DNA of 64,000 nucleotides from Rhizobium sp. FY34 (GTDB taxonomy: Bacteria > Pseudomonadota > Alphaproteobacteria > Rhizobiales > Rhizobiaceae). The stretch spans positions 1-64,000 of the forward strand of contig NZ_STFZ01000031.1 of the NCBI RefSeq assembly GCF_005222845.1. Direction: 5' to 3'. A program made the position numbers and the translations under genes. Position 1 is the first letter of the stretch; each line of letters opens with the position of its first letter. Shown here in pieces: positions 1 through 64,000 of the stretch. The notes under the pieces were generated by a model, which saw nothing but the letters and a program-made list of their open reading frames with translations, had not been told where the DNA came from and did not search any database.

Positions 1-451
1 AAGTCTCTGTTTCTAAACACGAATTCCAATCAACACCCAACACCCCATCCCCAACAACCCCAAATCACCCGCAAAGCCTAAGCCATCAGTCCCGCAGGTT
101 GGGTGCAGGGCCTGGCCTCATCATGCATGGTAGTTTCATCGAATGACTGCGCGCGCGCGTTGCGCGTGTAATCCCTATAGGCGGCGCCTTTAACGCATGA
201 TGTGGGGAGACAGAACTCTGCCCTATTCAAGGTCAAAGGGGCCGCCGCACCTGTGGAGAAGGAGACCGGCTTTGGCAATTGCCGCCAGTTCTCCACATTC
301 CTGGCCTAGCGGTCGCAGTGTGAGACCATACGAATCGCTTCGGGTTCAGCCCGTCCACCGACTGCGGGTTTGACTCTCGCGGTCTTATTCGGCACATGAT
401 TCGCCAAGCCGCCGCAAGACCGGCTTAGAAACAGGGGATGGCACGACAGGA
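1..451. other. Left-edge intergenic stretch, no supported gene
   Basis: No convincing coding region was found here. A 72-codon minus-strand frame at 78-296 has no recognisable motif, lacks a clear ribosome binding site and looks like chance. The stretch has an AT-rich, C-rich left end (about 1-75), an alternating CG run near 148-168, and then ordinary GC-rich sequence up to the M23 peptidase. It probably carries the promoter of that gene, but no strong -35/-10 pair could be assigned. The true upstream gene lies outside the window. Confidence 0.5.
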
Positions 452-2392
452 ATGACGACGCCTCGCAACATGCTGGCATCGCTGGGCAATGATGCGCCAA
501 TCCTCGCGGATGGCCGGCGCGCGCCCGACCGGCGAGAGATTTCGCTGCGCTGGCTTTCGGGCACGTTCCTCACCGGCATCACCTCATCCATTCTGATGGG
601 CGTCGCTCTGTTTGCAGCCCTGGATGGGCGCCAGCAGCTGGCCATTCCGGCGGAAGCCTTCGCCGCCATTCCCAAGCATGACAATGACAGTGTCAGCCGC
701 GGCAAACGGCTTCTCGGCGGCAATGTGATTGCCATGCCGACCGACCGCAAGGTGCTGGAAGTGGCGACCATGGTGAAGGAGGGCAATCGCGAGGTCGTGC
801 GCCGCCAGCCCTTTTCGCATGTCAAGATGACGCTTGCGGCAAACCATGTAACCCAGGAAAAATACCCGCCCTTCGATCCCCTGACGATCTTTTCCAATGG
901 CGAGATCGAGCATGGCGGCGCAGATGCGCCGCACACCGGCACCATTTATGGCGCGCAGGTGCAATCGGATGTCAGCCTTCAGATGGTCCCCTTCCCCATC
1001 ACTGCCGCAAAGCAGTCCTATGCGCCGGGCATGACACTCGATGAGGTGGAGGAAAATGTTCGCTCCAACGGCTCGGTTCTGACGGACGGCAATACCCAGA
1101 TTTCCGCACTCTACTATGTCGATCCGCAGCGTTTCGAGGGTGACGACAACGGCCTTTCGATCACCTCGCCGCTGTCGGCCCGAATCATCGAGGAAAACAT
1201 GTCGGTTTCGTCGCCGGAACCGGTCAACGCCAATACGCGCGACTATGCCGATGATGTCATCCCCGTGCGCCGGCCGCTATCCATCGGCGAGGCCATGATC
1301 GGGGTCGGCTATCCCAAGGCGCAGGCTGACCAGATTTCGGAACAGATGGCCAACCGCCTGGGAACGCGCGACCTGCAGACGGGCGATGTACTGCGCATCG
1401 GCCTGATCCAGGAAGGCGATCTCGTGTCCATCATCCGCGCCAGCCTCTACCGAAAGGGCGCGCACCAGACAACGATCGCACTCGACGACAAGGGACACTA
1501 TATCAACGGCTCGGAGCCGATCTGGCTGGATGCCGTCAACAGTGCCTTTTCCGGCGAAACACCGACGATCCTGACCGGCCGCGACCTGCCAAGCGTCTAT
1601 GATGGGATTTACCGGGCAGCACTGTCCTATGGCATGAGTGCCGAGATGACGAGCCTGATCGTCAAGCTGTTGGCAAGCTCGGTGGATCTGCAGGCGCAGC
1701 TGCGCCCTTCCGATACGATCGAGGCATTTTTCTCGGCCGGTGATGAGCAGGGCAATGCCGGTCCCAATTCCGAACTTCTCTATGTGAACGCCCGCTTCGG
1801 TGACACCATCACGCGTTTTTATCGCTACCAGAGCCTTGAAGACAATTCGGTCGATTATTTCGATCAGGACGGCAAGAGCATCCGCCAGTTCCTGCTGCGC
1901 AACCCGGTTCCGAACGGTCGCATGACATCCGGTTTCGGCATGCGCCGTCACCCGATCCTCGGTTTCTCGCGCATGCATACCGGCACTGACTGGGCAGCCC
2001 CGCGCGGGACGCCGATCATTGCCACCGGCAATGGCATTGTGGAAAGAGCCGGCTGGGCCTCTGGCTATGGCAACCAGACTATTATCCGCCATACCAATGG
2101 CTACGAATCCTCCTACAACCACCAGAGTGCCATTGCCAATGGCGTGCGCGAAGGCGCCCGCATCACCCAGGGCCAGGTGATCGGCTATGTCGGTTCCACC
2201 GGTTCATCGACCGGTTCACACTTGCATTACGAATTGATCGTCAACGACACCAAGGTCGATGCGATGAAGGTGCGCCTGCCCGGCGGCAAGTCGCTGAGCG
2301 GTACGGCGCTGGCCCGTTTCGAAGAGGAACGCACCCGTATCGATGCCCTTCTGGCGCCGAATGGCCAGGCCGATCAGGTCGCCGCCCGATAA
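452..2392 (+). CDS. M23 family metallopeptidase (LytM-type peptidoglycan endopeptidase)
   Basis: This 646-residue protein is predicted to be anchored in the inner membrane and to act on peptidoglycan in the periplasm. One hydrophobic segment lies near residues 37-60 (FLTGITSSILMGVALFAAL). A long middle region of unclear fold follows, and the C-terminal M23 domain spans roughly residues 488-605. The zinc site is visible as HTGTD in 'MHTGTDW' near 508 and 'HLHYE' near 589, so the domain looks catalytically intact rather than a LytM pseudoenzyme. The ATG at 452 has an AGGA directly in front of it, which is too close for a good ribosome binding site; an ATG six codons later is possible. The gene converges on clpB. 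Its stop codon lies inside a 16-bp tandem duplication. Confidence 0.88.
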   Translation: MTTPRNMLASLGNDAPILADGRRAPDRREISLRWLSGTFLTGITSSILMGVALFAALDGRQQLAIPAEAFAAIPKHDNDSVSRGKRLLGGNVIAMPTDRKVLEVATMVKEGNREVVRRQPFSHVKMTLAANHVTQEKYPPFDPLTIFSNGEIEHGGADAPHTGTIYGAQVQSDVSLQMVPFPITAAKQSYAPGMTLDEVEENVRSNGSVLTDGNTQISALYYVDPQRFEGDDNGLSITSPLSARIIEENMSVSSPEPVNANTRDYADDVIPVRRPLSIGEAMIGVGYPKAQADQISEQMANRLGTRDLQTGDVLRIGLIQEGDLVSIIRASLYRKGAHQTTIALDDKGHYINGSEPIWLDAVNSAFSGETPTILTGRDLPSVYDGIYRAALSYGMSAEMTSLIVKLLASSVDLQAQLRPSDTIEAFFSAGDEQGNAGPNSELLYVNARFGDTITRFYRYQSLEDNSVDYFDQDGKSIRQFLLRNPVPNGRMTSGFGMRRHPILGFSRMHTGTDWAAPRGTPIIATGNGIVERAGWASGYGNQTIIRHTNGYESSYNHQSAIANGVREGARITQGQVIGYVGSTGSSTGSHLHYELIVNDTKVDAMKVRLPGGKSLSGTALARFEEERTRIDALLAPNGQADQVAAR

Positions 2393-2408
2393 GGTCGCCG
2401 CCCGATAA
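2377..2408. repeat. Perfect 16-bp tandem duplication over the stop codon
   Basis: The unit GGTCGCCGCCCGATAA occurs twice head to tail at 2377-2392 and 2393-2408, followed by a partial third copy. The TAA in the first copy is the stop codon of the M23 peptidase, so the second copy is non-coding and carries a spare stop. It looks like a replication-slippage duplication. Confidence 0.9.
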
Positions 2409-2470
2409 GGTTGTCGGCCGGAGCGGCATAAATGAATCAGTGGCAGGCGCCCAATAAAAATCTTTCCGCC

Positions 2471-2501
2471 AAACGAAAAGGGCCACCCCGAAGGATGGCC
2501 C
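2471..2501 (-). terminator. Rho-independent terminator of clpB
   Basis: Read on the minus strand, 2501-2480 forms GGGCCAUCC-UUCG-GGGUGGCCC, a nine-pair stem with one G-U and a stable UUCG tetraloop. It is followed by a U-rich run (CTTTTCGTTT). It starts 10 bases beyond the clpB stop codon and so ends the clpB transcript between two convergent genes. Confidence 0.85.
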
Positions 2502-2510
2502 AAATGTCGA

Positions 2511-5111
<2,601 letters not shown>

Positions 5112-5282
5112 GACTGACCTCCATGGATCGTCTCGCCCTTATGCGGCACAAGACGATGTTTGAGATTGAGCTCCCTGAGAACGCCGGTTTAGGCCAACAG
5201 AACCGATCCGATCAGGCCGAAACACGCTTTTGAAGGCGAGCCCCGCTTTGCCTTTGATGGCCGGCAAAGCATCCTCGACGCA

Positions 5283-5311
5283 ATATGGTGCCCGGATTTT
5301 TCCGTTTAAAG
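5283..5311 (-). promoter_or_regulatory. Candidate RpoH (sigma-32) promoter for clpB
   Basis: On the minus strand CTTTAAA (5311-5305) is separated by 14 bases from CACCATAT (5290-5283). This resembles the heat-shock sigma factor consensus CTTGAAA / CCCCATnT with acceptable spacing. It sits just downstream of the preceding gene's terminator and would give a 5' leader of about 165 bases before the clpB ATG. The match is by eye; the -35 differs at one key base. Confidence 0.4.
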
Positions 5312-5322
5312 ATGGTCAAACG

Positions 5323-5348
5323 AAAAACCCCGGCGGAAACCGCCGGGG
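5323..5348 (-). terminator. Rho-independent terminator of the DUF4167 gene
   Basis: The nine-pair perfect stem CCCCGGCGG / CCGCCGGGG at 5328-5348 has a three-base loop. On the minus strand it is followed by TTTTTCGTTT. It lies 31 bases past the stop of the DUF4167 gene. Confidence 0.88.
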
Positions 5349-5379
5349 CTTGCAGTCTGTCAAATCTGGCCGGCACGGT

Positions 5380-6156
5380 TCACTCGGAACCGGCATCCGC
5401 AAGCGCCGGAGCATCGCCACCGGCTGCTTCACCTTCACCACCTTCGCTGCCTTCTGCCGTGCGACGAGGACGACGCGGGCGGTTGCTGGCATTGCGGCGA
5501 CGGGGCTGGCGCGCACCGGCACCTTCTTCTTCGATCGCAACTTCTGCCGGCGTACCTACAATTTCCGGCTGCGGACCGCTGCCATCAATCACCGGCGCTT
5601 CCACAATGGTCACTTTCGGTGCGTGCTGGCGTGGAGCCTGCTGACGGGGCGCCGGCTGCTGGCGGGGAGCAGGCTGTTGCTGCGGCTGCGGCTGCGGCTG
5701 AGGTTGCGGCTGCGGTGCAGGCTGATACTGCGGCGCAGGCTGGGGCGAACCGTAGTCGTCGTTTTCGCCGCCGTCCATGTCATCGCTGTCACGATCATTG
5801 TCACGCTCGTTGTCGCGATCGCTATATTCCTGGCGATCGTCACGCTGGCCACGCTCCTGCATCTGCGCCTGTGCAGAGGCAATGATGCGATTGTAGTGCT
5901 CAGCATGCTGAAGGTAGTTTTCGGCCATGACACGATCGCCAGCGCTTTGCGCGTCGCGTGCCAGAGTGGAATATTTCTCGGCGATATGCTGGGCAGTACC
6001 GCGGATCTTAACATCGGGGCCGGAACTGTCGTAGGTCCGGGTCAGCGGGTTGGAACCCTTGCGGTTGAAATTATTACCGCCGCCGCCGCCGCCATTATTG
6101 TTGTTATTGTTATTGCCGCGCCCCCGACCACGCTTGTTCTGCTGTCCTGGCCTCAT
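5380..6156 (-). CDS. DUF4167 domain-containing protein
   Basis: This 258-residue protein is of a family conserved in Rhizobiales with no settled function. The N-terminus is basic and rich in Arg, Gly and Asn (RGRGNNNN...GGGGGG), resembling RGG-type nucleic-acid-binding tails. The conserved DUF4167 core follows (about residues 35-95, with GTAQHIAEKY and ENYLQHAEHYNRI). The rest is a long disordered tail of Gln-Pro repeats and charged residues. The chosen start (MRPGQQNKRG) has an AGGTGA upstream; a frame extending 49 codons further looks non-native. It sits between prmC and clpB, as in other rhizobia. An RNA-related role is inference from composition only. Confidence 0.85.
   Translation of the reverse strand: MRPGQQNKRGRGRGNNNNNNNGGGGGGNNFNRKGSNPLTRTYDSSGPDVKIRGTAQHIAEKYSTLARDAQSAGDRVMAENYLQHAEHYNRIIASAQAQMQERGQRDDRQEYSDRDNERDNDRDSDDMDGGENDDYGSPQPAPQYQPAPQPQPQPQPQPQQQPAPRQQPAPRQQAPRQHAPKVTIVEAPVIDGSGPQPEIVGTPAEVAIEEEGAGARQPRRRNASNRPRRPRRTAEGSEGGEGEAAGGDAPALADAGSE
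6077..6115. repeat. Trinucleotide tract inside the DUF4167 gene
   Basis: A (CCG)n run at 6077-6093 is followed by an ATT/GTT run at 6094-6115. They encode the poly-Gly and poly-Asn stretch near the protein N-terminus. Such tracts can change length by slippage in steps of one codon without shifting frame. Confidence 0.85.
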
Positions 6157-6481
6157 AGATTTTTCACCTGAATTCTGTGTGCTTTGCTGGTTAAGGGCCA
6201 CGCGGCCAACCGGCGCATGCCGGAACAAGGCTTCACGTGCCGCGGACAGGCGCAATCCATCCGTCCTGCCGCTAGTGGAAGTCAGTTTGCCTGATGCACG
6301 CACCGGGTAATGTCCAACCCCCGAAGCCTTCCAAGGAAGGCCGCTTCTTGGTTGGGCGTAACCTGAACGAATCTCCGTTCATTCCCAGCCGCCCAGTGCG
6401 TAGCCGCAACCTATCTCGCTTCATCTCTAAATCCAAGCCTTTTCTTTCGCGACTGCAAAAGCAGGTTAAAGCCAGACAGGG

Positions 6482-7348
6482 TCACGCTTTTTGGCTTGTA
6501 AAAAGCAGAACACGATCGTTCCCGCCGTAGTCGCGGACTGCCTTGATCAAAGTATATCCTCGCGCGGCAAAGAGCTCGGTCACCGGCTGTTTCTGGTCAT
6601 AGCCGATCTCCAGGCCAATCATACCGCCCTCTTTCAGATAGGCATGCGCGTTTCGTGCAATCGCATGATAGGCATCAAGCCCGTCACTGCCGCCGTCCAG
6701 TGCCAGAATAGGATCGTGGTTGCGTACATCCGGCTCAAGATCGCGGATGACATCACTCCTGATATAGGGCGGATTTGACACGATTATGTCGAAGCGTCCG
6801 GTAATCGCATCGAACCAGCGGCTTTCGACACCGGTAAAGCGTTCGGCGACCCCGTTGAGCGCGGCATTGCGCACCGCCATGTCACGCGCGCCGGACGCAA
6901 TATCGGCGCCAACCGCCGATAGCTGCGGCACTTCCTTCAACAGCGCGATGGCAATCGCACCCGTTCCGGTTCCCAGATCAAGAAGCTGCGCAGGACCATC
7001 GGCAACAACACATTGCCGGGCAAAGGGCAGGATCGCATCCACCAGCACTTCCGTATCCGGCCGGGGCTCCAGCGTATGGGGCGACAGCATCAGCCGCACA
7101 CCGTAAAACTCCCGCTCGCCCAGAATGCGATGCACGGGCTCACGCGCAAGACGACGGCTAAGCGCCTGCTGCACCGTCTGTTGCTCCTCATCAGAAATCG
7201 GCCGGTCTGCGCTCAGCACCAGATCAGTTGTGGAAAAGCCAAGCAGCCCACAGACCAGAGCTCTGGCATCCGTTGCGGGATCCGCCAGACCAGCATCCGA
7301 AAGCGTGTTGCGGCTTTGCGCAACAAGGGCCGCAAGCGTCATGGTCAC
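6482..7348 (-). CDS. prmC: Peptide chain release factor N(5)-glutamine methyltransferase
   Basis: PrmC methylates the glutamine of the GGQ motif in release factors RF1 and RF2, using S-adenosylmethionine in the cytoplasm. The 288-residue protein has the helical N-terminal domain, the SAM motif [14 protein letters not shown] near residue 122, and the diagnostic NPPYI near 187. It directly follows prfA, its substrate gene. A GTG at 7348 overlaps the prfA stop as GTGA, suggesting translational coupling; an ATG two codons later is an alternative start. Confidence 0.95.
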
Positions 7349-8427
7349 GGCTGCGGCTCGCCCAGTTGCGCCAACTGACCCGCCTGATAGTCGGCGATCA
7401 GCGCATCCACCACTTCGTCGATCTCGCCGATCATCATCCGGTCGAGCTTGTAGAGCGTCAGGTTGATACGGTGATCCGTTACCCGTCCCTGCGGAAAGTT
7501 ATAGGTGCGGATGCGCTCCGAGCGATCCCCCGAACCGACCTGGCTCTTGCGGTCGGCAGACCGTTCGCTGTCCACCTTCTGACGCTCGATATCGTACAGG
7601 CGCGAGCGCAGCACTTGCATGGCCTTGGCGCGGTTCTGATGCTGCGATTTTTCCGAGCTTGTGACGATCAGACCCGTCGGCAGATGGGTGATTCGCACGG
7701 CCGAATCCGTCGTGTTGACATGCTGGCCGCCGGCACCGGACGAGCGCATCGTATCGATGCGGATATCTTCGGCGCGGATATCGATGTCGATTTCCTCAGC
7801 CTCCGGCAGAACCGCGACCGTTGCGGCAGAGGTGTGAATGCGCCCGCTCGCCTCGGTTTCCGGCACACGCTGCACGCGGTGCACGCCGGACTCGAACTTC
7901 AGCTTGGAAAACACGCCGCGCCCGGAAATGGTGGCAATGATTTCCTTGAAACCGCCCGCCTCCCCGTCGCTGGACGACAGGACCTCGACCTTCCAGCCCT
8001 TGCCCGCAGCAAAGCGCTCATACATGCGAAACAGATCGCCGGCAAACAGCGCAGCTTCCGAGCCGCCGGTGCCTGCGCGAATTTCAAGGATGGCACTCTT
8101 TTCATCCGCCGCGTCCTTCGGAAGCAGCAGGATTTGCATGTCCTTTTCGAGGCCTTCGATCCGCGTCTGCGTTTCCGGCAGCTCCATTTCCGCCAGATCC
8201 CGCATGTCGCGATCCGTGCCCTTGTCCGCCAGAAGCGCGCGCAGATCAGCCTCTTCGGCCACCGCCTTCTCGTATTCGCGGATTTTGACCACGACCGGCT
8301 GCAACTCGGAATATTCCGAGGCCAGCTTCACATAGACATCCGCGGACGGCCCTTCGGACATGCGCGCCTCGATTTCGCCGAAGCGGCGCTCAAGTTCGCG
8401 CATTTTGTCGACAGGAAGCTTCGCCAC
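7345..8427 (-). CDS. prfA: Peptide chain release factor 1
   Basis: RF1 recognises UAA and UAG and triggers hydrolysis of the finished peptide on the ribosome. The frame gives 360 residues, the usual RF1 length, when started at GTG 8427 ([12 protein letters not shown]), nine bases after a GAGG. A TTG two codons upstream is possible. The stop-codon recognition loop appears as [13 protein letters not shown] (a PxT-type RF1 motif). The catalytic GAGGQHVN lies near residue 230. It lies 29 bases downstream of ptsP and overlaps prmC by four bases, so the three are probably co-transcribed. Confidence 0.96.
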
Positions 8428-8456
8428 CGTCAAGAACCTCGATATTTTGTTATAGA

Positions 8457-10730
8457 TTAGACGGGGATGTTGTGTGTGTTTGCAAACGCAACCAACAATT
8501 CACGCGTTGATACCGTCGATGTGTGATCGTCCAGCGCCTGGTTCAGCTCAACCGCCAGCGCCTGGGCATCCAGTCCAAGTAGCATCGCCTTGACCGGACC
8601 AATCGCCGTCGGCGCCATGGACACAGACCGAAAGCCGATGCCGATCAAAGCCATGGCAGCCAATGGCTTGCCGGCCATTTCACCGCACAACGTCACCGCC
8701 GTCTTGTTACGCTCGCCTGCCCGAACGATATCGCGCAGGATGCGCAGGAACGGCTTGCCGAGATTGTCGAAACGATCCGCGACCCGCGCATTGCCGCGAT
8801 CGACAGCCATGGCAAACTGGAAAAGATCGTTGGAGCCAATGGAGACGAAATCCACCTCCGCCATCAGCTCGTCGAGCTGCCACATCAGCGCCGGCACTTC
8901 CAGCATGGCACCAAATTGCAGCTTGCGCGGCAGCTGGTGGCCGAACTTGGACAGATGCTGGACTTCCTTCTGCATCAGCTCGCGGACCGCACGAATTTCC
9001 GATACTTCCGTCACCATCGGCAGCATCATCTTCAGCTGCGATCCAGCTGAGGCGCGCAACAGCGCGCGCAACTGCGTTCGCAACAGGCCGGGCCGGTCTA
9101 GCGACAAGCGGATCGCCCGCCAGCCAAGCGCCGGATTTTCTTCTTCCTGGCTGCGGAAATAGGAAACCACCTTGTCGCCACCGATATCGAGCGTGCGAAA
9201 CGTCACCGGCTGGCCGGCGGCCTGGCGCAGGACATTGCGATAGAACGCTTCCTGCTCCTCAAGCTTCGGCATGGTGGAGGCGATCATGAACTGCAATTCG
9301 GTGCGAAACAGCCCAATGCCATCGGCGCCGGATTCCGCCAGTTGCGGCAGATCCACCAACAGGCCGGCATTCATCATCAGGCTGATGCGCTGACCATCCC
9401 GCGTCACCGGGTCGACATCGCGCAGTGCCCGGAACTGTTCCTGACGCTTTGCGCGCAGGCGTACCTTTTCTTCGTAAGCCTTCAACAGATCGGCCACCGG
9501 GCGCAGATGCACCTGGCCGTCGTCACCGTCGATGATTGCCGAATCGCCGTTTTCCGCCAGCGCCACAACACCCGCCGCCTGGCCCACCACCGGAATGCCC
9601 ATGGCACGCGCCACGATCACCACATGGCTGGTCACGGCGCCATCTTCCAGCACCAGGCCGCGCAGGTTTGCACGCGGATAGTCCAGAAGCTCTGCCGCAC
9701 CCATGGCGCGGGCAAAGACAATTGCATCCGTTGGAAAATCCTCGCCGAAGGCGCGACCGGAAAAGCCGGTCAACTGCCGCAAAAGCCGGTTGGCAAGATC
9801 GTCGAAATCATGCATGCGCTCGCGCAGGTAAGGATCGGTCAGACGCATCATGCGCGCCTTGGTATCGCTCTGCACCTTTTCGACGGCTGCTTCGGCCGTC
9901 AGGCCGTTGCGGATCGCCTCTTCCATGCGCCGCACCCAGCCCTGGTCATGGGCAAACATGCGGTAGGTTTCCAGCACCTCGCGGTGCTCACCTTCCTGGG
10001 AAACTTCGCGGCGCGACAGCATGTCGTCGATCGACAGACGCAGACTGCCGATCGATTCGACCAGCCGGGCGATTTCCTGGTCGGAATCCTCGTTGAGGAG
10101 ATTGGTCACCACGATGCGCGGCTCGTGCAGCACCACATGGCCGAGCCCGATGCCTTCGTTATAACCGTCGGCTTCGATACTGATTGCTCGCGTCAGATCC
10201 AGTTCGAGACCCGGTTGGGTAATCTTCTTCAGCTCTCCGGTCGCGATCATCTCTGCAATCACCATGGCGGTGGTCTCGAGCGCTTCCACCTCGTCTTCAC
10301 GGTAGTTGCGCTGCGCCTTGTTCTGCAGAACAAGAACGCCCAAAGTGCGACCGGCGCGCAAGATCGGCACGCCCAGGAAGGAATGATAGATCTCTTCGCC
10401 GGTTTCCGGCAGATAACGGAAGGCGGGATGCGACTGGGCATCCGAAAGATTAAGCGGCTGGGCAGAGGCGGCGATGGTGCCGACAAGGCCCTGGCCCATC
10501 TTCAATTGCGCCAGATGGACGGAATCCTTGTTCAGGCCCTCTGTCGCGTAAAGCTCCAATATGCCATCGGAACGCAACACATAGACAGAGCAGACCTCGG
10601 CAACCATGTTGCTGGCGATCTGACGCACGATACGATCAAGCCGCTCTTGCGGCTCGAGCGGCTCTGCCATCAATTCCCGCAGTCTCTTCAGCAGGACGCG
10701 CGGGCCTGCCGACAGGTCTCTCATCGGCAT
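8457..10730 (-). CDS. ptsP: Phosphoenolpyruvate-protein phosphotransferase PtsP (EI-Ntr)
   Basis: PtsP is enzyme I of the nitrogen-related phosphotransferase system. It passes phosphate from PEP to NPr and so to EIIA-Ntr, a regulatory rather than sugar-uptake chain. The 757-residue protein has an N-terminal GAF domain (about residues 20-165), which distinguishes it from sugar EI. The phosphohistidine domain carries the active-site His in [13 protein letters not shown] near 360, and the C-terminal PEP-binding barrel contains [12 protein letters not shown] and the [13 protein letters not shown] region. The ATG at 10730 has GGGAG five bases ahead; a second ATG two codons on is less well placed. 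It lies between lysC and prfA. Confidence 0.95.
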
Positions 10731-10810
10731 GTGTGCTCCCGAAGTCAGGTCTGTCTATCCGGCAGCCGCTGCATCCCGCCCGAAGCGCAACGCAGCGAAC
10801 CGCTCTGGAA

Positions 10811-12085
10811 TCAACTCTTATCGAGACCGTAAGCAGAATGCAAAGTCCGAACTGCGAGTTCGGAGTAAGCGCCGTCAATCAGGATGGAAATCTTGATTTC
10901 CGAGGTGGTGATGGCCTTGATGTTGATGCTTTTTTCGGCAAGTGCCTTGAAGGCGGTCGCGGCTACGCCCGCATGGCTGCGCATGCCAATGCCAACAACC
11001 GACACCTTGCACAGGCCGGTCTCGTTCTGCACGACATCAAAACCGATCTGGGCCTTGTTGTCTTCCAGAACCTTCATGGCTTTCTCGACATCGCCGAAAG
11101 GCACAGTGAAGGTCATGTCGGTGCGCGAGCCATCCTCGGAAATATTTTGCACAATCATATCGACATTGATATGCGAGTCCGCCAGCGGGCCGAAAATGGC
11201 GGCCGAAACGCCCGGCCGGTCGGCAACGCGACGCAGCGAAATTTGCGCTTCATCCTTGGCATAGGCGATGCCGGTAACGACTTCCTGTTCCACGATCTCT
11301 TCCTCGTCGCAAATCAAAGTACCGGGCGGATTGATAAGGTCGCCCATGCCCGGTGCATCGGGATCCTCGAAGCTGGAACGCACGAAGGTGCGCACCTTGT
11401 GTACCATGGCCAGCTCCACCGAGCGCACCTGCAGCACCTTGGCGCCGAGCGAGGCCATTTCCAGCATTTCCTCGAATGAAATCTTCTTCATCCGCCGCGC
11501 CTTCGGCACGATGCGCGGATCGGTCGTATAGACACCATCGACATCGGTATAGATGTCGCAGCGGTCCGCCTTCACGGCAGCAGCAATCGCCACTGCGGAG
11601 GTATCGGAGCCGCCACGGCCAAGCGTTGCAATGCGATTATCCGGGCCGATGCCCTGGAAACCGGCAACGACGGCCACCTGGCCCTCGCCCATGCGGCGAA
11701 TGATTTCGGTACCATCGATTTCCATGATGCGGGCAGCGCCATGGGTATTGTCGGTGCGGATCGGGATCTGCCAACCCTGCCAGGAGCGGGCATTGATGCC
11801 CATCGACTGCAGGGCAATAGCCACGAGGCCGGAGGTCACCTGTTCGCCGGACGCAACGACGGCATCATATTCGCGCGCATCGTAGAAGGGAGAGCTTGCC
11901 CCATTTACCTTCGGCGTATCCTGCACCCAGCCAACCAGTTCATTGGTCTTGCCGGACATTGCAGAAACGACCACCGCCACTTCGTGGCCGGCATCGACTT
12001 CACGTTTCACATGGCGCGCAACATTATGAATGCGTTCGAGATTGGCGACCGATGTGCCGCCGAACTTCATGACAATGCGAGCCAT
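10811..12085 (-). CDS. lysC: Aspartate kinase
   Basis: Aspartate kinase phosphorylates L-aspartate, the first step towards lysine, threonine and methionine. The 424-residue protein begins MARIVMKFGGTSV, with the kinase signature KFGGTS at residues 7-12. The kinase domain runs to about 245 (GRGGSDTSAVA, CDIYTDVDGVYTTDPR). Two C-terminal ACT domains (from about 265) would bind lysine or threonine for feedback control. The in-frame extension upstream to 12187 is judged non-coding because the protein family starts at this MARIVMKF. It leads the ptsP-prfA-prmC string. Two other lysine and arginine genes, lysA and argH, lie about 47 kb away in this window. Confidence 0.96.
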   Translation of the reverse strand: MARIVMKFGGTSVANLERIHNVARHVKREVDAGHEVAVVVSAMSGKTNELVGWVQDTPKVNGASSPFYDAREYDAVVASGEQVTSGLVAIALQSMGINARSWQGWQIPIRTDNTHGAARIMEIDGTEIIRRMGEGQVAVVAGFQGIGPDNRIATLGRGGSDTSAVAIAAAVKADRCDIYTDVDGVYTTDPRIVPKARRMKKISFEEMLEMASLGAKVLQVRSVELAMVHKVRTFVRSSFEDPDAPGMGDLINPPGTLICDEEEIVEQEVVTGIAYAKDEAQISLRRVADRPGVSAAIFGPLADSHINVDMIVQNISEDGSRTDMTFTVPFGDVEKAMKVLEDNKAQIGFDVVQNETGLCKVSVVGIGMRSHAGVAATAFKALAEKSINIKAITTSEIKISILIDGAYSELAVRTLHSAYGLDKS

Positions 12086-12251
12086 TTTCGACCAAAACCA
12101 CCTTATCGCATATCCGAAGGGAGATCGGATCGCGGTTTGAACTCCGTCATCTCCTGCCGAAAGGCCGGAGGGTTGCGGCGTCCTCATAGCGAAAAGGTGT
12201 CAACGGCGCAATGGCAAAGCCCGAGCGCCGAAACAACAGACGACAGCAAGA

Positions 12252-12302
12252 AACGCGGCGCAGGCGGACCGATAGACAGTCACGGTCCGCCTGCGCCGCG
12301 TT
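12252..12302 (-). terminator. Long perfect hairpin, probable terminator of the SH3 gene
   Basis: A 20-bp perfect inverted repeat pairs 12252-12271 with 12283-12302 around an 11-base loop. It begins eight bases past the stop codon of the SH3-domain gene and is followed on the minus strand by TTTCTTG, a short U-tract. The stem is unusually long for a simple terminator. Confidence 0.7.
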
Positions 12303-12309
12303 GATGTGC

Positions 12310-13212
12310 TTAATCGCTGCCAAGGTCCCGATTGTTCTGACCGGGGCAAGGCTCCAACCGCGTACAACGCCGCTGGATATCATTTTGCGGCGGGGCCGCC
12401 TGCTGCTGGGGCTGGGGCTCGGGCTGCGGCTGTGGCGGCTGGGCCTGTTGCGGCTCTTCACGACGCGGACGTTCCTGTTCTGGAGGCCGCTGATCGCGAT
12501 TGCGGTTCTCCTCCTGGCGCCGTTCTTCGCGACGGGGTTGATCGCGGTTTTGGTCGTAACGGTTACGGTTCTGGTCGTAGCGGTCGCGGCTCTGGTTATC
12601 GTCCCAGTTGGGACGGTCAGGCCGGCGATTGTCATAGCGGTAGCCGTCATCATTGCGGTAGCGGTCATCCCAGCGCGGATCGACCGGACGGCGATTGTCA
12701 TAATAACGCGGATCATAGCGAGGATCCGGGCGCCGATCGTCCCAACGGGGCTCAACCGGCTCTGGCCGACGGGTATCGTAACGCGGCGGCGCATCCGTAC
12801 GGCGGTAGTCCCAGTCACGCCAGCGACCCCGTTCGCTGTAGAAATCCCGGTCACGGTAGTAGCGCTGCCAATAGGTATCGACATCGAAGGTAATCGTCGG
12901 GATGCCCATCGGGCGATAATATTGCGGCGAGACGAATGTGCGGCTCTGCCGGTAGGATACCTGGATATAAGAACCCGATACCCAGCCACGGCCGCGCGCA
13001 AACGAAACGTCGCACCAGTTGACGTTATCGAGGCAGCCGTTGACGACGAGTGGCGATCCGGCCGGAACGACCACGACAGCCGGATAGCGGGTGCTGGGGC
13101 CTGACCGCATGTTAACATTGGCCGTGGCAAAGCCATTGGTTGCGGCAGAGGCAACCGACGGCAGCGCCATCAGAATGCCGACTGCCAGGATCTTCAAGAT
13201 ATGACGTTTCAC
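12310..13212 (-). CDS. SH3 domain-containing secreted protein with Arg/Asp/Pro-rich tail
   Basis: The 300-residue protein starts with a clear signal peptide ([20 protein letters not shown], cleavage likely after ASA near residue 23). A bacterial SH3 domain follows at about 27-90 ([23 protein letters not shown]), a fold that often binds peptidoglycan or a partner protein. The rest is low complexity: repeats of R, D, Y and P ([14 protein letters not shown]), then a Gln-Pro run. The SH3 domain and last 20 residues contain four Cys that could form disulfides. It is probably periplasmic. The function is unknown; its place between lysC and ubiG is familiar from other rhizobia. Confidence 0.82.
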
Positions 13213-13466
13213 AAGCTTCCTCCTCGGGAACTCATTGTTATTTGCTCAACGTCCCTTCTGGACTTCAATCGCCAGCGGGATTTAGGTATTTTTATGTCTA
13301 TCACAAAGCCAGTACCTTGCTTTTTCAGTATGCGATGGGCCAACAGCCGGCACGGACCGTATTTCACGATGGGAAGCGGCAAGGCCGGCCTGTGCGACAT
13401 TCCTGGAGACTTGACAAGTCGCTTCTGCGGGCCGACTTCAAGGCCAGATTTCGAAGGAGTTGGACA

Positions 13467-14213
13467 ATGAGCGAAGCATCCGCCACAACGATTGACCAGG
13501 CCGAAGTGGACCGGTTCTCCGCCATGGCTGCCGAGTGGTGGAGCCCGACCGGCAAGTTCAAGCCGCTGCACAAATTCAACCCCGTGCGCCTCGCTTATAT
13601 CCGTGACCGGGTCTGCGAGACCTTCGACCGGGACCCCAGAAGCAACAGGACCTTCGAGGGCCTTCGCTTCCTTGATATCGGCTGCGGCGGCGGCCTGCTA
13701 TCGGAACCCATGGCGCGCATGGGGGCAACCGTAGTTGGCGCTGACCCTTCTGAAAAGAACGTGCGCATTGCCCAGACACATGCGGCAGAAAGCGGCGTTA
13801 CCGTCGATTACCGCGCCGTCGCAGCTGAGCAGCTTGCCGCAGAGGGCGAGACCTTCGACGTCATCCTCAACATGGAAGTGGTCGAGCATGTGGCGGATGT
13901 GAACCTGTTCATGTCCACCTGCGCCTCGATGGTCAGGCCGGGCGGGCTAATGTTCGTCGCCACCATCAACCGCACCTTGAAGGCCAATGCTCTGGCTATC
14001 ATAGCCGCAGAGCGGATCTTGCGGTGGCTTCCCAAGGGCACTCACAGCTATGACAAACTGGTGCGGCCGGAAGAATTGGAAACGCCGCTTCAGGCCGGCG
14101 GGCTGGAGATCACCCACCGCACCGGCGTCTTCTACAATGTGCTGCAGGACCGCTGGAACCTGTCGCGCGATATGGACGTCAACTACATGATGCTGGCCAA
14201 GCGGCCAGCATAA
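13467..14213 (+). CDS. ubiG: Bifunctional 2-polyprenyl-6-hydroxyphenol / 3-demethylubiquinol methyltransferase
   Basis: UbiG performs the two O-methylations of ubiquinone biosynthesis using S-adenosylmethionine. The 248-residue protein has the family N-terminus ([19 protein letters not shown]), the SAM motif [15 protein letters not shown] near residue 70, and the family signature TINRTLKA followed by [12 protein letters not shown]. The ATG at 13467 has AAGGAG seven bases ahead; an upstream in-frame extension of 109 codons has no homology-like features. It is transcribed divergently from the SH3/lysC side. Confidence 0.95.
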
Positions 14214-14228
14214 CGTCCAAGAAGTGCA

Positions 14229-14248
14229 CCGGTCTTGTGCAAGACCGG
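14229..14248. terminator. Hairpin after ubiG
   Basis: CCGGTCTT and AAGACCGG pair around a four-base centre, 15 bases beyond the ubiG stop. No U-tract follows on the plus strand, so termination is uncertain. A second inverted repeat (TGCCTGAC / GTCAGGCA, about 14252-14281) lies at the end of the converging DUF1178 gene. Confidence 0.4.
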
Positions 14249-14261
14249 CACTGCCTGACAA

Positions 14262-14690
14262 TCAATTCGTATCGTCAGGCAGAACCGGCAGCGGCGCAAT
14301 GCCGATGCCTTCGTCAATCAGGTCGTGCACTTCGGCAAGACTGGCCTTGCCGAAAATGCCGCGGGCGTCCGCCTCTCCATAATGGATCTTGCGCGCCTCT
14401 TCCGGAAAACGCTCGCCAACATCCTCGGCACTGGCCTTAATCTCGGCAACGGCGTCCTTCAGCTTGGCGATCGCCGCCTGGCGCGCCGCATCCATGGCCA
14501 CCTGGTTCAGCTCTTCCTTGCGGCGTGCGGTGGAAACAGACGGCGCCATCAGCCCTTTGGAGATCGCCGAGGAGCCGCAGGTCGGGCAGGTCAGAAATCC
14601 GCTCTCGATCTGCCGATCGAAATCATCGCTTGTAGAAAACCATCCCTCAAATGCGTGGGCATTGTCGCAGATAAGCGCATAGCGGATCAA
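14262..14690 (-). CDS. DUF1178 family protein
   Basis: This 142-residue protein belongs to a small alphaproteobacterial and betaproteobacterial family of unknown function. It opens with MIRYALICDNAHAFEGWF and has a CPTCG pair near residue 35, which may form a small zinc or metal site together with Cys8. The middle is a charged helix rich in Lys and Glu. The start codon overlaps the stop of the upstream nitrilase-like gene by four bases (ATGA), so the two are translationally coupled. Confidence 0.85.
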   Translation of the reverse strand: MIRYALICDNAHAFEGWFSTSDDFDRQIESGFLTCPTCGSSAISKGLMAPSVSTARRKEELNQVAMDAARQAAIAKLKDAVAEIKASAEDVGERFPEEARKIHYGEADARGIFGKASLAEVHDLIDEGIGIAPLPVLPDDTN

Positions 14691-15541
14691 ATGCTGGTGC
14701 CTCCCGATGTCGCAAGAACACGATCCAGCGAAAAATCGCGGCCATTCTTGAGGTTGGGGATCTTGCCGCGTGCGGCCTTCACCGCATCGATATCGATATC
14801 GGCGACCAGAACGGCTTCGCCGCTTTCGCCGGCACGGGCGAGAATTTTCCCCCAGGGATCGATGATCATCGAATGGCCATAGGTCTCGCGCCCGTCTTCA
14901 TGTACGCCGCCCTGGGCTGCCGCGATCAGGAAGGCGCCATTTTCGATGGCACGGGCCCGCAAGAGCACTTCCCAATGCGCCTCGCCGGTCTGGCGGGTAA
15001 AGGCTGCCGGCACTGTCAGGATATCGGCACCGGCCATGGCTTCCGTGCGAAACAGATGCGGAAAGCGCACATCGTAGCAGATGGCAAAGCCCAGCGTAGC
15101 AAAGGGCAGTTCGGCAATGCGTGCCTGCGAACCGGCCTCATAGGCCGCACTTTCCCGCCAGCTCTCGCCATTGTCGAGATCGACATCGAACATATGGATC
15201 TTGTCATAGGTGCAGATGCGCACGCCGCCCGGCGCAAACAGGAAACCACGGTTGGCGATCTTGCCATCTTCGCGGCCAATGGCCGTGGAGCCCACATGCA
15301 CGTGGATCTGCAATTCGCGGGCAAGGGAAGCGGCCCGCGCAACGATGATATCGTGGGCCTCATCACGCAGCATGGCGCGCAGTTCGGCGCGGTTCTTCTG
15401 CAAGGCGCCGGTCATCTCCGGCGTCTGCACATAGATGGCGCCTTGCAAGGCGGCTTCGCGCACAAGACGCTCCATGTCATCCGCATTCCTTTGCGGATCA
15501 ACGCCCGAACACATCTGAATGGCAGCAGCCTTGAAGGTCAT
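14687..15541 (-). CDS. Carbon-nitrogen hydrolase (Nit1/deaminated glutathione amidase type)
   Basis: This is a nitrilase-superfamily amidase of 284 residues. The catalytic triad can be read: Glu in VQTPEMTG near 43, Lys in YDKIHMFDVDL near 110, and Cys in GFAICYDVRFP near 152. The sequence most resembles the Nit1/YafV branch that removes the amide from deaminated glutathione, a metabolite repair reaction, but substrate cannot be fixed from sequence. A GAGG precedes the ATG by nine bases. It lies between grxC and the DUF1178 gene in a minus-strand operon, and the glutaredoxin neighbour fits a thiol-metabolism theme. Confidence 0.9.
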   Translation of the reverse strand: MTFKAAAIQMCSGVDPQRNADDMERLVREAALQGAIYVQTPEMTGALQKNRAELRAMLRDEAHDIIVARAASLARELQIHVHVGSTAIGREDGKIANRGFLFAPGGVRICTYDKIHMFDVDLDNGESWRESAAYEAGSQARIAELPFATLGFAICYDVRFPHLFRTEAMAGADILTVPAAFTRQTGEAHWEVLLRARAIENGAFLIAAAQGGVHEDGRETYGHSMIIDPWGKILARAGESGEAVLVADIDIDAVKAARGKIPNLKNGRDFSLDRVLATSGGTSI

Positions 15542-15552
15542 GGGGTAAAGCC

Positions 15553-15810
15553 TCAGTTCGCCAGTAGACCGTCAAGCTTGCCGTCCCGGTCAAGCGCATG
15601 AAGATCATCGCAACCACCAATATGGGTGTTGCCGATGAAGATCTGCGGAAAGGTGCTGCGGCCATTGGCCTTGGCCATCATTTCCTGACGTAGTTCCTGT
15701 GAAAAGGTCGCGTCATGTTCCACATATTCCACGCCCTTGGACGTGAGGAGAGACTTTGCACGCGCGCAGTAACCACACATCTGGCGCGTATAGATAACGA
15801 CATCTGCCAT
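15553..15810 (-). CDS. grxC: Glutaredoxin 3
   Basis: This small dithiol glutaredoxin reduces disulfides and mixed disulfides with glutathione. The 85-residue form starting MADVVIYTRQMCGYCARA has the active site CGYC at residues 12-15 and the conserved TFPQIFIG and GGCDDL segments. An in-frame ATG at 15870 would add 20 residues and overlaps the comF stop as ATGA. The shorter start matches the usual family length, so it is preferred, but translational coupling from comF to the longer form is possible. Confidence 0.93.
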   Translation of the reverse strand: MADVVIYTRQMCGYCARAKSLLTSKGVEYVEHDATFSQELRQEMMAKANGRSTFPQIFIGNTHIGGCDDLHALDRDGKLDGLLAN

Positions 15811-15866
15811 GAAGAACTCCGAAAACGGCAGCTCTTCGCGTCGAAAAGCCGCCTTGCTATCGATGT

Positions 15867-16643
15867 TCATATAGGCTCCCGCAAAGCCATTGCAAAGGTC
15901 AAAACCGTGACCTCGCTGGCGCCAGCGCGCTTCAGCACGCGGGCAGCGGCAGAGACGGTAGCGCCTGTGGTATAGACATCGTCGATCAGCACCAGCCGCT
16001 TGCCGAACACCGCATCCTCCCGGCCTTTCACGACCCGGAAAGCGGCGCGAACGTTGTCCTCACGGCCCCGCGCCGTCAGCCCGACCTGCCTGCGGGTGCG
16101 CTTGGTGCGCTGCAGGGGCCCAACCAAAAGCGGTTTGCTGGAGAGGCGGGCGAGATGCCGCGCCAGTTCGGCCGCCTGGTTGAACCGCCGCAGGGAAAGC
16201 CGCGTCCAGTGCAGCGGCACGGGAATGATCCCGTCGCAGGCGGCCAGAGGCTCGGTTGCCGCCCGCAGCATCCAGGCCGCCATCATTGGCGCCAGATCGG
16301 TGCGGTCGCGATATTTCAGCCCATGCACAAGACCACGTGCCGCCCCTTCATGCAGGGCAACCGCGCGCAAACGGTCAAAGCTGGGCGGTGAGGCGATAGC
16401 TTCGGCGCAGACCATGCCCTCGCCGGGATCATAGGAAAACGGAATGCCCAGCACCTCGCAGAAAGGCCGCTCGATGAAGCGCATCTGCGACCAGCAGACG
16501 GGGCAGAGTGCAGAATGGCTGGCCGTGCGCACCCCACAGCCGCAGCAGCAGGGCGGATAGATGAAATCGAGCACAGGCCGCAGCCAGCCAGACAGGCTAG
16601 CCCATGATACTTGCCTCTCGATTTTCTCCACCGTATCCCCCAT
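15867..16643 (-). CDS. ComF family protein (phosphoribosyltransferase-like)
   Basis: ComF-type proteins contain a PRPP-binding fold and are linked to DNA uptake in naturally competent bacteria. The 258-residue protein has an N-terminal double-zinc-ribbon remnant (YPPCCCGCG, CPVC) and the C-terminal PRPP loop VLIDDVYTTGATV near residue 222. It heads the comF-grxC-nitrilase-DUF1178 minus-strand run and diverges from a methyltransferase gene 60 bases away. The native substrate is not established for the family. Confidence 0.9.
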   Translation of the reverse strand: MGDTVEKIERQVSWASLSGWLRPVLDFIYPPCCCGCGVRTASHSALCPVCWSQMRFIERPFCEVLGIPFSYDPGEGMVCAEAIASPPSFDRLRAVALHEGAARGLVHGLKYRDRTDLAPMMAAWMLRAATEPLAACDGIIPVPLHWTRLSLRRFNQAAELARHLARLSSKPLLVGPLQRTKRTRRQVGLTARGREDNVRAAFRVVKGREDAVFGKRLVLIDDVYTTGATVSAAARVLKRAGASEVTVLTFAMALREPI

Positions 16644-16703
16644 CTCTTGACATTACGCGAAGGGCAGCGCCCATGCGACCTGCAAAATTGACTGGAAACT
16701 GCC

Positions 16704-17591
16704 ATGGACATCCTTTTCGACCTGCCCTTGATCACCAAGCGTCGCGAACGCGCGATGCGCCGGGCTGTGGCGGGCGCCGATTTTCTGATCGAGATTGCCG
16801 GACGCGAACTGGCCGAGCGGCTCTCGGTGGTGGAGCGGCATTTCGAAATGGGCGTCGAACTGCATGGCGGTACAGGCGCCACCGCCCGTCATGCGCTTGA
16901 GACCGGCCGGGTGGGCGAGATCCGCCGCTTGGAAACCGGCCCCTCCTTCGAAAGCACCGACATGCCTGTAATCTCGGCGCACCTTGAAGACGTGCCGCTT
17001 GAAGAACAGTCGGTCAATCTCGTGCTCTCGCCGCTGTCGTTGCATCTCACCAATGATACGCCGGGCATGCTGATCCGCATCCGCCGGGCGTTGAAGCCGG
17101 ACGGGCTGTTTCTGGCAGCCATTCCGGGTGCCGGAACGCTCGGTGAGTTGCGCGATGTACTGCTGTCTGCCGAAGCCGAGATTTTCGGTGGCGCCAGCCC
17201 GCGGGTTATCCCCTTTCCCGATGTGCGCGACATTGGGGCGCTGCTGCAACGGGCGGGCTTTGCCCTGCCGGTTGTCGATGCCGACAGTTTCACGGTTCGC
17301 TATGACAGCCTGTTTGATCTGATGCGGGACCTGCGCGCCATGGGCATGACGAACCCGCTGGTGGGCCGCAGCCGCAAGCCGCTGACACGGGCGTTTTTCC
17401 TGCGCGCGGCGGAAATCTATGCCGAACGCTACAGCGATCCAGACGGTCGTATTCGCGCGACCTTTTCGATCGTCTATGTGTCTGGATGGGCACCGCATGA
17501 AAGCCAGCAGAAGCCGCTGAAGCCCGGTTCGGCCAAGATGCGGCTTGCCGATGCGCTGAGGGTCGAGCCGACAGCGGACGATGCGCAATAA
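16704..17591 (+). CDS. Class I SAM-dependent methyltransferase-fold protein (NDUFAF5/BioC-like)
   Basis: The 295-residue protein has a Rossmann-like methyltransferase fold. It resembles the mitochondrial complex I assembly factor NDUFAF5 and its alphaproteobacterial relatives: LVLSPLSLHLTNDTPGML, then RRALKPDGLFLAAIPG, then a C-terminal YSDPDGRIRATFSIVYVSGW. The classic GxGxG glycine motif is weak in the expected region (around residues 60-75). NDUFAF5 itself hydroxylates an arginine of a complex I subunit, so the enzymatic activity here is uncertain. It diverges from comF and converges on the pilin gene. Confidence 0.8.
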   Translation: MDILFDLPLITKRRERAMRRAVAGADFLIEIAGRELAERLSVVERHFEMGVELHGGTGATARHALETGRVGEIRRLETGPSFESTDMPVISAHLEDVPLEEQSVNLVLSPLSLHLTNDTPGMLIRIRRALKPDGLFLAAIPGAGTLGELRDVLLSAEAEIFGGASPRVIPFPDVRDIGALLQRAGFALPVVDADSFTVRYDSLFDLMRDLRAMGMTNPLVGRSRKPLTRAFFLRAAEIYAERYSDPDGRIRATFSIVYVSGWAPHESQQKPLKPGSAKMRLADALRVEPTADDAQ

Positions 17592-17597
17592 CCAGAG

Positions 17598-17765
17598 TTA
17601 GTTGGGAGCGATCGCGACCGATAGCGTATTGAACGTGTTTTGCAGCGCTCCACCGAAGCCACCGAGGCCGACGATCAGCGCAGCGGAGATCAGTCCGGCC
17701 AGAATTCCGTATTCTACAGCCGTCGCACCGGTCGAGTCGGAAAGAAAATCAAGCAGCTTCTTCAT
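17598..17765 (-). CDS. Flp family type IVb pilin
   Basis: This 55-residue protein is a typical Flp pilin. A short leader (MKKLLDFLSDSTG) is followed by the prepilin peptidase site G/ATAVEYG, then a hydrophobic helix (ILAGLISAALIVGLGGFGG). It would be processed by a CpaA-type peptidase and assembled by a Tad secretion system. AAGGAAG stands four bases before the ATG. No Tad assembly gene is present in the window, so the pilin is orphaned here, with the true assembly genes presumably elsewhere on the chromosome. Confidence 0.92.
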   Translation of the reverse strand: MKKLLDFLSDSTGATAVEYGILAGLISAALIVGLGGFGGALQNTFNTLSVAIAPN

Positions 17766-17805
17766 TGTCTTCCTTCGTCTGCAAACGGCAGCGGTGCCTC
17801 TTTGA

Positions 17806-18129
17806 TCAGCAGGGACTGTCCGCGTCATAGCCCTGCACGATGCAGATCGAGCCGGGGCTATCCTGCAGCACGCTGCGGCGGATCGTATAATGCTTGGTGC
17901 CCTTTGTATCGTCCGATTTGATCGATCCGGTGGTGAGCGTATCAAACTCTTCCTGGACATGGGCCAGATGGCGCGAATCGGTACGATCCGCCAGCATCGG
18001 CGTGACGATCAGCGACAACGCGATCGCGGCAGTGCCAAACAGAAGTGCGATATTGAGAACGCCGGTCTTGCCCGACCTGACCGTTGCCCTTTGCTGGGCA
18101 CGAACAGTCTTCCAGAATTCGTCGTCCAT
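17806..18129 (-). CDS. Hypothetical single-pass membrane protein
   Basis: The 107-residue protein begins MDDEFWKTVRAQQRAT. It has one hydrophobic segment at about residues 22-46 (VLNIALLFGTAAIALSLIV), then a predicted periplasmic region containing two Cys (SICIV, DSPC at the end). The N-terminus is short and basic, consistent with an inner-membrane topology facing out. It lies 40 bases upstream of the Flp pilin on the same strand, so they may be co-transcribed. The family was not recognised. An in-frame extension up to 18381 was rejected as it lacks sensible composition. Confidence 0.65.
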   Translation of the reverse strand: MDDEFWKTVRAQQRATVRSGKTGVLNIALLFGTAAIALSLIVTPMLADRTDSRHLAHVQEEFDTLTTGSIKSDDTKGTKHYTIRRSVLQDSPGSICIVQGYDADSPC

Positions 18130-18241
18130 GGGAGCCTCGTTACGCAGACAGATTTCCGAAGCCTCATATTGAAGCAATCTTTTAAACGATCTGTTAACGC
18201 CAACGCATGAAGCTGCTGCGCTCCGAGAGGCTGTGAATTGT

Positions 18242-18652
18242 TCAGAGAAGATCCTGCAGGAAGGGAATGAGCGGCTCATCGGCCGGTGGCATGGGATAAT
18301 CGCGCAGCGCCGAAGGCCGCACCCATTTGAGCGCCTGGCCCTCCTGGCCCCTCGGGATACCTTCATAGCGACGGCATACATAAAGCGGCATCAGCAGATG
18401 AAAGGTCTCATAGGTGTGGCTGGCAAAGGTCAGAGGTGCAAGGCAGGCCACTTTGGTGGCAATGCCAAGCTCCTCTTCCAGCTCGCGCACCAGCGTTTCT
18501 TCCGGCGTTTCGCCGGGCTCCACCTTGCCGCCCGGAAACTCCCAGAGCCCGGCCAGGCTCTTACCCTCCGGACGCTGCGCCAGAAGAATGCGCCCATCAG
18601 TATCGATGAGCGCGCAGGCGGCGACCAGCAGGATTTTCCGGTCGGAACTCAT
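18242..18652 (-). CDS. mutT: Nudix hydrolase, MutT-like (8-oxo-dGTP diphosphatase type)
   Basis: MutT-type Nudix enzymes sanitise oxidised nucleotides such as 8-oxo-dGTP. The 136-residue protein starting MSSDRKILLVAACALI contains the full Nudix box: GGKVEPGETPEETLVREL running into EEELG near residues 45-67. The ATG overlaps the stop of the upstream GNAT gene by four bases (ATGA), which fixes the start better than the ATG seven codons further upstream. Substrate preference cannot be told from sequence. Confidence 0.9.
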   Translation of the reverse strand: MSSDRKILLVAACALIDTDGRILLAQRPEGKSLAGLWEFPGGKVEPGETPEETLVRELEEELGIATKVACLAPLTFASHTYETFHLLMPLYVCRRYEGIPRGQEGQALKWVRPSALRDYPMPPADEPLIPFLQDLL

Positions 18653-19428
18653 GCCGCATCCCCCTGACGCCAATAGTGATAACGATAGGCTTCGCGAAAC
18701 CCGAACTTGCGGTAAAGCGAAAGCGCCGGCTCGTTTTCCACATGCACCTGCAACCAGGCTGTGCGTGCGCCGCTGATGCGGGCCCAGCGAAGCGCTGCCG
18801 TCAGGAGTTCGGTGCCCGCTCCCTGCCTGCGACGCTCGCGCGCCACGGCAAAGGAGAGAATGCCGGCCAGATCATTGTCCTGCACGCACAGCGTTACCGC
18901 CTGCGGGCCCTCGCCTGGATTTTCCGCAATGAACAGTCCGGTTGCCGGCTTGATCGCCGTGAGGATCTCGGCCAGTGCCGGCTTGATCGCCGGATCTTCC
19001 TCATGCACGGCAAGCGAGGCATCAATGTAGCGGCCGATATCATGGCTCGGCAGATGCCCCAGTGTGTCGGGAAGCTCCAGCCCGGTCAGATCCGCCGTCA
19101 TCACCGAGACGCTCTCGAACGCCTGCCAGCCCTCGCCGGCCAAAGCCTGCAGAAGCAGCTTTGGTGCCAGAGGCGTTTCGCGCACCAAAAGCTCCCGGCC
19201 ATAATGCTCGAAACGCTTGCGGGCCTTTTCGATCCGGATCGCAATATCGCGGTGGTCTGAGGGATCGAGTGGCACGACACAGTTCAGCCGCTTGGACGGA
19301 TGCCCACCGGTCAGCCGGATCTGCCAGCTGCCATCATAGACCACGGAGGCCGCCGGCCAGGCGCGAAAGCCCACGGCTTCCAGTCGCCGCACCTGCGGCA
19401 GATCGCCGTGGGAAGAAAATGCCTGCAT
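18649..19428 (-). CDS. GNAT family N-acetyltransferase
   Basis: The 259-residue protein has a C-terminal GNAT domain with the acetyl-CoA loop RERRRQGAGTELLTAAL near residue 195 and the end motif ENEPALSLYRKFGFREAYRY. The N-terminal half is a weakly conserved region typical of this rhizobial family. The start at 19428 (MQAFSSHGDLPQ) has GGAG about 11 bases ahead; a start nine codons earlier would overlap argJ by 20 bases. It sits tightly between argJ and the Nudix gene. The acceptor substrate is unknown. Confidence 0.85.
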   Translation of the reverse strand: MQAFSSHGDLPQVRRLEAVGFRAWPAASVVYDGSWQIRLTGGHPSKRLNCVVPLDPSDHRDIAIRIEKARKRFEHYGRELLVRETPLAPKLLLQALAGEGWQAFESVSVMTADLTGLELPDTLGHLPSHDIGRYIDASLAVHEEDPAIKPALAEILTAIKPATGLFIAENPGEGPQAVTLCVQDNDLAGILSFAVARERRRQGAGTELLTAALRWARISGARTAWLQVHVENEPALSLYRKFGFREAYRYHYWRQGDAA

Positions 19429-19435
19429 CAAAAGA

Positions 19436-20671
19436 TCAGCTCCGGTAATCGCCATTGATGGCGACATATTCCTTCGTGAGGTCGCATGTCCAGACTGTAG
19501 CACAGCCCTCGCCCAGACCGATATCGACACGCACAGGAATATCCTCCTGCTGCATGACCGCCGTGGCCGCCGCCTCCGAATAGCCCGCGTCGCGTTCACC
19601 ATTGACGGCGACGCGCACATCGCCGAACCAGATTGCCAGCAGGTCGCGGTCGGCCATTTCGCCGGACTTGCCAACAGCCATGACGATACGGCCCCAATTG
19701 GCATCTTCGCCGGCAACTGCCGTCTTGACCAGCGGCGAATTGGCGATGGACAGCGCGATGCGCTTGGCGGCCAAATCGGTTTCGGCGCCGGTCACGGTCA
19801 CTTCCACCATTTTGCGCGCGCCTTCGCCGTCACGCACCACCTGCAGCGCCAGATCCTTGAGGAGATCGTTGAGTGCGGCCCTGAAAGACGAAAGACGCGG
19901 ATCCTCGGCGGTTTCGACGCGAACCTGGCCTTCGGCTTTGCCCGTCGCAAACAGAAGAAGCGTGTCGGACGTCGACGTATCGCTATCCACAGTGACCGAA
20001 TTGAAGGTGGGGCCAACGCCCGCCGACAAGAGAGCCTGCAGCGCGGCGGGCGCAATATCGGCATCGGTTGCCACGAAGGACAGCATGGTCGCCATGTCCG
20101 GCGCGATCATGCCTGCACCCTTGGCGATACCGTTGATCGTCACCGTTACGCCGCCGATTTCGGCGGTCCGGGTCGCAACCTTCGGATAGGTATCGGTGGT
20201 CATGATGGCCTTGGCGGCCTCCAGCCAGAAATCGCCCTTGGCGCCCTCATGCATCTCGCCCAGCACGCCGGCAAATTTCGTCGCATCCAACGGCTCGCCG
20301 ATCACACCGGTGGAGGCAAGGAAGATCTCGCCCATGTCGCAGCCGACAGCCTCAGAGGCAGATTTCGCCGTCAGTTCCGTCGCCGCCCGACCCTTGACGC
20401 CGGTAAAGGCATTGGCATTGCCGGAATTGACCACAACCGCCCGTGCGCGGCCATTGCCAAGATTGGCGCGGCAGAAATCCACCGGTGCCGACGGGCATTT
20501 CGAACGGGTGAAGACGCCGGCAACAGATGCCGGTTCATCAAACACCATCAACAGTACATCGGTGCGGTTCTTGTACTTGATGCCGGCGGCAGCGGTTGCC
20601 ATGCGCAGTCCGCGAAGGACCGGCATGTCGGGATAGGACTTCGGGGCAAGGGGAGAAACGGTTGCGGACAT
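19436..20671 (-). CDS. argJ: Bifunctional ornithine acetyltransferase / N-acetylglutamate synthase
   Basis: ArgJ transfers acetyl from N-acetylornithine to glutamate, recycling the acetyl group in arginine synthesis. The 411-residue precursor splits itself into alpha and beta chains at the conserved Ala-Thr in [14 protein letters not shown], near residue 193; the new N-terminal Thr is the catalytic nucleophile. The STGVIG segment near residue 117 and the [10 protein letters not shown] region are also clear. The start [13 protein letters not shown] is preferred over one 11 codons upstream, with AGGG at suitable distance. It is in a row with ppiC, GNAT and Nudix genes. Confidence 0.96.
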
Positions 20672-20690
20672 GGACTTGGACCCTGGACAG

Positions 20691-20713
20691 AAAAAGGCCC
20701 GCAAATGCGGGCC
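20691..20713 (-). terminator. Terminator after the ppiC gene
   Basis: On the minus strand GGCCCGCA-TT-TGCGGGCC (20713-20696) is followed by TTTTT. It lies 22 bases past the stop of the peptidyl-prolyl isomerase gene and just upstream of argJ, so argJ may have its own promoter or depend on read-through. Confidence 0.8.
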
Positions 20714-20735
20714 TGAGATTGAGGATGAAGCGCGC

Positions 20736-21578
20736 TTACTCGCTCTTGGTCAGCTCGTCATAGCCCTTGCGCAGGGTCTCGTCGACGATCTCTACCTTCT
20801 GCTCAGCCTTCGCGCCGTCGATGATGGCAGAATACTTCTCCTGCATGACGATCTGACGAACCTGCGGTTCGACCTGTTCGAAAGCCGGCGGCTGAGCGTC
20901 ACGCTTGTCTTCGACCTTGATCACATGGAAGCCGAACTGCGACTTGACCGGGGTCTTGGTATAGGCGCCCTTGGCCAGCGAGAAGGCTGCTTCTTCGAAT
21001 TCCGGAACCATGCGGCCCTTGGTGAAATAGCCAAGATCGCCGCCTTCAGACTTGCTGGTGTCTTCCGACTTTTCCTTGGCCAGTTCAACGAAGTCCTTGC
21101 CTTCATCCAGCTGCTTGATGATGGCCTTGGCTTCTTCCTCAGTCTTTACCAGGATGTGGCGGGCACGCACTTCCTCTTCCTTCGGCAGGGCTGCAACTTC
21201 CTTGTCGTAGCGCGCCTTCACTTCTTCCGGCTTCAGCTTGTCGAACTGGTCGCGCAGATAGGCATTGTGCAACTCGCGCTCCTGGAGCGCCGCCATGCGC
21301 TTCTTGAAGTCGTCACTGTTCTGCAGACCGGCCTCTTCAGCCTTCTTGGCCACCAGCTTGATATCGATGATCTGCGACAGGGCGGCAATCTTCTTCTGCT
21401 CCTCCGGCATCTGCTGGTACTGAGCGCTCAGATTGGTGATGGCAACATCAAGATCGGCCTGGCGGATTTCAACCGCGCCAACCTTGGCGACCACAGCATC
21501 TTCCTGGGCATAGACGGGTGCCTGGAAGGAAACAGCTGCGGCAAGGGCGGCAGCTGCGAGGAGTTTGTGGCGAAACAT
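20736..21578 (-). CDS. PpiC-type peptidyl-prolyl cis-trans isomerase (parvulin, SurA-like)
   Basis: This periplasmic folding chaperone has 280 residues. A signal peptide ends near residue 24 ([16 protein letters not shown]). The SurA-like N-terminal helices follow, then one parvulin domain at about 130-225 ([48 protein letters not shown]). It is divergent from secA across 263 bases; both concern protein export and envelope biogenesis, a pairing kept in rhizobia. Confidence 0.92.
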
Positions 21579-21841
21579 TCAGGAACTACCTTTCGAATTG
21601 GGCACCAGTCTCGGTTCAAGCGAGCCCGGCCGGAACACTCTCAGAAACACCGGATTGTGGCCATTCTGTATCGGCCGGAACCGTTGACATCATTCGACCC
21701 CCCTCTTATCTGTCACGCTACTTCGCGTCCAGAAGAGTTTCCGGGCGGGTCTGCCAAATTGCCTGTGTAAAACCGGAGCAAGGAACCCACCTCGAAGACT
21801 CACATAAGTGATGGTACATCAGTTCAGAAAGGACCATTCTC

Positions 21842-24553
21842 ATGGTCAGCTTCGGTGGGATAGCCCGCAAGATCTTCGGTTCGTCCAATGACCGCCGCGT
21901 GCGTGGCTACCGCACGCATGTCGAAAAGATCGGTGCACTGGAAGAGAGCATCAAGTCTTTGTCCGACGAGGCGCTCGCGGCAAAGACCGTAGAATTCCGC
22001 CAGCAGTTGGCCAATGGAAAGAGCCTGGACGATCTGTTGATCCCGGCATTCGCCGTTGTGCGTGAGGCGTCAAGGCGGGTTCTCGGCATGCGCCCCTTCG
22101 ACGTGCAGCTGACCGGCGGCATGATCCTCAACGATGGCGCGATCGCCGAAATGAAGACCGGCGAAGGCAAGACGCTGGTGGGAACCCTGCCCGTCTATCT
22201 GAACGCCCTGCCGGGCAAGGGCGTGCATGTCGTGACGGTGAACGACTATCTCGCCCAGCGCGACGCCGCCACCATGAGCCGGCTGTACGGATTCCTCGGC
22301 CTGACCACTGGAGTCATCGTGCATGGCCTGGACGACGAGCAGCGCCGCGCGGCCTATGCCTGCGACATCACCTATGCGACAAACAACGAGCTTGGCTTCG
22401 ATTACCTGCGCGACAACATGAAATATGACCGCGGCCAGATGGTGCAGCGCGGCCATAATTTCGCGATCGTCGATGAAGTGGATTCCATCCTCGTCGATGA
22501 AGCGCGCACGCCGCTGATCATTTCCGGTCCGCTCGACGACCGCTCCGAATTGTACAATACGATCGATGCCTTCATTCCGGTTCTGACGCCGGACGACTAC
22601 GAGATTGACGAGAAGCAGCGTTCGGCCAACTTCTCGGAAACCGGCACGGAAAAGCTGGAAAACCTGCTGCGGGCTGCCGGCCTGTTGAAGGGTGAATCGC
22701 TCTACGACGTGGAAAACGTTGCGATCGTTCACCACATCAACAACGCGCTGAAGGCCAACAAGCTGTTCCAGCGTGACAAGGACTACATCGTCCGCAACAA
22801 CGAGATTGTCATCATCGACGAGTTTACCGGCCGCATGATGCCCGGCCGCCGGTATTCGGAAGGCCAGCACCAGGCTCTGGAAGCCAAGGAAAAGGTACAG
22901 ATCCAGCCGGAAAACCAGACGCTCTCCTCGATCACCTTCCAGAACTATTTCCGCATGTATGCAAAGCTTGCCGGCATGACCGGTACGGCCTCCACCGAAG
23001 CGGAAGAATTCTCCAACATCTATAGCCTCGATGTTGTCGAGGTGCCGACCAACCTGCCGATCCAGCGTATCGACGAGGACGACGAGGTCTATCGGTCGGG
23101 CGAAGAGAAGTTCAAGGCAATCATCGAAGAAATCAAGGTTGCCCATGCGCGCAACCAGCCGGTGCTGGTCGGCACAACATCGATCGAGAAGTCCGAACTG
23201 CTGGCCACTATGCTGCGCCAGTCCGGCTTTACCAATTTCAGCGTTCTGAACGCCCGCTATCACGAGCAGGAAGCCTATATCGTTTCGCAGGCCGGCGTGC
23301 CGGGTGCCGTCACCATCGCCACGAACATGGCGGGCCGCGGCACCGACATCCAGCTCGGCGGCAATATCGACATGCGCCTGGAGCGCGAACTGGAGGGCAT
23401 GGAGCCCGGCCCGGAACGCGACGCCAAGGAAGCGGCCATCCGCGCCGACGTGAAGGAACTGAAGGCCAAGGCGCTGGCCGCCGGCGGCCTCTTTGTCATC
23501 GCCACCGAACGCCATGAGAGCCGCCGCATCGACAACCAGCTGCGTGGACGCTCCGGCCGTCAGGGCGACCCTGGCCGCTCGAAATTCTACCTGTCGCTGC
23601 AGGACGACCTGATGCGGATCTTCGGCTCCGACCGCATGGACGGCATGCTGCAGAAGCTTGGCCTGAAGGAAGGTGAAGCGATCGTCCATCCCTGGATCAA
23701 CAAGGCTCTGGAACGCGCGCAGAAGAAGGTTGAAGCCCGCAATTTCGACACCCGCAAGAACCTTCTGAAATATGACGATGTCACCAATGACCAGCGCAAG
23801 GTGATCTTCGAACAGCGCATCGAACTTATGGACGCGACGGATCTGACGGAAACCGTCACCGACATGCGCCATGAAGTCATCGACATGCTGGTGACCAAGC
23901 ATATTCCTGAGCGCGCCTATGCCGAGCAATGGGATGCGGCTGGCCTGAAGGAAGGCCTCGAACGCCTGCTGAACCTCAACCTGCCCGTCGAGGACTGGGT
24001 CAAGGAAGAAGGCATTGCCGAGGACGATATCCGCGAGCGGATCGTCGAAGTCGCCGATGCCGCCGCCAAGGATCGCGCCGAACGCTTCGGGCCAGAGATC
24101 ATGACTTATGTGGAACGCTCCATCCTTCTGCAAACGCTCGACAATCTGTGGCGCGAGCATATCGTCAATCTCGATCACCTGCGCTCCGTTGTCGGTTTCC
24201 GCGGCTATGCCCAGCGCGATCCGCTTCAGGAATACAAGGCGGAAGCTTTCGAGCTGTTCCAGGCACTTCTGGCCAACCTGCGCGAAGTGGTCACCGCCCA
24301 GTTGATGCGCGTCGAACTTGTGCGCGATGCGCCGCCGGCACCTGAGCCGCCGCCGATCATGCAGGCCCATCACATTGATGCAACCACCGGCGAAGATGAA
24401 TTCGGCCAGCCGATCGGCTATCCGGTCGCCGCTGCGGAAAACCGCGATCCGGCAGACCAGGAGACCTGGGGCAAGGTTGGCCGCAACGAGCCGTGCCCTT
24501 GCGGTTCCGGAAAGAAGTACAAGCACTGCCACGGCGCATTCGAAGCCGTCTGA
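21842..24553 (+). CDS. secA: Preprotein translocase subunit SecA
   Basis: SecA is the ATPase motor that drives unfolded proteins through SecYEG. The 903-residue length is standard. Visible parts are the Walker A region [10 protein letters not shown] near residue 105, the Walker B-type [12 protein letters not shown] near 215, helicase motifs such as [12 protein letters not shown] near 497, and the C-terminal zinc-binding SEC-C tail [14 protein letters not shown] that binds SecB. AAAGGA lies eight bases before the ATG. A terminator follows 24 bases after the stop. Confidence 0.98.
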
Positions 24554-24577
24554 CGCCAAGTTTTTCACGCCATCAAG

Positions 24578-24607
24578 GGCCGTATCTCGAAAGGGGTACG
24601 GTCTTTT
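24578..24607 (+). terminator. Rho-independent terminator of secA
   Basis: GGCCGTATC (24578-24586) pairs with GGTACGGTC (24595-24603) through a nine-pair stem with two G-U pairs, followed directly by TTTT. Confidence 0.78.
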
Positions 24608-24728
24608 CATTTGGCCGATCCGCCCGTTTGACTTGCAACTGACCACCGACAGGCAATCGTTTCTTAACCGTAGCCAACGCATAGTGGCGGCCTTGTTCTT
24701 GCGTCACTGCGAGTAAGGCGTGCCTGAC

Positions 24729-26153
24729 ATGACAGTCATCGAAACGGCGGAGAAATTTCTCCCGCTCAGCCTCCGGATTCGGCTTGCGCCGATGATCCGC
24801 AGGCTTGCGCCCGTTTTGTCGGGTGCAGACGAAACCTCGCGTGCGCAGCGCATGGCACTGATCGCCTTTGCCATCCGAATCATCAGCGCCGCCATTGCCT
24901 TCATCTCGCAGATCGTCCTGGCACGCCTGATGGGTGAATTCGAATACGGCATTTTTGCCTTTGTCTGGGTGCTGGTCGTCGTCTTCGGCAATCTCTCCTG
25001 CCTCGGTTTCCACACCGCCGTCATCCGCTTCCTGCCCTTGCACGAAACACGCGGCGAACATGAACTGGTGCGCGGGTTGAACTGGACGGCACGGGTATTT
25101 GCCCTGCTTTGCGCCAGCATTCTGGCCGTCTCGGGCTATGCCTTCCTGCAGGTGTTTGACCATATCGTGCCGGACTACTGGATGGTGCCGGTCTTCCTCG
25201 GCCTCATTACCCTGCCGATGATTGCGCTGGGCGATGTACTGGACGGCACGGCGCGCGCCAATGGCTGGGCTGTCACCGCCATGAGCCCAACCTATATCAT
25301 GCGGCCGCTGCTGATCCTGGCGCTGATGCTGCTGGCCATCTGGTGGGGTGCACCGCGCGGCGCCCGCACCGCCATGGAGGCGGCCCTTGTCGCCACCTAT
25401 ATCACCACGCTCCTGCAATTCTTGCGAGTGACCTGGCGGCTGCGCCGGCATCTGGGGCCTGGCCGGCTTGCCTTCGATATTCGCCCGTGGACGCGCTTTG
25501 CCCTGCCGCTTTTTCTCGTTGACGGTATCGGCTTTCTGCTGACCAATTCCGACGTGGTGGTGGTTGGCCTCTATCTGCCACCGGATCAGGTGGCCATCTA
25601 TTTTGCTGCTGCCAAAACCATAGCGCTTGTGCAATTTGTCTATTTTTCCGTGAAGGCTGCGGCTGCGCCGCGCTTTTCGACCATCATTGCCAAGGACGAC
25701 CGCCAGGAATTGACCGAATTTGCCGGCCAGGCGGCACGGTGGACGTTCTGGCCCGCCCTCGTCGTGGGCCTGACCGTGCTTGCAGCGGGCAATCTGCTGC
25801 TGTCGCTGTTTGGCTCAGCTTTCACCGAGGGCTACCCGCTGATGGTGATCCTGTTTGCCGGCATTCTGGCCAAGGCCTCTGTTGGACCCGGCGAGATCCT
25901 GCTCAACATGGCAGGGCGGCAGAAGCTCTGCGTCATCCTCTACGGTTTCATCCTCATTTCCAGCATTGCCCTCAACATGCTGCTCATTCCACGCTTCGGC
26001 CTCTTTGGTGCCGCAACGGCAACCGCCGCCGCCATGATGATCGAAGCGATCCTTCTTCATATTGCCGTGCGCCGCACGCTGGGCATCGTGATCTTTGCCT
26101 TTGCGCGGCCAATGCCGGCATCATCGCATGAAAGGCAGGACGATCATGGTTGA
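24729..26153 (+). CDS. Wzx-type polysaccharide flippase (MATE/MVF-like superfamily)
   Basis: This integral membrane protein of 474 residues has about 12 to 14 hydrophobic segments spread over the chain from residue 38 onwards. The segment ARLMGEFEYGIFAFVWVL near the second helix is typical of polysaccharide biosynthesis transporters. It would move undecaprenyl-linked repeat units across the inner membrane. A GTG three codons upstream is possible, but the ATG at 24729 has a better-placed AAGG. The stop overlaps the following CelD-like gene by eight bases. It opens the plus-strand half of the polysaccharide locus. Confidence 0.85.
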   Translation: MTVIETAEKFLPLSLRIRLAPMIRRLAPVLSGADETSRAQRMALIAFAIRIISAAIAFISQIVLARLMGEFEYGIFAFVWVLVVVFGNLSCLGFHTAVIRFLPLHETRGEHELVRGLNWTARVFALLCASILAVSGYAFLQVFDHIVPDYWMVPVFLGLITLPMIALGDVLDGTARANGWAVTAMSPTYIMRPLLILALMLLAIWWGAPRGARTAMEAALVATYITTLLQFLRVTWRLRRHLGPGRLAFDIRPWTRFALPLFLVDGIGFLLTNSDVVVVGLYLPPDQVAIYFAAAKTIALVQFVYFSVKAAAAPRFSTIIAKDDRQELTEFAGQAARWTFWPALVVGLTVLAAGNLLLSLFGSAFTEGYPLMVILFAGILAKASVGPGEILLNMAGRQKLCVILYGFILISSIALNMLLIPRFGLFGAATATAAAMMIEAILLHIAVRRTLGIVIFAFARPMPASSHERQDDHG

Positions 26154-27432
26154 GCTTCCGCCACGCGCAGCCTCGCTGCTGGACCCGGCCGCGATACCGC
26201 CCGCTCTGCCCGCCGAACGGATGCCGGTCGAGATCCCGGACGCGCCGCTGAAACTGGCCGTCGGGCGTCCGGGCCGCAGCCTGTCGGTCTATCCGGCTAG
26301 CATGGGCTATGACCTGCAGGAGGAACTCGACTTCCTGTCCAACAGGGCGATGGAGCCGAACATTTTCTTTACCGGGCGAATGCTGGCGCCCGCCATGCCG
26401 CGCGTCGAGGATCGGCAGGTGCAACTCGCCCTTATCCGCGACCAGTCCGATCGCTATGGCCGCATGCGGTTGCTGATGCCGTTCTCGCAGGAAAAACCCG
26501 GTTTCTCGATAGGGGCTGCCTCGATCATCCGGGTCTGGGCCAATCCCTTCGGTCCGCTCGGCACGCCGCTGGTCGATGCCGAAGATGCAGCTGAGACTCT
26601 CGACAATCTGTTGGAGGTTCTGGGAAGTCGTGAAGCGCGCCTGCCCAAGGTGCTCGTTATGCCTGACCTGCGGTTCGGCGGCCGTTTCGCGCAGTTGATG
26701 CGCGCTGTGGCACTTGCCCGCAATCTGCCGGTCACGATTACCGGCACCTATCAGCGCCCCATGCTGGAAAGCCCTCTCGACGGTGGCACCTATCTGAAAC
26801 AGGCGGTTTCCCCGCACCATTTGCGGGAAATGGGCCGTCAATGGCGCAGGCTTGCCGCCGATGGCCCACTCACTTACGAGGTTGCCCGCCAGCCGGCCGA
26901 TATAAGGCGCCGCGCGGAAGAGTTTCTGGCGCTTGAGGCCAAGGGCTGGAAGGGTCGCAAGCGTTCCGCGCTTATCAATGACCGTTACCGAGCAGCCTTT
27001 GCCCGCGAGGCCATCGGCAATCTGGCGGAAGCCGATGCTGTGCGCATCCACACAATCGACTACAAGGGCAAGGCGATCGCCTCACTGGTCGTGTTCGTCA
27101 TGGCCGGCGAAGCCTATACTTGGAAGACAGCCTATGATGAGGAGTTCTCGCGCTTCTCGCCCGGCAAGCTGCTGATGATGAAGCTGACTGACTGGCATCT
27201 TGATGACGCCAATATCACGCGCTCCGACAGTTGCGCCGTGCCGGATCATCCGATCATGAGCCGGTTCTGGAGCGAACGAGAGGAGATGGGAACGCTCGTC
27301 ATCGGCCTTACCGAAGCTGGCGATCGCGACGTGCGCCAGGTGGCAGCACAACTCCACCTCTACCGCAACACCCGCAACATGGCCCGCATCCTGCGCGAAA
27401 AGATCATGGGCCTGGCCGGACGAGAGGGGTAA
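26146..27432 (+). CDS. GNAT/FemAB-type acyltransferase (CelD-like)
   Basis: The 428-residue protein resembles the CelD/BcsL group of acyltransferases linked to exopolysaccharide and cellulose production. The C-terminal half carries the GNAT-like domain: REEFLALEAKGWKGRKRSAL is replaced here by EEFLALEAKGWKGRKRSAL near residue 263, then DYKGKAIASLVVFVMAGEAYTW and YDEEFSRFSPGKLLMM. It starts eight bases inside the flippase gene with AGGCAGGA ahead, so the two are coupled and probably modify and export the same glycan. The acyl group and acceptor sugar are unknown. Confidence 0.82.
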   Translation: MVELPPRAASLLDPAAIPPALPAERMPVEIPDAPLKLAVGRPGRSLSVYPASMGYDLQEELDFLSNRAMEPNIFFTGRMLAPAMPRVEDRQVQLALIRDQSDRYGRMRLLMPFSQEKPGFSIGAASIIRVWANPFGPLGTPLVDAEDAAETLDNLLEVLGSREARLPKVLVMPDLRFGGRFAQLMRAVALARNLPVTITGTYQRPMLESPLDGGTYLKQAVSPHHLREMGRQWRRLAADGPLTYEVARQPADIRRRAEEFLALEAKGWKGRKRSALINDRYRAAFAREAIGNLAEADAVRIHTIDYKGKAIASLVVFVMAGEAYTWKTAYDEEFSRFSPGKLLMMKLTDWHLDDANITRSDSCAVPDHPIMSRFWSEREEMGTLVIGLTEAGDRDVRQVAAQLHLYRNTRNMARILREKIMGLAGREG

Positions 27433-27460
27433 GACAGGAAGCCGGCGCGCAAAAGTCTCC

Positions 27461-27553
27461 TCACAGCAGCTGCGAGAGCCCCCAGAGCACGAGCGTCCAT
27501 ATCGTGATCGACACGACGATGCTTGCCAGAAGATATCGAAATCGCTTTGTCAT
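27461..27553 (-). CDS. Micro-membrane protein, 30 residues
   Basis: A short frame on the minus strand encodes 30 residues starting MTKRFRYLLASIVVSITIW and ending WGLSQLL. It has a basic head and then a single hydrophobic helix. An AGG lies five to seven bases before the ATG. Evidence for translation is its close gap-free resemblance to the protein encoded at 27756-27926: shared pattern MTxR, LAS, S, IW. It lies just beyond the end of the CelD-like gene on the opposite strand. No family was recognised. A chance frame cannot be excluded because of its length. Confidence 0.45.
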   Translation of the reverse strand: MTKRFRYLLASIVVSITIWTLVLWGLSQLL

Positions 27554-27755
27554 CAGACCTGGATAACCCAGAACAGGCCAGTCTTTGGTCCCACAGACGA
27601 TCAAAGCTGAACAATCCTATGCCAATTTACAGCAATTCCGATTGGAACGCGCCTTTGTGAAACACAAAGTTCGTGGCCATATCACGGCAGAGGACCGATT
27701 TCACGACACGGATCGCAAGTCTCCTTGGCTTGCGTCTGACTTCAAAATGCCACGA

Positions 27756-27926
27756 CTACCCGTGATGCGTGCGTTGCGTGCCATCGGTCAATGAATGCTG
27801 GCCATACAGCTGATTGCCGCCATCGGTCGATGGCCTCAAGGCAGCTGTTTCCACGTGGATGAACACTGCCCAGATTCCAAGAGACAGAATGGCACTTGCC
27901 AGCCAGACTTTGCCGCGACCCGTCAT
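27756..27926 (-). CDS. Small single-pass membrane protein, 56 residues
   Basis: The frame starts MTGRGKVWLASAILSLGIW, a basic head followed by one hydrophobic helix, and then has a short hydrophilic tail (VETAALRPSTDGGNQLYG... ending THHG). An excellent ribosome binding site, AGAAGGA, stands seven bases before the ATG. The first 24 residues match the micro-protein at 27461-27553 at M, T, R, L, A, S, S, I and W without gaps. The two sit 202 bases apart on the minus strand between the CelD-like and sugar transferase genes. The function is unknown. Confidence 0.6.
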   Translation of the reverse strand: MTGRGKVWLASAILSLGIWAVFIHVETAALRPSTDGGNQLYGQHSLTDGTQRTHHG

Positions 27927-28221
27927 GATGAATTCCTTCTCCGCAAGACGATGAGAGACCTTTCGACGACCTTTGTGCCGAAGATCCGGTAATTCGAGAC
28001 ATTTTCATGGCGCATTTGGCGCAAGCCCACCCATTCACGATCAAGTGACATCGGGCCGCGAACGGACCTCCTCATCCCAAGAACCCACGTCCCCAACTCC
28101 CAATTGCACAAATGCCACATTTGGAGACAGTGTTAACTATTCATTCATTATAAGGATGACTCGCAAGTCGCTTTGGAGTAAAGATCAGGAAACTAAGGCG
28201 TTTTGTGTGGGTTGGTGGAAA

Positions 28222-28938
28222 ATGAGCCTAATTGCTAATCAAAATTCTGCTGACAATTTAGTCTACACGAGCTCAAAAGCAGCAAGCTCGGAATATAGTC
28301 CTTTGACATTCCCCGACACGGCACAGTCTGCGATCCTGTCGTCTTTAGCCAAGCGAAGCTTCGATATCGTATTCTCCGCAGCTATATTGGTTCTTTTGCT
28401 GCCCGTGCTGCTGCTGATAGCGCTTTCAATCAAACTGGAAAGCCGCGGTCCGGTGCTGTTTCGCCAGACGCGATGGGGGCGCGATCAGAAATTGATCGTG
28501 ATTTACAAGTTCCGATCCATGCGTCAGGACCTTTGCGATCATTCTGGGGTCACACAGACAACGGTCGAGGATCCGCGAATTACGCGTGTGGGCGCATTTT
28601 TGCGGAAAACCAGCCTTGATGAACTGCCGCAGTTCATCAATGTGCTGAAAGGTGACTTGTCTGTCGTTGGACCACGGTGCCATGCCATAGGCATGTTTGC
28701 CGGTGGTCAGCGTTACGAGGATCTCGTTCCGGAGTATCATCAGCGACATACCGTGCGGCCGGGCATTACGGGCCTTGCGCAGGTGCGTGGTTGGCGCGGC
28801 CCAACGACCGACCCGGTTCACGCTCGGGCACGCATCGTCAGCGACCTTTACTATATCAAAAACTATAGTTTCCTGCTGGATATGAAGATCGTCATCGCAA
28901 CGATCAAGAATGAGATGAGCGGCGGCACGGGGCTCTGA
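28222..28938 (+). CDS. Bacterial sugar transferase (undecaprenyl-phosphate sugar-1-phosphate transferase)
   Basis: This initiating enzyme moves a sugar-1-phosphate onto undecaprenyl phosphate at the inner membrane. It is a 238-residue ExoY/PssA-sized protein. There is one membrane segment near residues 40-65 ([20 protein letters not shown]), then the family motifs [33 protein letters not shown] and [15 protein letters not shown]. The common GPRP motif reads GPRC here. The start at 28222 is preferred; the frame is open upstream to 27973 but that extension has no family features. The 5' flank (28100-28220) is noticeably AT-rich. Confidence 0.9.
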
Positions 28939-29197
28939 TTCGACCTCGAAACGCCAGCTGCAAACCAGCAGCCGCCTTCATTGCAACCGGTTCAGTCGGC
29001 TTCCAAACACATTCCTGCAACAGAACAACTCTCCCAGCTTTGCTCAGGATTGATGCAATCGAGTGCAACGCGATAAATCCGTGCATGCGTCTTGCAATCG
29101 TGGACGAGAATCCCATTTCCTACTCAGTGGCAGCCATTGTACGGGCACTGCCATTTTCGGGGCGGCACGCACCCTGGCCCCAATGAAGGAGGACATC

Positions 29198-29407
29198 ATG
29201 TCTTCCGGCGAAGCTTCAAAGTCCATCTATCCTGTCTGGCCCGATCTTACACGCAACGCCCCGCATGGCGCATGCCTGCGTCATGTCACAGCTGGTCCTG
29301 GCCTCAAGCGTAACGTTGTGCGTTTTGCAACCACACGCTTCCAGCAGCGGCCACGCTCGACCGTCATGGTGCGGCAATATCCCGGCATCGGAGGGTTTCA
29401 GTCTTGA
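29198..29407 (+). CDS. Hypothetical basic protein, 69 residues
   Basis: A strong AAGGAGG seven bases before the ATG and coupling to the next gene support this small gene. It starts MSSGEASKSIYPVWPDLTRN and is rich in Arg in its second half (TTRFQQRPRSTVMVRQ). No membrane segment, signal peptide or known motif is visible. Its TGA stop overlaps the TTG start of the DUF1488 gene (TTGA), so the two are probably translated together. The family was not recognised. Confidence 0.6.
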   Translation: MSSGEASKSIYPVWPDLTRNAPHGACLRHVTAGPGLKRNVVRFATTRFQQRPRSTVMVRQYPGIGGFQS

Positions 29408-29679
29408 CCCTTTCCTTCCCCAATCCTGCCAGAAGCTATGATGAAAGCCGCCGCCGAGTTCGGTTCCTTGGCCATGACGGATTAATGCAGATCCGCTTCT
29501 TCCTGCCGGTGGAAATCCTCGCCGCGGACCTTTCGTCGCGCACCCCCACCGAGGCCGACTACCTCTCGGCGTTTGATGGCATGCGCAAACGCATCTTCGA
29601 AATTGCCCAGAAGACCTATGCGTCAAAGCAAAAAGACATGATCGAACTTGATCCGCGCAGTTTTGGCCGCACCGCCTGA
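29404..29679 (+). CDS. DUF1488 family protein
   Basis: The 91-residue protein fits DUF1488: it opens MTLSFPNPARSYDESRRRVRF, then LGHDGLMQIRFFLPVEIL, and ends in a helix around DYLSAFDGMRKRIFEIAQKTY. The start is TTG with GGAGGG eight bases ahead, overlapping the stop of the 69-residue gene. The family is common in alphaproteobacteria and burkholderias and has no assigned function. It is the first recognisable member of a run of small plus-strand genes that precedes the glycosyltransferase. Confidence 0.82.
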   Translation: MTLSFPNPARSYDESRRRVRFLGHDGLMQIRFFLPVEILAADLSSRTPTEADYLSAFDGMRKRIFEIAQKTYASKQKDMIELDPRSFGRTA

Positions 29680-29888
29680 TCTGCGGACCTTCGTCCGTGG
29701 TCCTCGCGCGGCCAGGACATGGTATTTTAAGGGGACTGGCTGGCTGACGGATCGGTTGAAAGCCGGAACGCGGCCCTTCTGCCGTGACGCACCATTGCGC
29801 ATGCACCGAATGCCCAGACACGGGCCGCAAACGCCATCGCCCGTCCGCTACGGCGCTCCTGCCACTCCAGATCAAGGAAGTTTGCTCG

Positions 29889-30155
29889 ATGTTTACCAGA
29901 TCCAAGACGCGCACAGTGCATTTCCAACGTCCGTTCACGCTTTCAGGCCTCGGCGGCATGCAGCCACCGGGCGATTACCAGGTGCAGGACGATGAAGAAC
30001 AGATCCCCGGCATTGCCTGGCTCGCCTATCGGCGCGTGGCAACCCTGATCGATATCATCTCCGGCCCAACGATCAGCCGGGTCGCGATAGACAATGCCGA
30101 TCTGCAGGCCGCGATCGACAAGGATCGGGCCATACCGTTCACCCGCGTAACCTAG
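29889..30155 (+). CDS. Conserved hypothetical protein, 88 residues
   Basis: The protein begins MFTRSKTRTVHFQRPFTLSG and contains PPGDYQVQDDEEQIPGIAWLAYRR split across residues 26-49. This layout, a beta-rich front with GDYxVxxDEE, is familiar from short rhizobial proteins of unknown function. AAGGAAG lies nine bases before the ATG. No signal peptide or membrane segment is visible. It is 209 bases beyond the DUF1488 gene, so it may have its own promoter. Confidence 0.72.
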   Translation: MFTRSKTRTVHFQRPFTLSGLGGMQPPGDYQVQDDEEQIPGIAWLAYRRVATLIDIISGPTISRVAIDNADLQAAIDKDRAIPFTRVT

Positions 30156-30269
30156 CGCTTCTATTCCAGCATTTCATAGAAGAGCGATCGCCAAGCGGGC
30201 GTCAGATGTCAAATTCATTCCACGAACCGTGCCTGAATACAGGCCTGTCGGCAAAGCAAAGGAACTTTA

Positions 30270-30473
30270 ATGCCTCCTCATCGGTTCTCTATCGGCCAGC
30301 TTGTCCGCCTCACCAAAAATCGCCTGCTCTCGCGACCGGCCAACCAGACCTATACGATCCAGGCGCCACTACCCTGGCAGGGCGATCAACCGCAGTACCG
30401 ACTGCGCGATGCGCAGTCCAACCAGGAGCGCGTCGCGCTGGAGCAGGATCTCGAGCGGATCAATCTGATCTGA
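30270..30473 (+). CDS. Conserved hypothetical protein, 67 residues
   Basis: The short protein starts MPPHRFSIGQLVRL and carries YTIQAPLPWQGDQPQYRLRD, then ERVALEQDLERI. The FxxGQxVRL opening and PQYRxR core resemble small rhizobial proteins of unknown function with an SH3-like or KOW-like beta fold; this fold is an inference. AGGAAC precedes the ATG at normal distance. It lies 84 bases upstream of the large glycosyltransferase gene on the same strand. Confidence 0.7.
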   Translation: MPPHRFSIGQLVRLTKNRLLSRPANQTYTIQAPLPWQGDQPQYRLRDAQSNQERVALEQDLERINLI

Positions 30474-30557
30474 ACTCCGGTTCACACCGGATCTGCTATG
30501 CCCGGCCACCGGCATCCCGCCGTTGAAGGGCGCGACCGTCCTTAAAGGGGAATTCTG

Positions 30558-32837
30558 ATGACAAAGACCAAGCGCATCGCGTTTATCGGCAATTCCCTTC
30601 CCCGACAGTGTGGTATCGCCACCTTCACGACAGATCTCAGCCAAGCCATGTCCAACCCGGCACAAGGGGTGGAAACGCGCATCGTCGCGATGACCGATCG
30701 CAAATTGAACTACGACTATCCGCAGAATGTAGTGTTTGAAATCCGCGATGGCGAGATCGAGGACTATGTCACCGCAGCTCGCATCCTCAATAGCGGCGAT
30801 TACCGGGCCGTGTCACTGCAACATGAGTTCGGTATCTTCGGCGGCCCGGACGGAGAGTTCATCCTCACCCTGCTGTCGCACCTGCGCCTTCCCGTCGTGA
30901 CGACATTTCACACCATTCTGGCAGAACCGACACCCTCGCAAAAGAAAGTGCTGCAGAAGGTGGCAGCTGCATCAAGCCGCGTGGTGGTGATGGCCGACAA
31001 GGGGCGTGAGTTTCTGGAAAGCGTCTATGGCGTGGACCCCGGCAAGATCGACATCATCGCCCATGGCATTCCAGACAGAGCCTTTCACGACCCCGAGCGT
31101 GCCAAAGGCAAGATGGGCTATAGTGGCCACCCGGTCATTCTGACCTTCGGTCTTCTTTCGCCAAACAAAGGCATCGAGGTGGTGATCGACGCCATGCCGG
31201 CCATCCTGGAAGCGCAGCCGAACGCGCTGTACATCGTACTGGGCGCCACGCATCCCAACCTCTTGCGGCAGGAGAAGGAGGCCTATCGCGACAGCCTGCG
31301 GGCTCGGGCCGAGCAACTGGGGGTCGAACAGTCCGTCATCTTCCTCAATCAATTCGTCGATGTGCCGACGCTTCTCGATTTCATTGCCTTGTGCGATGTC
31401 TATGTAACACCCTATCTCGATGAGGCACAGATGACCTCCGGCACGCTGGCCTACAGTTTCGGCATGGGCAGCGCGGTAGTCTCGACACCCTATTGGCATG
31501 CACGCGATCTGCTGGCAGATCAGCGCGGCATTCTGGTGCCATTCGGCGATGCGCAGGCTGCAGGCGACGCGATCTCCCGTCTGCTGAATGACGACGCCTT
31601 GCGGTTGGCCATGCGCCAGGCCGCCTTCGAAGCCGGCCGGCTCATGATCTGGTCGCATATCGCCTCGCTCTATTTAAAGAGCATCGAGACGGCACGCGCA
31701 GCCTATCGACCGCGTCTCATCAGCGATCTGATGACGCACAGCATGGCGCGCGCGCCGCAGACCACTGCTCTAAAACTCGGCCACTTCCATGTCATGTGCG
31801 ATGATACCGGCATTTTCCAGCATGCAGTCTATTCCGTGCCAGACCGCACACATGGCTATTGCGTGGACGACAATGCGCGGGCGCTGATCCTTGCCTGCCA
31901 ACTGGCCGCTGCCGGTGAAACGGGCATTGCCGACCGTATGACTGCATCCTTCGCGGGCTTTATCCAGCATGCCTGGAACCCCGATCGCGAGCGCTTTCGT
32001 AACTTCATGAGCTTTGACCGTCGATGGCTGGAAGAAGAGGGGTCCGAAGACAGCCACGGTCGAACCCTTTGGGCGCTCGGGGTATGCGCTGCGTCAGACA
32101 GTGACCGGCCGCGCCGCCGCTGGGCAAGCGCCCTGTTTGCGCGCGCCATGTCTGCATCGCGGCAGTTTCGGTCACCCAGAGCCTGGGCCTTCACATTGAT
32201 CGGGCTTGATGCCTATGCAACGACAAACCACCAGGATGAACGGGCAGCCGAACTGCGCACCGAACTGGCAGAGTGCTTGATGGCACTTCTGCACCAGGTT
32301 TCAAACGGTGATCGACACTGGTTCGAAGAAGGCCTGTCCTATGAGAATGCGCGGCTTTGCCAGGCATTGATCACGACCGGCATGGCAACCGGCTCCAGCG
32401 AAATGGTGACAGCCGGGCTGCGATCCCTGCGCTGGTTGATGCAGCAGCAGATGGCGCCAGGTGGTCAGTTCCGGCCCATCGGCACGGAAGGGTTTTTCGA
32501 TGTGGGCGAGCCGCCCAAGATCTTCGACCAGCAGCCGGTGGAGGCAACAGCTACCATATCCGCCTGCCTGGCAGCTTTTGATGCCACGCAGGAAAAGACA
32601 TGGGCAGAGGCAGCAGCCCGCACCTTCACCTGGTTTACCGGCAGCAATGACCATGGGCTGTCCCTGGTCGACCCGGAAACCGGAAGCTGCCGCGACGGAC
32701 TGCACCCGGACCGGGCGAATGAAAACCGTGGCGCGGAATCTGTGCTTTGCTACCTGATCTCCTGCCTCGACGTCGGCCGCCTGCAGCGCCTGGCGCAAGC
32801 GACGCCGCAACGGGCGGAAATTCGCCAGCTATCCTGA
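30558..32837 (+). CDS. GT4-type glycosyltransferase fused to a C-terminal helical toroid-like domain
   Basis: The 759-residue protein has two parts. Residues 1 to about 385 form a GT-B glycosyltransferase of family 4: N-terminal RIAFIGNSLPRQCGIATFT, LTFGLLSPNKGIEVVIDAMP in the donor domain, and a late acceptor-donor segment TPYLDEAQMTSGTLAYSFG near 290. Residues about 400-745 form a helical region rich in paired helices with Trp and His motifs (GYCVDDNARALI, SHGRTLWALG, FEEGLSYENARL), suggesting an (alpha/alpha)6 toroid as in glycosidases or epimerases. A GGGG ribosome site precedes the ATG. It is followed 42 bases later by a GH130-family gene. The sugar specificity is unknown. Confidence 0.85.
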   Translation: MTKTKRIAFIGNSLPRQCGIATFTTDLSQAMSNPAQGVETRIVAMTDRKLNYDYPQNVVFEIRDGEIEDYVTAARILNSGDYRAVSLQHEFGIFGGPDGEFILTLLSHLRLPVVTTFHTILAEPTPSQKKVLQKVAAASSRVVVMADKGREFLESVYGVDPGKIDIIAHGIPDRAFHDPERAKGKMGYSGHPVILTFGLLSPNKGIEVVIDAMPAILEAQPNALYIVLGATHPNLLRQEKEAYRDSLRARAEQLGVEQSVIFLNQFVDVPTLLDFIALCDVYVTPYLDEAQMTSGTLAYSFGMGSAVVSTPYWHARDLLADQRGILVPFGDAQAAGDAISRLLNDDALRLAMRQAAFEAGRLMIWSHIASLYLKSIETARAAYRPRLISDLMTHSMARAPQTTALKLGHFHVMCDDTGIFQHAVYSVPDRTHGYCVDDNARALILACQLAAAGETGIADRMTASFAGFIQHAWNPDRERFRNFMSFDRRWLEEEGSEDSHGRTLWALGVCAASDSDRPRRRWASALFARAMSASRQFRSPRAWAFTLIGLDAYATTNHQDERAAELRTELAECLMALLHQVSNGDRHWFEEGLSYENARLCQALITTGMATGSSEMVTAGLRSLRWLMQQQMAPGGQFRPIGTEGFFDVGEPPKIFDQQPVEATATISACLAAFDATQEKTWAEAAARTFTWFTGSNDHGLSLVDPETGSCRDGLHPDRANENRGAESVLCYLISCLDVGRLQRLAQATPQRAEIRQLS

Positions 32838-32879
32838 GACGATCAGAATTCTGCAGTGTCCAAACAAAAAGGATCAGCC

Positions 32880-34184
32880 TTGCCCCATTCGAGCATTCTC
32901 AACCGGCAGGCCCTCTATTTAAGGCCCGATCCAACACGGGTTATCGTTCGACCCTTCAAACCCTCAACCGAACCGCGGCACCTCAAACCACGCGACAAAA
33001 CCCGAGCAAACGAGATTGTCGATCGGGTCCTGACGCTCGACCAGACCGCCACGGCAAACCAGCTGCGGGATATCCTGCACAATTTCGAGGGCAGGCACCG
33101 CAATCTCCTGCGCCAGTTTGAACTGCGTGCCGATAGTATGGAGGATGCATTTTGCCACCACCAGCGCTTCAGCCAGCAGGAAAGGCAATTGATCGGCGCC
33201 TATTTCATGAACGAATACTCATTCGAATCGGCCGCACTCTTCAACCCGAGCATCGTGCCGCATCCTGACCAGAGCGACGTTGCGGACGGCAACCGACGGG
33301 TGATCATCAGTCTCAGAGCCGTGGGAGAAGGTCACATCTCATCGCTGACCTTTCGCTCCGGCATGATAAACACTGACGGTGCCGTGAGCATTGATCCGCC
33401 GGTGCAATTGGCCTGCCTGCCCGACATTCACGCCAATGATGGCCTGGCAGCGACAGGCTGCATTGCGTTAAGCTTCAAAAGCGAAAGTGATCTAAGCGAA
33501 CGGGTCATCTTTCCGGCGACGGAGGCCCAGTCCAATGGAATAGAGGACGCCCGTTTCGTCGCCTTCGAGGATGAGGGAAAGACGGTCTACTTCGCCACCT
33601 ATACGGCCTATAGCGGCTCATCGATCCGCTCTGAACTTCTGGAAACCCGCGATTTCCTGAATTTTACGCTGACGCCGCTGCGCGGGCCTGCAGCTCGCAA
33701 CAAGGGCATGGCGCTGTTTCCGCGGCGCATCAACGGACGATATGCCATGATCGCGCGCCAGGACAGCGAAAATCTCTTTCTGCTCTATTCCGATGACCTG
33801 CATCACTGGGATGAGGGTCATCTTCTGATGAAGCCGGAATTTGCCTGGCAGTTCGTCCAGATCGGCAATTGTGGATCACCCGTGGAGATCGACGAGGGCT
33901 GGCTGCTGTTTACTCATGGTGTTGGTCCCATGCGCCGCTATTCGATCGGGGTGACGCTTCTCGACAAGCAGGATCCCAGCATCATCCTATCGCGCACAGT
34001 AGAGCCGCTGCTCCAGCCGGAACCTACAGAGCGGGAGGGCTATGTACCCAATGTCGTCTATTCCTGCGGCGCCATGCGCCATGGCGACCTGATCGCGCTT
34101 CCCTATGCCGTATCGGATAGCTATTCCAATTTCACCACCATCCAGATCAATGCACTGCTCAGCTCAATGCGCCCCGTTGGATAG
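32880..34184 (+). CDS. Glycoside hydrolase family 130-like protein (mannoside phosphorylase type)
   Basis: The protein of about 434 residues has a five-bladed beta-propeller look from residue 130 onwards. The GH130 catalytic motif reads NGIEDARFV near residue 222, with the Asp as the proton donor; later RNKGMALFPRRINGRY and IGNCGSPVEIDEGWLLF fit the family. GH130 enzymes mostly cleave beta-mannosides with phosphate. The start is taken as TTG 32880, six bases after AAGGA; a GTG eight codons upstream has no such site. It lies directly behind the GT4-toroid gene, suggesting synthesis and breakdown of one glycan. Confidence 0.83.
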   Translation: MPHSSILNRQALYLRPDPTRVIVRPFKPSTEPRHLKPRDKTRANEIVDRVLTLDQTATANQLRDILHNFEGRHRNLLRQFELRADSMEDAFCHHQRFSQQERQLIGAYFMNEYSFESAALFNPSIVPHPDQSDVADGNRRVIISLRAVGEGHISSLTFRSGMINTDGAVSIDPPVQLACLPDIHANDGLAATGCIALSFKSESDLSERVIFPATEAQSNGIEDARFVAFEDEGKTVYFATYTAYSGSSIRSELLETRDFLNFTLTPLRGPAARNKGMALFPRRINGRYAMIARQDSENLFLLYSDDLHHWDEGHLLMKPEFAWQFVQIGNCGSPVEIDEGWLLFTHGVGPMRRYSIGVTLLDKQDPSIILSRTVEPLLQPEPTEREGYVPNVVYSCGAMRHGDLIALPYAVSDSYSNFTTIQINALLSSMRPVG

Positions 34185-34225
34185 AGTAGTTGAGCGGGTT
34201 TCGATCATCGATACTCGGCATAAAG

Positions 34226-34594
34226 TTACAGTGCCGTCATTTCGCGGATGGACAAGATGACGGCGACCGGATCATAGGGCTTGGCCATGAAGCGAGCCTC
34301 GACGGGCAGGAGCGCAACATCAACCTTGCGATGCCCTGACGTCACGATGATCTTGATCGCTGGCCAGCGATCGCGCACGGTTGCCACCAATTTCAACCCG
34401 TCAATCCCGCCCGGCATGCCAACATCGGTGAACAGCAACTGGATGGTTTCGTTGGCGATAAGGGCTTCAACCGCCTGCGCGGAGCTAGCGGCTTCGAACA
34501 CAGTAAACCCGGCCTGTTCCAGATCATCGACAATCCTCATGCTGATCAACGCCACGTCTTCGACAACAAGAATTGGGATGCGTGGATTGCTCAT
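34226..34594 (-). CDS. Single-domain response regulator
   Basis: The 122-residue protein is a stand-alone receiver domain. Acidic pocket residues are in VVEDVAL near 12, the phosphoacceptor Asp in LLFTDVGMPGGIDGL near 57, the Thr/Ser switch in IIVTSGH near 86, and Lys in MAKPYDP near 108. No output domain follows. It lies 194 bases downstream of the degenerate histidine kinase on the same strand, an arrangement typical for HisKA_2-family kinases and their partner regulators. Confidence 0.9.
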   Translation of the reverse strand: MSNPRIPILVVEDVALISMRIVDDLEQAGFTVFEAASSAQAVEALIANETIQLLFTDVGMPGGIDGLKLVATVRDRWPAIKIIVTSGHRKVDVALLPVEARFMAKPYDPVAVILSIREMTAL

Positions 34595-34788
34595 AAAACA
34601 TTCAATCTATTGTGGACCAGCCTATAGCCGTTTCCGCCGATGCCCTGCCCTTCAGCGTCCGGACCGTTCTCGCACTTGGTTTTGCGCGTAGAATGAAATT
34701 CGACACCCGGTATAACTCCCGGAGCGCGAGATCGAGCCATACCAATGCCGTTCACTTGCACTGGTCGATCCTTGACCCGCAGAGGGCA

Positions 34789-35523
34789 TCACCCATTGGT
34801 ATGTGCGCTGCGGTGGGAGATCGAAACCCTGTTTCCAGGTCCAGCGTCAGTCACGGCGATATTGGCATCCATCTGTTTGCCGAGCGCCTCGACGATCCCG
34901 GTTCCGTTGCCTTTCACACTATCGGTCTTCGGCGGCATGCCTATACCGTCACCCTTGACCTGCTGAGTCCAGTCCAGACCTTGGGTGTGAAAGGCAACGG
35001 CAATTTTGCCCTTGCGCTGGTTCGGAAAAGCATGTTTCAGCGCATTGATAACAATTTCGCTAAGGACAAGGCGGAGACTGACGGACATGTTGGAATCCGT
35101 CACGGTCTTGTCGACATTGAAGGTGATCGCGACTTGTTCGGGATCGTGGATAGACGAAACCCGCAGGCTGTTGCGCAATTGCTCGAAGTAGCTGCGCAGT
35201 TCGACATCAACCACGCTTGATGCAACAAGCTGCAGCTGAACAGCAGCTATCGACATGACCCGGCTATGGGCTGACTTCAGATGCGCTCGTGCCTCTTCAG
35301 TCTGAACCTTACGCGCGCTTTGCAAGAGAATGCTGGCGATGATCTGCTGGCTGCACCGACGCGCAACTCGCCATCCAACAAAACGATGGGTGCACTGGAA
35401 GAGCGCGATACCGGCCAGCGTAAGGCTCAGAGAAGCATCGGGATGCCGCTTCGTGGCAACAGTTGTGGGTGTTGTCCTTCCGACCAAAGGCTCGGGGTGC
35501 AAAGCCACTCCTAGGATAGACAA
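34789..35523 (-). CDS. Degenerate HisKA_2-family histidine kinase, probably decayed
   Basis: The 244-residue frame contains a HisKA_2/HATPase module: IIASILLQSARKVQTEEARA, then HSRVMSIAAVQLQL, then the N-box EIVINALKHAFPNQRKGKI. Key residues are missing. The expected phosphoacceptor region (HRVANSLQ in relatives) reads WRVARRCSQ, so the His is gone. The adenine-binding Asp of the G1 box (DDGxGMP) is Gly (KGDGIGMPP). The first 55 residues do not resemble any sensor domain. On the same strand in another frame, 35358-35390 encodes PIVLLDGELRV, a PAS-like string, so an internal deletion with a frameshift is likely. Activity as a kinase is doubtful. Confidence 0.65.
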   Translation of the reverse strand: MSILGVALHPEPLVGRTTPTTVATKRHPDASLSLTLAGIALFQCTHRFVGWRVARRCSQQIIASILLQSARKVQTEEARAHLKSAHSRVMSIAAVQLQLVASSVVDVELRSYFEQLRNSLRVSSIHDPEQVAITFNVDKTVTDSNMSVSLRLVLSEIVINALKHAFPNQRKGKIAVAFHTQGLDWTQQVKGDGIGMPPKTDSVKGNGTGIVEALGKQMDANIAVTDAGPGNRVSISHRSAHTNG

Positions 35524-35840
35524 AAGTCAGTTCGCCGCGCGCTCCAATCTGATCAGGCTTCACACTGACATGGAAAGCGCTCGACCATGCGAGAAATCAT
35601 CCCGCGCGAGGCTCTGGCGGAAATCTCAAGCATAAGAACCGATCCACATTCCGGGTTTCCGATAAAATGTGGTCGCTGCCGGACCAACACCATGTCAGTC
35701 AAACGTTATATTCACATTGTGAGTTGCAAGATCAGCAGCAAGGATTTAGCAAACGGCTTGATCCAATTCATGCTGGCCAAATCAACCGCCAAGGACCAAT
35801 CAGTCCACGTGTGCGGTTGGCACATACATCGAAAGTGAAA
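35524..35840. other. Intergenic stretch upstream of the phosphatase
   Basis: This 317-base divergent region lies between the decayed kinase and the phosphatase gene. An 83-codon plus-strand frame (35587-35838) has no clear ribosome site and no motif, so it was not called. The part from 35690 to 35830 is richer in A and T than the flanks. No strong promoter or hairpin was recognised. Confidence 0.5.
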
Positions 35841-36632
35841 ATGCTCAGAAAGTTGAGAGCTTTGTTTGCAGGCCGGACGCTCGCGCCGCAGTCAACGCCA
35901 AGACGCCGAATTCATCTTGGTGAAGAGCAGCCGTCTTATCCAGTCTACGCGATTGGTGACGTGCATGGCTGCCTTTCCCTGCTCAAGGGCGCTGAGGAGC
36001 GTATTGCCGCAGACATCGATAGGCTGGGCAAAAAGGGCTTGGTCGTACTTTTGGGTGACTACGTTGATCGCGGCCCACATTCGGCTGGCGTGATCTCGCA
36101 TCTCATGGCGCCAAGTGCGTTTGGATTGAAGCGCGTTGCGCTCTGTGGCAATCATGACGACGTTTTCGCCTCTCTTCTCGATCAGCCGGAAAAGATCCCG
36201 GATTGGATTTCCTTTGGCGGGCGAGAGACGCTGATGTCCTATGGCATCGATTTTGACCAGTTGCACGATCGCAGGCAGACTGATCCGGCAACGCTGAGCG
36301 CAGTCATCCGCGATGCCGTGCCGACAAGCCACATCACCTTCCTGCAAAACATGCCGATCTGCCTTCAGATCGGCAAGTTTCTGTTTGTTCATGCGGGATT
36401 GCGCCCCGGCATAGATCTTGACCGACAGAGCGACGAAGACATGATGTGGATTCGCGAACCTTTCCTCACCAATGGACCTGAATTGGCGCTCACCGTCATC
36501 CATGGTCATACACCCAGTGTGAAAGCTTCGATCGGTCCGGGACGGATTGGCATTGACACCCAGGCCTATTCGACCGGCGAACTGACGGTCCTTCGGCTTC
36601 TCGACGGATCTGCGTCGATCTTGCCCCCATGA
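35841..36632 (+). CDS. PPP-family metallophosphatase (serine/threonine phosphatase-like)
   Basis: The 263-residue protein carries the full PPP metal-binding set: GDVHG near residue 38, GDYVDRG near 71, GNHDD near 100, and later FVHAGLRPG and GHTPS near 220. It is most like bacterial PrpE/ApaH-type and lambda-type phosphatases. A preceding frame extension to 35667 lacks motifs; the ATG at 35841 has only a weak GAAAGTGA ahead. Its position between a receiver/kinase remnant and a tyrosine-kinase operon makes a role in dephosphorylation of a local target attractive, but PPP enzymes of this size also act on nucleotides. Confidence 0.85.
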   Translation: MLRKLRALFAGRTLAPQSTPRRRIHLGEEQPSYPVYAIGDVHGCLSLLKGAEERIAADIDRLGKKGLVVLLGDYVDRGPHSAGVISHLMAPSAFGLKRVALCGNHDDVFASLLDQPEKIPDWISFGGRETLMSYGIDFDQLHDRRQTDPATLSAVIRDAVPTSHITFLQNMPICLQIGKFLFVHAGLRPGIDLDRQSDEDMMWIREPFLTNGPELALTVIHGHTPSVKASIGPGRIGIDTQAYSTGELTVLRLLDGSASILPP

Positions 36633-36783
36633 CAGAGGCCACAATACAAGATGTCGAGGACGGGAACATGTCGGGTGGTACCGAAGAGGTTCATCCGGCA
36701 GTGCAATTTTGAGCGGATCTGGCCTTCCACGACGGCAATACCGGCGGTGCGTAGTTGAAAGGAACGCGGTTGATGACTGGGGA

Positions 36784-36822
36784 ACCTATACCAAGTTTCA
36801 ATCATCGACACTTGGTATAGGT
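36784..36822. repeat. 13-bp perfect inverted repeat between convergent genes
   Basis: ACCTATACCAAGT (36784-36796) and ACTTGGTATAGGT (36810-36822) are exact reverse complements around a 13-base spacer. It is the only notable structure in the 282-base gap between the phosphatase and the anchored hypothetical protein. No proper U-tract follows on either strand, so it may be a bidirectional transcription end or a small intergenic palindromic repeat. Confidence 0.6.
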
Positions 36823-36914
36823 GTGTTTGCCTGTCCCGCTGCTTCAATTCTGGGCAAAATGACAAAGCCGCATGAAGACTGAAAACTGGCCCAACCCAAC
36901 CGGATCGAAATATG

Positions 36915-37679
36915 CTACAGCTTTGACGGCAATGACGGGCGGGCGACCCCAGTCTCACCTGTTCTGGATGCGCTAGCATCAAAGGCGACGCCGGCGCGCA
37001 CCAGAAGGTTCACACGCTCATCCGGCATCAGCGCAGCAAAGGCAGAGGCAGCCTGTTGCTGCGCGGGATTGAGTTTTTTCCAGATGGAAGCAGTATCCCT
37101 GACCGGCGCCCACAGCATCAGCGTCTGGAGATCTCGCTCGAAGCTCGTCGCTGCACCCTTCAGCACATAGGGAGACACTCTACCCCATTGGGCAAAACGT
37201 GCCTGCAAGGATGCAAGTTCTGCAGGCGCATAAAATTCCGCGTATTCCAGCAGTCGGATCTGCTCATCGGCCGAGCGCCCCAAAAACCAGTTGGCAAAGG
37301 CAAGCCGTGACCAGAGCAGGCCATTGGTAGGCTCGCACTTCAAAGCCTTTTGGGCATCATCCGAAAGTTGGTTGAGCGCGACGATCCATGCGTCGCGATT
37401 GGTCGCCGGTGTAAATGCATCGGCATACATCACACCCAGTTCCACAGCAGCTTCGATACCACCGGTGGCGCACGAAGACAGAGCGGCAGTCGCAATCTGT
37501 CGGCGCGCCTCAATCGTTGCGGGCGGTACAGACGCCTGGCTCGCCGCCCAGGCGCGAAACTGACGCAGTTCCTGCACCTGCGCAGCGGTTCTCAATTCAC
37601 GAAAAGCGACGACCGAACAGACCGCGCACAGGGAAACCAGAACGGCACAGCCGACGATATTACGCTTTGTCATCGACAT
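36915..37679 (-). CDS. Hypothetical membrane-anchored protein of the polysaccharide operon
   Basis: The protein of up to 254 residues has an N-terminal hydrophobic anchor (IVGCAVLVSLCAVCSVVAF, residues 8-26). The remainder is a predicted periplasmic, mainly helical domain with TPR-like spacing (EAAVELGVMYADAF, LLWSRLAFANWFLGR, IRLLEYAEFYAPAELA). The start overlaps the tail of the tyrosine autokinase gene by 20 bases, or 14 if the second Met is used, so it is translationally coupled to it. No named family was recognised. A role in assembling or regulating the Wza/Wzc export complex is inferred from position only. Confidence 0.75.
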   Translation of the reverse strand: MSMTKRNIVGCAVLVSLCAVCSVVAFRELRTAAQVQELRQFRAWAASQASVPPATIEARRQIATAALSSCATGGIEAAVELGVMYADAFTPATNRDAWIVALNQLSDDAQKALKCEPTNGLLWSRLAFANWFLGRSADEQIRLLEYAEFYAPAELASLQARFAQWGRVSPYVLKGAATSFERDLQTLMLWAPVRDTASIWKKLNPAQQQAASAFAALMPDERVNLLVRAGVAFDASASRTGETGVARPSLPSKL

Positions 37680-39933
37680 AATAACTGCTGTAGCGACCCT
37701 GATAATATTCCGAGGAACCGTATTCGCGGTAGAACTTCATGCGCTCGGTATCCACCTTGTTGAGGAAGGCACCCAGGCATTTGTCGGCGACAAGCGGGTC
37801 GCTGAGGATCGTATCACGCACGACCTTTCGAGCTGTCCTGCCCCATTCGACGACAACCAAGAAACCATCCACCCGACGAGCCACCACGCGCCCGTCCACC
37901 ACCGGCCCAATCGGCGGCAGATCGAGAACGACATATTCATACTCGGCACTCAAGGCCTGCAGAAGCTCAGCCATCTTCGCAGATGATAGAAGATCGGCAG
38001 AATGCGTGACACGACGACGAACAACTGCCGGCAGGAAGTGCAAGCCGGTGACATCATCCTTCAACACCAGTTCGCTATAGGAACGCCCTTCCAGCAGAAC
38101 TTCTAGGAAACCCGCTTCAGCATGTTGAGCGATAGAGCGTGTAGCACCGGGATTGCGCAAATCGGCATCGATCAGAATGGTCTTTCCGCTCTGCGCCAGC
38201 ATTTGTGCCATATTGACCGAGACCGTCGATTTCCCTTCGCTCGGCAGGGTCGAGATGACGCCAATAATCTTGGCCTTCTTCGGCACCCGCACATCGATCG
38301 CCAGACGCGCAGCCCGCAGGCTTTCCGCGAAGGAGGACAAGGGATGATCGACGGCTTGCCGGGTAATGCTGCGTCGGAAATCGATCTGACTGGCTGAAAC
38401 CGCATCATTCCGCGTCGTTGCAAGCGCGGTAATCAGCGGTAGGCTACCAAGAAATTCCAGGCCGAGCACATCACGAATCTGCTCTCCGGTGCGGAAGTAG
38501 CGATCGCGGAACTCCCGGAACGCACCAATGCCACCGCCAACGGCTGCTCCAAGCACAATGGACAGCGCCAGCACAAGAGCCTTGCGTGGGCTGCTGGGCA
38601 CGCTGGGCGGCACCGCCTTGGAGATCACGCGCGCTTCCGTAATTGGAAAGGACTGGCCCTGCGTTGCTTCCTGGTAACGTGTTAGAAACGTCTGGTATAG
38701 ATTCTTGTAAGTCTCGGACGTTCTTTCCAACTCGCGCAGCTGCACCTGCGTCTCATTGGCAACGACGCTCACGTCGGTTGCGCGCGCCACACCCTCGGTA
38801 ATGTTGCGCTCACGAGACAAGGAAACCTGGAGCTCGCTCTGGTAGCTTTCTGCAATGCGGCGCAGTTCGCCAAACATCAAGCGCTGGTATTCCGCCATTT
38901 CCTGGCGCAAGCGGATAGCCTGGATATGATCGCTGCCAAGACGCTTGGCGATTTCCGACTCGCGCTTTGACGCGTCCAGATACTTCTCACGCAGCGTGTT
39001 GATAACCGAACTGTCGAGGGCATCGGTGACCATCGCATCGCTCTGTCCCGAAGCGATGATCTGCTGAATGCGATCATAACGGGCCTGGGCGCGTGCCGTA
39101 TCGGCGCGTGCCACGATCAGCGCACTGTTCAATTCCGCAAGTTGCTGGTCTGAAACGAGCTTTCCATCCGCTTGAACAAGTCCGTTCTCGGCCCTGAAGC
39201 GCTGCACCGCCATGTCCGAGGCAAGCGACTGCCGGCGCAGTTCTTCAATACGCTCCTGCAGCCAGGTACCGGCACGGCGGGTGGCATCATACTTTGCATC
39301 GAGCTTGTCGTTCAAATAGGCTTCCGCCAAAGCAGACACGATCGATGCAGACAGACGCGGCGATGTCGACGTAACAGATACTTCCAGCACATAGGAGCGG
39401 CCAGTTCTACTGACCGTCAGACTATCCTGAACGATGCCCAGCGCAGATTGTCGCAGCCGTTCCTGGGGATCTAAAATCTGGTCCGCACCGCCGCCAGACA
39501 TGCCTATGGTCTGGAGAACCGCCTGAATACCATCCTTCACCGGGTTCAGGACGGATTGACCAGACGCCATGAATTCGGCGTTGTCATACAGCTTCAGCTT
39601 GTCCACCGCCGCAAGCCCGATGGCCTCGGATTTCAGAAGCTCAACTTGACTCAGTACAGAGGCTTCATCATCGAGAACACCGCCGAATGATGAAAGCTGT
39701 TGGGCAATTTCGCTATTGCTGCGGTCAATCAGAATGCTGGTAGACGCCGTGTAACGCGGCACCGCCGTCAAAAGATAAACAACACCCAAAACAACTGCGA
39801 CGCAGATACAAATAGCAACAACACGCCATTGACGGCGTGCTGCTGCTATAAGCTTATCGATGTCAATCTGACCCGCCTGAAAATCCTCTTCGTCCGGTTC
39901 ATGGGAACGAGTAAACGAAGATATCTGATTCAC
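37660..39933 (-). CDS. Polysaccharide co-polymerase / tyrosine autokinase (Wzc/ExoP-like)
   Basis: The 757-residue protein combines a chain-length (Wzz) domain with a bacterial tyrosine kinase. Membrane segment 1 is near residue 37-55 (VAICICVAVVLGVVYLL); a long coiled-coil periplasmic region follows; segment 2 lies near 445-465 (ALVLALSIVLGAAVGGGI). The kinase has Walker A TLPSEGKSTV near 564, Walker A' LIDADLRNP, and Walker B YVVLDLPP. The C-terminus is a Tyr cluster (EYGSSEYYQGRYSSYY) for autophosphorylation. It starts with GTG. It would control polymer length and export together with the Wza-like lipoprotein. Confidence 0.95.
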   Translation of the reverse strand: MNQISSFTRSHEPDEEDFQAGQIDIDKLIAAARRQWRVVAICICVAVVLGVVYLLTAVPRYTASTSILIDRSNSEIAQQLSSFGGVLDDEASVLSQVELLKSEAIGLAAVDKLKLYDNAEFMASGQSVLNPVKDGIQAVLQTIGMSGGGADQILDPQERLRQSALGIVQDSLTVSRTGRSYVLEVSVTSTSPRLSASIVSALAEAYLNDKLDAKYDATRRAGTWLQERIEELRRQSLASDMAVQRFRAENGLVQADGKLVSDQQLAELNSALIVARADTARAQARYDRIQQIIASGQSDAMVTDALDSSVINTLREKYLDASKRESEIAKRLGSDHIQAIRLRQEMAEYQRLMFGELRRIAESYQSELQVSLSRERNITEGVARATDVSVVANETQVQLRELERTSETYKNLYQTFLTRYQEATQGQSFPITEARVISKAVPPSVPSSPRKALVLALSIVLGAAVGGGIGAFREFRDRYFRTGEQIRDVLGLEFLGSLPLITALATTRNDAVSASQIDFRRSITRQAVDHPLSSFAESLRAARLAIDVRVPKKAKIIGVISTLPSEGKSTVSVNMAQMLAQSGKTILIDADLRNPGATRSIAQHAEAGFLEVLLEGRSYSELVLKDDVTGLHFLPAVVRRRVTHSADLLSSAKMAELLQALSAEYEYVVLDLPPIGPVVDGRVVARRVDGFLVVVEWGRTARKVVRDTILSDPLVADKCLGAFLNKVDTERMKFYREYGSSEYYQGRYSSYYVDDKA

Positions 39934-39969
39934 GATTGGATTCCATTATCAAAGGTCTAGTCAAGCAAA

Positions 39970-40722
39970 TCAGCCGTTGGTGACAGGGCTGGTTGGCGTC
40001 GTCGGCGTCGTTGTACCACCGGTTACCGTTGTGTTGTTGATCGTTGTCGTTGTCGATGTGCCCGTTGTACCACCACCAGTGCCGCCACCACTCGCAGTCG
40101 CACCACCGGCAGCCGTCAACGTGCCGCCATTCGACGCGCCACCAGCACCCGCACCAGCGGCACCAGAGGTTGTACCAACAGCACCAGCCCCAACACCGGG
40201 CCCAGCAATGGCCGCACCTGGAGCAGCCGGCGCACCAGCACCAGCACCAGCACCGGCACCAGCAGGCGCACCGGCACCAATGGCAGCAGTCTGCACAGTA
40301 CCTGGCTGACTTGCTGCAGCCGCCATTTGCGTGCTTGAAGCGATACCGACCTGAATGCTTGCCGCAGCAGCAGGATTGGTGGCAGCCAACTGCCCAGCGG
40401 CGGCCAAAGCACCCTGCGTCATCGCAGCAACCTGAGCTTCACTCGCGGCAGATGCCGCAACCTGCATTGCCGTCATTGCTTCGGTCATCTGCCCTGCCGC
40501 AGCAGCTTCGGCCAACAGCCTCTCGACAACGCCCCTAACGTCTGCCGCAGGCGACTGCAGCAGAGACTGCGGGTTTGCAAGAAATGCAGCGAGCGTCAAA
40601 GGCGCAACGGCCTGAACGCCAGGCGCTGCGGGTGCAACAGCCTGCTGCGCCATTGCCTGACTTCCAACGAACAGTGTCACGCTCGTCAAAAGCATTACTG
40701 AGAGTTTAGACTGAGTTTTCAT
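39970..40722 (-). CDS. Ala/Gly/Thr-rich secreted protein
   Basis: The 250-residue protein has a signal peptide (LSVMLLTSVTLFVGSQAMA, cut near residue 26). The mature part is strikingly low in complexity: an Ala-rich helical zone (about 60-165, LAEAAAAGQMTEAMTAMQVA), then Ala-Gly-Pro repeats, then a Gly/Thr-rich tail (GTSTTTTINNTTVTGG). It contains no Cys and no known domain. GGAG nine bases before the ATG at 40722 favours that start over one two codons earlier. It lies 36 bases upstream of the tyrosine autokinase gene and is likely co-transcribed with it. The function is unknown. Confidence 0.78.
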   Translation of the reverse strand: MKTQSKLSVMLLTSVTLFVGSQAMAQQAVAPAAPGVQAVAPLTLAAFLANPQSLLQSPAADVRGVVERLLAEAAAAGQMTEAMTAMQVAASAASEAQVAAMTQGALAAAGQLAATNPAAAASIQVGIASSTQMAAAASQPGTVQTAAIGAGAPAGAGAGAGAGAPAAPGAAIAGPGVGAGAVGTTSGAAGAGAGGASNGGTLTAAGGATASGGGTGGGTTGTSTTTTINNTTVTGGTTTPTTPTSPVTNG

Positions 40723-40833
40723 GAACATCTGCTCCAATTGTAAACTTTGGATAACCATGTCGCATTAGCACTCGTTAAGCAAGTCGAAAGCGCAACGACA
40801 TCGTCTGGCCGGAGTATTTTCTTTATGTTTGGT

Positions 40834-40857
40834 TAAATGGCGGCCCGAAGCCGCCAT
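40834..40857 (-). terminator. Probable terminator after the Wza-like gene
   Basis: ATGGCGGC (40837-40844) and GCCGCCAT (40850-40857) form an eight-pair stem with a five-base loop. On the minus strand it is followed by TTTAACC, a short U-tract. It lies 14 bases past the stop of the export lipoprotein gene, so the downstream secreted-protein gene probably has its own promoter in 40740-40835. Confidence 0.6.
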
Positions 40858-40871
40858 CTAGACATTCACCA

Positions 40872-42053
40872 CTAGTTTCTGATCGAGTCTCGAGTATCCG
40901 CAACATTTGCCACAGAGGACGTTGCCGAGTTCAAGATGGTCAGGAACTTCAGCAGTTCGACCGAGTCAGACGTCGATACATAGATCGTGTCCTTGTTCTG
41001 CATCGGGAACTTCTGCGCCATGAAGAAGCCCGCCGGATCGCGGAGGTTTGCCCTGAAGATCACAGGCACTTCCTTTGACGCAAAACCATGCGTGTCTACA
41101 CCGATTTTCTGCAGAAAATCCTTGCTGACCGTACGATAGACCAGCACAGCCCTCGGCTCTGCCTTGTCGTCCAGCAGGCCACCCGCCTTCGCCAGCGCTT
41201 CACCCAAGGTCAAATCCGAATCTTCGAAGTCAAAACGACCACTTTCACCCGTTACACCGAATGCCAGGAAAGTACGCCGATCACGATTGACGATCAGAGT
41301 ATCGCCGGGCTGAACATAGATGTTTTCAGAGGATTTCTTGGAAATCACATCATAAGGAACCGTAACTGAGCGACCACGACGCTGCACCGTCACAGTCGAT
41401 TCAGCGCCCGGAGAGCTCAAACCACCAGCCTCGGAAATCAGGTCAAGAATCCGCTCACCAGCAGGGCTGACCTCAATCTTCTTGGGATCCTTCACATCAC
41501 CCAGAACGGAGGCCTCCATGGACCGGCTTTCTTCGATCGACACCACAACCTGAGGCTCGATCGCCCGATTGGCGAGGCGCGATGCGATTTCCAACTGGAC
41601 TTCATCGACCGGGCGATTGGCCGCAGCAATCTTACCGGCGTAAGGCACAGTAATGTTGCCGGCGCGATCAATCGTCTGCTTCGGCAGGCTGATATAATTG
41701 CCAGGACGCGACCCTGCATCCGCCGGAATGAACAATCCGCCCGATTGCGATTCAAATATAGAAACCTGGACAATGTCACCCACACCCAGAACGATCTGCG
41801 GAGGACCGCCACGGCCACCACCAAAGCTGCCACTGAGAGTAGACGTTGTCGTATCCGATGCGTAAGCAAGCACAGCACTGTTGATATCCACCAGCGCATA
41901 ATCAATGCCGACCTTGCGATCAGCACTCTCTACCTTGACCGTCGCACCGGAATCGACAGCCTGCTGATCAGGCCCGGACCTTGGCAAAGAGGTACAGCTG
42001 GACAACAAAAGGACGCTAAGCATCCCCAATACACCACGTGATGAAACCTTCAT
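40872..42053 (-). CDS. Polysaccharide export outer-membrane lipoprotein (Wza/ExoF-like)
   Basis: The 393-residue protein has a lipoprotein signal (GMLSVLLLSSC, lipobox LSSC with Cys20). A poly-export domain follows at about 85-190 (GVGDIVQVSIFES, NYISLPKQTIDRAGNITVPYAGKI), then SLBB-type repeats (VLGDVKDPKKIEVSPAGERILDL is split here near 195; YVQPGDTLIVNRDRRTFLAFG near 265; DTIYVSTSDSVELLKFL near 350). It would form the outer-membrane channel for the polymer, in complex with the autokinase encoded downstream. Confidence 0.92.
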   Translation of the reverse strand: MKVSSRGVLGMLSVLLLSSCTSLPRSGPDQQAVDSGATVKVESADRKVGIDYALVDINSAVLAYASDTTTSTLSGSFGGGRGGPPQIVLGVGDIVQVSIFESQSGGLFIPADAGSRPGNYISLPKQTIDRAGNITVPYAGKIAAANRPVDEVQLEIASRLANRAIEPQVVVSIEESRSMEASVLGDVKDPKKIEVSPAGERILDLISEAGGLSSPGAESTVTVQRRGRSVTVPYDVISKKSSENIYVQPGDTLIVNRDRRTFLAFGVTGESGRFDFEDSDLTLGEALAKAGGLLDDKAEPRAVLVYRTVSKDFLQKIGVDTHGFASKEVPVIFRANLRDPAGFFMAQKFPMQNKDTIYVSTSDSVELLKFLTILNSATSSVANVADTRDSIRN

Positions 42054-42085
42054 GAACCCCTACCCCATAAACATGATTCTGATGA

Positions 42086-42104
42086 TGTGAAACATGCTTT
42101 CACA
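42086..42104. promoter_or_regulatory. Operator-like interrupted palindrome upstream of the Wza-like gene
   Basis: TGTGAAA and TTTCACA flank a five-base centre (CATGC), giving a 19-bp perfectly symmetric site 33 bases before the start codon of the export lipoprotein gene. Its shape is that of a binding site for a dimeric regulator, but no known regulator consensus was matched. Confidence 0.35.
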
Positions 42105-42212
42105 AGACTTAAAACACAGTTTCGATAACCTTGCTACCCGTGTCGCGCAGATAAAGCGGATTCTGCTAATACGTTTGCATAGGCCATGTTGCAGTACGGT
42201 AACACGGCGTTC

Positions 42213-43667
42213 CTAGGCAGAAGCGGGTTTATATTTGCGGCGATTCGTGCAGATTCTGAGCACAAAAGCAACGAAAAGAGCCCACCAGGCAGAGAATCCG
42301 GGTATTTGGATCGAAAAATCCAGCCCTGCATGCAATGCAACGATGAAAGAAGAGGCAATACCAGCCCAGACCACGGCGCGCAGCTTCCTTCTCTGTCTTA
42401 TTCCTTCGCCAAACATGCGGAAAAGAAAAGACACAACCAAAAGCAAAGCAACGAAAAACAACAATCCGAAAGCGAGAAGTCCATCGAGATAGAAGTTATG
42501 TGCAAGCTCCCAAAATCCAGATAAACCGCAGGATGGATCTCGATAGGCTGGAAAGTAAGATGGAAAGGCTCCAGGTCCGATTCCGGTCCAGATATTGTCT
42601 TTGATCGCTGACAATATGCCGGGCAAGATACAAAAACGGCCATCGTCAAGACCCTGTATTTCCGCACGCAGCATTGCACGGCCGGAAAACAGCCAAAACA
42701 AGCATAGCAAGAGGCCAAGGCCGATCAAAACCTGCAGATAGATATTTGAGCTGTGCCTTGATCCCACGGTTCGAAACTGGGCACTGCTGCCGGTGGCTGG
42801 CGGAAAGAGCACCATGCCAATCCCATAGACTACGACACCAATGACAGTTGAGGCGATACCCGCTCTCGAATTTGTCAGCATCAGCGCGACGAAACTGACC
42901 AGAGCAGCACCGACAAGCAGTCCGATGCGCGCCGGAGATGCATTGCTTGAGGCTGAAAGCACGCCAGAGCGCAAAAGCTTCAGCAGATCGATCCTGCCGA
43001 TCTGACACAGAATGGCGAGCAGAGTAACGCCATAAAAGGTTGCCGCTGTGTTGCGGTTCACAAATGGCCCCGTCAGGCTTCCCAGATAAAAACGCTTGTC
43101 TCCGAGCAAAAGAGCATCCGGAAAAAACACAAACTGCAGGATTGCAATAGCCGCAAACGTCGCCCCGGCAAAGCCGAAGATGGAGAGTGCTAGACTGACT
43201 TCCTCATCCGAGCGAAACAAGAGAAGCGCAGCAAGCAAGGTGGCAAACGGAAGACTAATCGGCAGGATGGCCGACAGAACGCTGGAGGGGTCAGGAGAAA
43301 GAGTACGCGGTCCCTCAAGTCCGATTTCAGTCAGCACAGCCCAGGCAGGATGGGCTGGAATGATGGGGGGAAGCGGCATTGCCTGGACAAGACAGGAAAA
43401 GAGGACCGTGAACCAGAGACCCAATACCGTATAGAACGCCATCTCAATGCTGCGCGACATGCCAAGCCCAAAAAACGCGGTCAGGAGGCTGATGACCATC
43501 AACAGGACGGAAACCGAGATGGCTGCGGGATAAACCGCGCCATGGGTCAGAAGCGCAACGGCGATTGAAAGCACAAATAGAGAGAGTGCGACCAATCTTG
43601 CTATGCGCGCAATCGCCGACGGTCGTTCACCCACAGCAACAGCACTGAAGACCTGGCTCCAAAACAT
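42213..43667 (-). CDS. O-antigen ligase/polymerase family membrane protein (Wzy-like)
   Basis: The 484-residue protein has roughly 10 to 12 hydrophobic segments along its whole length. The family's Wzy_C-type signature is visible as LTNSRAGIASTVIGVVVYG near residue 265 and the periplasmic loop GIGPGAFPSYFPAYRDPS near 370 followed by ELAHNFYLDGLLAFG. It would polymerise lipid-linked repeat units or ligate glycans on the periplasmic face. GGGAG stands eight bases before the ATG. It leads the minus-strand half of the polysaccharide locus and is 159 bases upstream of the Wza-like gene. Confidence 0.88.
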   Translation of the reverse strand: MFWSQVFSAVAVGERPSAIARIARLVALSLFVLSIAVALLTHGAVYPAAISVSVLLMVISLLTAFFGLGMSRSIEMAFYTVLGLWFTVLFSCLVQAMPLPPIIPAHPAWAVLTEIGLEGPRTLSPDPSSVLSAILPISLPFATLLAALLLFRSDEEVSLALSIFGFAGATFAAIAILQFVFFPDALLLGDKRFYLGSLTGPFVNRNTAATFYGVTLLAILCQIGRIDLLKLLRSGVLSASSNASPARIGLLVGAALVSFVALMLTNSRAGIASTVIGVVVYGIGMVLFPPATGSSAQFRTVGSRHSSNIYLQVLIGLGLLLCLFWLFSGRAMLRAEIQGLDDGRFCILPGILSAIKDNIWTGIGPGAFPSYFPAYRDPSCGLSGFWELAHNFYLDGLLAFGLLFFVALLLVVSFLFRMFGEGIRQRRKLRAVVWAGIASSFIVALHAGLDFSIQIPGFSAWWALFVAFVLRICTNRRKYKPASA

Positions 43668-44077
43668 AAGAAATGCTCCCCCCGAATACCGGCATCTTCC
43701 ATACGTCTAATCGACAGGCGCAATCAATCCCCGTATTACACGCCACAAGGTCAAACGGATATTTGTCTTGATGTAAAAGAAGTTCGCCATCGCACTCTTT
43801 TGAAGCACTCGGCAGTTTAGAGCCCATTGTAAAAAATTCGGACGAAAATCATGGCTTTGATGCCGGCGGCTTGGCCTGTTGCGGCCCTTCATGCGCATCG
43901 ACTCGACGGACAAGCGTGCAGGCCCAGACCCGATCTGTCCGATTTTGGCGCGACAGGCTAAAAAAACGACACATCGATAAAATTCGAACTTTCCACTTAA
44001 AAGGCTGGTGGCAGCCCCCCGTGTATCAAAGCTCATCGAAGGAAACACCGACGAGCGTCTCTGAAACGGGGTAAGTC
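43668..44077. other. Divergent intergenic region, no supported gene
   Basis: This 410-base stretch separates the polymerase gene from the BTLCP gene, which are transcribed away from each other. Two frames (minus strand 43707-44048, plus strand 43871-44074) have odd composition and no ribosome sites and were not called. The region should hold both promoters. AT-rich patches lie near 43770-43850 and 43960-44010. No hairpin or riboswitch-like structure was identified by eye. Confidence 0.5.
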
Positions 44078-44671
44078 ATGATTAAGAAGCTGCTCATTGC
44101 TGGTACGACTATGGCCATGCTGGTCTCAAGTGTAATGCCGTCCATGGCCATGGGGCCTGCAGGACTTGCCGCACCCTTGAGAGGTCAGTACACCCATATT
44201 CAGGTTGCTCAGCCAGTGCTGGCGCCTTTTGGATTTGTGTCCTACTGCGTCAAGAATCAGGAAGACTGCCAGCCGGCAACCGGTCCGACCACCATTGGCT
44301 GGAACTACGGCAAACTGCGCGAACTGCGCAGCGTCAACTATCAGGTCAATCGTTCGATCCGCCCGGTCAACGATGCAGCCGGCACCGACCAGTGGCAAGC
44401 CTCGGTCTCGAATGGTGATTGCGAGGACTATGTCCTGACCAAGCGCCGCGAACTTCTTAAGCGTGGCTGGCCGGCCAGTGCAATGCGGATCGCCGTTGCC
44501 ATGACGCCGGACAATGTCGGACATGCCGTCCTGATCGTTCGCACCGATAGCGGTGATCTGGTGCTCGACAACCGGACCAACAGCATTCTGAACTGGCGCG
44601 AGACGGATCTGAGCTGGGTGATGATCCAGTCGGGCGACAATCCGCTCTTCTGGAACAACATTGCCAGCTGA
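44078..44671 (+). CDS. Transglutaminase-like cysteine peptidase (BTLCP family, LapG-like)
   Basis: The 197-residue protein has a signal peptide (LLIAGTTMAMLVSSVMPSMA, cut near 24) and a BTLCP domain. The catalytic triad is readable: Cys in SNGDCEDYVLTKR near residue 115, His in NVGHAVLIVRT near 149, Asp in LVLDNRTNSI near 164. Family member LapG cleaves a surface adhesin when released by LapD, but many rhizobial members have no LapD partner and unknown targets. GGGG precedes the ATG. It faces the polysaccharide operon across a divergent promoter region. Confidence 0.92.
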   Translation: MIKKLLIAGTTMAMLVSSVMPSMAMGPAGLAAPLRGQYTHIQVAQPVLAPFGFVSYCVKNQEDCQPATGPTTIGWNYGKLRELRSVNYQVNRSIRPVNDAAGTDQWQASVSNGDCEDYVLTKRRELLKRGWPASAMRIAVAMTPDNVGHAVLIVRTDSGDLVLDNRTNSILNWRETDLSWVMIQSGDNPLFWNNIAS

Positions 44672-44791
44672 TGGATTGCAAGGCAGAGGGCGCGAGACAG
44701 TAGAAACCAGCCTCGCCCTGGCATAATTTCCGCCGCATGCAACCATTTCACGATCAATACGTTTGGCTGTCTTTAAGTGGAGAACACTATA

Positions 44792-45052
44792 ATGACATCC
44801 TTCCGGTCGCTCTTGACGATATCCGTCATGGCCTGTTCCTTCGCTCTACCGCTTTCCACAGGCGCAGCGGACCTTGTGGGTGGACAGCATTACCAGATGG
44901 ATCGCGCGCAGAAGACGACGCCCCATCATGCGCGCCGCGCGGTGAGCACCATCAGCCATTACGAAAACTGCGACCAGTTGCTTGTGACCTATCGTTCTCC
45001 GTACCAGCCCCGCACCGAACTGGTCAGCGTCTGTCATCCGCCCATTTATTGA
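44792..45052 (+). CDS. Small secreted hypothetical protein, 86 residues
   Basis: It begins MTSFRSLLTISVMACSFALPLSTGAAD, split as a signal peptide cut near residue 25. The mature part is about 60 residues with two Cys (ENCDQLL, VSVCHPPIY) that may form one disulfide. A GGAGA lies ten bases before the ATG; a GTG five codons earlier is an alternative. It follows the BTLCP gene on the same strand after 120 bases. No family was recognised with certainty. Confidence 0.7.
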   Translation: MTSFRSLLTISVMACSFALPLSTGAADLVGGQHYQMDRAQKTTPHHARRAVSTISHYENCDQLLVTYRSPYQPRTELVSVCHPPIY

Positions 45053-45197
45053 CAGCAACGTCTACAAGCCGCGAATCTCTGCGCCTTTGCCACATTTGGC
45101 GATCAGTAGCATCGCCAAGCGTTCACGCCAGACATCACGGACACAAAAGTCATTTTGGAAATTAAATGCGCCGCGACAGGCAACAGGCCTGAAGTAA

Positions 45198-45282
45198 TGG
45201 TGCCCCGTGCCGGAATCGAACCAGCACTCCTCTCGGAACCTGATTTTGAGTCAGGCGCGTCTACCAATTCCGCCAACGGGGC
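45198..45282 (-). tRNA. tRNA-Leu (anticodon CAA)
   Basis: An 85-base minus-strand tRNA with encoded CCA. The acceptor stem pairs GCCCCGT (45282-45276) with ACGGGGC, then A and CCA at 45200-45198. The anticodon arm is CCTGA-CTCAAAA-TCAGG, giving anticodon CAA at 45248-45246, which reads UUG leucine codons. The long variable arm and the T-arm GGTTCGAATCC-type segment (here TTCGATTCC) are those of a class II leucine tRNA. Confidence 0.95.
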
Positions 45283-45475
45283 ACGAAACAGGCGAAGAAG
45301 CCTCTAGCACAGTCAAAAGGGCCCGTGCAAGCACCCATCGCGATCAGCAAGATCTTGTTGCGTCTCACGAAAATTTGGCGGGTCATATGGGCTCAGCGCG
45401 CCAGGAAGCGATTTACAAACCCACCCCCCTCTGGCTAGAGCTTGCGTGCGAACCCCTTCGCGCAAGGAAGAACCC

Positions 45476-45985
45476 ATGGCTGCCGATCAACGCGAAACCC
45501 TGATGATCTATTCCGCCGGACTGGCATTCGGCATGGCGGCAACCGTCGGCACCGCGCTCGGCTTCCAGCATATCGGCGGCTATATCCCCTGCGCACTCTG
45601 CCTCTTGCAGCGCGAACCCTATTACTGGGCCGTGCCGGTGGCGCTTGGCGCCGTGGTCACCGCCGTGTTTCGCCTGCCGGCGGCCGTCACGCGCGGGCTG
45701 CTGGCACTGGTTGGTATCATGATGCTGATCGGGCTTGGCATGGGCGTCTATCATTCGGGCGTCGAATGGGGTTTCTGGGAAGGGCCGACCACCTGCTCGA
45801 CCTCCGCCAATGGGCTCACCACCAATGCCGGCAATCTGTTGAGCGACATCAACACGATCAAGGGGCCCTCCTGCACCGAGGCAGCGCTTCGGGTGCTTGG
45901 CCTTTCCTTTGCCGGCTGGAATGTGCTGGCAAGCCTTGCACTGGCCGCCATTGCTTTCAAGGCCGCGTTTACAAAGCGCGCCTAA
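45476..45985 (+). CDS. dsbB: Disulfide bond formation protein B
   Basis: DsbB reoxidises DsbA by passing electrons to quinone in the inner membrane. The 169-residue protein has four hydrophobic segments. The first periplasmic Cys pair is in YIPCALCLLQREPYY near residues 40-43, and the second loop carries TTCSTSANG near 107 and GPSCTEA near 131. The AAGGAAG seven bases before the ATG fixes the start. In rhizobia the DsbB family is also annotated simply as disulfide bond formation protein. Confidence 0.92.
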   Translation: MAADQRETLMIYSAGLAFGMAATVGTALGFQHIGGYIPCALCLLQREPYYWAVPVALGAVVTAVFRLPAAVTRGLLALVGIMMLIGLGMGVYHSGVEWGFWEGPTTCSTSANGLTTNAGNLLSDINTIKGPSCTEAALRVLGLSFAGWNVLASLALAAIAFKAAFTKRA

Positions 45986-46001
45986 GCGGCACGCCAGAGG
46001 T

Positions 46002-46559
46002 TCAAGGCTGCAGTTCCGTATCCCAGTAGAGATAGTCCATCCAGCTTTCATGCAAATAATTGGGCGGGAACAGCCGGCCATTGTTGTGCAGGTCCTGCAC
46101 CGTCGGCTGGAAGGGCTTTTGTGCCGGATGCATGCCCGCCTGCTTAGGCAGTTTGCTGCCCTTGCGCAGATTGCAGGGCGAACAGGCCGCCACCACGTTT
46201 TGCCAGGTCGTTTCCCCGCCATGCGCGCGCGGTATCACGTGATCGAAGGTCAGATCCTCGTGAGATCCGCAATACTGGCACTCGAATTTATCGCGGAGAA
46301 AAACGTTGAAGCGGGTGAAGGCGGGATTTCGCGTGGGCTGAACGTAGGTCTTAAGGCTGACAACGCTCGGTAATCGCATCGAAAACGTGGGCGAGGAGAC
46401 CGAGTGATCGTATTCGGCAATGATATTGACACGGTCAAGGAAGACGGCCTTGATCGCGTCCTGCCAGGACCAGAGCGACAAGGGGTAATAACTCAGCGGC
46501 CGGTAGTCAGCGTTCAACACGAGCGCCGGCAGGGCCTGCGGGGAGACTGCAATCGTCAA
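46002..46559 (-). CDS. HNH endonuclease
   Basis: The 185-residue protein has a compact HNH nuclease domain at about 88-150. The zinc ligands CQYC and CSPCNLRKG bracket the motif DLTFDHVIPRAHGG. The first part (VLNADYRPLSYYPLSLWSWQ) is typical of a widespread chromosomal family rather than an intron or phage enzyme. The start is TTG with GGAG seven bases ahead. The cellular role is unknown. It lies tail to tail with dsbB. Confidence 0.9.
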   Translation of the reverse strand: MTIAVSPQALPALVLNADYRPLSYYPLSLWSWQDAIKAVFLDRVNIIAEYDHSVSSPTFSMRLPSVVSLKTYVQPTRNPAFTRFNVFLRDKFECQYCGSHEDLTFDHVIPRAHGGETTWQNVVAACSPCNLRKGSKLPKQAGMHPAQKPFQPTVQDLHNNGRLFPPNYLHESWMDYLYWDTELQP

Positions 46560-46647
46560 ATGACGCTCCTCACCGATTCGGCTTATGTCCCTTCTATATT
46601 AGGTCTGTTGTTACAGGAATGTGAAGCCGAAATTATGACGCAGCGAA

Positions 46648-47304
46648 TCAATCGACCGGCAGGGCATCGCGTCGCATGACATTGGCATAATAGGCCCAGA
46701 ACAGCCGCGCCGCGACCGCACGCCGGGGGCTCCAGCGCCGGGCAATCTCATCCACCCGTGCCGGTGGCGGTCGCTCGTTGAGGCACAGCGCATGACCCAC
46801 GGCTGCCCTCAGCGCCACGTCGCCCGAGGGAAAGATATCCGGGGCACCAAGACAGAACATCAGATAGACTTCGGCCGTCCAGGCACCGATGCCTTTCAGT
46901 GCCCTTAACCGAGAGAGCGCCTCTTCCTGGCTGAGACTGGCCAGGGCATCAAGATCAAGCTCTCCATCCACGATTGCCCGTGCCAGGCCTTCCAGCGTTG
47001 CCGCCTTGGCGCGCGACAGGCCAAAACCCGCCACGACCTCCGGCCCGTGGGCGAGATAGTCGGCAGGCGTCATCGGACCAGCTTGGGTGATGCGCTGCCA
47101 GATGGCGCTGGCACTCGCCTTTGAGATCATCTGCGACACGATGATCTGCGACAGGCCGGCAAAACCGGGTGGAGAAAGCCGCAGCGGCACCGGACCAGCC
47201 GCCTTGACAATCGGCTCAAGGCTGGGATCGAGGCGGATGAGTGCGCCAAGCCCTTCGACAATATCGGCCTGCGCACGTATCAGCAGCATCGCAAAAATCC
47301 CCAT
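46648..47304 (-). CDS. DNA-3-methyladenine glycosylase II (AlkA-like)
   Basis: The 218-residue protein is a helix-hairpin-helix base-excision glycosylase that removes alkylated bases. The hairpin and catalytic region reads LKGIGAWTAEVYLMFCLG followed by FPSGDVALRAAVG near residue 160, where the Asp is catalytic. It lacks the N-terminal extra domain of E. coli AlkA, matching the shorter type common in alphaproteobacteria. An alternative start lies five codons downstream. Its start almost touches that of the divergent gluQ gene, so their promoters overlap. Confidence 0.88.
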   Translation of the reverse strand: MGIFAMLLIRAQADIVEGLGALIRLDPSLEPIVKAAGPVPLRLSPPGFAGLSQIIVSQMISKASASAIWQRITQAGPMTPADYLAHGPEVVAGFGLSRAKAATLEGLARAIVDGELDLDALASLSQEEALSRLRALKGIGAWTAEVYLMFCLGAPDIFPSGDVALRAAVGHALCLNERPPPARVDEIARRWSPRRAVAARLFWAYYANVMRRDALPVD

Positions 47305-47322
47305 TTCGTGGCAAAAGAAACC

Positions 47323-48204
47323 ATGCCCTCACGCCCGCGTCAAAAACCCGTCTTTCGCTTTGCACCCAGCCCGAATGGTTTCCTGCATCTGGGCCATGCT
47401 CTATCGGCGCTGATCAACCAGAAAATGGCGCAGCAGGCAGATGGTCGGTTGCTGCTGCGGATCGAGGATATTGACCAGACGCGCTGCCGGCCGGATTTCG
47501 AGGCGGAATTCTACCGCGACCTTGCCTGGATCGGCCTTGCCTGGGAAGAGCCGGTGCGCCGCCAGTCGGAGCATCTGGCAGATTATGCGGCGGCACTTCG
47601 GCAGTTAGAGGATAGGGGTCTGATCTACCCGGCCTTCCTGACACGCAGCGAAGTGAAGGCGCGTGTCACAGAAGCTGAAGGTGATGGGCAAGCCTGGCCG
47701 CGTGATCCGGATGGAGCACCCCTTTATCCGGCCGATGACCGCGAACGCGGCGAGAAGGAGCGCCGGCAGCTTCTTTCCAGCGGCCTTCGCCATGCGCTGC
47801 GACTCGACATGGCAAAGGCGCTGACGCTCGTTGGCCAGTCTCTTACCTGGCAAGAGACCGGCGATGGCGAGACGGGAACCATTGCCGCCGATGCCGCAAG
47901 CTGGGGCGATGTCATCCTGTCGCGCTCGGATGCGCCCTCCAGCTATCATCTGTCCGTCGTCGTGGATGACGCGGCTCAGGGCGTCACGCATGTGGTGCGG
48001 GGTCTCGACCTCTATCATGCAACCGCCGTTCACCGTCTGCTGCAAGAGCTTTTGGGCCTTTCCGCGCCGCTCTACCATCACCACCGCCTGATCCTCGGCA
48101 GCGACGGTCGCAAACTGTCCAAAAGCGAGGGCGCGACCGGGCTTGCCGCCCTGCGGGCAGCGGGCCGCTCACCGGCGGATATTGGCCGCCTGCTGGGGCT
48201 CTGA
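47323..48204 (+). CDS. gluQ: Glutamyl-Q tRNA(Asp) synthetase
   Basis: GluQRS glutamylates the queuosine base in tRNA(Asp) rather than charging a tRNA end. It is a truncated GluRS of 293 residues with no anticodon-binding domain. The HIGH motif is HLGH in RFAPSPNGFLHLGHALS near residue 20. The KMSKS motif is KLSKSEG near 270. A GTG five codons upstream is an alternative start. The expected zinc-ligand Cys residues are not visible. Its 3' end overlaps the convergent YihY-family gene by 36 bases. Confidence 0.92.
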   Translation: MPSRPRQKPVFRFAPSPNGFLHLGHALSALINQKMAQQADGRLLLRIEDIDQTRCRPDFEAEFYRDLAWIGLAWEEPVRRQSEHLADYAAALRQLEDRGLIYPAFLTRSEVKARVTEAEGDGQAWPRDPDGAPLYPADDRERGEKERRQLLSSGLRHALRLDMAKALTLVGQSLTWQETGDGETGTIAADAASWGDVILSRSDAPSSYHLSVVVDDAAQGVTHVVRGLDLYHATAVHRLLQELLGLSAPLYHHHRLILGSDGRKLSKSEGATGLAALRAAGRSPADIGRLLGL

Positions 48205-49167
48205 TGGCGCTGGATCAATAGGGGGCTCGCCGCGATCAGCGCGGCGGCGACCGCGATAGGATCGCGAAGCCACGGAAAACACGCGATATTTCATCAATGC
48301 CGCATTGATTTCGGCACCCAGCATGAAGATCACCCCGACCATATACAGAAACACCAGCACGATCATCACCGAGGCCAGCCCCGCATAGGTGGCCGCATAG
48401 GTGGCAAAGGTGCTCAGATAGAAGGCAAAGATCAGCGCAAATCCGCTCCAGCAGATCAGCGTCAGGAAGATGCCGGGCAGGATATCGATGATGCGCCGGT
48501 TTCCGGCCGGCAGCCATTTGTGGCACACAATCAGACCGACGAAAAGAACGACACCGGTGCCGAGCAGACCAAAGCTTGAAATGCTCGACAGCTCATCCTG
48601 CAGCCAGGGCAGATGCGAACCGGCAAAGCGCACGGCAATCGGCACCGCCACCAGCACGATGCTGATGGCCGCAAAGATGACGACGGCGGCAATGACATAG
48701 CCAAGGCTGGCAAGACGCGTCACATACCAGGCGCGCGTTTCAGGCACCCGATAGGCCCGGTTGAGCGAAATGCGCAGCGCCTCCACACCGTTTGAGGCAA
48801 AATAGGCAGCCGCCAGCACCGAGACGGTCAACAGACCGCCACGCGGAATTTCCAGCACCCGACGCACTTCATTGGCCAGCGGCTCGGCAATTTCCGACGG
48901 CCAGGTGTCAAACAGCAAATGCACGGTGGTTGCGGAAAAGCTGCTGGCACCAAGAAAGCTTGCAAGGGCCGTGCCGAAGATGAGGAATGGAAACAGCGCC
49001 AGGAGCCCCGAAAGCGCCACATGGCTCGCCAAGGCCCAGCCATCGTCATCGTTGAAATGACAGTAAGCATCATAGAAGACTTTGAAGGCGAGCCGGTGCC
49101 AGCGTATTTTCAGTCTTGCTTCGGCCAATGGGAACTCCGTTGTCACTCCGCCTGAAATATGGGACAC
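48169..49167 (-). CDS. YihY/virulence factor BrkB family membrane protein
   Basis: The protein of up to 332 residues has about six hydrophobic segments. Family traits are the early DDDGWALASHVALSGLLALFPF (split across residues 41-62), the EALRISLNRAYRV segment near 132, and LVFLYMVGVIFMLGAEINAAL near 285. It was once called RNase BN but is not a nuclease; transport function is not established. The C-terminal 30 residues are basic then Pro-rich and overlap gluQ. The GTG start at 49167 is weakly supported; start sites slightly downstream are possible. Confidence 0.87.
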   Translation of the reverse strand: MSHISGGVTTEFPLAEARLKIRWHRLAFKVFYDAYCHFNDDDGWALASHVALSGLLALFPFLIFGTALASFLGASSFSATTVHLLFDTWPSEIAEPLANEVRRVLEIPRGGLLTVSVLAAAYFASNGVEALRISLNRAYRVPETRAWYVTRLASLGYVIAAVVIFAAISIVLVAVPIAVRFAGSHLPWLQDELSSISSFGLLGTGVVLFVGLIVCHKWLPAGNRRIIDILPGIFLTLICWSGFALIFAFYLSTFATYAATYAGLASVMIVLVFLYMVGVIFMLGAEINAALMKYRVFSVASRSYRGRRRADRGEPPIDPAPSEPQQAANIRR

Positions 49168-49193
49168 GCGAATGGGTTTTACAGGGAGGCGAC

Positions 49194-50027
49194 ATGACGG
49201 AACAGCGTAGCATTGTCATCACGGGTTGCTCTTCCGGCATCGGCGCTTATAGCGCCCGCGCCCTGAAGAAGGAAGGCTGGCGGGTGTTTGCAACAGTGCG
49301 CAAGCCCGAAGATCTGGCAGCGCTCGAGGCCGACGGGCTGGAGGCCCTCATCCTGGACTATACGAGGCAGGACACAATCGATGCGCTGGTGGCCGAGGTG
49401 ACACGCCGCACTGGTGGACGGATCCACGCCCTGTTTAACAATGGCGCCTATGGACAGCCGGGGGCGGTGGAAGACTTAAAGACCGACGTGCTGCGCCTGC
49501 AATTCGAGACGAATTTCTTCGGCTGGCATGAATTGACGCGGCAGATCATCCCCCTGATGCGCGCTCAAGGCCATGGCCGCATCGTGCAATGCTCGTCGAT
49601 CCTCGGTCTCGTACCCTATCGCTATCGCGGCGCCTACAATGCTTCCAAGCACGCCATCGAGGGTTTGAGCGTCACGCTTCGCATGGAACTCGACGGATCA
49701 GGTATCTTTGTCAGCCTTATCGAGCCCGGACCCATCGAGACCCGCTTTACCGCCAATGCGCTCAAAAGCTTCCATGAGCATGTTGATATCGATAATTCCG
49801 CGCATGCGCATCAATACCAGCGCCAATTGGCAAGGCTTGATGGTTCCGGGCCGATCAACAAGCACAAGCTGGGACCAGAGGCCGTGCATCAGGTTCTGGT
49901 CCATGCGCTGAACGCCAAGCGGCCGAAACCCCATTACCTGGTGACGAAACCGGCAAAACAGGGCGTGCTGCTGAAGCGTCTGCTACCCTCAGATCTGTTC
50001 TACCGCCTACTGCGTAAGATCGACTGA
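49194..50027 (+). CDS. Short-chain dehydrogenase/reductase (SDR) family oxidoreductase
   Basis: The 277-residue protein is a classical SDR. NAD(P) binding is shown by VITGCSSGIGAYSA near residue 9, the NNGAYG motif near 83, and the catalytic Ser (CSSILG near 135) and YNASK near 148-152. After the core it has a C-terminal extension (KPHYLVTKPAKQGVLLKRLL). GGGAGG stands five bases before the ATG. The substrate cannot be inferred. Confidence 0.9.
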   Translation: MTEQRSIVITGCSSGIGAYSARALKKEGWRVFATVRKPEDLAALEADGLEALILDYTRQDTIDALVAEVTRRTGGRIHALFNNGAYGQPGAVEDLKTDVLRLQFETNFFGWHELTRQIIPLMRAQGHGRIVQCSSILGLVPYRYRGAYNASKHAIEGLSVTLRMELDGSGIFVSLIEPGPIETRFTANALKSFHEHVDIDNSAHAHQYQRQLARLDGSGPINKHKLGPEAVHQVLVHALNAKRPKPHYLVTKPAKQGVLLKRLLPSDLFYRLLRKID

Positions 50028-50048
50028 CACATCCAAAAAGGTACTTTC

Positions 50049-50246
50049 ATGTCCAGCTTCACCACCCTTTTGGCCCTCATCGTGATGGGGCTCGTGGTTC
50101 TTGTGCTGATCCGCGGCCTCTTCAACATGCTGAAGGGCACGGACGGCAACAAATCCAACAAACTCATGCAATTGCGCCTGCTGCTGCAGGCGGTGGCGAT
50201 CGGCCTGATCATGCTCACCCTTTGGCTGACCGGCGGAGGACGCTGA
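50049..50246 (+). CDS. Twin transmembrane protein (HIG1-domain-like)
   Basis: The 65-residue protein has two membrane segments: LLALIVMGLVVLVLIRGLF near 7-25 and LLLQAVAIGLIMLTLWL near 44-60, joined by a short positive loop (MLKGTDGNKSNKLMQLR). This matches the small HIG1/twin-transmembrane family of alphaproteobacteria, related to mitochondrial respiratory supercomplex factors. AAGG precedes the ATG. It ends two bases before the cobalamin adenosyltransferase gene, so the two are surely co-transcribed. Confidence 0.88.
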   Translation: MSSFTTLLALIVMGLVVLVLIRGLFNMLKGTDGNKSNKLMQLRLLLQAVAIGLIMLTLWLTGGGR

Positions 50247-50248
50247 CC

Positions 50249-50827
50249 ATGGTAAAACTCAACAAGATCTACACCCGCACCGGCGATGATGGCACGACCG
50301 CGCTGGTCACAGGCCCGCGCCGCGTGAAGCACGATCTGCGCGTCGATAGCTATGGCACGGTGGACGAAACCAATTCCGTGATTGGCGTGGCGCGTCTGAC
50401 AACCGGTTCGATGGCCGAACTCGATGGCATGCTGTTTCGCATCCAGAACGATCTCTTTGATCTCGGCGCGGATCTCGCAACGCCGGACACAGGCGAAAAG
50501 GTGGAATGGGAGCCACTGCGCATCGTCCAGTCGCAGGTCGACCGGCTCGAAAGCGAGATAGACACACTGAACGCCCATCTTGATCCGCTGACCTCATTTG
50601 TCCTGCCGGGCGGCTCGCCGGCTGCCGCGCATCTGCATGTGGCACGCACCGTGTCGCGCCGGGCTGAGCGCCTGATGGTGGAACTTTCCAAGGTCGATGG
50701 CGAAGTGGTTGCCGCACCGGCACTGAAATACATCAACCGCCTGTCGGACTTCCTGTTCGTCGCGGCCCGCTATGCCAATGGCGGTGGCAAGGCCGATATC
50801 CTCTGGGTGCCGGGCAAGAACAGGTAA
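50249..50827 (+). CDS. Cob(I)alamin adenosyltransferase, PduO type
   Basis: This enzyme transfers adenosyl from ATP to cob(I)alamin, producing coenzyme B12. The 192-residue protein has the PduO-type ATP loop KIYTRTGDDGTTALV at residues 6-20, the conserved VDSYGTVDETNSVIG, and the family signature FVLPGGSPAAAHLHVART followed by RRAERLM. It lies in a short plus-strand run with the twin transmembrane gene and the broken rhomboid gene. Confidence 0.94.
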   Translation: MVKLNKIYTRTGDDGTTALVTGPRRVKHDLRVDSYGTVDETNSVIGVARLTTGSMAELDGMLFRIQNDLFDLGADLATPDTGEKVEWEPLRIVQSQVDRLESEIDTLNAHLDPLTSFVLPGGSPAAAHLHVARTVSRRAERLMVELSKVDGEVVAAPALKYINRLSDFLFVAARYANGGGKADILWVPGKNR

Positions 50828-50875
50828 TAGCAGCCAGTCCACACAACAGAGAGAGCGGAGCGATCCGAGAGCCCG

Positions 50876-51592
50876 ATGTTCATTCCGCTCTACGACGTCA
50901 ACCATCTGAAGCATATCAAGCTGCAATATGTGACGATCGGGCTGATCCTGGTCAATGTTGTCATCTGACTGCTGACTTGGCTTGTGCCATCGCAGGCCGA
51001 TGACCTGGCCACGATCATGCTGGGCTTCATTCCGGCAGTGGCCTTCGAGCATGCCATACTGCCGCCAGCCTTGGATTTCGTGCCGCAGGAGGCAACCTTC
51101 GTCACCTATGCCTTCCTGCATATCGATGTCTGGCACCTTGCCTCCAACATGGTATTCCTCTGGGTGTTCGGCGATAATGTCGAAGATGCCCTGGGTCATT
51201 TTCGGTTTCTGGTCTTCTATCTTCTCTGTGCAGCAGCCGGAGCGCTGTTTCACGGCCTGATTGACCCCGTCTCGGAAGGCCCGCTGATCGGCGCATCCGG
51301 CGCCGTATCCGGCATTGTCGCCGCCTATCTTCTGCTGCATCCACGCGTGCGCCTGTGGACGCTGGTGTTCTTCCGCATTCCCCTGCCGCTGCCGGCCTTC
51401 GTGCCGCTGATCCTGTGGGTCGGTCAGCAGTTCGTCATGCTCGCTCTCGATATGCAGGGCATGATTTCCTGGGGCGCGCATGTCGGTGGAATTCTCGCTG
51501 GCGCTGTCCTCGTCGTCTTCATGCGCCGCAAGGATGTGCCGCTATTTGACCGGAAAGTGGTTGCCCCACGCGCCGTCGAGCTTTCCGACTGA
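50876..51592 (+). pseudogene. Rhomboid family intramembrane serine protease interrupted by in-frame TGA
   Basis: From the ATG at 50876 the frame reads MFIPLYDVNHLKHIKLQYVT and is open for 30 codons, then meets TGA at 50966-50968, then continues open to the stop at 51592. Family members normally have Trp (TGG) at this place in the first membrane helix, so a single G-to-A change explains it. The rest is intact: catalytic Ser in IGASGAVSGIV, His in GAHVGGILAG. A GTG at 50984 could start a 202-residue protein lacking the first helix. It could be a pseudogene, a sequencing error, or a read-through case. Confidence 0.8.
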
Positions 51593-51760
51593 CACCCGCC
51601 TGTCTCCTTTCAGGAATGGGGGCATGACGAAATGGCACCGGCAAAAACCTGAAAACTCTTTGTGTTCGGTCTAAAAATGCGTATCCATGTCGCCCATTGA
51701 CAATCGGCGGATTGGGAGACGCCGCATTTTCCCAATTGGTTTCATCTGAGGAAGGAAGTC

Positions 51761-52510
51761 ATGAAAATTCTGGTGCCTGTTAAGCGGGTAGTTGATTACA
51801 ACGTGAAAATCCGCGTCAAGGCGGACGGCACGGGCGTGGAACTCGCCAATGTGAAAATGTCGATGAACCCGTTCGACGAGATTTCCGTGGAGGAGGCGCT
51901 ACGTCTCAAGGAAGCTGGCCAGGCAGACGAGATCGTCATCGTTTCGATCGGTCCAGCCAAGGCCGAAGAGACGATCCGCACGGCGCTTGCCATGGGCGCG
52001 GATCGCGGCATCCTCATCGAAACCGAGGAGCAGGTCGAACCGCTGGCCGTTGCCAAGCTGTTGAAGGGCGTGGTCGATGCGGAAAATCCGGGTCTTGTCA
52101 TTCTGGGCAAGCAGGCGATCGACGACGACAGCAACCAGACCGGCCAGATGCTTGCCGCCCTTCTCAAATGGGGCCAGGCCACTTTCGCATCGAAGATCGA
52201 GCTCGGCGATGCCACAGCCAAGGTCACCCGCGAAGTCGATGGCGGTCTTCAGACCATCGACGTGAAACTGCCGGCGATCGTGACGACGGACCTGCGCTTG
52301 AACGAGCCGCGCTATGCCTCGCTGCCCAATATCATGAAGGCCAAGAAGAAGCCGCTCGATAAGAAGAGCCCGGCCGATTTCGGCGTCGATATCGCGCCGC
52401 GCCTCAAGGTGCTGAAGACCGAGGAGCCGGGTGGCCGCAAGGCTGGCATCAAGGTGGCATCCGTGGCCGAACTGGTCGACAAGCTGAAAAACGAAGCTGG
52501 CGTTCTTTGA
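51761..52510 (+). CDS. etfB: Electron transfer flavoprotein beta subunit
   Basis: EtfB holds AMP and pairs with EtfA to carry electrons from acyl-CoA dehydrogenases to the quinone pool. The 249-residue length is usual. Family landmarks are the opening [20 protein letters not shown], the AMP-site region [18 protein letters not shown] near 110-127, and the ETF-QO recognition loop region around [20 protein letters not shown] near 180-199. GGAAGGA lies six bases before the ATG. It precedes etfA by 25 bases. Confidence 0.96.
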
Positions 52511-52535
52511 GCGGACGAACAGGGAGATAATGACA

Positions 52536-53465
52536 ATGGCAATTCTTCTTCTTGCTGAACATGACGGCACGACCGTCTCGGATCAGACCGCCAAGGCGCT
52601 GACAGCTGCTGTAAAGATCGGCGGCGATGTGCATGTTCTGGTGGCGGGCGCCAGCGCGCAGGCCGCAGCAGAGGCCGCCGCAAAGCTTTCGGGCGTTGCC
52701 AAGGTTCTATTGGCCGAGGATGCCTCGCTTGCCAATAATCTGGCCGAACCGCTCGCCGATCTCATTGTGTCGCTGTCAGGCGCCTATGATGTGGTGATCG
52801 CGCCGGCAACCGCCTCGGCCAAGAATGTCATGCCGCGCGTCGCAGCACTTCTCGACGTGATGCAGGTCTCGGAAATCATCGAGGTGATTTCCGCCGATAC
52901 GTTCAAGCGCCCGATCTATGCCGGCAATGCCCTTCAGACGGTGCAGTCTACCGACGCCAAAAAGGTGATTACCGTGCGCACGGCATCCTTTGCCGCTGCC
53001 GAAGCGAATGGCTCGGCCGCTGTTGAGAGCATTTCCGCTGTCGCGAATCCGGGTCTTTCGGCCTTCGTCGGCGATGCACTGTCGTCTTCGGACCGCCCGG
53101 AACTCACCTCTGCCAAGATCATCGTATCGGGCGGTCGTGCACTTGGTTCCTCGGAAAAGTTCCAGGAGGTCATCCTGCCGCTCGCCGACAAGCTCGGCGC
53201 TGCCGTCGGTGCATCGCGCGCCGCCGTCGATGCCGGCTATGCGCCGAACGACTGGCAGGTCGGCCAGACCGGCAAGGTCGTCGCACCGGATCTTTATGTG
53301 GCCGTCGGCATTTCCGGCGCCATCCAGCATCTTGCCGGTATGAAGGATTCCAAAGTCATCGTGGCGATCAACAAGGATGAGGAAGCGCCGATCTTCCAGG
53401 TGGCCGATTATGGCCTGGTGGGCGATCTCTTCCAGATCCTGCCGGAGCTTGAAAAGGCTCTCTGA
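52536..53465 (+). CDS. etfA: Electron transfer flavoprotein alpha subunit
   Basis: EtfA carries the FAD of the electron transfer flavoprotein. The 309-residue protein starts [15 protein letters not shown] is nine bases ahead, better than an ATG two codons earlier. The C-terminal FAD-binding domain shows [15 protein letters not shown] near 192, [19 protein letters not shown] near 228, and [16 protein letters not shown] near 256-271. It ends the etfBA operon, which has a strong terminator. Confidence 0.96.
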
Positions 53466-53488
53466 GCCGAAAAACCGCTTTCAACAGC

Positions 53489-53518
53489 AAAGGCCGCGTC
53501 GCATCTGACGCGGCCTTT
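53489..53518. terminator. Bidirectional terminator between etfA and the chemoreceptor gene
   Basis: AAAGGCCGCGTC and GACGCGGCCTTT pair perfectly over 12 bases with a six-base loop (GCATCT). The A-run on one side and T-run on the other let it work in both directions between the convergent genes. Confidence 0.88.
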
Positions 53519-53545
53519 CGCTTATCTACCAAAGACAATCTCTGC

Positions 53546-56008
53546 TCAGAACTCTTCCCAGTTCTGCTCTCCGGGCTTGCCCCCGCCCGTCCCTGTCGCC
53601 TTCTGCAGACCGGCGGCAACCTTACCCAACAAAGCATGGGCAGGTGAGGCAACCTGACGGCTGCTTTTGTCTGCGGGTTTGATCGGGGCCGCGTTACGGG
53701 CCACCGGCGCAGCCGGGCGTGGCGCAACCGATACCGGCAAAGGCCGGTCGCTGGACATAGGCTGACCGACCGGGGCACCCTCGCCCAGCCGGAACTGGCC
53801 GACAAGACCGGACAAGCTCTGCGCATCGCGTGTCAGCTTCGACATATCGGAATTGGTGCGCTCCGCCATCTGCGAATTCTGCTGCGTGGTATTTTCCATC
53901 TGGCGGATGGCCGTGGAAATTTCCCGGACGCTTTCCGATTGCTCGCCGGCCGCGTCCGCGATGGAGGAAATCTGGTCGTTGATCTGTGACACTTGGCCAG
54001 CGATTTCACCGAGAGCCGAACCGGTATTCTGCACCAGATCGACGCCGGTCTTCACCGCTTCGGTGGATTTGGCAATCAGTGCCTTGATTTCGCGCGCAGC
54101 CTGTGCCGAACGTTGTGCAAGTTCACGCACTTCTTGAGCCACGACCGCAAAGCCCTTGCCCGCCTCGCCGGCACGCGCTGCCTCGACACCGGCATTCAGC
54201 GCCAGAAGGTTTGTCTGGAAGGCGATCTCGTCAATCACGTTGATGATCTGCGAGATTTCCTTGGATGCCGCCTCGATACGGCTCATGGCATCGACCGCCG
54301 AGCTGACGATATTGCCGGAACGATCCGTGGAAGTCTTCGTCTCGGCCACCATCTTGCGGGCATTGGCCGCCCGTTCGGTGGACAGCCGTATCGCATCCAT
54401 GATCTGCGTGATGACGGCCGACGTCTGCTCGATGGCCGCCGCCTGCTGTTCGGAACGGCGCGACAGGTCATCGGTCGCCGATACCATGCCGGTGGCCGTA
54501 TCGGTGATCGAGGCCGTGCTGCCGGACACCTGCTGCATGGTGCTGGCCAGATTGTGAAGGGACTGGTTGAAATCTGTGCGTAGCCGGTCAAGCCCTTCCA
54601 TGAAGGGCGTATGGATCGTGGCCGTCAGATCGCCAGAGGCCAGCCGTTGCAGGCCGGCGCCTAGAATTTCGACTGTCTGCTGCAGGCGCTGGGTTTCTTC
54701 CAGACGGGCAGATTCGCGGGCCTGGCGCTCGGATTCGGACAGCGAACGATCGCGTTCCGCCTGTGTCTGCAGCCGGGTCTTTTCAATCGCGGCATCCCGG
54801 AACACGGCAACGGAGCGCACCATGTCGCCGATCTCGTCCTTGCGCGTCTCGCCCTTCAACTCGATCGTGGTATCGCCGCCGGCAAGCCGGCTCATCGCCA
54901 CCACAAGTTCGCGGATCGGGCCGGTAATGCTGCGCGAAAACAACACGGCGGCGACAATGGCGGCCACGACAATCGCGATCGCCATGAAAAGAATGGTGTT
55001 GCGCAAATCGACAAGGCTTGCCAGCGCCTCATCCTCGGCCATAGCTGCAACCACGGCCCAGCGATGACCTCCAAAGCTCAGCGGCGATGCGGCGGCATAG
55101 TGCGCGGCGTCGTGATAGGCTTCCAGCATGCCCGCCGTCTGACCACCGGCCAGCGCATCCTTGACCACCGGTGCATCGATTTTCACCGTCAGGGCGTCGT
55201 TGGAACCGGTCAGCGCGGAATCGGTCACCACCGAGCCGGATGCATTGACGAGCAGCGTCTCGCCCGTCTGGCCAAGGCCAGTGCGGTTGCCGAACATGGC
55301 ATCAAGCCGCGCCGATGGAACGGCGACAACAATGGCGCCAACCTTGATATCCCCCATGAACAAAGGCGATGCCAGGAAGGCCGTCGCCTGTTTGGCCGGG
55401 CCATAGAGCGCGAAATCAGAAAAGGCATAGAGTTCGCGGTTCTCGCTTTCGGCCACCTGGCGGAAAGCGCCCGCAAGCGGGCTGTCCTTCAGCCCCGCAT
55501 CCGACAGAAGGTTGCCGCCATATTCTTCGTTCTTCTGCACCGAGTACATGACCGTACCCTTGGCATCGACCAGGAAGATATCGGAATAGCCGTAGCGCTG
55601 CAGCGATGCTCGCAGAGCCGGATGGTAGAGATTGTGGTTACTGTCATAGGTATCGACGCGCGCCGTATCAAGATCGAGCCGCTTGCCCACCGGGTTCGGA
55701 TTGTTGGTGATATAGCGGTCGGTCAGGGTCTGCTTGGGATTGTCGCCGAGATAGCGCCAGTCACGGCGAAACTTGTGCAGCGCCTCACCCGTAGAGGCCA
55801 CGCCGGCCAGGGCGCGAAGATTGGTGACCATGTTTTCGAAGTAGAGCTGCGCTTCGTTGCGGCGCCCATCGGCAGTCGCCTCAAGTTTCTCCATGACCTG
55901 GCTGCGCACCACCGAAGCACTTTCATAAAGGCCGGCAAAACTTGCAGCGCCAATGGAAAGAATGGCGACGATGGTGACGAAGACGGGCAGTTTCCTTGCA
56001 ATGCGCAT
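53546..56008 (-). CDS. Methyl-accepting chemotaxis protein with C-terminal CheR-tether pentapeptide
   Basis: The 820-residue chemoreceptor has a membrane segment at 8-28, a large periplasmic Cache-like sensor (about 40-330; [25 protein letters not shown]), a second membrane segment near 340-360, a HAMP region, and a long signalling coiled coil. The conserved hairpin tip is [16 protein letters not shown] near 595-610, followed by [20 protein letters not shown]. The last five residues are NWEEF, equivalent to the NWETF tether that binds CheR and CheB. It converges on etfA. The ligand is unknown. Confidence 0.94.
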
Positions 56009-56307
56009 ACAGCAATCACTCCACTTCGATCAGAAAGTGACAACTTCTCGGCAAACTCCAAGACCTGTCTCTCCTCACTCCGCGCCGATGGTTACCGAAA
56101 TCGTTTAATATATATCTAAAGCCGCAAAAACCGGTTCCTCCCCAAAAGCCATACAGGGCGCTCACGGGCTATTAAGGACTGGAAAATTACGGTGATGGGC
56201 ATTATCACTTTGGAGGAAGCGCCGGGCTCACCGCCTGCGGTTCTCCGGCCAGCCTTGCAGGCACAGATGCCGCGGCTGGACCACCTCTTGATGGGAAATG
56301 GGGCGCT

Positions 56308-57180
56308 ATGATCACGAATGTTGGAATTGTCGGAGCCGGACAGATGGGCTGCGGTATCGCGCATGTCTCGGCGCTCTCGGGCTACAAGGTCACGATCTAC
56401 GACCTTTCAAGCGAACGGATCGAAGCTGGCCTTGCCACGATCAATGGCAATCTCGCCCGCCAGGTCAGCAATGGCAAGATGACCGACGAGGAACGCCGGG
56501 TCACCCTGTCGCGAATTTCCGGCACTGTCGATATTCACGATCTGGCACCAATGGATCTGGTGATCGAGGCCGCCACAGAGGATGAAAGCGTCAAGCGCAA
56601 GATCTTTGGGCAGATCTGCCCGGTCCTGAAGCCCGAGGCGCTGCTGGCGACAAACACATCCTCGCTCTCCATCACGCGGCTGGCCGCCTCCACCGACCGG
56701 CCGGAACAGTTCATGGGCATTCATTTCATGAACCCGGTGCCGGTGATGAAGCTTGTGGAACTGGTGCGCGGCATCGCGACCGGCGAACAGACCTTCAAGA
56801 CCGCGAGAGAATTCGTCGCCTCGCTCGACAAGACCGTCACGGTTGCCGAGGATTTCCCCGCCTTCATCGTCAACCGCATTCTCCTGCCGATGATCAACGA
56901 GGCGATCTATACGCTTTATGAAGGCGTTGGATCCGTGGAAGCCATCGATACGGCCATGAAGCTTGGTGCCAACCATCCAATGGGACCGCTGCAACTGGCC
57001 GATTTCATCGGTCTCGACACCTGTCTGTCGATCATGCAGGTGCTGCATGACGGATTGGCTGACAGCAAATATCGCCCCTGCCCGCTTCTTGTGAAATATG
57101 TCGAGGCTGGCTGGCTGGGACGCAAATCCGGCCGCGGCTTTTATGATTATCGCGGCGACGTGCCGGTGCCGACGCGCTGA
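56308..57180 (+). CDS. 3-hydroxybutyryl-CoA dehydrogenase
   Basis: This enzyme oxidises 3-hydroxybutyryl-CoA to acetoacetyl-CoA or works in reverse for butyrate or polyhydroxybutyrate metabolism. The 290-residue protein has the NAD motif VGAGQMGCGIAHV near residue 6, the catalytic HFMNPVPVMKLVE region near 140-152, and DFPAFIVNRILLP near 185. It lies beyond the chemoreceptor gene from etfBA; these genes often lie together in rhizobia. GGGG lies a few bases ahead of the ATG. Confidence 0.93.
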   Translation: MITNVGIVGAGQMGCGIAHVSALSGYKVTIYDLSSERIEAGLATINGNLARQVSNGKMTDEERRVTLSRISGTVDIHDLAPMDLVIEAATEDESVKRKIFGQICPVLKPEALLATNTSSLSITRLAASTDRPEQFMGIHFMNPVPVMKLVELVRGIATGEQTFKTAREFVASLDKTVTVAEDFPAFIVNRILLPMINEAIYTLYEGVGSVEAIDTAMKLGANHPMGPLQLADFIGLDTCLSIMQVLHDGLADSKYRPCPLLVKYVEAGWLGRKSGRGFYDYRGDVPVPTR

Positions 57181-57205
57181 GCGCGCCGGTCGGTTTTTCG
57201 GTAGA

Positions 57206-57865
57206 TCAAAGTGACGAGACCTTGTCCACCAAGGTCTTTGCCTGCGGGCTGTCCCACTTGGCCGGCCCATTCATCGAACCGATCAGGCAGCCCTGCCTGT
57301 TCAGCACCAGCGTGACCGGCAGGCCAAAGGCAAGCCCTTCCTTCTTCAGCGCGTTGAACACGCCCATGGAACTGTCGCGGTAATAGGCCAGATCATGGAC
57401 GCCGGTCTCGTCGAGGAAGGCCTTCGGCTTTTCGTCGCTGCCCGTATCGATGTTGATGGCCACGACTTCGAAACGATCGCTGCCCATTTGCGCCTGAAGC
57501 GCGTTGAGCGCCGGCATTTCCTCGCGGCACGGCACGCACCAGGTGGCCCAGAGATTGAGTAGCACGGTCTTGCCCTCGAAACTCGAGAGCGACAGGGCCT
57601 CACCCTGCGGCCCCTTGAAGGCGAGCGGCTGCAAGATGCGCGGCTTCTCGGTGCCGGTCAGGGCTGCAATATCGCCACTTGCCAGTTCCGACACGCTTTT
57701 GGCCTGGGCCACGGCACCCGTGCAGCGCACATCCGCCAGTTCCGCACCATTGCCAGACAGGGTCGGCTTCACGTATACCGCCACGGCGCCGGCAACGACA
57801 CCCAGGACGGCGGCAATCAGGATCAGGCGGACGGACGGCAGACCCATGGGTCTCTTGTTCGGCAT
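57206..57865 (-). CDS. TlpA-like thiol:disulfide oxidoreductase
   Basis: The 219-residue protein has one N-terminal membrane anchor ([19 protein letters not shown], residues 13-31) and a periplasmic thioredoxin fold. The active site is [15 protein letters not shown] with CVPC near residue 107. TlpA proteins reduce apo-cytochrome oxidase copper sites or cytochrome c maturation partners. The start at 57865 lies 24 bases from divergent argH, and a longer in-frame extension into argH is rejected. The protein is divergently arranged with argH in other rhizobia as well. Confidence 0.9.
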
Positions 57866-57889
57866 TTTGAACTCCAGGACGGATATATC

Positions 57890-59293
57890 ATGGCTGACGG
57901 CACGAAGGATCAAGGTTCCTCCAACCAGATGTGGGGTGGGCGCTTTGCCTCGGGACCGGACGCCATCATGGAGGAGATAAACGCCTCCATCGGCTTCGAC
58001 AAGAAGCTCTACGCCCAGGATATCCGCGGTTCGATCGCACACGCCACCATGCTGGCGAAACAGGGCATTATTTCCGTCGAAGATAAAGACAAGATTGTCG
58101 ACGGACTCAACACGATCATGTCAGAGATCAAGGACGGCAAGTTCGAGTTCTCCCGCAAGCTTGAAGATATTCACATGAATATCGAGGCACGGCTGGCAAC
58201 GCTGATCGGCCCGGCAGCCGGGCGCCTGCACACGGCCCGTTCGCGCAACGATCAGGTGGCGCTCGATTTTCGCCTATGGGTGAAGGAAGAATTGGCCAAG
58301 ACCGAAGCCATGCTGAGCGACCTGATCGCCGCTCTTCTGGACAAGGCCGAGGAACATGCCGGCTCCGTCATGCCGGGCTTTACCCATCTGCAGACGGCAC
58401 AGCCCGTCACCTTCGGCCATCACTGCATGGCCTATGTGGAAATGTTCGGCCGTGACCGCGCCCGCGTGCGCCACGCCATCGACCACATGGACGAAAGCCC
58501 GATTGGTGCGGCAGCACTGGCCGGCACCGGCTTTGCCATCGACCGCCACATGACGGCACAGGCGCTTGGCTTTCGCGAACCCACCCGCAATTCGATCGAT
58601 ACCGTATCGGATCGCGATTTTGCGCTGGAATTCCTGTCGGTTGCCGCCATCTGCGCCGTGCATCTGTCGCGCTTTGCCGAAGAGATCGTCATCTGGTCGA
58701 CCCCGCAATTCGGCTTCATCCGCCTGTCGGATGCGTTTTCGACCGGCTCCTCCATCATGCCGCAGAAGAAGAATCCGGATGCCGCCGAGCTGGTGCGCGC
58801 CAAGACCGGTCGCATCAACGGCTCGCTGGTTGCGCTTCTGACCATAATGAAGGGTCTGCCGCTCGCCTATTCCAAGGACATGCAGGAAGACAAGGAACAG
58901 GTCTTCGACGCAGCCGAAAACCTGGAACTGGCCATTGCCGCCATGGCCGGCATGGTACGCGACATGACCGTGCGCACCGACCGCCTGCGCGCGGCCGCCG
59001 GCTCCGGCTATTCGACCGCCACCGACCTTGCCGACTGGCTGGTGCGCGAGGCGGGCCTTCCCTTCCGCGATGCCCATCATGTGACCGGACGCGCGGTGGC
59101 GATCGCTGAAGAGAAGGGCTGCGATCTCGCCAGCCTGACGCTCGAAGAGCTGCAATCGATCCACCCTGCCATTACCGCAAAGATCTTCGATGTGCTCTCC
59201 GTCGATGCCTCGGTTGCAAGCCGCACCAGCTTCGGCGGGACAGCTCCTGTGGAAGTGCGCAAGCAGATCGCCTGGTGGCGCGCCCGCAACTGA
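57890..59293 (+). CDS. argH: Argininosuccinate lyase
   Basis: ArgH splits argininosuccinate into arginine and fumarate, the last step of arginine synthesis. The 467-residue protein has the superfamily signature [11 protein letters not shown] near residue 285, and the conserved [16 protein letters not shown] near 113 and [16 protein letters not shown] near 163. AGGA lies nine bases before the ATG. It heads an argH-lptM-lysA plus-strand row. Confidence 0.97.
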
Positions 59294-59305
59294 TAAACAC
59301 CAAGG

Positions 59306-59319
59306 CGTGATCGATCACG
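59306..59319. promoter_or_regulatory. 14-bp perfect palindrome between argH and lptM
   Basis: CGTGATCGATCACG is its own reverse complement. It is immediately followed by GAATTGACTG, which contains a TTGACT-like -35 box, so the palindrome could be an operator for an internal promoter of lptM-lysA. This is a by-eye suggestion only. Confidence 0.3.
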
Positions 59320-59391
59320 AGAATTGACTGCACAAGCGTGCCGAACTTCGCTATGGAACAGGCACGCCTCTATGCTGACAAAGGAATAGGA

Positions 59392-59586
59392 ATGTCGATC
59401 CTGCGCACTATCGCTCGCACCACGATCGTCCTCTGCATTGCAGGGATCGCTGTCACCGGCTGTGGCCGCAAGGGCGATCTCGACAAGCCGAGCACGCCTC
59501 TCGAACAGCAGAACCAGCGCAAGAGCGCTACCAAGAAACCTGAGCCGGTGGCCGAAAAGCCTTTCCTCCTCGATAAGCTTCTCTGA
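59392..59586 (+). CDS. lptM: LptM-like small lipoprotein
   Basis: The 64-residue protein has a lipoprotein signal with lipobox VTGC (Cys24) followed directly by GRKGDLDKP, the hallmark CGRKG of the LptM/YifL family. E. coli LptM helps assemble the LPS transporter LptD by promoting its disulfides. The tail is short and Lys/Pro-rich. AAGGAA precedes the ATG. It lies directly ahead of lysA, as in other rhizobia. Confidence 0.88.
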   Translation: MSILRTIARTTIVLCIAGIAVTGCGRKGDLDKPSTPLEQQNQRKSATKKPEPVAEKPFLLDKLL

Positions 59587-59600
59587 TCCGAGCACGCCCC

Positions 59601-60869
59601 GTGAACCATTTTCATTATATCGACGGCGTGCTGCACGCCGAAAACGTGCCCGTTCCCGATATTGCCAAGGCTGTCGGAACGCCCTTCTACGTCTATTCGA
59701 CGGCCACGCTGGAGCGCCATTACGCGGTATTCTCCAAGGCCTTTGCCGATGTGGATGCCATGGTCTGCTATGCCATGAAGGCCAATTCCAACCAGGCGGT
59801 TCTGAAAACGCTGGCAAAGCTGGGCGCCGGCGTCGATGTCGTGTCTGGCGGAGAACTGCACCGGGCGCTGGCCGCCGGCATTCCAGCCAGCCGCATCATG
59901 TTTTCCGGTGTCGGCAAGACGCCGGTTGAAATGGATCTGGCGCTGGACGCCGGCATCTATTGCTTCAACGTCGAATCCGAGCCCGAACTGGAAGTGCTGA
60001 ACATCCGCGCCCAGAAAAAGGGCAAGAAAGCGCATGTCTCCTTCCGCATCAATCCCGATGTCGATGCCGGCACGCATGCCAAGATCTCGACGGGCAAGAA
60101 GGAAAACAAGTTCGGCATTTCCTATGAGCGTGCCCGCGCAGTCTATTCCCATGCCGCCACCCTGCCCGGCATCCATGTCAGCGGCATCGACATGCATATC
60201 GGCAGCCAGATCACCGATCTGCAGCCCTTCGAGGATGCCTTCCGGCTGCTGCGCGAACTGGTGGAAAAGCTGCGCACCGATGGCCATGCGATCGAGCATG
60301 TGGATATCGGCGGCGGCCTTGGCATTCCCTACCGCGAAGACAACAGCCCGCCGCCTTTGCCGGATGCCTATGCCGAAACCGTCAAGGCGCAGCTGAAGAG
60401 CCTGAATTGCAGGATCGTCACCGAACCCGGCCGCCTCATCGTCGGCAATGCCGGCATTCTCGTCACCGAAGTCCTCTATGTGAAGGATACGGATGAAAAG
60501 ACCTTCGTCATCGTCGATGGCGCGATGAACGACCTTATCCGCCCGACGCTCTATGAAGCCTATCACGGCATCCGCCCGGTGGTAGTGCCGGCAGAGGATA
60601 CGCCGCATATCAAGGCAGATGTCGTCGGCCCGGTCTGCGAGACGGGCGATTACCTGGCGCTTGACCGTGACATGGCGGTCCCGCAGCCCGGCGATCTGTT
60701 TGCGATCGGCTCCGCCGGTGCCTATGGCGCCGTGCAGGCCGGCACGTACAATTCGCGGCTGCTGGTGCCGGAAGTGCTGGTCAAGGACGGCCAGTTCCAT
60801 GTCATCCGCCCGCGCGGCACCTATGAGGACCTGATCGGCCTCGATTCCGTCCCAGACTGGCTCGGCTGA
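59601..60869 (+). CDS. lysA: Diaminopimelate decarboxylase
   Basis: LysA makes L-lysine from meso-diaminopimelate using PLP. The 422-residue protein has the PLP Lys in CYAMKANSNQAV near residue 57, HIGSQITDLQPF near 201, the glycine loop DIGGGLGIPY near 235, EPGRLIVGNAG near 275, and the second-subunit Cys in GPVCETGDYLA near 345. It starts with GTG, 14 bases after lptM. Lysine pathway gene lysC is also in the window but distant. Confidence 0.96.
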   Translation: MNHFHYIDGVLHAENVPVPDIAKAVGTPFYVYSTATLERHYAVFSKAFADVDAMVCYAMKANSNQAVLKTLAKLGAGVDVVSGGELHRALAAGIPASRIMFSGVGKTPVEMDLALDAGIYCFNVESEPELEVLNIRAQKKGKKAHVSFRINPDVDAGTHAKISTGKKENKFGISYERARAVYSHAATLPGIHVSGIDMHIGSQITDLQPFEDAFRLLRELVEKLRTDGHAIEHVDIGGGLGIPYREDNSPPPLPDAYAETVKAQLKSLNCRIVTEPGRLIVGNAGILVTEVLYVKDTDEKTFVIVDGAMNDLIRPTLYEAYHGIRPVVVPAEDTPHIKADVVGPVCETGDYLALDRDMAVPQPGDLFAIGSAGAYGAVQAGTYNSRLLVPEVLVKDGQFHVIRPRGTYEDLIGLDSVPDWLG

Positions 60870-61032
60870 GACAGCCAAATCCGTTCACATTTCAGCGAAG
60901 CCGCAAGAAAGCGGGGGCATTTCGTGAGGATGCCCTCGTCTTCGCCACAAACGCTGGTATCCTGTTTAAGGCGGGTTCGCGCGAAGCGGTGCCCGACGCC
61001 GGTTGACGCCGCCACCATAGGAGACGGACCGC

Positions 61033-63690
61033 ATGAGCCTTGGCCCCAAGGGCGCCTTCATCGCCCATCCGCTTTTGGCGCGTCGCGTCGCGCTGAAACG
61101 GTCGATGGCGCGTTTCGTATTGTTCTGCGAAAAGCTGGCCCCCTTGATGCTGGTGCCGATGGGCATTCTGGCGCTGTTCCTGGCCACTGCCTGGTTCGGC
61201 CTGTTTCGCCAGATGCCGGACCTCATGCGCTGGCTGGCGCTCGGCCTGTTCATCTTCGCCTTCCTGTCCAGCCTTTTGCCCGTTTCGCGCCTGCGCTGGC
61301 CGGCCGTTGCCGAGGCAGACAGGCTGCTGGAGGAGCGCAATCATCTGCCCCATCAGCCGGTGGCCGTGCAGGAAGACGCACCGGCCCTCGACACGCCCTT
61401 TGCCCGCGCGCTGTGGAAGGAACACCAGCTCCGCATGGCGCAGCGGATCGCCGGCCTCGATGCCGGCCTGCCGCAGCCCGACATTGCCCGGCATGACAGG
61501 TTTGCCCTGCGCGCCATACCCGCCCTGCTGCTGGTTGCCGCCTTCGGCTATTCCTATTCCAATGGTGGCGGCAGCACGCTTGATGTTTTTCAGCCGACCC
61601 CGCCCGCCGCCAGCATCGATCCGGACCTGCGTATCGATGCCTGGCTGACCCCGCCCGCCTATACGGCTGGGGCTCCCGTATTTCTCACCGGCCGCGAAGC
61701 GCCGGTCATCGGCCATGTGCAAATCCCGCAAAATTCCGAGCTGACGGTGCGCGTGACGGGTGGCGAGGGCGGAGAGACGGTCCATTTCGCGCCCATGGAA
61801 GGCGGCATTCCCCGCAACCTGCCGCCGATCGAGACAAAGCCGCCACAGACGCAAACCACACAGGCCGCAGCGCCCAGAATAGCGGGCCGGCCGCTTGCCC
61901 CGCGCACCTATACGATGAAGGTCACCGAAAGCGGTGACCTCAGCGTCAATGGCCAGCAATGGCTGTTTGATGTGATTGCCGATCGCGTGCCGGAAATCGC
62001 CTTCGACAAGCAGCCACGCCGCAGCGTCAACGGCGCGCTGGAAATCGGCTTTACTGGTCGCGACGATTACGGCATCCAGCGGGCCTTTGCGCTGATCGAG
62101 CCGGCAGAGCCGCAGGCGGCAAACGCCCGGTCGCTCTATCCGCTGCCCGAATATCGCCTCGACCTGCCGCGCAATAGCACGCGCGAAGTCAAGGGCCTGA
62201 CCAGCCGCAACCTGAGCGAACATCCGCTGGCCGGAAAGCGCGTGCGCATTACGCTGGTCGCCATTGACGGTGCAGGCCAGGAGGGTCGCAGCCCGCCCGT
62301 CGAGATGGTTCTGCCAGGGCGCCGCTTCGTCGAGCCACTGGCCGCCGCCGTTGCCGAACAACGCCAGGTCTTTGCGCTCGATACGCGTCAGATGCCCCGC
62401 GCCATTGCTCTCAACGAAGTGCTGGCGCTTCGCCCGGATGAGACGATCCCGAATTTGAGCCACTATCTGCTCATCCGCTCGGCGCTGGCCCGCATGAAGC
62501 TCGCCTATAATGACGAGCTTTTGAAGAACACGGCCGATTACCTCTGGGAAATTGCGCTCGGCATCGAAGATGGCGATCTGACGGCCGCCGAACGCCGCCT
62601 GCGCGATGCGCAGCAGGCGCTGTCCAAGGCGCTGGAAAACGGGGCAACGGACCAGGAAATCGCCCGGCTGATGAAGGAACTGCGCGAAGCAATGCAGAGT
62701 TTCATGTCCGAGCTTGCCCAGCGCATGCAGAACATGCCGCAAACGCCTCAGCAGAACATGCAGAGCCAGAATGTGCTGCGCCAGCGCGATCTGCAAAACA
62801 TGATGGACCAGATCGAGAACCTGGCTCGCTCCGGCAATCGCGACGCCGCCCAGCAGATGCTGTCGCAACTTCAGCACATGATGAACAACCTGCAGGCCGG
62901 CAGGCCGCAACGCCAGCAACAGGGCCAGCAGCAGAACAGCCAGATGCGCCAGCAGATCGACAAGCTTGGCGAGCTGATGCAGGAACAACAGCGTCTGATG
63001 GACCAGACCTTTCAGCTAAACCAGGCACTGCGCGACCGCATGCAGCGCGGCAATCCCAACCAGCAGGGCCAGCAGCAACCCGGCCAGCAGCAGCAGGGTC
63101 AACAAGGGCAACGAGGCGAGCAGCAGACGGACCAGATGACTGCCGAGCAGCTGCGCGAAGCACTGAAGAACCTGCGTGCCCAGCAGGAAGGGCTTGGCAA
63201 AAAGCTGAAGGAATTGCAGGAGGGACTGAAGGGACTTGGCATGGATCCCGGCAAGGGATTTGGCGAGGCCGAACGCGAGATGGGCAATGCTGGCGAGGCG
63301 CTTGGCGAAGGACAGGGCGATCAGGCTGTCGAGGGACAGAGCAATGCGCTCAATGCGCTGCGCCAGGGCGCCCAGAGCATGATGCAGCAGATGATGCAGG
63401 CCATGCAGCAGGGCCAGGGAGAAGGTCAGGGTGAAGGCGAAGGCATGGCCTCGCAGGGTGGGCAGAATGGTCGCGACCCGCTTGGCCGGCGACCACCCGA
63501 CAAAGACAATGACGGTGATCAGACCGGTGGCGGACCGAAGGTGCCCAATCAAATCGACACCCAGCAGGCCCGCGAAATCCTGGAAACGATACGCGAGAAA
63601 CTCGGAAATTCTATCCGCGAAAGACTCGGCAATTCACTGTCGAGCGAGGAAGAGCGGCGCTACCTGGAGCGCCTCCTCGATATGCGCTGA
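61033..63690 (+). CDS. TIGR02302/DUF4175 family membrane protein
   Basis: This 885-residue protein belongs to a family found in alphaproteobacteria, without known function. There are three membrane segments near residues 35-55, 63-82 and 158-175. A periplasmic part follows with an Ig-like pattern (about 210-450). The C-terminal third is a long Gln-, Met- and Gly-rich coiled region (QMLSQLQHMMNNLQAG, then QGQQQ runs, then GEGQGEGEG) and a conserved end (REILETIREKLGNSIRERL, EEERRYLERLL). It is separated by 163 bases from lysA and has 12 bases to the convergent receiver gene. Confidence 0.9.
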   Translation: MSLGPKGAFIAHPLLARRVALKRSMARFVLFCEKLAPLMLVPMGILALFLATAWFGLFRQMPDLMRWLALGLFIFAFLSSLLPVSRLRWPAVAEADRLLEERNHLPHQPVAVQEDAPALDTPFARALWKEHQLRMAQRIAGLDAGLPQPDIARHDRFALRAIPALLLVAAFGYSYSNGGGSTLDVFQPTPPAASIDPDLRIDAWLTPPAYTAGAPVFLTGREAPVIGHVQIPQNSELTVRVTGGEGGETVHFAPMEGGIPRNLPPIETKPPQTQTTQAAAPRIAGRPLAPRTYTMKVTESGDLSVNGQQWLFDVIADRVPEIAFDKQPRRSVNGALEIGFTGRDDYGIQRAFALIEPAEPQAANARSLYPLPEYRLDLPRNSTREVKGLTSRNLSEHPLAGKRVRITLVAIDGAGQEGRSPPVEMVLPGRRFVEPLAAAVAEQRQVFALDTRQMPRAIALNEVLALRPDETIPNLSHYLLIRSALARMKLAYNDELLKNTADYLWEIALGIEDGDLTAAERRLRDAQQALSKALENGATDQEIARLMKELREAMQSFMSELAQRMQNMPQTPQQNMQSQNVLRQRDLQNMMDQIENLARSGNRDAAQQMLSQLQHMMNNLQAGRPQRQQQGQQQNSQMRQQIDKLGELMQEQQRLMDQTFQLNQALRDRMQRGNPNQQGQQQPGQQQQGQQGQRGEQQTDQMTAEQLREALKNLRAQQEGLGKKLKELQEGLKGLGMDPGKGFGEAEREMGNAGEALGEGQGDQAVEGQSNALNALRQGAQSMMQQMMQAMQQGQGEGQGEGEGMASQGGQNGRDPLGRRPPDKDNDGDQTGGGPKVPNQIDTQQAREILETIREKLGNSIRERLGNSLSSEEERRYLERLLDMR

Positions 63691-63702
63691 CGCGTCTAAA
63701 AC

Positions 63703-64000
63703 TCAGGCAGCGCGCGGCGCCGTCGCCAGCGCGTGTGCCACCGCGCGCCGGATATCCGGCAGCGCGAAGGGCTTGTCCACAACGTCGATAACCTTGGCCA
63801 TCAGGTCATCGGCACGCTCGCGCTGCTCGGCATAGCCGGTCATCAACAGGATCTTCAGAGCCGGAAACTGCGCCGAGGCGCGATGGGCAAGCTCGATGCC
63901 GTCCATCACCGGCATGCGGATATCCGAGAGAAGAAGGTCAAAGGAGGTTTCCTCCAGAAGCTGCAGGCCTTCGGCGCCATCGGCTGCCTCATGGGTTTCA
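63703..64000 (-). CDS. cpdR: CpdR-like single-domain response regulator, truncated at window edge
   Basis: Only the C-terminal 98 residues are inside the window; the N-terminus lies beyond 64000. The receiver core shows the phosphoacceptor Asp in FDLLLSDIRMPVMDG, the switch region ILLMTGYAEQRERADDL, and the Lys in VVDKPFALPDIRRAV. The TGYAEQRERA string and lack of output domain point to CpdR, which controls ClpXP-dependent proteolysis in the alphaproteobacterial cell cycle. A generic receiver cannot be excluded from the partial sequence. Confidence 0.75.
   Translation of the reverse strand, partial: ETHEAADGAEGLQLLEETSFDLLLSDIRMPVMDGIELAHRASAQFPALKILLMTGYAEQRERADDLMAKVIDVVDKPFALPDIRRAVAHALATAPRAA

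Follow-up and report, generated by a model that had tools for sequence, protein, structure and literature searches.

Several described systems combine enzymes of the families considered here. In Thermoanaerobacter X-514, the cluster Teth514_1786-1789 comprises two GH130 beta-1,2-mannoside phosphorylases, a GT4 glycosyltransferase and a Man-1-P guanylyltransferase, and it is predicted in its description to be intracellular (Chiku 2014, PMC4264767). The mycobacterial methylmannose polysaccharide system contains ManT, a GT4 enzyme in which the second Glu of the family's EX7E motif binds ribose, together with MmpH, an (alpha/alpha)6 alpha-1,4-endomannosidase (PMC9883506). Within GH130, the exchange of basic phosphate residues for acidic ones is described as making the enzyme a hydrolase, and Lys199 of BT3780, which contacts O2 of the +1 mannose, as marking beta-1,2-mannose specificity (Cuskin 2015, PMC4599007). 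The Leishmania GT108 mannosyltransferase/phosphorylases, which are involved in mannogen turnover, have the same propeller fold as GH130 and also serve beta-1,2-mannan metabolism (PMC8950772).

The window analysed here, a 64,000-nucleotide stretch of Rhizobium sp. FY34, carries a two-gene unit that is a variant built from these known families. Its first gene is an ORF with an ATG start at 30558-32837 on the forward strand, encoding a 759-residue fusion of a GT4 domain with an (alpha/alpha)6 barrel, and the second encodes a GH130 protein with a helical N-terminal extension of ∼115 residues followed by a five-bladed propeller. The features of the locus are as follows.

24720..28938, + strand: Wzx-like (24720-26153), GNAT and WcaJ-like (27973-28938) flanking genes; genome-specific context outside the module (Pfam, neighbourhood comparison)
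30558..31709, + strand: GT4 (GT-B) glycosyltransferase domain, fusion residues 1-384 (Pfam GT4 domains at 19-357; motif conservation in 92 + 28 rows)
31710..32837, + strand: C-terminal (alpha/alpha)6 toroid, fusion residues 385-759 and stop (AlphaFold model, fold search, conservation in 38 rows)
32880..34184, + strand: GH130 gene, long form, TTG start (PF04041, fold matches; start placed by a homologue and the upstream aaaaaggatc)
33702..33704, + strand: K283 codon of GH130, counterpart of Lys199 of BT3780 for beta-1,2-mannose specificity (alignment)
33885..33887, + strand: E344 codon of GH130, numbered from GTG 32856; Lys in the displayed beta-1,2-mannoside phosphorylases (alignment)
37660..43667, - strand: Wzz/tyrosine kinase (37660-39933), Wza-like (40872-42053) and Wzy-like (42213-43667, below the Pfam cut-off) flanking genes; genome-specific context outside the module (Pfam, neighbourhood comparison)

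The 42-base spacing given by the initial annotation (32838-32879) holds for the TTG start at 32880, which is preceded by aaaaaggatc and agrees with the annotated start in the homologue of locus L010, MPHSSLLNRQAL. The longest ORF would begin at GTG 32856 and shorten the gap to 18 bases.

The survey of other genomes showed that the fusion and the GH130 gene were present in the identical 19 of 60 relatives, and that, among 80 loci spanning several phyla, 73 had the GH130 gene immediately downstream of the fusion. This adjacency recurs far beyond chance, and the pair is a real module, as had been proposed from the window; a lack of co-occurrence in other genomes, the outcome that would have spoken against it, was not what the survey returned. 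By record titles, the pair is found in Alphaproteobacteria, Acidobacteria, Verrucomicrobia, Anaerolineae, Bacteroidetes, Planctomycetes, Spirochaetes and Fusobacteriota. The identities of the toroid and of GH130 were correlated across 28 loci (Mantel r 0.84), which fits joint inheritance, although two vertically inherited genes would give the same value. In a second sample of loci, some toroids formed their own reading frame beside GT4, and the two halves of the fusion therefore belong together. No paper on the pair was found in the open-licence literature, where part of the searching was aimed at it.

The genes adjoining the pair in other genomes gave substance to the mannose theme of the initial annotation. 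PMI was encoded directly upstream in 23 of 80 loci and AGE in 7 of 80, a true AGE gene lay 3' of the pair in close relatives, a GMP/PMI gene adjoined it in one locus (L007) and a PMM-like HAD gene was near it in another (L035). These neighbours were confined to certain lineages, and none adjoined the pair in the window. Where present, they may supply or drain the sugar on which the module would act.

In this genome the pair is indeed set inside an export locus, with Wzx/WcaJ-like genes on one side and Wzz/Wza/Wzy-like genes on the other, and this placement is what favours a role in priming the adjoining surface polysaccharide, as suggested earlier, or in decorating it. None of six export-locus genes of the window had a tblastn match (E 1e-5) in the 94 other loci, and many copies of the pair are carried on plasmids without such neighbours. 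A surface-polymer role is therefore not supported; we regard it as highly improbable, and an exopolysaccharide link was rejected as a general role of the pair.

The N-terminal half of the fusion matched PF13692, PF00534 and PF13439 above their cut-offs (residues 19-357). H118, aligned to the FHT of PimA, corresponds to the catalytic His of the PimA/ManT type, and its column was at least 97% conserved and fully so in a second sample (28/28). The donor site is non-canonical, with L199, Q291 and Y299: the EX7E motif reads QX7Y and its second, ribose-binding Glu is absent. Q291 was found in 92 of 92 rows and Y299 in 90 of 92, with 28/28 and 27/28 in the second sample. The initial annotation had called this domain polymerising; its GT4 membership stands, whereas polymerisation is unproven because the usual donor-binding Glu is missing. 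A GT-B domain lacking this Glu would help to explain how GT4 enzymes use their donors.

For the C-terminal half, which had no Pfam domain, the AlphaFold model of residues 385-759 was a confident helical barrel (pLDDT 88.6, pTM 0.89) whose best matches were (alpha/alpha)6 enzymes, so that the label toroid, given from the letters, is consistent with the predicted fold. Across 38 rows, D437, D438, D498 and D657 were invariant and E590, E662 and E727 nearly so; a pocket devoid of conserved acidic residues, which would have counted against a joint catalytic module, was thus not found. The top fold match was 7tem (YPO2471 of Yersinia pestis; Z 40.1), also the only significant PDB sequence relative (E 1.6e-15), which has the DD-x-ARA and DG..N.GAES motifs in common with the toroid but is named as exported, with a 427-residue chain and no GT4 fusion. 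No paper under the name YPO2471 was found in the open-licence literature. The proposed comparison with glycosidase and epimerase folds gave model matches to both: AGE/cellobiose 2-epimerase structures came next after 7tem (Z ∼30-32), above the mannanase-type barrels (GH76 up to Z 29.2; MmpH, 7qsj, Z 25.1). A Pfam scan of 45 toroid members returned weak, scattered matches only (best GH127, E 0.0066), and a search of a viral fold library returned two matches at E<=0.001 with 7-11% identity.

The rank of the epimerase folds, together with the true AGE gene behind the pair in close relatives, might suggest that the toroid is an AGE/cellobiose 2-epimerase-type epimerase or isomerase altering the sugar made by GT4. 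Enzymes of this type use a catalytic His pair. Among the 38 toroid rows, no majority-His column was present between model residues 117 and 331, whereas the nearby AGE genes have an invariant His in the same part of the barrel, for instance in PGHMCEWVWL. The toroid and AGE also had no profile similarity; an AGE epimerase identity was rejected, and the broader epimerase reading is very unlikely. With its acidic residues kept and the epimerase-type His absent, the modelled toroid resembles several barrel enzymes, including alpha-mannanases.

The mycobacterial pair is a parallel to the fusion in principle, as it likewise sets a GT4 enzyme and a mannan-cutting barrel to work on one glycan. D437/D438 and E662 resemble D47, D50 and E262 of MmpH, two early Asp and a late Glu of its barrel, in order and spacing only, and MmpH was not recovered with the toroid profile. 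ManT, in contrast to the fusion GT4, has both Glu residues of EX7E, and the two mycobacterial enzymes are encoded by separate genes, in a four-gene cluster described without GH130 (PMC9883506). By analogy, the fusion would be one bifunctional protein with the mycobacterial principle united in a single chain: a transferase of the GT-B type whose donor site is unusual, and a glycosidase-like barrel that may trim or recycle the alpha-linked product of its own GT4.

The second gene was assigned to GH130 by PF04041 (106.4 bits; cut-off 26). The best fold matches of its propeller were beta-1,2-mannoside phosphorylases (Z 33.3-33.7; 7fip at Z 33.7, rmsd 1.9, 262 aligned), and the characterised enzymes nearest to it are likewise phosphorylases. 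Uhgb_MS, a GH130 'mannoside synthase', was among the nearest folds (Z 33.1), while solved or putative GH130 hydrolases matched at Z 28-29. N130, R154, E230 and D231, paired with BT3780 residues by alignment and spacing, were present in all 83 long rows that have a residue at these positions, as was K283. D231 is the catalytic Asp, and K283 aligns with the Lys in contact with O2 of the +1 mannose.

One position sets the partner apart. E344 is Glu in 80 of 82 long forms, versus Lys in the beta-1,2-mannoside phosphorylases; we take this Lys to be a phosphate contact, with R301 and H354, both kept, as presumably the other two bases. Published names for the three GH130 phosphate residues were not found in the text examined. 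Short-form GH130s directly behind a fusion, a clade separate from the long forms, have Glu in 6 of 6, and other short forms keep Lys/Arg in 9 of 9. Eight long forms that do not directly follow a fusion (L005, L008, L012, L063, L076, L097, L098 and L099) have Glu as well; it is fixed in the long-form lineage, and the link between Glu and the fusion partner therefore rests on two clades. Of 24 GH130 partners in the second sample of loci, 9 lacked Glu and had Ala (7), Leu (1) or Arg (1). With Lys as the ancestral state, the phosphate-site base would have been lost at least twice.

The presumed three-base set of the phosphorylases is thus incomplete in the GH130 partner. The mannosidases BT3780 and BACOVA_03624 offer a likeness, since they too have the catalytic Asp and the beta-1,2 Lys and carry acidic residues instead of bases that bind phosphate, but they are described as secreted and without all three bases (PMC4599007). 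The window GH130 keeps two of these and is closer to the phosphorylases in fold and profile. Given the change from Lys to Glu in the presumed phosphate site, the GH130 partner is probably not an ordinary phosphorylase; from the alignment, a beta-1,2-mannosidase or transferase, releasing free mannose or passing it on, appears likelier than ordinary phosphorolysis. Through this change, the difference between phosphorylases on the one hand and hydrolases and transferases on the other can be tested directly in GH130.

These residues bear on the initial proposal of a glycan built and phosphorolysed by one module, of which the joint module stands and the phosphorolysis of the GT4 product is doubtful. 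GT4 enzymes are retaining, so GDP-alpha-mannose would yield alpha-mannosides, while GH130 cuts beta-mannosides; Lys is replaced in nearly all GH130 partners examined, and the donor Glu of GT4 is absent. That GT4 builds a mannoside or glycan which GH130 phosphorolyses to Man-1-P, as an intracellular reserve, nevertheless agrees with the kinship of the partner to beta-1,2-mannoside phosphorylases, with the retained R301 and H354, and with Thermoanaerobacter, where two GH130 phosphorylases adjoin a GT4 and a Man-1-P guanylyltransferase (PMC4264767). That cluster shares a beta-1,2-mannose-type GH130 next to a GT4 and a mannose-nucleotide gene; its GH130s are proven phosphorylases with Lys present (9fj8, 7fip), and the text examined mentions no toroid (PMC4264767). 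On balance, we consider this scheme rather unlikely.

GH130 could instead build a beta-1,2-mannan, as the synthase or transferase of a bacterial mannogen, with an alpha-mannosyl primer supplied and trimmed by the fusion. Another donor would fit the altered site, Uhgb_MS is close in fold, and GT108, with the same propeller, includes GDP-Man-dependent transferases (PMC8950772; PDB entry titles). GT108 is clearly farther in fold (Z ∼21 versus 33), Lys is kept in Uhgb_MS, and no product is known; we consider this scheme unlikely. No GT108 chain was among the 18 PDB sequences matched by the GH130 profile at E<0.001. A fuller version, which we hold to be distinctly unlikely, is a widespread bacterial counterpart of Leishmania mannogen metabolism: the fusion, using a non-canonical donor, would make and trim the alpha-mannosyl primer, GH130, phosphate-free after repeated Lys loss, would be a beta-1,2-mannosyl transferase or hydrolase acting on it, and a new mannan or mannose solute would arise inside the cell, from a module partly spread on plasmids.

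The reading that we prefer, tentatively, is that of a mobile, presumably cytosolic mannoside-turnover module, in which a bifunctional GT4-toroid protein is joined by a GH130 acting on beta-1,2-linked mannose of the same compound, as a hydrolase or transferase rather than a phosphorylase. Of this reading, the anatomy, the co-occurrence, the mannose setting, the conserved residues and the exchange of Lys for Glu are observed, while the cellular location, the activities, linkages and direction, and the role in physiology are inferred. More broadly, the pair probably makes and recycles an internal mannose compound. If so, the metabolism of soil and plant-associated bacteria as currently mapped would lack this compound.

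Other elements near the pair were also examined. The small ORF at 30269-30472, upstream of the fusion, had no tblastn match in the 94 loci. Sites of the stress sigma promoter consensus GGAAC-N17/18-GTT numbered 3 in the window versus 3.3 expected and occurred in 2 of 89 upstream regions, which gives no support for control by such a promoter, although one of these two upstream sites was the window's own, at 30261. The remaining neighbour-cluster representatives that were scanned belonged to widely found families (ABC transporter, CheB/CheR, SDR, chaperonin and LysR among them).

The C-terminal part of the fusion protein was predicted as a confident helical barrel, with (alpha/alpha)6 enzymes as its top fold matches, while the GT4 domains occupied residues 19-357 and the remainder had no match in the Pfam scan. 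The genes concerned are as follows:

30558-32837, +: GT4-toroid fusion ORF, ATG start, 759 aa
32880-34184, +: GH130 ORF, TTG start, PF04041 (Pfam)
Flanking genes in the window: Wzx-, WcaJ-, Wzz/kinase-, Wza- and Wzy-like

The ORFs, Pfam, the predicted barrel and the fold search thus bore out the anatomy given in the initial annotation, a GT4-toroid fusion followed 42 bases on by a GH130 gene. This gap is the spacing to the TTG start at 32880, which is backed by aaaaaggatc 5' of it and by the start position in a homologue. After the pair, 34226-35523 (-) encodes a stand-alone receiver domain together with a HisKA_2 histidine kinase, the top NCBIfam match of which was PhyK, a general stress response kinase (E 1.3e-16, far under the cut-off). 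A GGAAC-N18-GTT match was observed at 30261, 300 bases 5' of the fusion, the count of such matches across the window being at chance level.

Among 60 relatives, the full-length fusion was identified in 19 (18/36 within the genus, own genome counted, and 1/24 outside), counting full-length rows only; the raw tally of 46 also takes in weak matches to GT4 only. PF04041 was found in exactly these 19 and adjoined the fusion in every one, the two genes being convergent in one genome (G037). In the 80 best-matching of 583 genome-collection relatives, a tally weighted toward close relatives, GH130 lay directly 3' of the fusion in 73 loci (67 of the long form, which carries a helical N-terminal extension, and 6 short) and about 3.1-3.2 kb downstream in 2; it was absent in 5, 2 of which stop at or near a contig edge. 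A phylum sample of 299 genomes held the toroid in 15 and PF04041 in 29. GH130 was present in 14 of the 15 toroid genomes and adjoined the toroid in 13; it was on a separate contig in G194 and missing from G186. The 15 PF04041 genomes without the toroid mostly carried a GH130 kind matching the profile from its first positions. GT4-toroid and GH130 are therefore a module, and the joint-module claim held in the co-occurrence check, both in the 60 relatives and in the best 80 of 583.

The second sample comprised 301 genomes from the phylum of locus L068 (an Anaerolineae bacterium by title, hence Chloroflexota), with the toroid in 32. In the 30 loci fetched, the same GT4 was beside or fused to the toroid in 28 and GH130 lay within about 1.5 kb in 26, a few upstream or convergent. 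Several of these toroids formed a separate frame of 350-491 codons with GT4 adjoining; the halves therefore belong together even when unfused. Outside this second sample, the toroid was accompanied by GT4 in all loci except L062 and L089, where it begins less than 130 bases from the locus edge. By record title, the taxa of the genome-collection relatives were Alphaproteobacteria, deltaproteobacteria, Acidobacteria, Verrucomicrobia, Planctomycetes, Spirochaetes, Anaerolineae and Bacteroidetes. The fusion matched 45 plasmid records (at least 80% of the protein covered in 25; 18/45 typed conjugative), which added Fusobacteriota to the range of the pair, and Deinococcota, with GH130 one gene further on rather than adjoining. 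That half of the genomes in one genus carry the fusion is consistent with an accessory unit subject to gain and loss. The toroid of L030, a contig whose label reads Mycobacterium sp. KBS0706, was 59% identical to that of the window; the label or contig may be wrong. In Sphingomonas paeninsulae (L005, 8114-10325) the GT4-toroid gene was split into several frames, and a nearby GH130 frame was annotated whole.

In the GT4 domain, H118, the catalytic His, and K204, the donor-phosphate Lys, were both retained. The position of PimA Arg196 was L199 (92/92), and the EX7E motif was Q291-X7-Y299 (Q 92/92, Y 90/92); the second sample gave 28/28, 28/28 and 27/28 for L199, Q291 and Y299. PMC9883506 describes the ribose-binding Glu as essential in ManT, and Arg196 is seemingly not conserved there either, hence the L199 change weighs less. 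The four ordinary GT4 neighbours examined retained GR...DKG and EX7E.

Across 38 toroid rows, D415, H422, D437, D438, R441, D498, R541, E590, D657, Q658, Q659, E662, D713, N723 and E727 were invariant or nearly so. They sat in loops and near where every second helix begins, positions that line the pocket in (alpha/alpha)6 barrels. The conserved acidic residues, a lack of which had been named as an argument against joint catalysis, were thus present, presumably in the pocket. At the level of the whole fold, the best match was the uncharacterised protein 7tem from Yersinia (Z 40.1; sequence profile E 1.6e-15). Behind it came AGE and cellobiose 2-epimerase structures (about 30-32), alpha-mannanases of GH76 (up to 29.2), then GH9 and MmpH (25.1). 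An epimerase reading of the toroid failed on the His requirement and on profile similarity to AGE. The order D437/D438 ... E662 resembles D47/D50 ... E262 of MmpH, which is suggestive only; MmpH is presented in PMC9883506 as an alpha-endomannosidase recycling the product of a GT4.

In the GH130 partner, about 115 helical residues extend the N-terminus ahead of a propeller. The top propeller matches, likewise by whole-fold Z scores, were mutually tied: 7fip beta-1,2-mannobiose phosphorylase (33.7), 9gph 1,2-beta-oligomannan phosphorylase (33.6) and Lin0857 (33.6). Lower scores went to beta-1,4 phosphorylases (about 30-32), to hydrolases, solved or putative (28-29), and lastly to GT108 (about 21). 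N130, R154, E230, D231 and K283 (counted from an alternative start, GTG 32856) were invariant in the 83 of 84 long rows with a residue, and R301 and H354, which presumably contact phosphate, were retained. By alignment, K283 falls where Cuskin 2015 (PMC4599007) locate the Lys responsible for beta-1,2 selectivity.

At one site, Lys in the relatives displayed in alignments (9fj8, 7fip, 5b0p, 9eqq) was replaced by Glu in the window (E344) and in 80/82 long rows, the other two having Asp and Pro. The Lys is presumably a phosphate contact. Spacing suggests that this site may correspond to Glu268 of BT3780, one of two base candidates there. Among the 16 short GH130s, those directly behind the fusion had Glu (6/6), and those behind an ordinary GT4 or elsewhere had Lys or Arg (9/9 with a residue; one more was cut off). 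In a FastTree tree of 97 sequences with this site masked, the 82 long forms made one clade (support 0.956), separate from the 6 short Glu forms, a clade (0.984) within the short group (1.0). Taking Lys as the ancestral state, which the solved relatives suggest, the basic residue would have been lost at least twice, in lineages with members behind the fusion. It was missing in 23 of the 24 readable second-sample partners (Glu 15, Ala 7, Leu 1, Arg 1), Glu not being universal. Glu was fixed in the long lineage, including 8 copies not directly behind the fusion (L005, L008, L012, L063, L076, L097, L098, L099), among them L012 near a GT4 without toroid, which speaks against a strict tie to the partner. 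The link between swap and partner is therefore a pattern of few origins, not a statistic. The three additional long-form GH130 genes of genomes G083 and G281 (L097, L098, L099), which lie apart from the fusion, all have Glu.

In other genomes the pair has a mannose-related gene context. Directly 5' of the fusion stood a gene for a class I mannose-6-phosphate isomerase (23 of the best 80 of 583, plus L003 and L004) or, in L007, a GMP/PMI gene. An AGE-family gene, with D-mannose isomerase as top NCBIfam match far under the cut-off, lay 3' of the pair in 7 of the same 80, and in L002 and L010; a HAD protein near the pair in L035 matched eukaryotic phosphomannomutase. In the window's own genome, GMP/PMI is encoded on a different contig, about 1.6 kb from an AGE-like gene, and no separate manA was found. 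In close Rhizobium relatives (L002, L010, L017-L022, L058) the AGE-family gene came right after GH130; the window had none. Croceicoccus L012 (7983-9272) has the same GT4 without toroid, with a long GH130, a mannose-6-P isomerase and HAD-IIB nearby.

Six export-locus genes of the window were sought in 94 loci (flanks of 10 kb at most, in some loci far less) and found in none. The export setting therefore appears private to this genome, which counts against the proposed link to the neighbouring surface polymer. Chaperone and universal-stress neighbours of sphingomonad copies hint at stress tolerance; the promoter test for this role gave nothing. These plasmid copies adjoined CbpM, slipin and acetate kinase (L005), DnaK, GrpE, a J-domain and a universal stress protein (L007), and cardiolipin synthase, cyclopropane fatty acid synthase and an antiporter (L012).

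Retaining GT4 enzymes using GDP-alpha-mannose form alpha-mannosides, whereas GH130 acts on beta-mannosides with inversion. A simple make-and-break of one linkage is therefore excluded unless the donor is unusual. Of the initial idea that one module builds and phosphorolyses a glycan or mannoside, the joint module is supported and the build-and-phosphorolyse scheme is doubtful. The most economical reading, built on predicted activities, is a compound in which the fusion would form and trim an alpha-linked part and GH130 would act on beta-1,2-mannose, more probably giving free mannose or a transferred mannosyl group than Man-1-P.

Fusion, long GH130, ordinary GT4 and short GH130 occurred in a row in 6/80 loci (L067, L070, L075, L078, L086, L088; acidobacterial by title), and an Ilyobacter plasmid had the same four genes in a different order. 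These units, with L008, hold two kinds of GT4 and two of GH130, the short one (cut off in L078) having Lys or Arg at the swap site and the long one Glu.
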